In this document: positions 1-38,032 of the stretch, piece by piece
How positions within the stretch are numbered: position 1 is the stretch's first letter
How the letters are laid out: each line of letters starts with the position of its first letter
Source of the DNA: Halorientalis persicus
GTDB taxonomy: Archaea > Halobacteriota > Halobacteria > Halobacteriales > Haloarculaceae
Direction of reading: 5' to 3'
DNA: 38,032 bases
Assembly: GCF_900110215.1 (NCBI RefSeq)
Contig: NZ_FOCX01000030.1
Coordinates: forward strand, 1 to 38,032
Notes under the pieces: model-generated
The model's input: the letters and a program-made list of their open reading frames with translations, nothing else
Databases searched by the model: none
What the model was told of the DNA's origin: nothing
Translations under genes and position numbers: made by a program

Positions 1-297
1 GACCTTCGAAGCCTGGCCGCTGACAAAGGCTATGATGACATGAGCTTCCGCGAGGAGCTCCGAAACGCCGGGATTCGTCCGCTGATCAAGCACCGTGTCT
101 TCGCTCCTTACGATCACGCACACAACGCGCGAATAGACGACGAGCTCTATGGTCAGCGATCACAGACCGAGTCCGTCAACTCCTCAATCAAGCGCTCGCA
201 CGGCTCCGCCGTCCGAGCGCGTGACTGGTTCCGCCAGTTCCGGGAAATAACGCTCATAGCCGGCGTTTACAACGTGGAGCAGGCAATTGAACGCTGA
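1..297 (+). CDS. IS5-family DDE transposase, C-terminal part
   Basis: The frame is open from base 1 to the TGA ending at 297, so the protein enters from the left. It has the DKGYD stretch, a conserved segment of IS5-type transposases, followed by the IS4/IS5 signature Y-x2-R-x3-E-x6-K (Y of YGQR to K of SIKR), which contains the catalytic Glu. The tail (WFRQFREITLIAGVYNVEQA) matches my recollection of haloarchaeal IS5 transposases. The C-terminus appears intact, so this copy may be a functional element. It has the same orientation as the transposase start at 37795. Confidence 0.9.
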   Translation, partial: DLRSLAADKGYDDMSFREELRNAGIRPLIKHRVFAPYDHAHNARIDDELYGQRSQTESVNSSIKRSHGSAVRARDWFRQFREITLIAGVYNVEQAIER

Positions 298-314
298 AAC
301 GCCGAAATTCGCCG

Positions 315-328
315 GATTCAATTGAGCC
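315..328 (+). repeat. IS right terminal inverted repeat
   Basis: GATTCAATTGAGCC is the reverse complement, with one mismatch, of GGCTCTATTGAATC at 37718-37731. Each repeat lies just outside a transposase end of the same family, which fixes the IS edges at 328 and 37718. Confidence 0.8.
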
Positions 329-334
329 TTTCTC
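329..334. repeat. 6-bp TTTCTC abutting the left IS (second copy 37712-37717)
   Basis: TTTCTC follows the right tip of the left IS immediately, and the same six bases precede the left tip of the right IS immediately. A seventh base does not match. It may be a split target-site duplication or chance. Confidence 0.35.
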
Positions 335-905
335 ACGCATGACAGCGCCCAGTTTATCAAGTAACAGTGGCTCGATCGCCGTCTGTTCTCCCTCACCAGT
401 ATAAATGATCACTATCTCCACACGCCTGCCATCAAACCACTCAGAGAGCACGTGGTAGTAGACACTCAGTTGTTTGCAGTACTCCGGCTCTGCCTGCCGG
501 GTACGATCCGTCTTGTAGTCGATAATCTCCGCCGTGTCGACCGTTACGTGAACAAGCCCCGCGATCCCTAAGATCATGACCCACTCGCCGTCTCGACCTC
601 TAGCGGCAAGACGACGGGGCTCTTGTCGTACTCTCGTAGGAGACATTTCCAGAGCACGTCGTAGCGCCATTAGTGATACACGTGTGAATGGGCATAGTCG
701 TCGATCTCAGTGTACAGTTTCCACTGGCGAAGGCTGACGGTATCCTGATAGCAGATGGTGGGACTGTGTCCGGACGACAGCGGAAATCGACCGACATTCA
801 TGTCCGCGAGGATCACAATGGGATACTCCAAGCCCTTTGAAGCGAGGATGCTCTGAACAGTGACTGTGCCCTCGCCAGAGTTGGTGTAATAGAGGAGAGT
901 GAAAT
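329..905 (-). pseudogene. Remnant of UvrD/AddA-type helicase-nuclease (C-terminal part)
   Basis: Reading leftwards from about 905, one frame holds a UvrD motif resembling VxVxSIxASKGLEYPIVIL, followed by DYAHSHVYH, an in-frame TAA at 670-672, and then WRYDVLWKCLLREYDKSP in the same frame until a TGA at 574-576. The protein resumes in another frame with a PD-(D/E)XK core: GLVHVTVD, then IIDYKTD at about 505-525, then EYCKQLSVYYHVL. It stops at the IS edge (328). One stop codon, one frameshift, loss of everything before UvrD motif V and truncation by the IS show that it is dead. The layout (helicase motif, then IIDYKT nuclease) parallels the intact AddA-like gene at 30284, but the sequence is clearly diverged, so it is not a recent copy. 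Confidence 0.75.
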
Positions 906-966
906 ACGATATCAATATGAAGGGGAGTGTCTGCTGTTGTGAATTGAGCGCTCTCAACTGGGACAA

Positions 967-976
967 GGTTATTTTG
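967..976 (+). promoter_or_regulatory. Possible TATA box of the mcrB-like gene
   Basis: The AT-rich TTATTTT at 969-975 lies about 28 bp before the ATG at 1000. This spacing would give a leaderless or nearly leaderless transcript, common in haloarchaea. There is no independent support. Confidence 0.4.
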
Positions 977-999
977 CCCGTTCTGTTAATACCGAGGAT

Positions 1000-3339
1000 A
1001 TGGTTAATGTGGTTTCAGTAGGGGAATTCGATCTTGACGAAGGGGCCCTCCACGCGGCTGCCGATACGTACCTCGATTTCAAAACAGCTGATGCGGACCA
1101 GGGGAATTGGAATCGAGAGGTACTGAATAGCGGCCATTCGTGGCTCAATCAACGGGACCTGACTGCGGACACGGTATCGGAATACACATCGGAACTGAGA
1201 GAAGCAACGGGAGATGATCACCCAATTCTGTCCGAGGAAGACTTCGATAACCTGGAGGAGAAGGTAGCTGACGACGCTGGAAATTTCGTCGAGGACCTGG
1301 TAGCGCTATTCGAAGATGAGAGTTCACTCGAAGATCGCATCGAGCGATTCAGGACGAATCAAGATATAGATCTCCCGGTCATTAGTGCTCTCTTGACGAC
1401 TTCCGACCCCGACCAATATGTACTATACGACGAGGAAGGCTTTGAGACGCTCATTCGTTACTTCACTGGGTTGCACGGTCCCGATCTCGGCGATCTCTCT
1501 GTCGGGAAAAGATACGAGCTCTATCGGGACTACTGTTCAACAATCCAGACGGACGTTTTGAGCGAGAAACTCGCTGACGCCACGCTCCAAGACGCTCAAG
1601 AGTTCGTAGGTACTGTAACGCACTCGGCGGAATGTAGATACAACTTCATTCTCAGATACCTCTTCAGACACACTAGCCGGTTAGAGGAATTCAAGGACGA
1701 AACCTCTGTGTTCCTCGACGAAATTCGCACGCTACCACAGGCATTTCTCAGAGAACAGCTTGAGGCGTACGAAGGACGCCAGAAAATAGCCAAAATCCGG
1801 TACGATGTGCTCGATGCCATCCTTGACGATGCATCCGTAGATATCGACGAAATCGCCGCACAAGAGAATGCAAACCACGAGAAGAACATCATGAACTCGT
1901 GGGACGACTATAAGATCCTCGCTCAGATTTATTACAACTATGCCAAAGACCGTGTAGAGGCGTATATCGAGGATTTGCTCGATTATCTACGAAACGAAAT
2001 AGACGCTGACCAACTGTCTACTCACTACGTCACCTACCAGGGCGCAACCAACATCCCGAGTACTTGCTCGTGGGCTGTTCTGTATCCGAGCGTTCTCGGA
2101 GATCACAAATCGGCATATCAACTGTACATCTATTTCTATCCCAACGAGATTGAATACGGGATCGATAACGGGAGCGACGTCCCTCGAAAGGAATACGATG
2201 ACGAGTCGTTCGAGTCTGAAGACGAAATATCGATCCAGAGCGTGGTCGAAGCGTACAGAGAACGGTTGGACACGTTCTGGAGGTGGAACGAAGAACTGAT
2301 CGAAGAACCGGACTCCGCCGAGTACGACGAGTTACTGTGGTTCGAGACCGTCGAAAAACATCTTCAGCGCAAGAAACAGATCGTTTTCCACGGCCCGCCA
2401 GGAACCGGGAAGACCTATGGAGCGCTCAACTTCGCCAAGTGGTGGATAGACCGGGGGCTGGACGAGCAAGACCACTTCGACGACGCTGTCGAGGACCGCC
2501 TTCGGATGGTAACGTTCCATCCGACGTTTTCGTATGAAGACTTCATCGAGGGGATAACGGCGAAAACCCGTGACGGCGACCTCGTGTACGAACCCGAGGC
2601 TGGCGTGTTCAAGGAGATGGCTGAGGACGCCGTCGAGGCCTACGAAGACGCCGACTCGAAAGCAGATGCCCCCAGATACATCCTCATCATCGACGAAGTG
2701 AACCGGGGAAACATCCCGAAGATCTTCGGTGAGACGATCACCCTCATCGAGAACGACAAGCGACTCGGCGAGCCGAACGAGATGAGAGATGAGCTGCCAC
2801 ATTCAGAGGACCGGCTCGTAGTGCCCCCGAACCTCTACATCATCGGGACGATGAACACGGCCGATCGGTCAATCGCCCTCGTCGATGCCGCGATACGTCG
2901 GCGATTCCGGTTTCGACACTTCCCGCCGAACTACGAAGTTCTCTACGACGAGCTTGGCTTCGATGGTGAACAGGACGTCAAAACCAAGGCGTCAGTCGAA
3001 GAGGGAGAAGACCTCGGTGCTCTCTCCATCCTCGCACTCAGTGCTATCAACGAACGTATCCGGGACAGTGGGAACCTCGGGAAAGGCAAACAGGTTGGTC
3101 ACTCCTACCTCATCGGTGGGACCACGGACGAGCGTCTCGTAGAGTCCTGGAAGAACGAGATACTCCCTCTGCTCGATGAGTACTACTTTGGAGACATGGA
3201 GCGGCTCAAAGAGCACATATTCGATGGCGGGGGTGAGAGCCTATTCAACTGGAAGGAACAGCGGATCGCCGATTTCGATTCCGACGCTCTCCGTGCTGCG
3301 CTTTCCGAACTCGTTGGCGAGGATGGTGAAGTGGAGTGA
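1000..3339 (+). CDS. mcrB: McrB-type AAA+ GTPase, modification-dependent restriction
   Basis: This is the motor subunit of a type IV McrBC-like system; McrB hexamers bind modified DNA, hydrolyse GTP and recruit the McrC nuclease. The AAA_5-type domain occupies roughly residues 440-740: Walker A GPPGTGKT at 465-472, Walker B with the McrB hallmark DEVNRGN at 565-571, and the family NxxD motif in MNTAD from residue 618, then a D-x-AIRRRF segment and a QVGHSYL region. The first 440 residues are helical and acidic; residues about 340-400 loosely resemble the DUF3578 (McrB N-terminal) domain, which may recognise DNA, but this is uncertain. At 779 aa it is longer than E. coli McrB (about 460 aa). 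The ATG at 1000 is preceded by GAGG and a TATA-like box. Its stop overlaps the next start (GTGA). Confidence 0.9.
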   Translation: MVNVVSVGEFDLDEGALHAAADTYLDFKTADADQGNWNREVLNSGHSWLNQRDLTADTVSEYTSELREATGDDHPILSEEDFDNLEEKVADDAGNFVEDLVALFEDESSLEDRIERFRTNQDIDLPVISALLTTSDPDQYVLYDEEGFETLIRYFTGLHGPDLGDLSVGKRYELYRDYCSTIQTDVLSEKLADATLQDAQEFVGTVTHSAECRYNFILRYLFRHTSRLEEFKDETSVFLDEIRTLPQAFLREQLEAYEGRQKIAKIRYDVLDAILDDASVDIDEIAAQENANHEKNIMNSWDDYKILAQIYYNYAKDRVEAYIEDLLDYLRNEIDADQLSTHYVTYQGATNIPSTCSWAVLYPSVLGDHKSAYQLYIYFYPNEIEYGIDNGSDVPRKEYDDESFESEDEISIQSVVEAYRERLDTFWRWNEELIEEPDSAEYDELLWFETVEKHLQRKKQIVFHGPPGTGKTYGALNFAKWWIDRGLDEQDHFDDAVEDRLRMVTFHPTFSYEDFIEGITAKTRDGDLVYEPEAGVFKEMAEDAVEAYEDADSKADAPRYILIIDEVNRGNIPKIFGETITLIENDKRLGEPNEMRDELPHSEDRLVVPPNLYIIGTMNTADRSIALVDAAIRRRFRFRHFPPNYEVLYDELGFDGEQDVKTKASVEEGEDLGALSILALSAINERIRDSGNLGKGKQVGHSYLIGGTTDERLVESWKNEILPLLDEYYFGDMERLKEHIFDGGGESLFNWKEQRIADFDSDALRAALSELVGEDGEVE

Positions 3340-4538
3340 CAACGACTGACCTGATAGAACTGTCCGAGTACGACGAATCAGACCCAATCGACCTGTCCGA
3401 TGACGATATCGAGATGATCGAATCACAGGTCGATGGATTACGAGTGGAGTACAGACGAGGCAAACAGGTCGTACTGCACACGGATCATCGAGTCGGAGTC
3501 GTTGCCCTCCCCGATGGACCCACTATTGAGATACAACCGAAAATCGGAGAGCCGAACCTAGTCACGCTGCTACGATACGCAAACGGGACAGAACCAACCC
3601 ACCTCTCACACGAAACGGAACTCGAAAGCGGGACGAATTTTGTGGACACGGTAGCAGCCCTGTTTCTCGAAGAACTAGAAGCAGTTCTGTCTCAGGGCCT
3701 TAGGAGAGAGTACGTCGATGTAGAAGGAACAGAAGAGTATCTCCGGGGCAGATTGAACGTCCAGAGACAGCTTGCAGGAGGTCCCGGTAAGACGGATTTC
3801 GAGTGCGATTACGACGAATTCACCTACGATACCACGCTAAACCAGACGATTCTCTGCGTTGCGAACACGCTGTCGTCGCTGGTGGATAGCACCGAGATCG
3901 CTGGCGAATTACGCGAATACGAATCGCGGCTCAGACGACGAGTGACGCTCCGCGAAGTTTCGATCGAGGAAGCCGAACGGATCGAACTGACTCGCCTTAC
4001 TGATTACTATGAGAAGGTTCTGGCCTTGTCTCGCCTCGTGCTGAAACACATCTACATCGAAGACATCGTCGCCGGTGAGGGTGCATCGTACTCCCTGTTG
4101 ATCGGAATGAATGACGTGTTCGAAAAGGTAGTGGAGAGATCAGCACGAGAAACCGTGGACGAACGAGATGGCTGGAGCGTAGAAGGGCAGGCTCGAACCG
4201 ACAATCTACTCAGAGGAAATCCGTCGATTCGTATGCGACCTGATTTCGTAGTCAAACGCCACGGTGAGCCAGTATTGGTCGGGGACGCCAAGTGGAAGAC
4301 CAAAGTCAAGAATAACGACGTCTATCAGGTCGTAGCGTACCAGACAGCCTATGATGCGCCGGGTGTGCTGGTCTATCCAGACAACGATGGTGCTGTCGAG
4401 AATGACTACTCCGTGAAGAACGGGTATAGTTTAGCGATGTTGGAGCTACCGACCGGGGTGAATACTACAGATGTTGGTGAATTCGGTCGAGAAATCGCTG
4501 AGCGATTTTTCGCTTTTCTCTCCCGGACCCTGGGTTGA
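3336..4538 (+). CDS. mcrC: McrC-type PD-(D/E)XK nuclease subunit
   Basis: This is the nuclease partner of the preceding McrB-like protein. It starts with GTG at 3336, overlapping the mcrB stop codon by four bases (GTGA), a clear sign of translational coupling. The N-terminal third resembles the McrC beta-rich domain (VALPDGPTIEIQPKIG, then a helical segment). The PD-(D/E)XK active site is visible in the C-terminal half: D303 in MRPDFVV, then D317 and K319 in GDAKWK, spaced D-x13-D-x-K. The 400-aa length is normal for McrC. No truncation or missing catalytic residue was seen, so the pair is probably functional. Confidence 0.9.
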   Translation: MTTTDLIELSEYDESDPIDLSDDDIEMIESQVDGLRVEYRRGKQVVLHTDHRVGVVALPDGPTIEIQPKIGEPNLVTLLRYANGTEPTHLSHETELESGTNFVDTVAALFLEELEAVLSQGLRREYVDVEGTEEYLRGRLNVQRQLAGGPGKTDFECDYDEFTYDTTLNQTILCVANTLSSLVDSTEIAGELREYESRLRRRVTLREVSIEEAERIELTRLTDYYEKVLALSRLVLKHIYIEDIVAGEGASYSLLIGMNDVFEKVVERSARETVDERDGWSVEGQARTDNLLRGNPSIRMRPDFVVKRHGEPVLVGDAKWKTKVKNNDVYQVVAYQTAYDAPGVLVYPDNDGAVENDYSVKNGYSLAMLELPTGVNTTDVGEFGREIAERFFAFLSRTLG

Positions 4539-4698
4539 TAACACGGAGAGAGGAGTCGTGAGCTCTGGAACCGGATTCCCTTTTGATCGGAGTTGTAGCC
4601 GCGGGCCTCATGAGCTTCTGACTGGAGCTTTGTTGAGGAGAGTCAAACCAAATTAGGAATCCTATCGTGTGTAGCAGGGATCTGATCTTGGATCGATC

Positions 4699-5643
4699 TC
4701 AGAGTGAATCTCGGACTAAATCGTCGAACTCAATCAGTATCTGCTCAGGAACAAACTGTTCGAAGGCTACCCACCCGTCCGGAAATCCAATTGTTACTCG
4801 CGGATGTAGCGGTTCGCCGTGTTCCATCGAGCGGACGTCAGTCGGGACGGTGACGAGTCCCGATGCCGCGTTGAGTTCCGTGTCACCACGCTGGAGAAGG
4901 TCCTCGACAATCGCGTCAGTGCGAACGTCGGTTACGGTCCCAGCTTCTGGGTCCTTTGACCGGACCTCAATCTCTCGCGAACTGTCTCGTGGGTTCGTAT
5001 TCCTCAACCGAAGCGTCGAATATCCATCAACACAGGCGTCTTCGAACCGTCCACGGAATCCGGTGTCGAGAAACGAAATTCGGGTTGCGTCATCCAGGCC
5101 AAGATAACTTAGCACTGCCTGGAGGGTTGCGTCAGCGGTACCGTCGTCGGAAGCCCGAACGGCGAGGAGCTGGGTCCTCGGTTTGAACGTCGCGACCGTC
5201 GTCGGTCGGGTTTCCTTCGAGATCGTCAGTTGGGTCTGTGACCCAGTGTCGGGGACGTTGCAGACAACGTAGATACGGTCGTGGTCTCTGATGGCTGTCT
5301 GGACTTCGGGTCCATACGCACCTGGAGAACCTACGTCACCGACTTGGCCAGTCGCTCCGTCCGGTGAAACCTGGCGCAGACCATCGATCTTGTAGTAGTA
5401 GACTGTCTGGTCACCTGCAAAGCGGAGCTGTGACGCCGCCCGTCGGAGTTCGATCTGGGAGAGTTCGTCGAGTGTGTCGGCGAAACTCCTGTCGTCGACA
5501 TCGATGGGGATATCAGCCGCTTGAAGGACGCGACGACGGGCAGCCTGCGAGGGGAGATCTCGAATGAGTTCTTGTGGTGACGCGTCGTTTTGCGTCGGAT
5601 CAATTGGTAAATCCACGTAGTGCGAACACCTGTCCGTGAGCAA
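4699..5643 (-). CDS. Unrecognised 314-aa protein
   Basis: I do not recognise this protein. It is acidic, soluble and has no transmembrane segment or obvious catalytic motif. It lies in antisense orientation between the mcrBC pair and the first DUF1156 methylase, and its start region is divergent from the methylase promoter. There is no ATG near the 5' end: the longest frame starts with TTG at 5643, with a GAGGA ribosome-binding-like stretch four to five bases upstream; an alternative is GTG at 5616 (giving V/M-DLPIDPTQND). The long frame and haloarchaeal-like acidic composition make it a real gene. Its position suggests, without proof, an accessory or regulatory role in the defence cluster. 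Confidence 0.7.
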   Translation of the reverse strand: MLTDRCSHYVDLPIDPTQNDASPQELIRDLPSQAARRRVLQAADIPIDVDDRSFADTLDELSQIELRRAASQLRFAGDQTVYYYKIDGLRQVSPDGATGQVGDVGSPGAYGPEVQTAIRDHDRIYVVCNVPDTGSQTQLTISKETRPTTVATFKPRTQLLAVRASDDGTADATLQAVLSYLGLDDATRISFLDTGFRGRFEDACVDGYSTLRLRNTNPRDSSREIEVRSKDPEAGTVTDVRTDAIVEDLLQRGDTELNAASGLVTVPTDVRSMEHGEPLHPRVTIGFPDGWVAFEQFVPEQILIEFDDLVRDSL

Positions 5644-5699
5644 TAGTCCTCAGTTGATGAAATAGGTATTTCGGAGAGGAACTTTGAGACGGCAGTTAC

Positions 5700-5712
5700 G
5701 TATTTTTATATG
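5700..5712 (+). promoter_or_regulatory. TATA box of DUF1156 methylase 1
   Basis: GTATTTTTATATGG lies about 38 bp upstream of the ATG at 5745, giving a predicted leader of around 10 nt. The block TTTATATGGCTC is repeated as TTTATGTGGCTC at nearly the same distance before methylase 3 (20049-20062). The AT core is close to palindromic and could also serve the divergent gene ending at 4699. Confidence 0.55.
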
Positions 5713-5744
5713 GCTCCTGCGGAAAGCCTTCGTAAGGCTGACTC

Positions 5745-8414
5745 ATGTCTGAGCAGGAACAATCTAAGCGGTCGGAGGGTCGTCCTGAGCTTCCTATTGA
5801 GCGTGGCTTCCCGATTGAGCGAGTAAACGAGATCGCTGAGAAGGAGGGCCGAGCAAAACAATGGTATCGCCCTGTCTATACGATGCACAAGTGGTGGGCT
5901 CGGAGGCCAGGATGTCTTTTCCGTGCGATTACGCTCTATTCGCTCCTTGACGAAAACACGACTCTTGACGATGTTGAGGTATACGAGCCTGGCGAAAACA
6001 AGACGCTGGGCAGTAATGGACTAAGTAAAGAAGATCTCATTAATGCTATTGGCGATGTCTCGATGGATGATCCTGAATCGCTGTGGGATTTCTATCCGAA
6101 AGACATCCGTATCAAGAATAAGAAAATCCTCGATCCGTTTATGGGTGGTGGGACTTCGCTTGTAGAAGCCTCCCGATTCGGCGTTGACTCCGTCGGTGTA
6201 GACCTAAATCCAGTTGCGTGGTTCGTTACCAAGAAGGAACTTGATGCTGGCCAGACCGATGTGGCAGAGTTAGAAGCGGCATTTGAGGAGGTTAAAGAAG
6301 ATGTCGCTGACGATATTCTCCAATACTACCAAACTCCTTGTCCGAATGGCGACCACGACGCCGATGTTATGTACAACTTCTGGGTAATGGAGCTTGATTG
6401 TGTTTCCTGTGGTCACACAGTTCCACTCTTTAAGGACTACCGTGTGGCGAAGGGGCGCTTTGAGAACGATGATAAATATAATGTTCTCTGTCCAGACTGT
6501 GGTACGGTTACGCTCGTTGAGGATTGGCAGGAAGAGAGCGAATGTAATGAATGCGGTAATGAATGGAATCCAAAAGAGGGGAACGTGACTCGGGGTGGCT
6601 ATTATAATTGTCCAGACTGTGGACAGAAGGAGTCTATCATCGACGGTATTGCGGATCAAGGAAAACCAGATACTCGGCTTTATGCTGTTGAATATTACTG
6701 TGAGGATTGTGATCAGCAGGGCCGAAGAAAGAGCGAACACAAAGGGTATAAAAAGGCTGGAGCCGCCGACAAAGCGATCTTCGAAGAAGCAAAACGAGAG
6801 TGGGAGACACGAACCGATCTTCACGAATATGTTCCAGATGAAGCAATCCCTGAAGGAGCTATTACAGCAGCCTCCTCAATTAGTGGAAACGATGTATTCC
6901 GATATGGCTATGAAAGGTGGGAAGAAATGTTTAATGAACGTCAACTTCTTAGCTTTTCGAAGCTGCTAAAACGGATTTCAACTCTCCAAAGCCAAGCAGC
7001 TCAAGAGTACCTTCTGCTCGCATTTACAGACGCTCTTCGGACAAACACTATGATGGTCTCATATGACACAGCGTACAACAAAATAGGTGATTTCTTCCGC
7101 ACAAATACATTTGACCCTGCAACCTATCCTGTTGAGAACAACGTTTGGGGCACTAAATTTGGCCGTGGCACGTTCACATCCAGTTGGGATATGGTCAAGA
7201 GGGGGGTTGAGTACGCAAACGCACCAACTGATCGCTACGTCAACAATGGCGAAAGTGTTGAAACAGATGAATTCGCCCAACCAATTGGCCTAAATTCGGA
7301 GGTATATCAGGACGATATGCGAAATATCACCGCTGAAGACGAGTTTGACGCTGTAATAACTGATCCACCATATTATGATAATATCATCTATTCCGAGGTT
7401 GCTGATTACTTCTACGTTTGGCAAAAAATCCTACTTGAAGAAGAATACCCCGGCTTTGACCTCGACAAGACGCCACGAGCAGAATCTATCGTCACAAACC
7501 CCTACCTCGACAAGACTGCAGAGGACTTCGAGCATGAGATGGGTCAAGCACTAGAGGTTATCAACCGAGCACTCAAAGATGATGGAACACTCGCGTTCAC
7601 GTATCATCATAGTGACGAAGAATCCTGGGGTGAACTCCTTGAATCACTCTGTAACAATGATTTCGAAGTGACGGCGACTTACCCAATCAATTCGGACTTG
7701 ATGAAATTCATTGGTGGCGAAGCCGTCTCGTTCGACATTGTTATTGTAGCCCGGCCGACCGAGGAACGGACACCAATCAGTTGGCGTCGTCTCCGTATTG
7801 AAATTCTCAATCGTCTTGAGGAGATCCAAGAGAGCCTTGAGGAACACCGGGATCTTTCTGAAGGTGACATCGGTGTCGTTGAGATGGGTGCTTGCTTCTC
7901 GGAATACTCCAAACATCACGGAGAGGTCCGCCGAAGTGGTGACATCATGACTGCCAAGGAAGCTGTCCAGGAAATTTACGGGATCATCCAAGACAACGCC
8001 CTCGGCGAGCAGGACATCTTCCTGGCGTTACAACGGAATCGTTCGCCTAGCTATAACGACTTCAACAAACTTCTCCGGCGGAGTGAGGCCTCAGAAGAAG
8101 AGATGCGTGAGAAGGCCCTCTTCCGGATGGAGGGTAACGACTTCATCATCGGCGACTGGAGGGATCAAAAGCGTCAGGCCTACGTCCAAGATAAGGTCAC
8201 CGGCGAGAATGGTGATCTGACTGTCTTAGACAAAGCTCACTTCCTGCGTTACCGTTACGAAGAGGACAAATCGACCAAGGAGTACTTAGAGCGCTGGAAT
8301 ACCGACGATCTTCAGGAACTCTGTGAGGGTCTCGCCGAGGCGACGGGAGACGAGACATATCTGAATATGCTTGGTGTCCACAACACCAATTGGGACGAAT
8401 TCACCGACGAGTAG
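5745..8414 (+). CDS. DUF1156 Zn-ribbon DNA methyltransferase, copy 1
   Basis: This is a COG1743-type DNA methylase, predicted to methylate an exocyclic amino group (adenine N6 most likely). The N-terminus carries the DUF1156 signature (LPIERGFPIERVNEIA then MHKWWARRP). The SAM-binding motif I DPFMGGGT is at residues 130-137 and the catalytic DPPYYDN motif at 540-546. Between them lie several CxxC pairs (for example CVSC, CPDC, CNEC, CEDC) forming Zn-ribbons that probably contact DNA. It is a single transcription unit with its own TATA box, about 200 bp before the DUF499 gene. Its closest relative in the window is copy 3 (near-identical N- and C-terminal blocks such as CEGLAEATGDETYL). The middle of the gene is noticeably AT-richer than its ends and neighbours, suggesting mosaic origin. 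Confidence 0.9.
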   Translation: MSEQEQSKRSEGRPELPIERGFPIERVNEIAEKEGRAKQWYRPVYTMHKWWARRPGCLFRAITLYSLLDENTTLDDVEVYEPGENKTLGSNGLSKEDLINAIGDVSMDDPESLWDFYPKDIRIKNKKILDPFMGGGTSLVEASRFGVDSVGVDLNPVAWFVTKKELDAGQTDVAELEAAFEEVKEDVADDILQYYQTPCPNGDHDADVMYNFWVMELDCVSCGHTVPLFKDYRVAKGRFENDDKYNVLCPDCGTVTLVEDWQEESECNECGNEWNPKEGNVTRGGYYNCPDCGQKESIIDGIADQGKPDTRLYAVEYYCEDCDQQGRRKSEHKGYKKAGAADKAIFEEAKREWETRTDLHEYVPDEAIPEGAITAASSISGNDVFRYGYERWEEMFNERQLLSFSKLLKRISTLQSQAAQEYLLLAFTDALRTNTMMVSYDTAYNKIGDFFRTNTFDPATYPVENNVWGTKFGRGTFTSSWDMVKRGVEYANAPTDRYVNNGESVETDEFAQPIGLNSEVYQDDMRNITAEDEFDAVITDPPYYDNIIYSEVADYFYVWQKILLEEEYPGFDLDKTPRAESIVTNPYLDKTAEDFEHEMGQALEVINRALKDDGTLAFTYHHSDEESWGELLESLCNNDFEVTATYPINSDLMKFIGGEAVSFDIVIVARPTEERTPISWRRLRIEILNRLEEIQESLEEHRDLSEGDIGVVEMGACFSEYSKHHGEVRRSGDIMTAKEAVQEIYGIIQDNALGEQDIFLALQRNRSPSYNDFNKLLRRSEASEEEMREKALFRMEGNDFIIGDWRDQKRQAYVQDKVTGENGDLTVLDKAHFLRYRYEEDKSTKEYLERWNTDDLQELCEGLAEATGDETYLNMLGVHNTNWDEFTDE

Positions 8415-8577
8415 ATCTTTAGTAGAGTTCCTTTCTTCGCCGGCTGAGTCACTAGTTCGAGTTCCAACACCCACCCGCAGTGAAGTGAAAAACATTACCT
8501 TGTGTTTAATACTCTAAAAGCCAATTCCGAACTACCTAAACAGAAATAATAGAACCTGAGAGGATCTTACGATACAT

Positions 8578-8589
8578 ACTTTAATAAGA
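8578..8589 (+). promoter_or_regulatory. TATA box of the DUF499 operon
   Basis: ACTTTAATAAGA is centred about 31 bp before the ATG at 8615, the spacing expected for a leaderless or short-leader haloarchaeal transcript. It is the only good promoter candidate in the 200-bp gap after methylase 1 and would drive the DUF499 ATPase, methylase 2 and the small downstream gene. Confidence 0.5.
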
Positions 8590-8614
8590 TGGTCGGCCAT
8601 CGTGTCGGGTATAC

Positions 8615-11600
8615 ATGAGCGCGGAAGGAACTCTCGATACCACAATCGACGACGTGCTGACGCTCAGTCCAGAGCTCACCGAGGGGGATAGCCTCATCAA
8701 GGGTCAGATCCGCCTCTATGATGTCGACAGCGAGGCCGATACGCTGGAATCCGACGCAGAGCGATTCTTCAACCGGACGCTGCTGACCGGTGGGCTGGAG
8801 GACTCCCTGAAGCGACTCCGAGACACTCGTCGGGGCGAGGACAACAACCGCCTCCACGAGATGTACGGTCCGTACGGGACCGGGAAGTCCCACCAGATGG
8901 TCGCGCTGTACCACTGCTTCAACTCGCCCGACGTGGTGGGCGACTGGGCTGATGGTCGTATCGAGGGGCTTGGAGAAGCGCTCCCTGACGACGCGCTCCC
9001 GGTCGTCGTCTCCCTCCAGAAGGAGCAGTACGAGTACCTCTGGGAGCCACTGTTCGAACAGCTGGATTACGAACCGGATGAGGAAGAGTACGACGAGGAG
9101 GGTGGCTACCCGAGCATCGACGTCATCCAGGACGCGGTCGGCGATCGTACCGTCGCGTTCTTCATGGACGAACTCGAGGACTGGTTCGGCTCGCTCAGCG
9201 GTCGCCGGAAAGACGCGAACCGCGGGTTCCTGCAAGCGCTCTTCGAGACGACGTCCCGTCCCAACACGGAGCTGTTCGCATTCGTCTCCGTGCTTCGTGA
9301 GGGGTCTGACGTCCACGATATCCTGTCTCGCGAGCCCGAGCGTGTGCAGGTTAATATGTCCAACCAGGTCGACATTCGGGACGTTCTCCGTCACCGTCTC
9401 GTCGACTCTATCCACGACCGCTCGGCGATGCGCACGCTCGTCGACCAGTACATCGAAGCCTACGCGGACACTGATTATGTCGACCTTCCGGATGGCCTCC
9501 GGGAGGAGATGTACGACACCTACCCGTTCCACCCGATCCTCATCGATTCGCTGAAAACCCGCTACTTCGCGGAGACTGAGTCGGGGGCGACTCGGGGGAT
9601 GCTGTATCTGTTCGCGAAGGTACTCGTCGATCAGTACCAAGATACTGACCTTCTCACGCACGGTGAGGTTGACGCCGTCGAGTACAACGACGAACTCACC
9701 CGCATCAACGTCGAACACTCCCGCCCCGACCGGTGTTACGACGACATCCGGGAACGCCTCGCCGACGCCGATATCACCTACGGCCGACCCATCCTCAGCA
9801 CTGTTCTCATCTACTCGCTCACGCCGGGGCTCGCTGAGGGCGCGACCACCTCCGACATCGTTATCGGGACCTACCACGCCGGCGACCGCATCAACGACAT
9901 CATCGTCGACCTCGAACGTCTCCAAGGCGAAGTCTACCACCTCTGGCGCTCCGACGACCGCTACGTTATCCGTGAGGATGAGAACCCGCGCTCGCTCGTA
10001 AAGAACGCCGCTCGAGACGTCGACGATGAAGACGCGATCGAGCTCGTTGGTGACACCGTCGAAACGCTATTCGGTTCGGGTGCACACGCGGTCGGCTTCA
10101 ACGTCGACGGCGAACTCGAGAACGTCCCTGATAGTCAGAACATCAAAACCGTCGTGAAAAACGGGCCCTGGGATGCTGACAGCGTTGGTGAGATCATCAA
10201 GAATCAGCCTGCCGGTCGACAGTGGCGGAACACGCTCGTGTTCGTCCAGCCCAAGAACGGCAAGACCATCTCGCCCACCTCGCAGCAGGAGAAGTTCCTC
10301 GGGAAGGCCAAGGAGGTCATCGGCGCAGAGATCCGCAAGGCGGACGAGAACCTTGCAGAGGAGATTCGTGAAGAGATCGCAAAGCTCCACGATGAGTACG
10401 AAGACGACCTCCTCGAACGCTTGGAGAGCGCCTACGGGGAAATCATCGACGGCGACGACCTCCTCAACGAGTTCGACTACGCGGCCGAGATGTCGCTGGA
10501 GAACTTTGTCGCCACCGAACCCGTTCTGAACGCCAGCAACATCGCCGCAGCAGCGGAGGCAGATCCCTTCGACCTCCAGCGTCACGTCTGGGACATCGTC
10601 CGCGATCGCCTCGACAACCGCTCCGAGACGACCATCGACGATATCTACGAGCAGTTCCTGATGGACCCGACGTATCCCATTCCGGGGAGCGCGCAGGCGG
10701 TCGTCAACGCCGTCGAAGATGGGCTCGGAGACAAGCCGATCCTCGCCCACGATGGTAGCGGGTTCAAGGACGAACTCCGCGGGCTGAATCAGGACACGGT
10801 GCTCGTTCTGGAGAGCGACGTCGAGAAGTGGTCGACTGAGGAGGTCGAATCCGAACTTCGGGGGCGCTTCGGCGCCGGAACGAAGGAAGTCGACCTGGGA
10901 TCGTTCGAACTCGATCTTCGCCAGCGGACCGACGTGTGGATTCACGACCAAGACCCGGAAGACGCCGTCAAGATGGCTGCCGGGCGGCTGGCAAACGAGG
11001 ATCACTACGTCCTCGTCAGCGGCAGTGAAATCCTCGACAAAGTTCGCTCTGACGCGACGCTCCGAGACGTCTCGGACGCTGAGACGCTCGGAGCAAACGA
11101 GATTCGTGACCGTATCGAGGAGACGGTTGATGCCGCCGGCGAAGCCGATACCAGTCAGGTTCTTACGACCATCCGGAATGACGCTGAGGTCTACCTCCCG
11201 CAAGACGATACCGAGTCCGCATTCCGAAGCGCGGTAAGTGCGCTCCTGGCGGATGGATACAAGCTCAAAACTGGAGGCGACTACGTCAGTACCCTCGGTG
11301 ATCGTGACCCCACGTCCGTCGTCCTCGCGCCGATGGTTCCCGAGGACATTGGCGACCGGATTCTGAACTATATTGGCGACCTCGATGAGGAAGCCACCTT
11401 CCAGGTACAGTCGATTCAGAGTGAATGCGCTGCGGGACAGCCCGAGGCGGCGGTCAAACACTTCCTGCTCGCAAACCTCGGAATGGAGGACCCACACTAC
11501 GTTGTCGGCGCGACTGGCTCAGAGGATCCTGCAGACTGGTTCCCCGGCGCTGGGTTCCGCATCCCGCCGGAGGAGGGCTGGACCTTCGAATACCAAGGCG

Positions 11601-11851
11601 ACAGTCCGGCAGAGATGCGCCAGGAGTGGAACGAATCACACGAATCTGGCTCCGTCTCGTACGGCTCGATTTCATTCAATACCGATGGTGAGGGCGCAGT
11701 GCCTGGCGGTCTCCAAGGGGTCGCTGAGTTCCAACAGGCCCATACGGATCTGCAACTCGAACTCGGACAATCTCACGAGATCGTCGCCGACATTCTGGAG
11801 AACATCCCTGAGTCTGCCACAAGCATCGACATCACCATCCAGTTCGAATGA
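8615..11851 (+). CDS. DUF499 AAA+ ATPase (COG1483), Hma-type ATPase component
   Basis: This is a large P-loop ATPase of the DUF499/COG1483 family, which is repeatedly found beside DUF1156 methylases and SNF2 helicases in archaeal and bacterial defence loci. Walker A GPYGTGKSH starts at residue 85 and Walker B (AFFMDE, D185-E186) follows about 100 residues later, the typical spacing. A helical middle part and a C-terminal part of about 250 residues rich in acidic loops have no motif I can name. The 1078-aa length is usual for the family. It is first in an operon: the second methylase begins 39 bp after its stop. Predicted role: energy-dependent remodelling or target sensing together with the methylase and helicase; the mechanism is not known. 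Confidence 0.88.
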   Translation: MSAEGTLDTTIDDVLTLSPELTEGDSLIKGQIRLYDVDSEADTLESDAERFFNRTLLTGGLEDSLKRLRDTRRGEDNNRLHEMYGPYGTGKSHQMVALYHCFNSPDVVGDWADGRIEGLGEALPDDALPVVVSLQKEQYEYLWEPLFEQLDYEPDEEEYDEEGGYPSIDVIQDAVGDRTVAFFMDELEDWFGSLSGRRKDANRGFLQALFETTSRPNTELFAFVSVLREGSDVHDILSREPERVQVNMSNQVDIRDVLRHRLVDSIHDRSAMRTLVDQYIEAYADTDYVDLPDGLREEMYDTYPFHPILIDSLKTRYFAETESGATRGMLYLFAKVLVDQYQDTDLLTHGEVDAVEYNDELTRINVEHSRPDRCYDDIRERLADADITYGRPILSTVLIYSLTPGLAEGATTSDIVIGTYHAGDRINDIIVDLERLQGEVYHLWRSDDRYVIREDENPRSLVKNAARDVDDEDAIELVGDTVETLFGSGAHAVGFNVDGELENVPDSQNIKTVVKNGPWDADSVGEIIKNQPAGRQWRNTLVFVQPKNGKTISPTSQQEKFLGKAKEVIGAEIRKADENLAEEIREEIAKLHDEYEDDLLERLESAYGEIIDGDDLLNEFDYAAEMSLENFVATEPVLNASNIAAAAEADPFDLQRHVWDIVRDRLDNRSETTIDDIYEQFLMDPTYPIPGSAQAVVNAVEDGLGDKPILAHDGSGFKDELRGLNQDTVLVLESDVEKWSTEEVESELRGRFGAGTKEVDLGSFELDLRQRTDVWIHDQDPEDAVKMAAGRLANEDHYVLVSGSEILDKVRSDATLRDVSDAETLGANEIRDRIEETVDAAGEADTSQVLTTIRNDAEVYLPQDDTESAFRSAVSALLADGYKLKTGGDYVSTLGDRDPTSVVLAPMVPEDIGDRILNYIGDLDEEATFQVQSIQSECAAGQPEAAVKHFLLANLGMEDPHYVVGATGSEDPADWFPGAGFRIPPEEGWTFEYQGDSPAEMRQEWNESHESGSVSYGSISFNTDGEGAVPGGLQGVAEFQQAHTDLQLELGQSHEIVADILENIPESATSIDITIQFE

Positions 11852-11890
11852 CGCGCAGCTTCAAATACGAAGACGGAACCACCAGCTATC

Positions 11891-14524
11891 ATGTCTGACC
11901 CGGACGCGAACTCGCGGGATACGCTCCCTATCGAGCGGGGGTTCCCCATCGAGCAGGTGAACGACCTTGCTGACCGCGAGGGCCGCGCTAAGATGTACTA
12001 CCGACCGCTGTCCACGATGCACAAGTGGTGGGCTAGACGGCTCGGGAGCGTGTTCAGGGCGATCTCGCTGTACTCGTTAGTTGACGATCCTAGTGCTGTC
12101 GAAATCCATAATGCAGACCAGGAAAATCTGAACCTTTCCGATTTCGGCGACGGCGATACAGAAGACACCACCACTGAGGACCTCGCTCAACTCATCGAGT
12201 CGGTCAGTCTCACCGAGCCCGACGCGCTCTGGGAGCTGTATCCGAAAGACGTTCGCGTTGACGGGAAGACCGTCCTTGACCCGTTCATGGGCGGTGGGAC
12301 GAGCCTCATGGAGGCCATCCGATTCGGGGCGGCCGTAACCGGTGTCGACTTGAATCCTGTCGCGTGGTTCATCTCAAAAAAGAGCCTTGAAGCTCACGAG
12401 GTCGATGCCGACGAGCTGCAACAGGCCTTCGACGATGTTCGAGCAACCGTCGCAGACGAACTCCAGTCTCACTATGAGACTACCTGTCCTCACGACGAGA
12501 ACCACGTTGCTGACGTCGTGTATGCGCTCTGGGTACGGAAGCTAGACTGCACTTCCTGTGGCGAGACGGTTCCACTGTTCAAAGATTACCGCGTCGCCAA
12601 CGGTCGCTACGAGGACGACGACAAATACAACGTCTACTGCCCGGATTGTGAATCCGTTTTTCTAACTGACGACTACCAAACCGAGTCCGTTTGTATGGAA
12701 TGTGGCTACGAGTACATCCCGGCGAACGGTCCAGTCTCTCGAGGCGGTAACTACGGATGCCCGTCGTGCGGTCTGCAGTATCCAATCGTCGATGCGATCG
12801 CCGACGGACAGTCATACGCCGAGGACCTCTACGCGATCGAATACTACTGTACGGAGTGTGAGGACGAAGGCAAGGATCGAGCGACGTTCAAGGGCTTCAC
12901 TGCGGCAACTGACAAAGACCGGACTCAGTTCGATCGTGCTAGCGAGGAGTGGCACTCTGCAGAGGAGTTAGATGCGTATATCCCTCAGAGTGAAATCCCT
13001 GAAGGTGCGATCACGGCAGCGTCCGGTATAAATGGAAACGATGTCTTCCGCCACGGCTACGAGACGTGGTCGGACATGTTCAACGATCGCCAGATCTACT
13101 GTCTTTCGACGCTGCTCTCTGCCATCGATGACGTCGAAGATCAGACCGTCAAGGAGTATCTCCTCCTCGCTTTCAGCGACTCTCTGATGTTCCAGAATAA
13201 CTTCGCTCTCTACAATATCTCCGGGACGAAAATAGAGGGGATCTTCAGACAGAACTCCTACCAACCCCAGGTCGAATATGCGGAAAACAACGTCTGGGGA
13301 ACGAGAGCTGGGCGAGGCACGTTCAAGAATACGTGGGAGAAAATCGTCAACGGCGTCGAGTTCGCCCATCAGCCCACGGAGCGGTACCTCGAAGATGGAG
13401 AACTCAAACAGACGGATTCGTTTGAGAACCCGGTCGGTGGCGAATACACACTCCACCAGGGCGATGTCCGGGACGTTGAGCTTGAATCGGAGTATGACGC
13501 CATCATCACTGATCCCCCGTACTACGACAACGTCGTCTATTCGGAGGTCTCAGACTTCTTCTACGTCTGGCAACGGCTGCTTCTCTCGGATGAATACTCC
13601 TGCTTTACCCCCGAAACGACGCCTCGCGAAGAGAGCATCGTCTCGAACCCGGCTATCGACAAGGACGGAGCTACCTTCGAGAGGGAGCTCAAGCAATCGT
13701 TCTCCCGGATGCGGGACGTGCTGAAGGACGACGGCGTACTCACGTTCACGTATCGGCACAGTGGAATCGAGTCCTGGGGGGCGCTCCTCGAGTCTCTGTG
13801 CGACGAAGGATTTGACGTGACTGCGACGTATCCGATCTCGGCCAATCTCAGCGAGTTCGTAATGGGCGACGAACTCTCCTTCAGCGTGATCGTGGTCGCA
13901 CGACCGATGACGGATCGCGACCCGATCAGCTGGGCTGCGCTTCGACGACAGATGTACAGGACCGCGCAGCGAACGGAGGAGGAGATTCAGGAGGGACAAA
14001 CCATCTCCGAAGGCGATATCAGCGTCGTCAAACTCGGACGGTGTTTCCGAGAATATTCCAAACACCACGGCAAGGTCCATCGTGAGGGATCCGTTATGTC
14101 CGCGACTGACGTTGTCGCCGGGATGTACGACATCATCGCTGGTGATGATGGTGTCTCCCCCGACGAAATCTACCTGAGCCTCTTGTCGATGGGAGAGCCC
14201 ACGTTTAACGATGTGAACCGTTTGTGTCGGGGAACTGGAGTCAGCCCAAAGGACCTCCAGGAACGGGCGTTTTTCGACACCACAGATGGCTTCACGTTAT
14301 TGCGGTGGCACGATGAGCAGCGGATGGCTTACCTCCAAGCGAAAGCCCCTGACGAACTCTCTGCTCTCGAACGGGTACAGCTCCTCCGATACGCTGCTGA
14401 TGAGGAGACCAAACCCAGGGAAGAGAGCCGCGAATTGGAGGTCACAGGAGAAATGATGGACGTAGCATCCGAACTTGCGGACATCACTGGGGACGAGACG
14501 TTCCGTCAGATCCTCAGAGACTAA
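11891..14524 (+). CDS. DUF1156 Zn-ribbon DNA methyltransferase, copy 2
   Basis: It has the same architecture as the other two copies: DUF1156 signature (LPIERGFPIEQVND, MHKWWARRLG), motif I DPFMGGGT from residue 130, Zn-ribbon cysteine pairs (CTSC, CPDC, CMEC, CPSC, CTEC), and DPPYYDN from residue 541. It is the most divergent of the three, most clearly in the last 100 residues, and it is GC-rich throughout, like the DUF499 gene with which it forms an operon. This makes it the likeliest cognate methylase of that ATPase. The C-terminal segment VVAGMYDIIAG is echoed by the start of the next small protein. All catalytic motifs are intact. Confidence 0.9.
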   Translation: MSDPDANSRDTLPIERGFPIEQVNDLADREGRAKMYYRPLSTMHKWWARRLGSVFRAISLYSLVDDPSAVEIHNADQENLNLSDFGDGDTEDTTTEDLAQLIESVSLTEPDALWELYPKDVRVDGKTVLDPFMGGGTSLMEAIRFGAAVTGVDLNPVAWFISKKSLEAHEVDADELQQAFDDVRATVADELQSHYETTCPHDENHVADVVYALWVRKLDCTSCGETVPLFKDYRVANGRYEDDDKYNVYCPDCESVFLTDDYQTESVCMECGYEYIPANGPVSRGGNYGCPSCGLQYPIVDAIADGQSYAEDLYAIEYYCTECEDEGKDRATFKGFTAATDKDRTQFDRASEEWHSAEELDAYIPQSEIPEGAITAASGINGNDVFRHGYETWSDMFNDRQIYCLSTLLSAIDDVEDQTVKEYLLLAFSDSLMFQNNFALYNISGTKIEGIFRQNSYQPQVEYAENNVWGTRAGRGTFKNTWEKIVNGVEFAHQPTERYLEDGELKQTDSFENPVGGEYTLHQGDVRDVELESEYDAIITDPPYYDNVVYSEVSDFFYVWQRLLLSDEYSCFTPETTPREESIVSNPAIDKDGATFERELKQSFSRMRDVLKDDGVLTFTYRHSGIESWGALLESLCDEGFDVTATYPISANLSEFVMGDELSFSVIVVARPMTDRDPISWAALRRQMYRTAQRTEEEIQEGQTISEGDISVVKLGRCFREYSKHHGKVHREGSVMSATDVVAGMYDIIAGDDGVSPDEIYLSLLSMGEPTFNDVNRLCRGTGVSPKDLQERAFFDTTDGFTLLRWHDEQRMAYLQAKAPDELSALERVQLLRYAADEETKPREESRELEVTGEMMDVASELADITGDETFRQILRD

Positions 14525-14559
14525 CGTATTTCACACTCCTGTGAGACGTTCGTGATGAC

Positions 14560-14955
14560 ATGAGTGATATCGACGCAGTGGCGGGCATGTACAACATCAT
14601 CGTGAGTGGTGAGCGAGAGTCCGCCGAGTATCGAGTTCCTGTCGAGGAGTTCGTGACGAAGCTCAAGAACCGAGATCTCCCCGACGAGATCTGCGTAGCA
14701 GGTCTCGAAGAAGTCCTTACCGAAGATGAGGACCTCCGCGATCAGCTGGTTTCTGCGATGCGGCAAGAGATGGATTATCTCAACAGCCAGCGCCCGTTAC
14801 CAGCGATTCAGTTCGTCGTCGACGGTGATATCCAAGGTGCCGGTGACTCGTTCGACGTAGAGATCGATGATGAGTTCCACTCCTTGGAGCCAATTTTTGG
14901 TCGGCAAATCAAGAAACGGGATTCCGGATGGCTCGTTGCGCCGTTTCGCGTGTAG
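14560..14955 (+). CDS. Small unknown protein downstream of methylase 2
   Basis: This 131-aa acidic protein is the last gene of the DUF499 operon, 35 bp after methylase 2, and converges with the McrC-like gene with a 14-bp gap. I recognise no domain. Its first 15 residues (IDAVAGMYNIIVSG) resemble the methylase 2 segment TDVVAGMYDIIAG near residue 740, and the matching segment of copies 1 and 3 (EAVQEIYGII, EVVDEIYGII). It may therefore share a small helical module with the methylase, perhaps for complex formation. The C-terminal half has alternating hydrophobic residues suggesting beta strands. Coding status is supported by operon position and frame length. Confidence 0.65.
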   Translation: MSDIDAVAGMYNIIVSGERESAEYRVPVEEFVTKLKNRDLPDEICVAGLEEVLTEDEDLRDQLVSAMRQEMDYLNSQRPLPAIQFVVDGDIQGAGDSFDVEIDDEFHSLEPIFGRQIKKRDSGWLVAPFRV

Positions 14956-14969
14956 CACCCGTCATCGAT

Positions 14970-16769
14970 TCACATCAGGGGGAATGGGCCTTCTGTGCTT
15001 ACCGAGGTGCCCTCTTGGTCCGATCTGAGGAAGTGTAGGGTCACAGTCCCGTGGTCGTCGTTCCCGTCAGGATCGTATATCGGGATACACGTCGTCTCGT
15101 GTTGCGGGTATTTTGGATGGTCTTCCTCATCGCTCTTTGTGCACGCCTCTTTGATTCGGGACTTCGTCCACTGCCCCTGATTTTCTAGTTCCGGTTTGTT
15201 TGGTCCGTAGGACGCGAATGCAATCGCCGCGATGACCCGGTCAGCGAACGTAGCGGGATTGCTGATGCTGAAGGGGCCGTTCGTATCGTGAACCTCCGAG
15301 AGGGCGTCCTCTGAGACACCACTAAGGCTGAGGTGTGCATCGGCAGTCGCCTCGAAAACGTGGAGTTCAGGATACGTAATCGCGAGCGTCTCCAAGATGT
15401 ACTTTCGGATGACCTCCTCGTAGTCCTCGCAAGTGAAGTCTCCGTCAGGTGAGACGACCTCTATTTCTGCCCCAGTGTGTTGTACGGGAAGTCGAACATT
15501 GCGATACTGCGGGCAGAGGAAAGCCATCCGGTCAGTCTCCGTGAGATAGGCGTACGCGAACATCCTCGACCGGGATGCAGACTCGTTAGCTGGATTCTTG
15601 CCCGCTTGATAGTACTTGGAGTCTAGCACGGCGAGCGTTTGGTCTCCGTCTGTGAGGAGGTGATCAGGTTGGTGGCGAGCTTCAGAGTTCCCAGCGAAGG
15701 GATAAATCGGCGGCTCAGGCTTGCATTTGACCTCCGATAGCTGATCCAGGTAGTCAATCTGGCGTAGGGATTCCACTTTTCGGTTAAGGACCCGATTGGA
15801 GTAATCCTGGAACAATTTATTCATGCTCAGCGCATAGTCGACGAGGAGTTCCTCCGGGCCACCCCCAGCCTGGCCGAGCAACGTCGACGAAAGAATCGAT
15901 TGACTAGTGTGGAACGCTCGACGGTAGTAATGACGTTGTCGAGGGAGATCCCGGAGGGAGAGGCGACGATATCCCCCGATTTCCTTCTGACTACTCTGGA
16001 TACCCAGCTCCTCCATTCGTTCAACCTCCTGATGAACCATGGAGAGGAGCACATCCTGACGAGGGTGCTGATGGCCGTTCTGATCCTGCTGGAGCAGCCT
16101 GAGGAGCAGCTTTCCAGCCATATGAACTGCCGAATTCACAGGGTTAGCGTACTCGACCTGTGTTTCGATCCAGGTCGGAGCCGGATTCCCCGTTGCGTGA
16201 TTCATCAGCGTCTGCTCGACGTCGATTGAACCTAGTCCTTCGAACCCGTCCCGGCGACGAATATTGAGATCCCGAATGAATCCCTCACGGCGGATCGTTC
16301 GGACACCATGAACGTAGTTGATCGCCAGGATGGCGATAATGCGAGCGGATTCAACGCCGCTTGACACCAGCTCGTCGAGCGGTACTCCGTAATGAGACTG
16401 CGTCCTGTCGATGTCGTAGACCGTAAGGAGCATCTGAATGACGTGCTCCCAGTCGACCTTGGGTTCGACCTGGACGCTCATCCCCGGGACGAGCCTCACA
16501 ATTCCGACGACGTCTGAGGGCTCGACGTGGAGTGTGTCATCCACGAGACGTACTGAAAGGACTTGTAGCGCATCCGACTCGGAATTTCGTCCGGATCGAG
16601 TCCGTAGTCGGGGGCGCTTCTTGACAAATTTGCTCCCCTCGCGAACGAAGTTCGCCGCCCGAAGTTCGTTATTGATCGTATCCGGATCGCAGTCCTCGAT
16701 GATGAGCTTTCGATTCTCCTGGACGGAGCAGAGGGAGGTACCGTAGTCGTAGCGGACAGCGTTACTCAT
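14970..16769 (-). CDS. McrC-like PD-(D/E)XK nuclease with extra C-terminal domain
   Basis: This is the second McrC-type nuclease of the window, on the opposite strand to its neighbours. A McrC-like beta segment (VPGMSVQVEPKVDW) precedes a helical core. The nuclease site is D369 in HQPDHLL and D383/K385 in VLDSKYY, the same D-x13-D-x-K spacing as in the other McrC protein, although the sequences are otherwise very different. At 599 aa it is about 200 residues longer than a standard McrC: there is an N-terminal extension and about 125 extra residues after the nuclease domain, of unknown function. The ATG at 16769 lies 8 bases inside the end of the AAA gene, so the two are coupled. Confidence 0.85.
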   Translation of the reverse strand: MSNAVRYDYGTSLCSVQENRKLIIEDCDPDTINNELRAANFVREGSKFVKKRPRLRTRSGRNSESDALQVLSVRLVDDTLHVEPSDVVGIVRLVPGMSVQVEPKVDWEHVIQMLLTVYDIDRTQSHYGVPLDELVSSGVESARIIAILAINYVHGVRTIRREGFIRDLNIRRRDGFEGLGSIDVEQTLMNHATGNPAPTWIETQVEYANPVNSAVHMAGKLLLRLLQQDQNGHQHPRQDVLLSMVHQEVERMEELGIQSSQKEIGGYRRLSLRDLPRQRHYYRRAFHTSQSILSSTLLGQAGGGPEELLVDYALSMNKLFQDYSNRVLNRKVESLRQIDYLDQLSEVKCKPEPPIYPFAGNSEARHQPDHLLTDGDQTLAVLDSKYYQAGKNPANESASRSRMFAYAYLTETDRMAFLCPQYRNVRLPVQHTGAEIEVVSPDGDFTCEDYEEVIRKYILETLAITYPELHVFEATADAHLSLSGVSEDALSEVHDTNGPFSISNPATFADRVIAAIAFASYGPNKPELENQGQWTKSRIKEACTKSDEEDHPKYPQHETTCIPIYDPDGNDDHGTVTLHFLRSDQEGTSVSTEGPFPLM

Positions 16770-17994
16770 AGGCGCTGACGCCCATCTCGCGTTCCTCAGC
16801 CTCCGCCTGCTGGTTCGCGAGGTCCATAGCGGGGCTAAGGTCGAACGCTTCGAACTGATTGTCGAGCGTCTCGTAGTGACTCGCGAGGCGATTGATCTGG
16901 GGCAGTGCCGCCGTGTTCAGGATGCGAGGCGCAATGTACGTGGCGAAGGCCTGCCCGACTGCGACATCTTCCTCACCTCTGTACTGACCGCCGTCTCCAC
17001 AGGCGTGCTTGAGGAACTGGGTGACGTCCTCGTAGTGCATCGGCCCGAACTCCATAATTCCGTCCTCACCGCTGGTAGTTGTTCCCTCGTTGATCCCCTG
17101 ATGGTGGCTCTCGAAGAGTTCCTGAAGCTTGTCGCGGTCAATATCCACATCGGAGCCGAGTTCTCCGATCCAGCGGTCGAACAGGGAGGCCCGCTCCTCG
17201 TCACCGTAGCGGCTGAGTTCTATCATCGCGAAGCGACGAGTGATCGCATTGTCGAGTTCGTTCACTGTCCGGTCCGACATATTCATCGTACAGATGATCT
17301 TGACGTTGTCGTTGAGCGTGAGCGGATCCCCGTCGTCATTGCGGAAGATAACCTGATCTTCGTCCTCGATAGCGGTGTACAGTGGCCCGAATACCTGGGA
17401 GATGTCTGCCCGGGTGATTTCGTCGATAATGACGCCCCAATTGTCCTGATACTCGTTTGCTTTCTGGATGCCCTGTGAGACGCAGCCTGCTCGCCGATGA
17501 TACTCAATCTCGCCGTCTTTCGTCTCCGGCTGGATACTGCCGGTAATGTCCGCAGGAGTCCATGTTGGCGTCGCGGTGTGGATGGAGTAGTCGATGCACG
17601 CCTCCAGTGCGAGCTGCTTTGCGAAATAGGTCTTTCCGGTGCCGGTCGGACCGTAGAGAACGATTGGCTTCCCGACTTCGATAGCGGTGAGGGCGTTTTT
17701 CTTGACTGTCTCCGGGACGAGTGTCTCGCCCAGATTGTAATTCCGTTGGGCGACGGTCTGTTTGACCTCGAACGGGGTGACATTTGAGGTTAGAAGGGCC
17801 TGTCGAACCTCGTCACGATTTCCAGAGACGCGCCTGTCGATTTCCGCGTCTTCGACGAGATATCGTAATGCGTCTGGGCTAGAGGTGCGGTTTATAAAGT
17901 CAGTCGCAGACGCGCTCGAATTTACGATGAACCCTCTGAATTCCTCTGCCTCCTCGCGGTCGTAGTCCTCGAATTTCGGCGTCCCGCTACTCAT
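16762..17994 (-). CDS. McrB/MoxR-like AAA ATPase of the second McrBC-like pair
   Basis: This is the motor partner of the McrC-like nuclease that follows it with an 8-bp overlap. The AAA_5 domain shows Walker A GPTGTGKT at residues 115-122, Walker B IIDE with D191-E192 followed by TRADISQVFG (the McrB-like DExxR/N-A/G context), the NxxD-type motif MNMSD at 237-241, and an AITRRF segment at about 250-255. Unlike the first McrB here, it has only about 100 residues before the ATPase domain and no room for a large DNA-reading domain, so recognition probably lies in its N-terminal helices or in the enlarged McrC-like partner. A TATA-like box lies 30 bp upstream. Confidence 0.87.
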   Translation of the reverse strand: MSSGTPKFEDYDREEAEEFRGFIVNSSASATDFINRTSSPDALRYLVEDAEIDRRVSGNRDEVRQALLTSNVTPFEVKQTVAQRNYNLGETLVPETVKKNALTAIEVGKPIVLYGPTGTGKTYFAKQLALEACIDYSIHTATPTWTPADITGSIQPETKDGEIEYHRRAGCVSQGIQKANEYQDNWGVIIDEITRADISQVFGPLYTAIEDEDQVIFRNDDGDPLTLNDNVKIICTMNMSDRTVNELDNAITRRFAMIELSRYGDEERASLFDRWIGELGSDVDIDRDKLQELFESHHQGINEGTTTSGEDGIMEFGPMHYEDVTQFLKHACGDGGQYRGEEDVAVGQAFATYIAPRILNTAALPQINRLASHYETLDNQFEAFDLSPAMDLANQQAEAEEREMGVSAYE

Positions 17995-18018
17995 TAATTG
18001 GGAAATATCGGGGGGCTA

Positions 18019-18028
18019 CCATAAAACA
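18019..18028 (-). promoter_or_regulatory. TATA box of the second McrBC-like pair
   Basis: On the minus strand TGTTTTATGG lies about 29 bp upstream of the ATG at 17994, predicting a leaderless transcript. It sits in a 118-bp divergent spacer shared with the ATPase gene at 18113, for which only a weak AT-rich block near 18082-18092 is visible. Confidence 0.5.
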
Positions 18029-18112
18029 ACGTGTATAGATGGAAGAACGTGAGCTAGGGGGATACAAAGAAACATACCTATGTAGATTAATTGTGGAATT
18101 GAGACAGATTCC

Positions 18113-19972
18113 ATGGCATTCGACTCGGAGTCATTCTCTTCTGGGCACACCCTCATTCAGCGGCTTGAGGAATACAATCCGTGGTGGGAGCGCGGTCAAG
18201 AGGCGAGTCTGACTGGCGACTATTCATCGCTCCAGGACATCTTCTACCAAATATACGACGAGCTGCATCAGCACCAACGGCGGTTGATTCCCATAACCGG
18301 CCCTGACGGGGCGGGAAAAACCGCCCTCCTCGAGCAACTGGCCTCTGCGCATATTGACCCGGATTTCGTAGAGAAGTTCGTTCGAGATGCAGACAGGCGT
18401 GAACAGGCTCAAGAGCACCTCGTATCCCCATCGAGCGTGCTGTATATCCCCCTTCGCGATGATCCGGTCTTCCAACTTCAGCCGGAAGCCCAACTCCGGG
18501 CAGCCGTGGATCACTTCGAGACGCACGTCCTGGGGCACTCCCAGTCATCCCCGCACTACATCCTGTTAGATGATCTCCATACGGTTGAGCGCCCAAACAA
18601 ACGCGGGAATCAAGATGTCGGTCGCTGGGAGCGCCTCCTTACAGACTTGATCGCCGAACACGATGACCGCCGGATCGTGTTCACGGCGCTTTCGAGAGGT
18701 GTCGTACGGGAGCGATTCGAGGAGACCGACCTTGCAGAAGTGAATGAAGGGATCCGCGGCGAGACGCGTGAGCTGTATCCCATGGACTTCGCCGATTTCC
18801 TCAAGATGCGATACCGTGACATCGAACTCGCACCAGCGGCCGAGCGGTTCGATGAGGGCGCGATTCGAAAGGCGTTACTGGAGGCTGTCGAGGCGGGAGA
18901 CGCTAACCGATTCGTAGCCGAGGTCGAAGCCCAAAATAGCGACGCAATTGCTGACCCGTCGACGGTCCGCCGGGAGATCGCGAATTACTGTACGAGCGGG
19001 GGGATGCTGACGCTCAGAATCGCCGGTGACGGCGTCTCGATTGACGAGGAGCGATTTGTCGACGTGCTCCGTGGACGGGACGATGTCGACCTCGAAGCTC
19101 ACCAACGGGAGCTACTCGACGACTTCAGAGACGATCTCCTCCATGCAGCGACGAGCCTTGGAGGGGTAAAGGACGCGCTCGGCTTGGAGCGGTTTTGTGG
19201 CCTCGCTGCTCACGAACACCCGACCGGGGACGTGCGCTTCGACGAGCTGACCGAGGTGCTCGATGTCGACCGCCGGACTCTCCGAGATAAGTATCTCAGC
19301 GCCCTCTCACGACTCCACTTGCTATCGGCAGCACAGGAATACGACAATCAGCGACCACGGAAGCTCCGATTTTACCTGCGGGATCCGGGAATCACGAACG
19401 CGTTCTGTCGGAACGATCTCAATGACGTCCTCCGGCGTGAGCCCGGCTTGGACGAGGCGCTGGCCAAGGCGGTCGCGTTCGATCACACGGTCCGGCTGTC
19501 CAGCACCCTCAACCATCCCCACGATCCGAAGCGTGGAGTAGTCAAGTTCTGGGCGGGATCAAAGGGTGCAGTCGACTTCGTGCCCAAAGTTCGCGGTACT
19601 CCCATTCCGATACTGTGGTCTCACAACCGGGCTCTGGACGAACTCCAGATGAGTCAAGACACACCTGATTTCGATGCATTACAGGAGTTCCTCGAGAGCA
19701 ATGCCTACGAGAGCGAACGAGACCGAGTCGATGAGCAGATGTATAGTCCGGTGACGGACACCTTCACCGAGCAGAGGCGAGCATACGTAGAGCAAGACGG
19801 GTACGGAGGTGAGCTCAGTGATGACGAGAAAGCTGCGTTCGACGCCGAACCAGCATTCGGGATTGTGCTTACAAATGCACGGTCAGCGCTGGATGGTGGG
19901 GTCACCGTGAATACGGACGGCTCGAAGCCGATCATCCAAGTTCCACTTTGGACGTATCTTCGGCTATCGTAG
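18113..19972 (+). CDS. AAA ATPase resembling COG1373/DUF4143
   Basis: This is a P-loop ATPase with Walker A GPDGAGKT at residues 63-70 and Walker B YILLDD (D153-D154). The stretch after it, a sensor-like IVFTALSRG followed by RELYPMDFADFLKMRY, matches the pattern of COG1373 proteins (AAA_14 domain), and the later region (FCGLAAHEHP, a winged-helix-like VDRRTLRDKYLSALSRLHLL, then KLRFYLRDPGI) fits DUF4143. Such ATPases are common orphan or toxin-like genes in accessory regions, with unknown substrates. At 619 aa it is longer than the usual 400-450. It is a single gene between divergent and downstream promoters, in the middle of the presumed Hma-type cluster, so it may be embedded cargo. Family assignment is by pattern only. 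Confidence 0.7.
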   Translation: MAFDSESFSSGHTLIQRLEEYNPWWERGQEASLTGDYSSLQDIFYQIYDELHQHQRRLIPITGPDGAGKTALLEQLASAHIDPDFVEKFVRDADRREQAQEHLVSPSSVLYIPLRDDPVFQLQPEAQLRAAVDHFETHVLGHSQSSPHYILLDDLHTVERPNKRGNQDVGRWERLLTDLIAEHDDRRIVFTALSRGVVRERFEETDLAEVNEGIRGETRELYPMDFADFLKMRYRDIELAPAAERFDEGAIRKALLEAVEAGDANRFVAEVEAQNSDAIADPSTVRREIANYCTSGGMLTLRIAGDGVSIDEERFVDVLRGRDDVDLEAHQRELLDDFRDDLLHAATSLGGVKDALGLERFCGLAAHEHPTGDVRFDELTEVLDVDRRTLRDKYLSALSRLHLLSAAQEYDNQRPRKLRFYLRDPGITNAFCRNDLNDVLRREPGLDEALAKAVAFDHTVRLSSTLNHPHDPKRGVVKFWAGSKGAVDFVPKVRGTPIPILWSHNRALDELQMSQDTPDFDALQEFLESNAYESERDRVDEQMYSPVTDTFTEQRRAYVEQDGYGGELSDDEKAAFDAEPAFGIVLTNARSALDGGVTVNTDGSKPIIQVPLWTYLRLS

Positions 19973-20048
19973 CGAGGATTAGCAATACGCGAAGCGGAAT
20001 ACGTCGCTGATGAGGTTCTATCACTTCGGAATGCGTGCGTTCGAGTAG

Positions 20049-20062
20049 CTTTATGTGGCTCT
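20049..20062 (+). promoter_or_regulatory. Putative promoter of DUF1156 methylase 3
   Basis: CTTTATGTGGCTC lies about 33 bp before the ATG at 20087. It shares TTTATRTGGCTC with the promoter of methylase 1 at almost the same distance, although the bases between motif and start codon differ, which suggests that the motif itself is kept. Confidence 0.5.
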
Positions 20063-20086
20063 CTTGTTTTCGGGTACATATCTACG

Positions 20087-22765
20087 ATGTCTCAGGAACA
20101 GCAAGGGCCAGACTCGAGTGAGCGGACGGAGCTTCCGATTGAGCGGGGATTTCCTATTGAGCGAGTGAACGAGATCGCATCTAAAGAAACGACCGGGGGT
20201 GCACGGGAATATTATCGCCCCATCTATTGTATGCATAAGTGGTGGGCCCGCCGAGCAGGGTCAGTTTTCCGCGCTATCTGTCTGTATACGTTGTTAGATG
20301 AAGAGACGGAGTTCGATGTTCGGGATCCTGGTGCGAACGGAAACCTCGACATGTTCACTGAAAGTGACGACATTCGGGAATCCATCAGAGAGATCGATCT
20401 CTCGAATCCTGAGGCCATATGGGACCTCTACTCCAAGGACGTTCGAGTAAGTGATAAGAAGGTTCTTGACCCGTTCATGGGTGGTGGGACATCACTCGGT
20501 GAAGCCTCCCGGTTTGGGGTTGAGTCTACTGGCTACGACATCAACCCAGTAGCGTGGTTTATTAGTAAAAAGGAGATGGAGGCCCACAAGACCGATCCTG
20601 AAGTACTCGAAGACGCATTTCAGGAAATCAAAGATTCTGTCGAGAGCGAAATCAAGCAGTACTACAAAACGTCGTGTCCGAACGGTGACCACGAGACCGA
20701 CGTTATGTATTATTTTTGGGTGAAAGAGATCGATTGCGTCTCCTGCGATGAAACCGTCTCGCTTTTTGAGGATTACCGAGTGGGGAGGGGCCGGTACGAG
20801 AACAAAGGGAAGTACAATGTCTACTGTCCAGAGTGTAACCGAGTCACACTCGTCGATGATTGGCAAAATGAGTGTGAATGTAATCACTGTAATTACGAAT
20901 TCGTCCCCAAAGATGGAAACGTAACTCGAGGTGGGAACTACACCTGTCCGGATTGTGGTCAAAAATACGGCATTAGAGATGCAATTCATGAGCAGGATGG
21001 TGTCAGACAACGTCTATATGCAATTGAATATTACTGCTCTACCTGTGATAGTAAGTCGAATATTGAAAAAGCAAAAATAAAAGGGTATAAATCTGCCAGC
21101 AGTGAAGATAAATCTCTCTTTCATGAAGCTGAAAAAGAATGGCAAACTCGAGAGGATCTGCACAGATATATTCCCGATACGGAAATTCCGGACGGGTGGT
21201 ATACTTCCTCTACGAAGTTTGAAGGCTCAGCACCGGGAGCACATGATATCAAAAAATTCGGATATGAAATGTGGTCAGATATGTATAATGAACGGCAGCT
21301 TCTCTCGCTAAGCAAAATACTGAAAGAAATAGATGGAATTGAGGAACAAAATATCAAAGAATATCTTCTCTTGGCTTTGACAGGTTGTCTCAACCGGAAC
21401 AATATGATGGTTGGTTATAATTATGTCCATAATGGAGCAACAAATATATTCAAATCAAATTCATTCGATCCACCTCAGAGACCACTAGAAAACAACGTAT
21501 GGGGCCTAAAACACGGGACTGGACCGTTCTACCGCAAGTTCGAATTAATAAAAAGAGCAGTCGAATATGCGCACTCACCGACTGATCGATATATCGAAGA
21601 CGGCGAAACCATCGAAACACCTGGATTTGACAAATCCCTCGGCGAAGACACGACCGTAATCTGTGACGACTTGCGGAACATCAATGAAGAGAATGAGTAT
21701 GACGCGGTAATTACTGATCCCCCATATTATGACAACGTCCTATACTCGGAGCTATCAGACTTCTTTTACGTGTGGCAGAAGATACTGCTGGAAGACGAAT
21801 ACGACTGTTTCGGCCCGGATATGACCCCAAGATCCGAGATCGTTGCCAATCCCGCTCAAGACAAAGGGGCTCAAGAGTTCGAAACAGAGCTGCGGGAAGC
21901 CTTTGATGTCGTTCATTCGGCACTAAAGGAAGATGGAGTTCTGACATTCACTTATCATCACAGCGATTCCGAGTCGTGGGGCGAACTGCTCGAAGCACTC
22001 TGCGATTCCGGGTTCGTGGTTACCGCAACATATCCAGTCACAGCTGATCTTCAGAAGCTCACAAAGGGCGAAGCAGTCTCATTTGACATCATCGTTGTAG
22101 CACGACCTGCAACAGATCGAGAACCGATCAGTTGGAACACGCTTAGGCGCAATATCGCACGTACAGCCCAAATTACGCGGGAGCAGCTCGAGACAGAGCG
22201 AGATCTATCTGAAGGCGATATCGGTGTCGTAGAGATGGGAGAATGCTTCTCGGAATATTCGAAACACCACGGTGAAGTTCGAAAGGAGCGAGAGATCATG
22301 TCTGCAAAAGAAGTTGTCGACGAAATCTATGGCATTATTCAGGGGGAGACTGATCTCGGAGAGGTCGACGTTTTCCTGGATCTTCTTAGTGAGCGAAATC
22401 CCACTTATAACGATCTGAATAAACTCTGTCGAGGGACCAATGCGATCCCAGATGAACTCAGAGATATGCACTTGTACTCAATGGACGGTAACGATCTCAT
22501 CTTAGGTACTTGGGATAATGAAAAGCGTCAGGCATACGTTCAAAATAAGGTTCAGGAAGGTAATGATGATCTCACTAATCTAGATAAAGCTCACTTCTTA
22601 CGCTACCGATACGAACAGGGCAAATCAACCAGTGAATATCTCGAACGGTGGGATAGCGATGAACTCACCGACCTCTGCGAGGGGCTGGCTGAAGCAACCG
22701 GCGACGAAACGTATCTACGAATGATTGGTGTCGATACTTCGCTGGCGGAGTTCACGAATAGCTGA
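20087..22765 (+). CDS. DUF1156 Zn-ribbon DNA methyltransferase, copy 3
   Basis: Third paralogue: DUF1156 signature at the N-terminus (LPIERGFPIERVNEIA, MHKWWARRAG), motif I DPFMGGGT from residue 128, Zn-ribbon pairs (CVSC, CPEC, CNHC, CPDC, CSTC) and catalytic DPPYYDN from residue 544. It resembles copy 1 more than copy 2 at both ends (DKAHFLRYRYE, CEGLAEATGDETYL). The central part, roughly 20860-21560, is conspicuously AT-rich (runs such as AAAAGCAAAAATAAAAGGG) against GC-rich flanks, and holds a segment with an insertion relative to copies 1 and 2 (WYTSSTKFEGSAPGAHD). Since the Zn-ribbon/middle region likely sets DNA specificity, the three enzymes may read different sites. It is transcribed alone, upstream of the TBP-like gene. 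Confidence 0.9.
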   Translation: MSQEQQGPDSSERTELPIERGFPIERVNEIASKETTGGAREYYRPIYCMHKWWARRAGSVFRAICLYTLLDEETEFDVRDPGANGNLDMFTESDDIRESIREIDLSNPEAIWDLYSKDVRVSDKKVLDPFMGGGTSLGEASRFGVESTGYDINPVAWFISKKEMEAHKTDPEVLEDAFQEIKDSVESEIKQYYKTSCPNGDHETDVMYYFWVKEIDCVSCDETVSLFEDYRVGRGRYENKGKYNVYCPECNRVTLVDDWQNECECNHCNYEFVPKDGNVTRGGNYTCPDCGQKYGIRDAIHEQDGVRQRLYAIEYYCSTCDSKSNIEKAKIKGYKSASSEDKSLFHEAEKEWQTREDLHRYIPDTEIPDGWYTSSTKFEGSAPGAHDIKKFGYEMWSDMYNERQLLSLSKILKEIDGIEEQNIKEYLLLALTGCLNRNNMMVGYNYVHNGATNIFKSNSFDPPQRPLENNVWGLKHGTGPFYRKFELIKRAVEYAHSPTDRYIEDGETIETPGFDKSLGEDTTVICDDLRNINEENEYDAVITDPPYYDNVLYSELSDFFYVWQKILLEDEYDCFGPDMTPRSEIVANPAQDKGAQEFETELREAFDVVHSALKEDGVLTFTYHHSDSESWGELLEALCDSGFVVTATYPVTADLQKLTKGEAVSFDIIVVARPATDREPISWNTLRRNIARTAQITREQLETERDLSEGDIGVVEMGECFSEYSKHHGEVRKEREIMSAKEVVDEIYGIIQGETDLGEVDVFLDLLSERNPTYNDLNKLCRGTNAIPDELRDMHLYSMDGNDLILGTWDNEKRQAYVQNKVQEGNDDLTNLDKAHFLRYRYEQGKSTSEYLERWDSDELTDLCEGLAEATGDETYLRMIGVDTSLAEFTNS

Positions 22766-22886
22766 TCGAGGTATTGGAACTCGGCGGGGGCAGGAATGTG
22801 ACACTGAATACGATTTCCCCATATTTCGCACCCTCTCTACGTACTGGCTGAATTTCAGGGTGTTTGAATATGCACGAAGTCGCAAT

Positions 22887-22896
22887 CATATTTATG
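22887..22896 (+). promoter_or_regulatory. Possible TATA box of the TBP-like gene
   Basis: CATATTTATG in the 187-bp spacer would place a transcription start about 35 bases before the ATG at 22953. An alternative is read-through from methylase 3. Support is weak. Confidence 0.3.
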
Positions 22897-22952
22897 ACCT
22901 CACCGATGAATAACGTTGCCGAGGGCGCTGCTCCTGAGCTCTGGATATATCT

Positions 22953-23594
22953 ATGACGAATGTCCGAATTACGGAAATAGAAAATGGAGTTCCTCTCCAA
23001 CAGCTAAATCAGGCAGGTATTGAAGTAGTAAACATTGTTGGATCTCTTCGTTTAGAACGCGAATTGGATCTAGAAGAGTTAGCAGACGATTTAGAACATA
23101 CCTCATACCACCCGGAGACATACTCAAGCCTGATATTCCGACCCCCGGAACATAATATCAGTATTCTCACTCCGAGAAGTGGAAAGTTAGCCATTGTGGG
23201 CGCAAAGAGTCCACAGGATCTATTAGAAGGAGCAGATGTATTTCTAAAGAAGCTCGAAAGCCTCGGGGTTCAAATAAATAAAGAGGCAAGTGAAATACTC
23301 GTGCAAAATATCGTAGGGAAGTTTGAGCTCGATGAAGAACTGGACTTATCGGTTATTTCTCTTGGCTTTGGGCTGGAGAGCGTAGAATATGAGCCAGAAC
23401 AGTTTCCGGGGCTGATATATAAGAAAGACGATGAGCCGACAGTCATGCTATTTCGGACTGGAAAAGGAACGATAACCGGGGCCAATTCGTATCGTGAGCT
23501 TCTTAGCCGATATCACTCGTTTCGGGACGAGTTAGCCGATGTAAAGGAGCATATTGACTCCTCAAATAGTCAGTCAATTGGACAAGAGAAGTAA
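22953..23594 (+). CDS. Divergent TATA-binding protein (TBP-like)
   Basis: The protein consists of two direct repeats, residues about 24-106 and 116-195, that match the TBP saddle: VVNIVG/VQNIVG with the conserved Asn (N27, N119), an ELDLEELA/ELDLSVIS helix start, and SGKLAIVGAKS/TGKGTITGANS stirrup strands. In known TBPs each half inserts two Phe side chains into the minor groove. Repeat 2 keeps both (F151 in QFPGLIY, F167 in MLFRTGK). Repeat 1 has lost both (Y57 in TYSSLIF, P74 in LTPRSGK). A 17-residue N-terminal lead and an acidic C-terminal tail flank the core. General haloarchaeal TBPs are about 185 aa; this one is 213. It may be a specialised initiation factor, a repressor-like TBP or a sensor of foreign transcription. 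Assignment is by repeat pattern and motifs. Confidence 0.85.
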   Translation: MTNVRITEIENGVPLQQLNQAGIEVVNIVGSLRLERELDLEELADDLEHTSYHPETYSSLIFRPPEHNISILTPRSGKLAIVGAKSPQDLLEGADVFLKKLESLGVQINKEASEILVQNIVGKFELDEELDLSVISLGFGLESVEYEPEQFPGLIYKKDDEPTVMLFRTGKGTITGANSYRELLSRYHSFRDELADVKEHIDSSNSQSIGQEK

Positions 23595-23641
23595 ATTAAG
23601 TATGTGCTCCAAATATCCATCCCAGACTTAGCTTGCCGCGC

Positions 23642-25399
23642 ATGGAAGAACAAAATCTCGTCGACATCGAGGTCACGCACGATGACCCGGAGAATCTTGT
23701 AGACTCCTATTCCTCAGGAATTGCAGATTTTCCCTTCCACCGGCAGACCGTCGTCGCGAATCGTCTTCTTGCAGGACAGCCCGACACAGAACTTCGTTCA
23801 CTCTCCCGCGTCGACGAGGAGGAGGTCAAACTCCTCGAACATCAGGTCGACGCTGCCCACAGGGCCCTCTTTGAGATGGACGGGAAGGCACTCCTCGCTG
23901 ACGAGGTCGGCCTCGGAAAGACGATCGAGGTCGGTATGATCCTGAAGGAGATGCACTATCGCGAGACCGACGACTCGGTGCTGATCCTCACCCCGGCCCA
24001 GCTGGCCAAACAGTGGCAAGGGGAACTCCTCGAGAAGTTTGGGCTCGAGTTCGTCTGCAACTACGATGATGAGTTCCAGGGATTCGATGCCCACAACTAC
24101 ATCATCGCCAGCATCGATACCGCCAAGAGCGACCGACACCGCGCGACCGTACTCGCTCGTGACTGGGACGTCCTCGTTATGGACGAGGCTCACTACGTGA
24201 AAAACGAGGAGACCGATCGCTACGACCTCATCGACGAGCTCACCTACGATTACGCGTTTTTCCTCACAGCCACGCCCATCCAGAACGAGCTTACCGACCT
24301 CTACAACATCGTCTCCTTGCTGCGGCCCGGCTTGTTCGGCAGTCGGGACACGTTCCATCACTACTTCGTCGACAATGGCCAGGAGACGCTCGTGAACCGG
24401 GACGAGCTACAGCGACGGTTGGGGCAGGTGATGATCCGAAATCGCCGTGAGGAAACGGACATCGACTTCACGGACCGTATTATCGACACGCGGACCTTCG
24501 AGCCGAGCGCAGCGGAGAAAGAGCTCTACGAGGCGGTAACGGAGTACGTGCGAAGCGCGTACAGCCAGGACAGCGGCCAGAAGCTGGTGCTGATGCTGCT
24601 CCAGAAAGAGGTTGTCAGCAGCCCGGCAGCGCTGGAACAAACGATCCTCAAACAGCTCGAGGAACAGAACGAGCTAACGCACCGAGACGAACTCGAAACG
24701 ATCCTCGACAAGATCGACGCGATTGACACGGTCACAAAACAGGAGCGGCTGTTCGATATCGTCGAGGAAGTCCGTGAGACCGTCGATATGGGGCGCGTTA
24801 TCGTGTTCACGCAGTTCCGGGCGACCCAGCGCCAGGTCCTGCAAGCATTAGACGATCGGGGGTATACCACTCACGCGTTCCACGGAGGCCACTCAAGCCA
24901 AGAAAAGGAGGACATCGTGGATCAGTTCCGAGAGGAAGGTGGTGTCCTCGTATCTACGGACGCGATGAACGAGGGTCGCAACCTCCAGTTCTGCAATATT
25001 ATGGTAAACTACGATCTGCCGTGGAACCCGATGAAGGTCGAGCAACGGATCGGACGGATTCACCGGATCGGCCAGAAGCGCAAGGTCTACGTCTTCAACA
25101 TGGGCCTGAAAGGCACTATCGAGGAATACGTACTGGAACGTCTCTACCACAAGATCGATCTCTTCCAACAGACGGTCGGAGAACTGAGCACGATTCTTAC
25201 CCGGCTCGAGGACTCCGGAAAGAGCTTCGAAGACGAGATTTTCGAACGGCTCACCAATGCCGACTCTGAGGTTGAGCTCGAGAACGACTTCGACTCAATG
25301 GCGATCGACCTTGAGGAGCAACAGAACCTCTCACAGAAGGTGGAAGAATTCAACAGCGGCGTCTTCGAGAGTTTCGATCTGGGGGCGGACGATGACTGA
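23642..25399 (+). CDS. SNF2-family DEAD/DEAH helicase, Hma-type helicase component
   Basis: This is an SF2 DNA translocase of the SNF2/HepA type. Numbering from the ATG at 23642, Walker A DEVGLGKT is at 87-94, DEAH at 181-184, the motif III segment FLTATPIQNE follows, and the C-terminal RecA domain has VIVFTQFR and motif VI QRIGRIHRIGQ at 468-478. All core motifs are intact. There is no appended nuclease domain; the tail after residue 500 is helical and acidic. A TTG at 23633 extends the frame by three codons, but the ATG is preferred. It overlaps the following coiled-coil gene by 8 bases and is probably its partner. In the family context such a helicase works with DUF1156 methylase and DUF499 ATPase. 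Confidence 0.9.
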   Translation: MEEQNLVDIEVTHDDPENLVDSYSSGIADFPFHRQTVVANRLLAGQPDTELRSLSRVDEEEVKLLEHQVDAAHRALFEMDGKALLADEVGLGKTIEVGMILKEMHYRETDDSVLILTPAQLAKQWQGELLEKFGLEFVCNYDDEFQGFDAHNYIIASIDTAKSDRHRATVLARDWDVLVMDEAHYVKNEETDRYDLIDELTYDYAFFLTATPIQNELTDLYNIVSLLRPGLFGSRDTFHHYFVDNGQETLVNRDELQRRLGQVMIRNRREETDIDFTDRIIDTRTFEPSAAEKELYEAVTEYVRSAYSQDSGQKLVLMLLQKEVVSSPAALEQTILKQLEEQNELTHRDELETILDKIDAIDTVTKQERLFDIVEEVRETVDMGRVIVFTQFRATQRQVLQALDDRGYTTHAFHGGHSSQEKEDIVDQFREEGGVLVSTDAMNEGRNLQFCNIMVNYDLPWNPMKVEQRIGRIHRIGQKRKVYVFNMGLKGTIEEYVLERLYHKIDLFQQTVGELSTILTRLEDSGKSFEDEIFERLTNADSEVELENDFDSMAIDLEEQQNLSQKVEEFNSGVFESFDLGADDD

Positions 25400-26585
25400 T
25401 GTGACTCACGCGGTGACGCAATCCGCGCTGGAAGCATTCACCCGGGAGTATCTAAACGATCTCGGTGCAGCAATCCGTGAGAACGGAAGCTGGTGGGAGG
25501 TACGATTACCCAGCCACGTGGATGTCGATTTTAGCGACCGTCACGAGTTCGAGATTGCCCTGGATGGTGAACGTCGAGACGAGACAGAGGACTCTGTTTA
25601 CGTACTCACGCCGGAGAGCGAATTCACACAACAGCTACTCGATGAGGCGGCAGCGATGGCTACTGTCGGGCAACTCGCCCTGACGGACTCGATGACTGAC
25701 GGCGACTATCGGGATCCGCCATGGATTGTAGAAAGTGATGTAGAAGTCGAAGATGCAGCATTCAGTCCGTACTATGACCGGACAGCCATCTGCGTGTTCG
25801 TACGCATTGACGTCGAGACCGTCAGCGAGTACCAGACCCAGTTCTTGGAAGCAGTGACGATCGACGTTGAATCGAAGGACCAACTCCCCGGTGTAACAGA
25901 GATACTTGTTGAGGAGTTTTTCAGCCCAAAATCCGGTTGGCGTGACGAGGTAACTGTAGGGAGTGACCAGAGCGACGTGACCGATGCTCCCGAGAAGATA
26001 GCAGACGCAATCGTTGCCGGACAGGAAGCTGCTGTGGGAGGGGTCCAAGAGGAGATCGACGAGATTCGCCAGTCAGCATCTCGTGCTGCTGATTCAGAGT
26101 TTGAAGAGTACCGGCAGCTTCAGGAGCAGCGAATTAACGACCACCGAACCGAGATAGATTCTCTCTCGAACCGTCTCCAGAAGTTATCGTCGGATGTCGA
26201 CGGTGCAGACTCACAGCAACAACGTGTAGAGGCACTTGAGAAACGCCAAGAGCTCAAAGCCGAAAAAGAAGATCTCGAAGCGGAGTTGGAGGAGCTTCTG
26301 CAGGAGAAGGAACAGGGGTACGCTCAGAAGCGACAGGAAATCTATCGTCGGCACTCGATTGAGGTGAACACTAAGCCCACTGCGTTCACGCTTGTGACGT
26401 ATGAGCGCGGGGAAATCGAATTCACTGTAGCCGACAACGGTCGAACCGCCGTGATGCGTGCTCCGTATGCTATCGGTGCGGGTGTAACCGACGAAGTCCA
26501 CTGTGAGAACTGCAACACGCAACTCTCAGCGGAGAATCCGATTAGTTTGGTTGCTGGAAGGCTTGGGTGTCAAAGCTGTCAATGA
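25392..26585 (+). CDS. Coiled-coil protein with C-terminal Zn-ribbon
   Basis: Function not recognised. The ATG at 25392 overlaps the helicase stop by 8 bases, which fixes the start (397 aa) and suggests coupled synthesis. The N-terminal 210 residues form an acidic globular domain (LPSHVDVDFSDRHEFEIALDG, then FVRIDVETVSEYQTQFLEA). Residues about 215-320 are a long heptad-like coiled coil (LEKRQELKAEKEDLEAELEE). After a beta-rich region (TLVTYERGEIEFTV), the protein ends in four cysteines C371-x2-C374 and C393-x2-C396, a Zn-ribbon. This looks like a dedicated helicase subunit for DNA contact or complex assembly rather than an enzyme. Confidence 0.8.
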   Translation: MTDVTHAVTQSALEAFTREYLNDLGAAIRENGSWWEVRLPSHVDVDFSDRHEFEIALDGERRDETEDSVYVLTPESEFTQQLLDEAAAMATVGQLALTDSMTDGDYRDPPWIVESDVEVEDAAFSPYYDRTAICVFVRIDVETVSEYQTQFLEAVTIDVESKDQLPGVTEILVEEFFSPKSGWRDEVTVGSDQSDVTDAPEKIADAIVAGQEAAVGGVQEEIDEIRQSASRAADSEFEEYRQLQEQRINDHRTEIDSLSNRLQKLSSDVDGADSQQQRVEALEKRQELKAEKEDLEAELEELLQEKEQGYAQKRQEIYRRHSIEVNTKPTAFTLVTYERGEIEFTVADNGRTAVMRAPYAIGAGVTDEVHCENCNTQLSAENPISLVAGRLGCQSCQ

Positions 26586-26714
26586 CGTTGATGAGGCGTG
26601 TATTCGCTCGGTAACCGCTACAGTCTCTCCGATCTGCAGACGGGATTCCAGTATCACCGGATCACGGTCGTGGGTAGAGATCAAAGACCGGTAGGGATGA
26701 TCGCGAGAGATTGA

Positions 26715-26765
26715 GCCGATTAACCAACAGTGAGAGGGATTCAAGCGCAATGTTGGTTAACAGGC
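26715..26765. repeat. Inverted repeat, 10-bp perfect arms, 21-bp spacer
   Basis: TTAACCAACA at 26720-26729 is perfectly mirrored by TGTTGGTTAA at 26751-26760. Extending each arm outwards by five bases adds three more matches (GCC/GGC) around two mismatches. The long spacer argues against an intrinsic terminator and suits an operator bound by a dimeric protein, about 170 bp before the AddB-like gene. Confidence 0.6.
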
Positions 26766-26897
26766 TCGGAGATAGATCGAGCTTCCGGCGTGGATTACGT
26801 CTGGAGATGATCTTGCCGTAATAGTCGTTACGAGTGGATATCTGATTCCTGCCTATCGCAGATTTTCAGTATTGTAGTCGTTTCCAGTTACTCCCGA

Positions 26898-26905
26898 ACA
26901 TTAAT
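26898..26905 (+). promoter_or_regulatory. Possible TATA box of the AddB/AddA operon
   Basis: ACATTAAT is centred about 29 bp before the ATG at 26931. If used, the transcript would begin near 26928, which supports 26931 over the in-frame ATG at 26904 as the start. Confidence 0.4.
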
Positions 26906-26930
26906 GCCTCGCTCGGGTAACGGATGGAGT

Positions 26931-29900
26931 ATGTCTCGCCGGCTGTTACTTACTGGGTCTGATTTACCTGAGCTTGAATCACAGGCGTTCGATATTCTTA
27001 GTGAGAGCGTGGGAACACAGCCAGAAAGTATTCTCTACGTTGGTCAGCCGGAACACCCTGAAGACGCAACGAAAGATCGCTGGATGGAGTTTGGCCCCTC
27101 AGCAGGACTCCGTGTCGACACGTTGGATGATCTTGCTTCACAGTGCTATGAACAGGATCAGTACAAGGGCCGGGTAACTCACGTTGACCGACCGCTCCTC
27201 TTCCGACTCGTCGAGCTTGGTGTTGAAGGGATCTCATCATCTACGAATCCACTCAACACCGGCGACCAGTTTCCCAGAGCAGGGCTCGTCCAAGAAGCCG
27301 AGACGCTTTTCACCGAACTGGAGTTCGCTGGACTGCTCTCACCGGACGCAATGCGGCAGCGTCTCGAACAGGAGGGTGTGGGCGACCGCGCGGACTACGT
27401 CGCCGAACTGGCGGAAGAGATCGAATCTGCCCGACAGACACTCCTTGCTGATGAACTCCCGGAAACATACCGTACCGAGCGAATGCACCACGCCACGACG
27501 GCAGAAACATCGCTCACAGACGTATTCCCCTCAGTCGAGGCCGTTGTTCTCAGTGGGTTCACGCGATTCGACGTTCTAGAAGTAGACTTCCTCGAACGAA
27601 TCGTCGACACCTGGCCGGCGATCGCTCTCCTCCCCAAGCAGATAGACGAAGACTCGGCCCCTGGTGTTGATAGAGGCGCCAAACAAGCGCTAGAGACGTA
27701 TTCCGACCTGGACTTCGTTCGACAGCACCACGATGAGCCTGCCTCGTCAACTCTCGAAGCGCGACGGCGCATCACTCGCAGTCTCTATCGGCATCCCCGC
27801 CAGTCGCCGTCAACCAGCGACATCAACGGGGGAGCGCTGGATCTGACGCTCACCGAACCGGAAACTGTTCCCGACGAGATCCGAACCGTCGCCCGAGATA
27901 TCCGGAGTCGCATCGCGACAGGAACGTCGGCCGACGATATCGGTGTCGTCCTCACGAGTCCGGTTCAATACGCTGACCAAGTACGGGAAGCTTTCGAGAT
28001 GTACGAACTCCCGTTCAATCTACAAACCGAGATTCCTCTTTCCGAAACAGCCCTCGGCGATGTCGTCCAGACAGTCTGCCAACTCGCACAGGAACCTCGT
28101 AGCATCGACACACTCCTCGATCTCCTCACGAACCCACTAGTCACCATTACGCAAACGGGAGAGAACCTCGATTACCACAAACTCGCCCGGGTGGCAGCTA
28201 GGGCAGAGACAAATCGGCTTGAATCGACTCTCGAACACGTTGACGACAGTCTCGCGGCAACGGTTACCTCCCTGACTCGGGATGCAGCCGCTCTGTCAGA
28301 GGTATCACTCGAGGAACTCCCCGGCCAACTCGATGCCCTCCTTGAGCGTCTCGGCGTCTCAGCCGCACTAGAAGGTGAACAAGAACTCTCATCTCCACTT
28401 CGGGACCGTGAACTGCGTGCTCGTGACCGTCTCGACCGGATCCTTGAGACCCTCGCCCTTACAACACCGTTGGCGGGCCCCGAAATCGGTGATAGCGTTG
28501 ATCGGCTTGAGCGCGCGCTCCATGGCGTCTCGATCCAGCAGAACACACGGCCACCCGAGGAGAGCGTCGTTGTCTGTAGTCTCGCCGAAGCCACCCTTCG
28601 GGAGTTTGAACAGGTATACGTTCTCGGGGTGACGACGACACATTTCCCCTCAGATCCGGAGCGAACCGCTTTCACACGACCCATCTACGAGTCTCATCCC
28701 GACTTCGAGCAGACAGATGTCTCTGCAGAGGCACGGTATCACTTGAGCGTACTCCTCGGGAGTACAGCATCAGTTCATCTCTCCATCCCCCAGCAGAGTG
28801 TTAGTGGTGAACCGCACGTCGAAGCAGATATCCTGACCGAATTTCGGCGGCTTGTCGATCTCTCGGAGGTGACGATTGAGCCAGCTGACAGCGAGCCAGG
28901 CTGCCAAGAAGACGTGCAGCGGGCAGTCGGCGACGTGCTTCCCGAGACATCCGAAGCACGAGTCCACGACCTACTCACTGAAGCAGTCGAAGCTGGTTCG
29001 TTTAGCACCACCCAACAGGCCCGTGTTCAGGCTGGTATTGTTTGTGCCGCGGCACGAGCAGGTCCCGAACTGACGCCCTACGATGGCCAGCTCACAGAAG
29101 AGACCGTCTCCCAGATTCACGATACGCTCGACCGCGAGCCGTACAGTCCGAGTCGGTTGGAGACATATGCTGCGTGTGGGTTCAAGTATTACATGCGCCG
29201 TGTTCTCGGCATCGAAGCACCGGATCGCTTAACCCGGGAACCCGACGCGAGCGACCGCGGCTCGTACATCCACGACGTGCTCGAACACTACTACCTGTCG
29301 TTACAGTCAGGGGGCAGCGATCCAGTTCACCCAGGTGGCGACTTCGAAACGCGACAACAACAGCTCCTCGACATTGCCCTCAGCCGGCTTGACGAAGCAT
29401 TCGACGACCGCGCCCAGACAGCGTTCCAAGAAGAATGGCTGACCTCCGTACTCGCGGGACTCGGAACTCCGGACACCAATCCATACTATGGACCACATGA
29501 GACGCAGGACGGTCGTCCTGTTGCGCGAGGGCTATTCTATCGCTTCCTCGACCACGAGGCGGACGAGCCCGCAAAGACGACTGCTCGACCGACGTGGTTC
29601 GAAGGCCGGATCGGTAATCCCTACGACGCAGGCACGCCACTCAGCGACGACCCCGCAGAGATTGAGACACCACACGGCTCGGTCCCCATTCATGGACTCA
29701 TCGACCGCGTCGAGACGGTCCCTGGAACAGACCCAACACAGGTTGTTGTTCGGGATTACAAAACTGGAAGCTCAATCCCCAGCGAAAGTGAGGCGCTGAG
29801 CGGGCTGAAATTCCAACTGCAGCTGTACGCGTTGATGGCCGAAGAGGCACTCGACGATGTCGAAGTAGTCGGTGGCGCGTACTACCAGGTCTCGCCTCCG

Positions 29901-30281
29901 AGTTCAGTCAATTCTCGCAGCGGACTCCTCACCTCACAGGAGATGGCAGTCTATCACGGGAGTGACGGCGTCGATACGCCGCTACTCCGTCACTCCTACC
30001 CATACTTCGAGACACACGAGGCGTTCCGACGGTTCATTGAGGAGACAACCCCACAACGCCTCGGAGAACTCGCCTCGGGAATCACAGAGGGTCGCTTCCA
30101 TCCGACAGTCCTCGATCCATCGGACGCCGGATGTCGATACTGTGACTACGCACACGTCTGTGACGTCCGCTCGCACCAGCGGAAGGAGGTTATCGAAGCA
30201 ATCGACGACACAGGTGAGTCAGCATACGTGCCGCTGAAAGCCAGAGGTCACGATCTCGAAGACGTCGTGGGGGTGGAGTAA
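26931..30281 (+). CDS. AddB-like PD-(D/E)XK nuclease with Fe-S cluster
   Basis: This is the nuclease/inactive-helicase subunit of an AddAB-like DNA end-processing enzyme. The N-terminal two thirds look like a degenerate SF1 helicase without a canonical Walker A. The C-terminal domain is an iron-sulfur PD-(D/E)XK nuclease: C749 (AACGFKYY), a HDVLEHYY helix, D942-Y943-K944 in VRDYKTG, then C1068-x2-C1071-x5-C1077 (CRYCDYAHVC), the AddB cysteine pattern. Length is 1116 aa, normal for AddB. The ATG at 26931 (MSRRLLL) follows a GGAG and lies at leaderless distance from an AT box; an upstream in-frame ATG at 26904 adds nine residues. The AddA-like gene starts 2 bp after its stop. Confidence 0.87.
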   Translation: MSRRLLLTGSDLPELESQAFDILSESVGTQPESILYVGQPEHPEDATKDRWMEFGPSAGLRVDTLDDLASQCYEQDQYKGRVTHVDRPLLFRLVELGVEGISSSTNPLNTGDQFPRAGLVQEAETLFTELEFAGLLSPDAMRQRLEQEGVGDRADYVAELAEEIESARQTLLADELPETYRTERMHHATTAETSLTDVFPSVEAVVLSGFTRFDVLEVDFLERIVDTWPAIALLPKQIDEDSAPGVDRGAKQALETYSDLDFVRQHHDEPASSTLEARRRITRSLYRHPRQSPSTSDINGGALDLTLTEPETVPDEIRTVARDIRSRIATGTSADDIGVVLTSPVQYADQVREAFEMYELPFNLQTEIPLSETALGDVVQTVCQLAQEPRSIDTLLDLLTNPLVTITQTGENLDYHKLARVAARAETNRLESTLEHVDDSLAATVTSLTRDAAALSEVSLEELPGQLDALLERLGVSAALEGEQELSSPLRDRELRARDRLDRILETLALTTPLAGPEIGDSVDRLERALHGVSIQQNTRPPEESVVVCSLAEATLREFEQVYVLGVTTTHFPSDPERTAFTRPIYESHPDFEQTDVSAEARYHLSVLLGSTASVHLSIPQQSVSGEPHVEADILTEFRRLVDLSEVTIEPADSEPGCQEDVQRAVGDVLPETSEARVHDLLTEAVEAGSFSTTQQARVQAGIVCAAARAGPELTPYDGQLTEETVSQIHDTLDREPYSPSRLETYAACGFKYYMRRVLGIEAPDRLTREPDASDRGSYIHDVLEHYYLSLQSGGSDPVHPGGDFETRQQQLLDIALSRLDEAFDDRAQTAFQEEWLTSVLAGLGTPDTNPYYGPHETQDGRPVARGLFYRFLDHEADEPAKTTARPTWFEGRIGNPYDAGTPLSDDPAEIETPHGSVPIHGLIDRVETVPGTDPTQVVVRDYKTGSSIPSESEALSGLKFQLQLYALMAEEALDDVEVVGGAYYQVSPPSSVNSRSGLLTSQEMAVYHGSDGVDTPLLRHSYPYFETHEAFRRFIEETTPQRLGELASGITEGRFHPTVLDPSDAGCRYCDYAHVCDVRSHQRKEVIEAIDDTGESAYVPLKARGHDLEDVVGVE

Positions 30282-30283
30282 CG

Positions 30284-33200
30284 ATGGTCTCCTATGAGGA
30301 CCTGACCGATGAGCAGCAACGGGCTGTCGATGCCCTTGACCGGAATGTAACCCTCACAGCCGGGGCAGGAACGGGCAAGACCACCACGCTGACCGCCCGA
30401 TACCTGGAGATGATCGAACAGTCGCTCGCGGAACAAACCGACGGCGGGACTGGTGAGGCCCAGCTGCTACCTGAGCACATCCTTACGACGACGTTCACCG
30501 AACGGGCAGCAAACGATCTCGAGGAGAGCGTCAGAACGGAAATCACGGACCGCATTGAGTCTCTCGATGTCGAGGAATTCGATGCCTGGCGTACGGTTGC
30601 GGATGAACTCGAGCAAGGGTACATCCACACGCTCCACGGGTTCTGTGCTCGCCTCCTGCGCGAACACGCGCTGACGATTGACGCCGTGGATCCTGGCTTC
30701 GATACGCTAGACGAAAACGAGACGACCGCACTGATTCACGATACGGTTGGTGCCGTCCTCGAAGAATACGAGAACCACGAGGCAACGCAAACGCTGGCTC
30801 GGCGGTTCTCACGGAGCCAGCTCCAAGACGTCCTGACCGATCTGCTGGGCGAGCGACCGGAGAGTCTTGAGTGGGCGGACCGGTGGGCGGACGCCACAGA
30901 GGAGGAATACATCTCCTTCGTCGAGTCGGTCTTGCATCCGATCGATCCGGATGAAGCCGCCGAGCGGCTGGCCCACCCCGACTTCGTCGCGGCCGCGGCT
31001 ACCCTGCGAGAGTTCGTTGAAACCCCACCAGATATCGAGACCGGTGGACAGACCTGGCAGCGTGCGGAGGGGGTCGTGGATCGACTCGAACCCGGATTCG
31101 ATGATGGGGTCCCATCCCGATCCAAACAGTCGACGATTGCGGAACTCAGTATGCATCTCACCAAAGGTGATGGGGAACGCTACGCAGGCTATACGGGGGC
31201 CAACACGCGGTGGGGAGACCATCCCCGAAAGGCAGAGTTTGACAGCGCGTTCGAGACACTGGTCGAGACGCTCCAGCCCGAGGAGTACGCCGTCAACGTG
31301 GATCTAGAGATCGAATCGAACAGCTTCCCGTTCGTCCAAGCGCTCGCAGAGCTGACCCAAATCGCGGCTGCCGAGTACGAGGAACGGAAAGATCGGCAGA
31401 ACGCTGTCGACTTCACCGACCAGATTTCCTACACCGTTGACTTTCTCCAAGCACCGGGGAACGCCGACATTCGCGAAGAGTTACGGGACCAGTTCGAGTA
31501 CGTGATGGTCGACGAGTTCCAGGATACTGACCCACGCCAGTGGGACCTCATCAAGCTCCTGACGGCCAGCGACGGGGAAACGTTCGATGCCCAGAACGTG
31601 TTCGTCGTCGGCGACGTCAAACAGAGCATCTATCGCTTCCGGAACGCTGACGTCACGCAGTTCCGCGAAACGGCCACCACTCTCGAGCAGGTGTCCCAAG
31701 ACGCTCGAAACACGGATACAGAGAGCGAGGACGATGACCAACTCTCGACGAACTTCCGAACGCTCCCCACGGTGCTGGAGTCGATCAACGAGCTCTTCGA
31801 GGCCATCTTCGACGAAGACGGTGAGCCCTACGAAGCGGCCCCCCAATCCCTGACCGCCGATCGCGACGATCCAGCGGATCTCGGTACTCTGGAGTACCTC
31901 ACGGTGCCGAACGATGCCGATCTCCGAGAGCACCACTGCGATCATTACGCGGACTTCGCGACAGCCGAGCCGGAACACGACACAGAATTGGAGGCGATGG
32001 CGCTCGCCGCCCGTCTCTCCCAGATACTGGCTGAACCACTTCAGGTCTACCCCGGGGAGGACGAAACGGATGACGATAGTAGCGAGAGTGAACCCACTAC
32101 CGAAAGCGGACTGAATGACCGAGAGGGGACAGAGGAGAGTGACGAACCACCGGAGCCACGGGATATCGAACCGAGCGATATTGCTATCCTCATCCGTAGC
32201 CGAACCCACCTCAAAAAGTACGAACGAGCGTTAGAAGAGGCGGATGTGCCCTATTCGGTCGCGTCTGGGATCGGCTTCTACGAATCGACGGAAATCACCG
32301 CGCTGTTGAACCTCTTCCGGGCGCTCGCCGATCCAAGTGACGAACGCGCACTCTACGCAGCGCTTCGGTCGCCGCTCTTCGGGCTCACCGACGACACGCT
32401 CGCTCAGTTGAAACTCCATGACGACTCTATGTGGGACGCACTCGCGACGAGTGAGCATCAGGAACTCCAAGATGCCTACGAGTATCTCCAAGAGTGGCGT
32501 CACTTAGCTGGGCTTGGCGACGAGGAACCCGCTGGATTCGACGGGTCGTGGGCCGCGTATCTGACGCGGATCCTCGAGGATACAGGTTACTTGGTGAGTG
32601 TCAGCGCCGACGAACGCCCACAGCAGGCGATGGCGAACGTGGAGAAGTTCCGCGAACAGCTCCGCGGATGGAGCGACGATGACGTTCGGAGTCTTACGAC
32701 ACTTGTGAGTCGGATCGAACGCCGCATTGAGCTCGGCGGCCGGGAGAGCGAAGCTGACACAACCGGCGAGGGCGTCCAGATCCTAACGATCCACGACGCC
32801 AAGGGAATGGAATTCCCATTCGTCGTCGTCCCGGGGATCGGTCGCGAGTTCAAGGATGAAGCGGCCCTGGGCGGCGGGAAGGTCGAGTTCGAACAGATTG
32901 GTGGCCAGTACGCAGTCGGGATGAAGGCACCAAGCCCGGACGATCCGTTCGAGATGGTGGATACGATCGCCCGTGACACGATTCGTGAGCGCCGGCGCGC
33001 CGAAGAACGCGCCGAAGAGAAACGCGTGCTCTACGTGGCCTGCACACGGGCACGAGACCATCTACTCCTGAGCGGCCTCCACGAGTCAGCTGGAGAGACC
33101 GAGGAACCAACGATGACGGATATCGAGGAGCCGGACCCTGAGTCAGCTTCAAGTTGGCGCGACTGGGTGCAACCAGAACTCCTCACCGAGGACGTGTGCA

Positions 33201-34117
33201 CTGCCCTCGATTCCGATACCCATACCCGGCGTACGTACGGTGACGGCGCGTACACCGTGTCGCTCCCGACACCGCCAGCCGAACAGGTGCAACCTGAGCC
33301 CGATATCGACCCCGACGTTGAACTGTCGCCGCGGCCGCCCAAGCCAGATGTCAGCTTTCGGTTTTCGGCGACTGACCTTGCGTCACTCTACGGGGAGTAT
33401 GGCGAACTCCAGTTCGACGAAGACACGGGGACCATCTACGTCGAAGAGACCGACGATAGCGAGACGAGTCCGGAGAGTCGACACGGTGAAGAGGACCCAA
33501 CAACCGGAGAAGCCGAATCGGACGGCCGCTCAACAGAGGAAGCAGGTGTCGAAACGGACGGCGTCGACGCGAGCGTATTCGGCGAGATGGTGCATCGACT
33601 CTGCGAACTGCGGCCGCCGGAAACTCACTGGCCACATCTGATGGAACAAACGCTTGTTGACGAGGGGGCTACGGTCTCACTCTCACCCGAACTCCAGAAC
33701 CGCGTGAGTACCCATGCCCAGCGCGGGATAGACTACGTTGACGAGCAAACCACGGACGTCGATGTCGAGCACCAGTACGACGAGCTGTATGTTACTGCGG
33801 AATTCGAGCGCGGGGAGATATCGGGGTTCATAGACCACCTGATCATCACGCCTGACGCGTACCATATTATCGACTACAAGACAGGTGATGTCACACCTGA
33901 GGAACTGGAAGCTGACGCGGAGTATTACGAGAATCAGATGAAAGCCTATGCGATTGCGTTGAACCAACAGGAGACTGGCCGTAGCGTCCGGGTTTCACTC
34001 ATGTTCACGACGCTCGATGACGCATGGGCCGTTGAGTGGTCACCTGATGAGATTGAATCGGTGAGGAAGCAGATCAGTGAAGAGATCTGGGAGCAATTTG
34101 AATCGTTTGAGCGTTAA
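30284..34117 (+). CDS. AddA-like UvrD helicase-nuclease
   Basis: This is the active motor and second nuclease of the AddAB-like pair. SF1A motifs: GAGTGKT at 27-33, VDEFQDTD with D410-E411, GDVKQSIYRFR, ILTIHDAKGMEFPFVV, and VLYVACTRARDHL. The C-terminal PD-(D/E)XK domain has GFIDHLI and D1197-Y1198-K1199 in IIDYKTG, followed by YENQMKAYA. Two acidic low-complexity linkers (about residues 588-625 and 1050-1090) are typical of haloarchaeal proteins. Length 1277 aa. It is coupled to the AddB-like gene (2-bp gap) and converges on the SMC-like gene with a 151-bp gap. Either general repair or phage-DNA degradation is possible; its position in a defence locus favours the second. Confidence 0.9.
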   Translation: MVSYEDLTDEQQRAVDALDRNVTLTAGAGTGKTTTLTARYLEMIEQSLAEQTDGGTGEAQLLPEHILTTTFTERAANDLEESVRTEITDRIESLDVEEFDAWRTVADELEQGYIHTLHGFCARLLREHALTIDAVDPGFDTLDENETTALIHDTVGAVLEEYENHEATQTLARRFSRSQLQDVLTDLLGERPESLEWADRWADATEEEYISFVESVLHPIDPDEAAERLAHPDFVAAAATLREFVETPPDIETGGQTWQRAEGVVDRLEPGFDDGVPSRSKQSTIAELSMHLTKGDGERYAGYTGANTRWGDHPRKAEFDSAFETLVETLQPEEYAVNVDLEIESNSFPFVQALAELTQIAAAEYEERKDRQNAVDFTDQISYTVDFLQAPGNADIREELRDQFEYVMVDEFQDTDPRQWDLIKLLTASDGETFDAQNVFVVGDVKQSIYRFRNADVTQFRETATTLEQVSQDARNTDTESEDDDQLSTNFRTLPTVLESINELFEAIFDEDGEPYEAAPQSLTADRDDPADLGTLEYLTVPNDADLREHHCDHYADFATAEPEHDTELEAMALAARLSQILAEPLQVYPGEDETDDDSSESEPTTESGLNDREGTEESDEPPEPRDIEPSDIAILIRSRTHLKKYERALEEADVPYSVASGIGFYESTEITALLNLFRALADPSDERALYAALRSPLFGLTDDTLAQLKLHDDSMWDALATSEHQELQDAYEYLQEWRHLAGLGDEEPAGFDGSWAAYLTRILEDTGYLVSVSADERPQQAMANVEKFREQLRGWSDDDVRSLTTLVSRIERRIELGGRESEADTTGEGVQILTIHDAKGMEFPFVVVPGIGREFKDEAALGGGKVEFEQIGGQYAVGMKAPSPDDPFEMVDTIARDTIRERRRAEERAEEKRVLYVACTRARDHLLLSGLHESAGETEEPTMTDIEEPDPESASSWRDWVQPELLTEDVCTALDSDTHTRRTYGDGAYTVSLPTPPAEQVQPEPDIDPDVELSPRPPKPDVSFRFSATDLASLYGEYGELQFDEDTGTIYVEETDDSETSPESRHGEEDPTTGEAESDGRSTEEAGVETDGVDASVFGEMVHRLCELRPPETHWPHLMEQTLVDEGATVSLSPELQNRVSTHAQRGIDYVDEQTTDVDVEHQYDELYVTAEFERGEISGFIDHLIITPDAYHIIDYKTGDVTPEELEADAEYYENQMKAYAIALNQQETGRSVRVSLMFTTLDDAWAVEWSPDEIESVRKQISEEIWEQFESFER

Positions 34118-34268
34118 AGCGTGAGTTGAACCCGCTGATGGCGAAGCGAGTTCCCGTCTTGAGTGAAGAGTCCATCAACAACTACCTCAGCTGAAGTTCT
34201 GATGTTACGAGCGGATTATGTAGCACACCAATTCTGATAGGTTATGAGGGTCCAACAGTCCGAGAGAC

Positions 34269-37200
34269 TCAGGTTTCACCCAGGCGTGCTAGCAGTTCAT
34301 CGGTCCTATCTTTGGCCTCGTCGCGAGAGACGCCTTCGTCGACGTAGCGCTCGATGACACGGACACGAATCTGGCCATAACCCAATGTCTCACGAGGTTC
34401 GATGTACCCGTTTTCTTCAAGATACGTCTCCAGCTTATTCGCCTTACTGCTGTAGAACCCGCTTATTTCGTTGTGCAAGCCCTCAACGACCTTTCTGCCA
34501 TCGCCATTGACTGACTCAGCAAGGTCACTAACCTCGTCGATGAAGTTGCTGCTCACGGCGCCAGAGGCTTCGAGAACCTCTCGATCAACGGGCTCGCCAC
34601 GACCAACGTTCCAAGCGTCGACGAACTCGTTCAGCGCCGCAGCATTTTCCTTCACTATCGTTATCTTGTCGGAATCAACGGAGGAGAGGTCTCCGTTACC
34701 CCACTGAAGGAGGTTATTCAACTGCCCCCAGTGCTCGATCCCGAGCTCCAGGAGTTGATGGAGAGTTTCGACATCGTCGACCAGGTACCACAGGTGCGCC
34801 GTCCCCGCGCCACGGTGCGGATTGAACGAGTCCACCTTGAGTTCGTCACCATACGTGGCGTGGTCATGCCCGTCGAGACTGGGGGGCTTCGGAGTGAATG
34901 ATTCGATAGATTCCAGATCAGGGATATAGACGGAGTCGTCGGCATCGCGGACCGTTGCAAGGTCGATGATTTCGTGGTTGACGCCATTCGTGCTCTCCAG
35001 TGCAGCAGTCCACTTCGCTACTTCGTCGCCCTGTGCAGTAAAATAGAAGATCTGCCGACCGTTTCGGGCCAGTTCGATCGTCGACTCGATAATGGTCTTC
35101 GCCCTGCGGTCGTCGGTATTGGCGAGGGTCTCGTCGAGGAAAAGTGGGATCCGGACGCCCTGTTCCTGCTGTTCGACGAAGGCGATCCGAACGGCGAGCA
35201 GAACCTGCACCCGAGTACCGCTCGAAAGCTCGTCGAGCGCGAGTCCCTTCTGTTTCGATTCATCGAACGCACGGAACTCGGCTTCATTCTCGTCGAAGTC
35301 CAACCGATACCGGCCACGAGTGATCGTCGCCAAGATTTCACGAGCACGCTCAAAGACGTCCGGGCGACTGGTCTCCATGGTCGCCTCCTGAACGTGATCC
35401 ACCAGGATGTCGCCGACCATCGCAGCACAGTCGTCCTCGAGTTGGTCTTGCAGGTCATCGAGCGCCCGGTCACGCTCTGCGAGCGCCGTTTCAACTTGGT
35501 CGTCGGACTTCGCTTGCCTGATCTCCGCCTTGATATCGGCAATCCGTGACTGCAGGTCGTCGAAATCTTCGGCAGTTCGTTCCGCCTCACGAAGGTCCTC
35601 TCTGAGGTCAGCAATCTCCTGCTCCTTGAGGTCCGGTTCGAATTCTGGGTAGCTTTCGAGTTCTTCGGCCTCCGTGTTCGCCCTGATTTCGGCCTCTCGT
35701 ACAGCCTCCGCAGCCGAGTCGTATGCTTCAATCTGCTCACAGAATTCCTCCAACCGATCGTGGTCGTCGGAGTTGAGCTCCAGATCCGCAAAGATTTCGT
35801 CGCGTTCGTCCTCCAGCGCATCTATCTTCTCGGTCGCTTCCTGAATCGTCCCGGTAGCTTGGTCGAGGTCCCGCTGTGCGGTTTCGCGTTTCTGTTCGCG
35901 GTTCTCGAGGTTCCGGATTGCCTCGGTCGCCTCGCCGGAACTCTGGACGTCGTCGTAGCCGTAGGGGTCGAGTTTCGCTTGGAGGTCTTCACGGGCGGTT
36001 TCGATCTGCTCGTCGACGGTTTCGATGCTCTCTTGACTCCCTTCAACCTCATCGTGGGCTTCCTGCCAGTCGAGTACTCGCTTGGAGATCACGGCGAGTT
36101 CGACATCGGACGCATCTGGCGCGGCGCCCAGCTGGTCTTGAAGTTTGGCACGTGTTTCCTCCAGATCCTGCTCCTTCTGTTCGAGCGTGCCCGAATCCGT
36201 CGCCAGGCTATCGCGCCATTCGGACCGTCGCTCGGCTAGTTTGTGCTCTGCGATTGCGTCGTACAGTCCAATCAGACGGGACCGAACCGCATCCTCGGAC
36301 CACGTCTCTGGCGGCTTCAGACCAGTTTTCTCGAACGACTCACGGTGCGGTTCTCGTGAATTCCCTCCGTCTGCAGCCTGTGAGCGGGCGCGCAGCCCAT
36401 ACCAGAAGATGCCAGCGGCGATGACCAGGATTGAGAACAGCAGTGGATGCACCAGGAGCCCCAGCGCGACGGCCGTCGAGGCGAGGGAAATGGCCGAGAA
36501 CGTGGCGATACGGAATGCCTCTGAACCGTCGTTCGACTCCGTAGAAACGGACGCAGCCAGCCACTCCTCCAGCGACTGACTCGCACGTTGAAGCGTGGGT
36601 AGATCTGGCTCAGGATGTTCCCCATCCTCCAGTAGTCGCTGGACGGCCTCCCGGGTTTCACGCTCGGACTGGAGTTCCTCGGCCTCTCGTGCGAACTTCG
36701 AGACGGTCTTCCACGTGACGGGTTCCAAGCCAACGAGGTCCTCGGTATCGACATCTAGAGGAATGTCCTCTCGGGCAGTTTCTCGCTGCCGTTTTGCGTC
36801 AGCCAACTCTCCCTTGAGATCGCGTTTCCGGTCCTCCGCAGAATCGAAGTCATCGCGAAGCTCTTTCAGATGGTCGATACGGCCTGTCGGAAGGCCCTCT
36901 TCAGGAAGGTCAGCCTCATCGAGCCGTTCCTGAGCGTCCGTTTTCGTTTTCTCGGCCTGGTCTTTTTTGTCGGTCCATTCGTCGATGTCATCTTCGAGGG
37001 ATCGAACACGCTCGATTTCGTCCCCGTCGACCTGATCTAAGATATCGGGGAACTCGTCGAGTCTCGATTCAGCCTGCTTCAGCTCGTTTCTCGCCTGTGC
37101 GTAGTCGATCGCCTGCTCGAGCAGTTCGGAGCGTTCCTGTGCTCGACGGGCTGCCTCCAGTTCACTACGTAACCGGGAGAGCTCGTTTTGCTCTTGGCGC

Positions 37201-37721
37201 AGTTCGGATACGTCGTTCCGCGCCTCACGCAACTCCTGAATCGCTCCCTTGGCGTTCTGGACGACGTTCCTGTTGGCCCGACTCGGGGAATCTGAATATC
37301 CGAGCTCGTCGTATGCTGCGGAGAGATCGTAGCCACCAGCTGATTCTCGCTCGATTATCTCGGCGAACGATTCGTTGTTGTTGTCTCGCTGGAGGAGATC
37401 GTGGAGGGAGAGACGGTAGCGGTCGCGTTGATCGGCCGGAGGGAGGCTCGGACCGTTCGCCTCCTGGCCGTCACGTTGGTAGCTCGTGCGCCCATTGTCG
37501 ACTTCGACCCGCCAGGCTTCACCATTCAGTGAGAGCTGCCCCACGAGGGACGCACGTTCGTCGGCGGTCTCGGGCCAGCAAAGCCATTCGAGCGACTCAG
37601 CGAGCGTCGTTTTTCCTGCCGCGTTCGGTCCATGAACGACATTGATGCCGGAGCACAGGTCGTCGATCGAGAAGCCCCCGGTCTCGAACCCAGGAGCCTG
37701 GACGATTTGGATTTCTCGGCT
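34269..37721 (-). CDS. YhaN/SbcC-like SMC ATPase with TM hairpin, 5' end lost to IS
   Basis: The frame is open from the IS edge (37721) to the stop at 34269. The P-loop GPNAAGKT at 37631-37608 and the preceding strand (IQIVQAPGFETGGF) lie upstream of the first ATG, at 37544, so a gene call at that ATG would drop the Walker A motif. Only a few N-terminal codons were removed by the IS at 37718; an in-frame TAG (37722-37724) lies in the IS tip and no upstream start remains. Long coiled coils flank a hydrophobic hairpin at about 36510-36393 (two TM segments), as in YhaN-type proteins. The distal half has the ABC signature-like LSSGTRVQ and Walker B PLFLDE, then a 250-residue helical tail. Probably inactive unless transcribed and initiated from the IS. 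Confidence 0.85.
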   Translation of the reverse strand, partial: SREIQIVQAPGFETGGFSIDDLCSGINVVHGPNAAGKTTLAESLEWLCWPETADERASLVGQLSLNGEAWRVEVDNGRTSYQRDGQEANGPSLPPADQRDRYRLSLHDLLQRDNNNESFAEIIERESAGGYDLSAAYDELGYSDSPSRANRNVVQNAKGAIQELREARNDVSELRQEQNELSRLRSELEAARRAQERSELLEQAIDYAQARNELKQAESRLDEFPDILDQVDGDEIERVRSLEDDIDEWTDKKDQAEKTKTDAQERLDEADLPEEGLPTGRIDHLKELRDDFDSAEDRKRDLKGELADAKRQRETAREDIPLDVDTEDLVGLEPVTWKTVSKFAREAEELQSERETREAVQRLLEDGEHPEPDLPTLQRASQSLEEWLAASVSTESNDGSEAFRIATFSAISLASTAVALGLLVHPLLFSILVIAAGIFWYGLRARSQAADGGNSREPHRESFEKTGLKPPETWSEDAVRSRLIGLYDAIAEHKLAERRSEWRDSLATDSGTLEQKEQDLEETRAKLQDQLGAAPDASDVELAVISKRVLDWQEAHDEVEGSQESIETVDEQIETAREDLQAKLDPYGYDDVQSSGEATEAIRNLENREQKRETAQRDLDQATGTIQEATEKIDALEDERDEIFADLELNSDDHDRLEEFCEQIEAYDSAAEAVREAEIRANTEAEELESYPEFEPDLKEQEIADLREDLREAERTAEDFDDLQSRIADIKAEIRQAKSDDQVETALAERDRALDDLQDQLEDDCAAMVGDILVDHVQEATMETSRPDVFERAREILATITRGRYRLDFDENEAEFRAFDESKQKGLALDELSSGTRVQVLLAVRIAFVEQQEQGVRIPLFLDETLANTDDRRAKTIIESTIELARNGRQIFYFTAQGDEVAKWTAALESTNGVNHEIIDLATVRDADDSVYIPDLESIESFTPKPPSLDGHDHATYGDELKVDSFNPHRGAGTAHLWYLVDDVETLHQLLELGIEHWGQLNNLLQWGNGDLSSVDSDKITIVKENAAALNEFVDAWNVGRGEPVDREVLEASGAVSSNFIDEVSDLAESVNGDGRKVVEGLHNEISGFYSSKANKLETYLEENGYIEPRETLGYGQIRVRVIERYVDEGVSRDEAKDRTDELLARLGET

Positions 37722-37731
37722 CTATTGAATC
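37718..37731 (+). repeat. IS left terminal inverted repeat
   Basis: GGCTCTATTGAATC is the inverse of 315-328 with one mismatch (T versus A at the sixth base). Confidence 0.8.
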
Positions 37732-37794
37732 ACTAGACAGCGTCGGTGTAGGTCGGTAAATCAAAGGAGTTGAAGCGGGTGAGTGGTAGTTTGG

Positions 37795-38032
37795 ATGAAC
37801 ATCACCACCCGCTTCACCGAGGAGATGGTGTCGCTGGCAAAAAGTTATTGCGACAATCCCGATGAAGCTGCCGCCCCGGAAGGCGGCGGCAGCTTCGCAG
37901 AGTACGCGATGATTTCCCTCCACGGGCTACGGATTTTCCTCGATGAGACCTACAAGATGACCATCGACCGGCTGGAGGTGATGCGACCAATTCTGGAGAT
38001 TATTGGACTTGAGCCCGACGATCTCCCACATC
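37795..38032 (+). CDS. IS5-family transposase, N-terminal part
   Basis: The ATG at 37795 opens a frame that runs to the window end (79 codons). The stretch FAEYAMISLHGLRIFLDETY, followed by a MRPILEIIGLEPDDLPH-like segment, matches my recollection of the N-terminal region of haloarchaeal IS5 transposases, in which a DLPDHST-type segment comes next. The catalytic residues lie outside the window. Confidence 0.85.
   Translation, partial: MNITTRFTEEMVSLAKSYCDNPDEAAAPEGGGSFAEYAMISLHGLRIFLDETYKMTIDRLEVMRPILEIIGLEPDDLPH

Follow-up and report, generated by a model that had tools for sequence, protein, structure and literature searches.

Half-armed TATA-binding proteins are associated with DNA-methylation-based defence loci in haloarchaea and may act as locus regulators

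Within the window, as the whole 38,032-nucleotide stretch of Halorientalis persicus DNA analysed here is called (contig NZ_FOCX01000030.1), a cluster of defence genes includes an intact open reading frame (22953..23594, + strand, ATG start, 213 aa) for a TATA-binding protein (TBP) with a disarmed first repeat. TBP is normally a general gene-reading factor. Proteins with this kind of loss lie beside defence genes far more often than complete TBPs: among TBPs found by TBP searches, and with reference genes taken solely from the window and one BREX-5 locus, a defence gene occurs within 6 kb of 29 of the 34 TBPs that lack both repeat-1 phenylalanines, compared with 0/96 for TBPs that retain all four (four-Phe TBPs). 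The formal p-value, 4e-24, overstates the evidence because many of the sequences are close relatives and the counts are uncorrected for relatedness; the association covers at least four kinds of systems and requires about ten context changes on the tree. Our favoured, though tentative, reading is that half-armed TBPs (half-TBPs) are optional, exchangeable components of DNA-methylation-based defence loci, in which they may serve as dedicated regulators that still engage TFB.

The two-repeat TBP fold proposed in the first-pass annotation is borne out by Pfam, phmmer, AlphaFold and Foldseek alike. The Pfam TBP family matches the open reading frame with E=2.6e-36 and covers both repeats, phmmer aligns the protein with Pyrococcus TBP (1pcz) across residues 19-183 (E=4.7e-27), the best solved relatives being archaeal TBPs, and the AlphaFold model, for which 19 relatives served as input, forms a saddle (mean pLDDT 94, pTM 0.86). 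When this model was searched with Foldseek, the 44 significant PDB matches were TBPs or TBP-containing chains, with archaeal TBPs at the top. With two repeats in a predicted saddle, the protein falls within the TBP family.

The window protein departs from a canonical housekeeping TBP, which has two intercalating phenylalanines per repeat, in repeat 1 (residues 23-105; 23019..23267, +). Alignment to Pyrococcus TBP places Y57 (codon 23121..23123, +) and P74 (codon 23172..23174, +) at the first and second intercalating positions of this repeat, and much of its DNA-facing surface is altered beyond the phenylalanine pair (for example, T82 to V), while N27 is kept. The DNA-facing surface of repeat 2 (residues 115-195; 23295..23537, +; Pfam and alignment) is near-canonical: F151 and F167 (the latter encoded at 23451..23453, +) align with the phenylalanine pair of Pyrococcus repeat 2, and N119 is kept, so that the residues originally singled out in both halves were correctly placed. 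F151 forms part of an EYEPEQFPG loop (residues 145-153; 23385..23411, +), assigned as the TFB-binding stirrup by its conservation; TFB is contacted by two glutamates of the C-terminal stirrup loop of TBP (PMC7221094), and this pair is present in the window protein as E147 and E149 within EPEQF. In the alignment, the EPEQFPG loop is present in all 9 disarmed TBPs of clade A and in 33-34 of the 34 from clade B, and across the disarmed family repeat 2 is almost invariant while repeat 1 is altered at several DNA-facing positions as well. Given the armed repeat 2, the kept TFB loop and the altered repeat 1, one half of the protein seems capable of kinking DNA and engaging TFB, and the other half does not. 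The window gene may thus encode a functional half-armed TBP, with a repeat 2 that could kink DNA and bind TFB and a repeat 1 that could not kink DNA in the normal way. Three further TBP genes are present in the host genome, namely a four-Phe housekeeping copy, another four-Phe copy and a half-armed copy (Y/Y at the two intercalating positions) that adjoins a methyltransferase and an AddAB-like pair.

Loss of the N-terminal phenylalanine pair in TbpC-like haloarchaeal TBPs was published by Becker et al. in 2014; that paper leaves relaxed selection open, describes other sequences that lack the C-terminal pair only, and mentions neither phage nor restriction (PMC4230888). The window TBP is similar to these TbpC-like proteins (haloarchaeal, two-repeat, often plasmid-borne, with the N-terminal pair lost and the C-terminal pair kept; PMC4230888) but belongs to a separate sub-clade with patterns Y/P, Y/T, H/P and S/P instead of mostly Y/Y, and shares at most 54% identity with any relative found. 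In one tree all disarmed TBPs are joined at 99/92, the window protein lying in sub-clade A and Halobacterium TbpC in B, while in a larger tree with more rows, including one-Phe forms, and with long branches, a single clade is borderline rejected (p-AU 0.046).

The dN/dS ratio is 0.11 for repeat 1 and 0.087 for repeat 2 among operon-linked TbpC orthologues, and 0.085 and 0.092, respectively, in a close clade-A pair. Such strong purifying selection in both repeats of the relatives (dN/dS about 0.1) makes decay unlikely, and simple decay is accordingly disfavoured, in agreement with the original proposal that an asymmetric change had been selected; the window copy is too distant from its nearest relative for dS, so that selection on it is deduced from the relatives and the intact frame. 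Also hard to explain by decay is the complementary phenylalanine loss in the partner genes of two operons, each of which encodes two TBPs, of patterns YY/FF and FF/SP (L277, 7980-8609 with 11491-12075, - strand; L280, 2791-3369 with 6301-6858, + strand). In both operons the inner TBP, with phenylalanines in repeat 1 and S/P in repeat 2, lies between the methylase and the helicase, and the outer TBP has Y/Y followed by F/F.

The TBP gene lies, as was initially noted, between methylase 3, an HmaB-like DUF1156 DNA methyltransferase (20087..22765, +), and an SNF2 helicase (HmaA/BrxH/DrmD-like; 23633..25399, +, alternative start ATG at 23642), both identified by domain and PADLOC scans. The surrounding cluster comprises three DUF1156 methylases (the others being MT1, 5745..8414, +, and methyltransferase 2, 11891..14524, +), an HmaC-like DUF499 ATPase (8615..11851, +) and the SNF2 helicase (Hma-like according to PADLOC), together with two McrBC-like pairs, an AAA/DUF4143 protein and AddAB-like nuclease-helicase genes; the PADLOC scan gave no match for the TBP. 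The clustering of DUF1156 methylases, a DUF499 ATPase and an SNF2 helicase is that of Hma (PADLOC) and of the Type-1 BREX-related DUF499 systems (PMC12839542), from which the window differs in having three methylases, two McrBC-like pairs, a TBP and a short SNF2 helicase. In 79% of the Type-1 BREX-related members the helicase carries a fused C-terminal PD-(D/E)XK nuclease (PMC12839542), whereas the window helicase (588 aa) contains SNF2 and Helicase_C domains only and the PD-(D/E)XK proteins are separate and encoded downstream.

Several further features of the cluster were observed. Positions 14560-17994 hold a small ORF together with a convergent McrC/McrB-like pair; both recur beside the DUF499 and methylase genes of nearly every related cluster (G038, G084, G088, G123, G026, G009, G047), which suggests that they are a fixed part of the window's Hma-like system. 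An AddB/AddA-like nuclease-helicase pair occupies 26904-34117, and similar pairs follow TBPs in L227, L265, L268 and L270. A 314-aa protein of unknown family (4699-5643, - strand) is found beside methylase 1 in most related clusters, and a separate BREX-5 locus of the host genome (L199, contig C93) is without a TBP.

Comparison with a sister species (G076), whose cluster shares about 96% identity with that of the window along most of its extent, illustrates the exchangeability of the TBP. The TBP-bearing segment (22738..23640, +) is absent there, with 112 bp in its place, and a different half-armed TBP (repeat 1 R/Y, repeat 2 F/F) lies between the homologue of the 4699-5643 gene and methylase 1, within the other stretch where the two species do not match; the two half-TBPs thus appear, from their sequences and positions, to have been recruited independently. 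Methylase 3 differs from its G076 counterpart mainly in its second part (21050-22737, 81% DNA identity, with 21050-21271 unaligned), just before the TBP segment, as if specificity and the TBP had been swapped together. Half-armed TBPs are present in 2/12 related Hma-like clusters and absent from the other 10; with this count, and with the G076 cluster lacking a TBP at the window site, the idea of a constant Hma component was rejected. In one related cluster (G047), a four-Phe TBP is encoded roughly 2 kb away from the McrBC pair.

A single-query scan of genome contigs with the window TBP alone gave no matches. The closest relative of the window TBP (G074, 54% identity) is encoded in a BREX-5 locus, with pglX on one side and pglZ on the other, and relatives in G412, G156 and G057 lie between brxHII and pglZ, also in BREX-5; in the window itself, no PglZ, PglX or BrxC was identified. 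In a search that started from PglZ, TBPs were found in 10/63 BREX-5(-like) loci, in several different slots and in all ten cases with neither repeat-1 phenylalanine, a frequency at which TBP was rejected as a constant part of BREX-5. A profile of half-armed TBPs was also run against 391 haloarchaeal genomes, and the best 20 loci examined all proved to be complete or partial operons of a methyltransferase, a BrxHII/DrmD-like helicase and a TBP, or BREX-5, although the ranking is not independent, as the profile included members of such operons (the neighbour genes were outside it). On plasmids of Halobacterium salinarum, Halorubrum lacusprofundi, Halorientalis and Natronomonas, the TBP start overlaps the stop of the SNF2 helicase gene by 4 bp, behind a methyltransferase, so that the two genes are translationally coupled. 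A type-1 BREX of Haloarcula halophila has a TBP gene between its pglX and pglZ genes, and the deposited annotation of Halococcus and Halorarius BREX-5 places a 'TATA-box-binding protein C' inside the locus.

In the 29/34 count, the neighbours of half-armed TBPs are BREX-5, BREX-1, Hma/BREX-related or methyltransferase-SNF2 helicase genes. The defence association anticipated by the first-pass annotation extends well beyond the window, but its expectation of DUF1156/DUF499/SNF2 surroundings stood only in part: the homologues do occupy defence loci, mostly BREX-5 and methyltransferase-SNF2 operons, and only two were found in DUF1156/DUF499 clusters. Of the five TBPs that fall outside the 29/34 count, four have another methyltransferase or restriction gene nearby by other evidence; the sole exception, G023, has no such gene and is found near genes for a GHKL ATPase and a Hypoth_ymh protein. 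A viral origin of half-TBPs was rejected, their IMG/VR relatives being almost all four-Phe TBPs. A contig of the viral collection (L379:5998-6543) carries, 17 bp behind a methyltransferase, a Y/Y half-TBP interrupted by a stop codon in frame, and is possibly a plasmid or island fragment.

A TBP encoded in a defence operon is also a feature of TOTE and TALON (Aravind et al., 2022, cited in PMC12458937). These systems have TPR-CSD or OB proteins, and TALON, which is bacterial, combines a NERD nuclease with a YprA helicase; no TPR-CSD, OB component, NERD nuclease or YprA helicase was found among the window proteins scanned. The initial impression that a dedicated defence-locus TBP had not been described therefore needs qualification, since TBPs in bacterial defence operons and the N-terminal phenylalanine loss were both known. 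A literature search, with subscription papers mostly outside it, found no paper linking half-TBPs to BREX or Hma, and a published BREX survey does not mention TBP; what is added here is the link to defence, the test for selection and the finding of complementary pairs. TBP paralogues with altered DNA-contacting residues include the eukaryotic TLF/TRF2, and Mot1 is an SNF2-family ATPase that acts on TBP. Compared with Mot1, the window SNF2 helicase has no detected extra TBP-binding region and bears no sequence-level sign of action on TBP.

As a possible dedicated regulator of its locus, the half-TBP would use its armed half to engage TFB and TATA-like DNA and would determine, probably in competition with the housekeeping TBP, how much product the methylase and restriction genes yield. 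In this role it would be an archaeal counterpart of restriction-modification controller proteins; that it works through TFB, that it regulates and in which direction it does so are our inferences. Three points favour this reading: no part of half-TBPs is better kept than the TFB loop; the one neighbour common to the different systems is a methyltransferase, whose dosage restriction systems must control; and the module can be missing or swapped, as is often true of regulators. Counting against it, most BREX-5 and Hma clusters are without a TBP and so do not need one, and the MT1 TATA box is the same whether or not the cluster of a relative includes a TBP. Deletion of tbpC in Halobacterium NRC-1 also had no apparent phenotype, the part of that study available reporting no virus challenge (PMC2121645), and the tbpC transcript went undetected in another strain (PMC4230888).

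The analysis revealed no promoter element confined to loci that carry a TBP. A palindrome, (T/C)AGTCTAAGTAAAGACTA followed by TAT, is observed about 50 bp before a 63-aa ORF (AbrB/MazE-like by eye, without a Pfam match) that opens the methyltransferase-helicase-TBP operon, for example at L226:2494-2514, L227:2608-2628, L264:685-705 and others, where the surrounding upstream DNA has diverged. The palindrome TAGTCT-N6-AGACTA, which precedes a TATA-like stretch upstream of the methyltransferase-helicase-TBP operons, has 9 matches in the window at <=3 mismatches against 11.4 expected by chance; it is not enriched and so provides no evidence for the window locus.

The main rival to the regulator, which we consider rather unlikely, is that the half-TBP is a DNA-binding subunit of a defence complex with the methylase or the SNF2 helicase, aiding loading, scanning or DNA discrimination with no role in transcription, presumably as in bacterial TOTE and TALON. 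The translational coupling to the SNF2 helicase gene, the position of the TBP beside SNF2/BrxHII in the window and in three BREX-5 loci, the presence of TBPs in bacterial TALON and TOTE, and the two operons with complementary half-TBPs, suggestive of an assembly, would all fit a subunit. A pure DNA-binding subunit would, however, have no need of the almost perfectly kept TFB-binding loop, several TBP-bearing loci are without a nearby SNF2 gene (BREX-1 and the BREX variants L216-L218), and the presence of the TBP is optional. More speculatively, and improbably on present evidence, half-TBPs might constitute a transcription-machinery arm of archaeal methylation immunity, which would rely on TFB to recognise promoters, or initiation complexes as they assemble, on invading DNA, and would bring the SNF2 helicase or methylase to them, with complementary pairs reading the two ends of the TATA element.

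A further improbable alternative is a dominant-negative factor that becomes abundant in infection, occupies TFB and TATA boxes and stops viral (or all) transcription as a backup arm. An armed, TFB-competent half joined to a disarmed one is how such a competitor would be expected to look, and a tbpC transcript was undetected in another strain during laboratory growth, with no virus challenge reported in the available part of the paper (PMC4230888), as would fit an infection-induced factor; yet in related loci the gene is the last in an operon with the methylase and helicase, with which co-production is expected. It is quite unlikely that half-TBPs are hitch-hikers, that is, spare copies gathered with defence genes on plasmids and islands, for which phenylalanine loss would be functionless decay and the association a matter of island location. 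Many copies are indeed plasmid-borne, some copies or neighbours are broken (stops in G057, a split helicase in L279, and L379), and the tbpC knock-out showed no apparent phenotype. However, four-Phe TBPs carried by the same kinds of plasmid lack defence genes as neighbours (0/5 of those sampled on plasmids, 0/96 in total), both repeats evolve under the constraint described above, the overlap with the helicase gene is conserved across genera, and the sister clusters acquired their TBPs separately. Least probable is an alternative initiation factor driving defence genes only, from special TATA boxes, as the first-pass annotation had entertained: although multiple TBP-TFB pairs have been proposed to select Halobacterium promoters (PMC2121645), the shared MT1 TATA box speaks against such a factor and the TBP-free loci must be expressed too.

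Whether as regulators or otherwise, half-TBPs provide a testable answer to the published puzzle of why so many haloarchaeal TBPs lack the phenylalanines in one of their halves, and of whether such proteins are dead: they are selected, and nearly always tied to methylation-based defence. They would add to BREX and related systems a component that standard defence libraries have missed, as illustrated by the lack of a PADLOC match, and would suggest several recruitments of a general transcription factor into the immunity of archaea.
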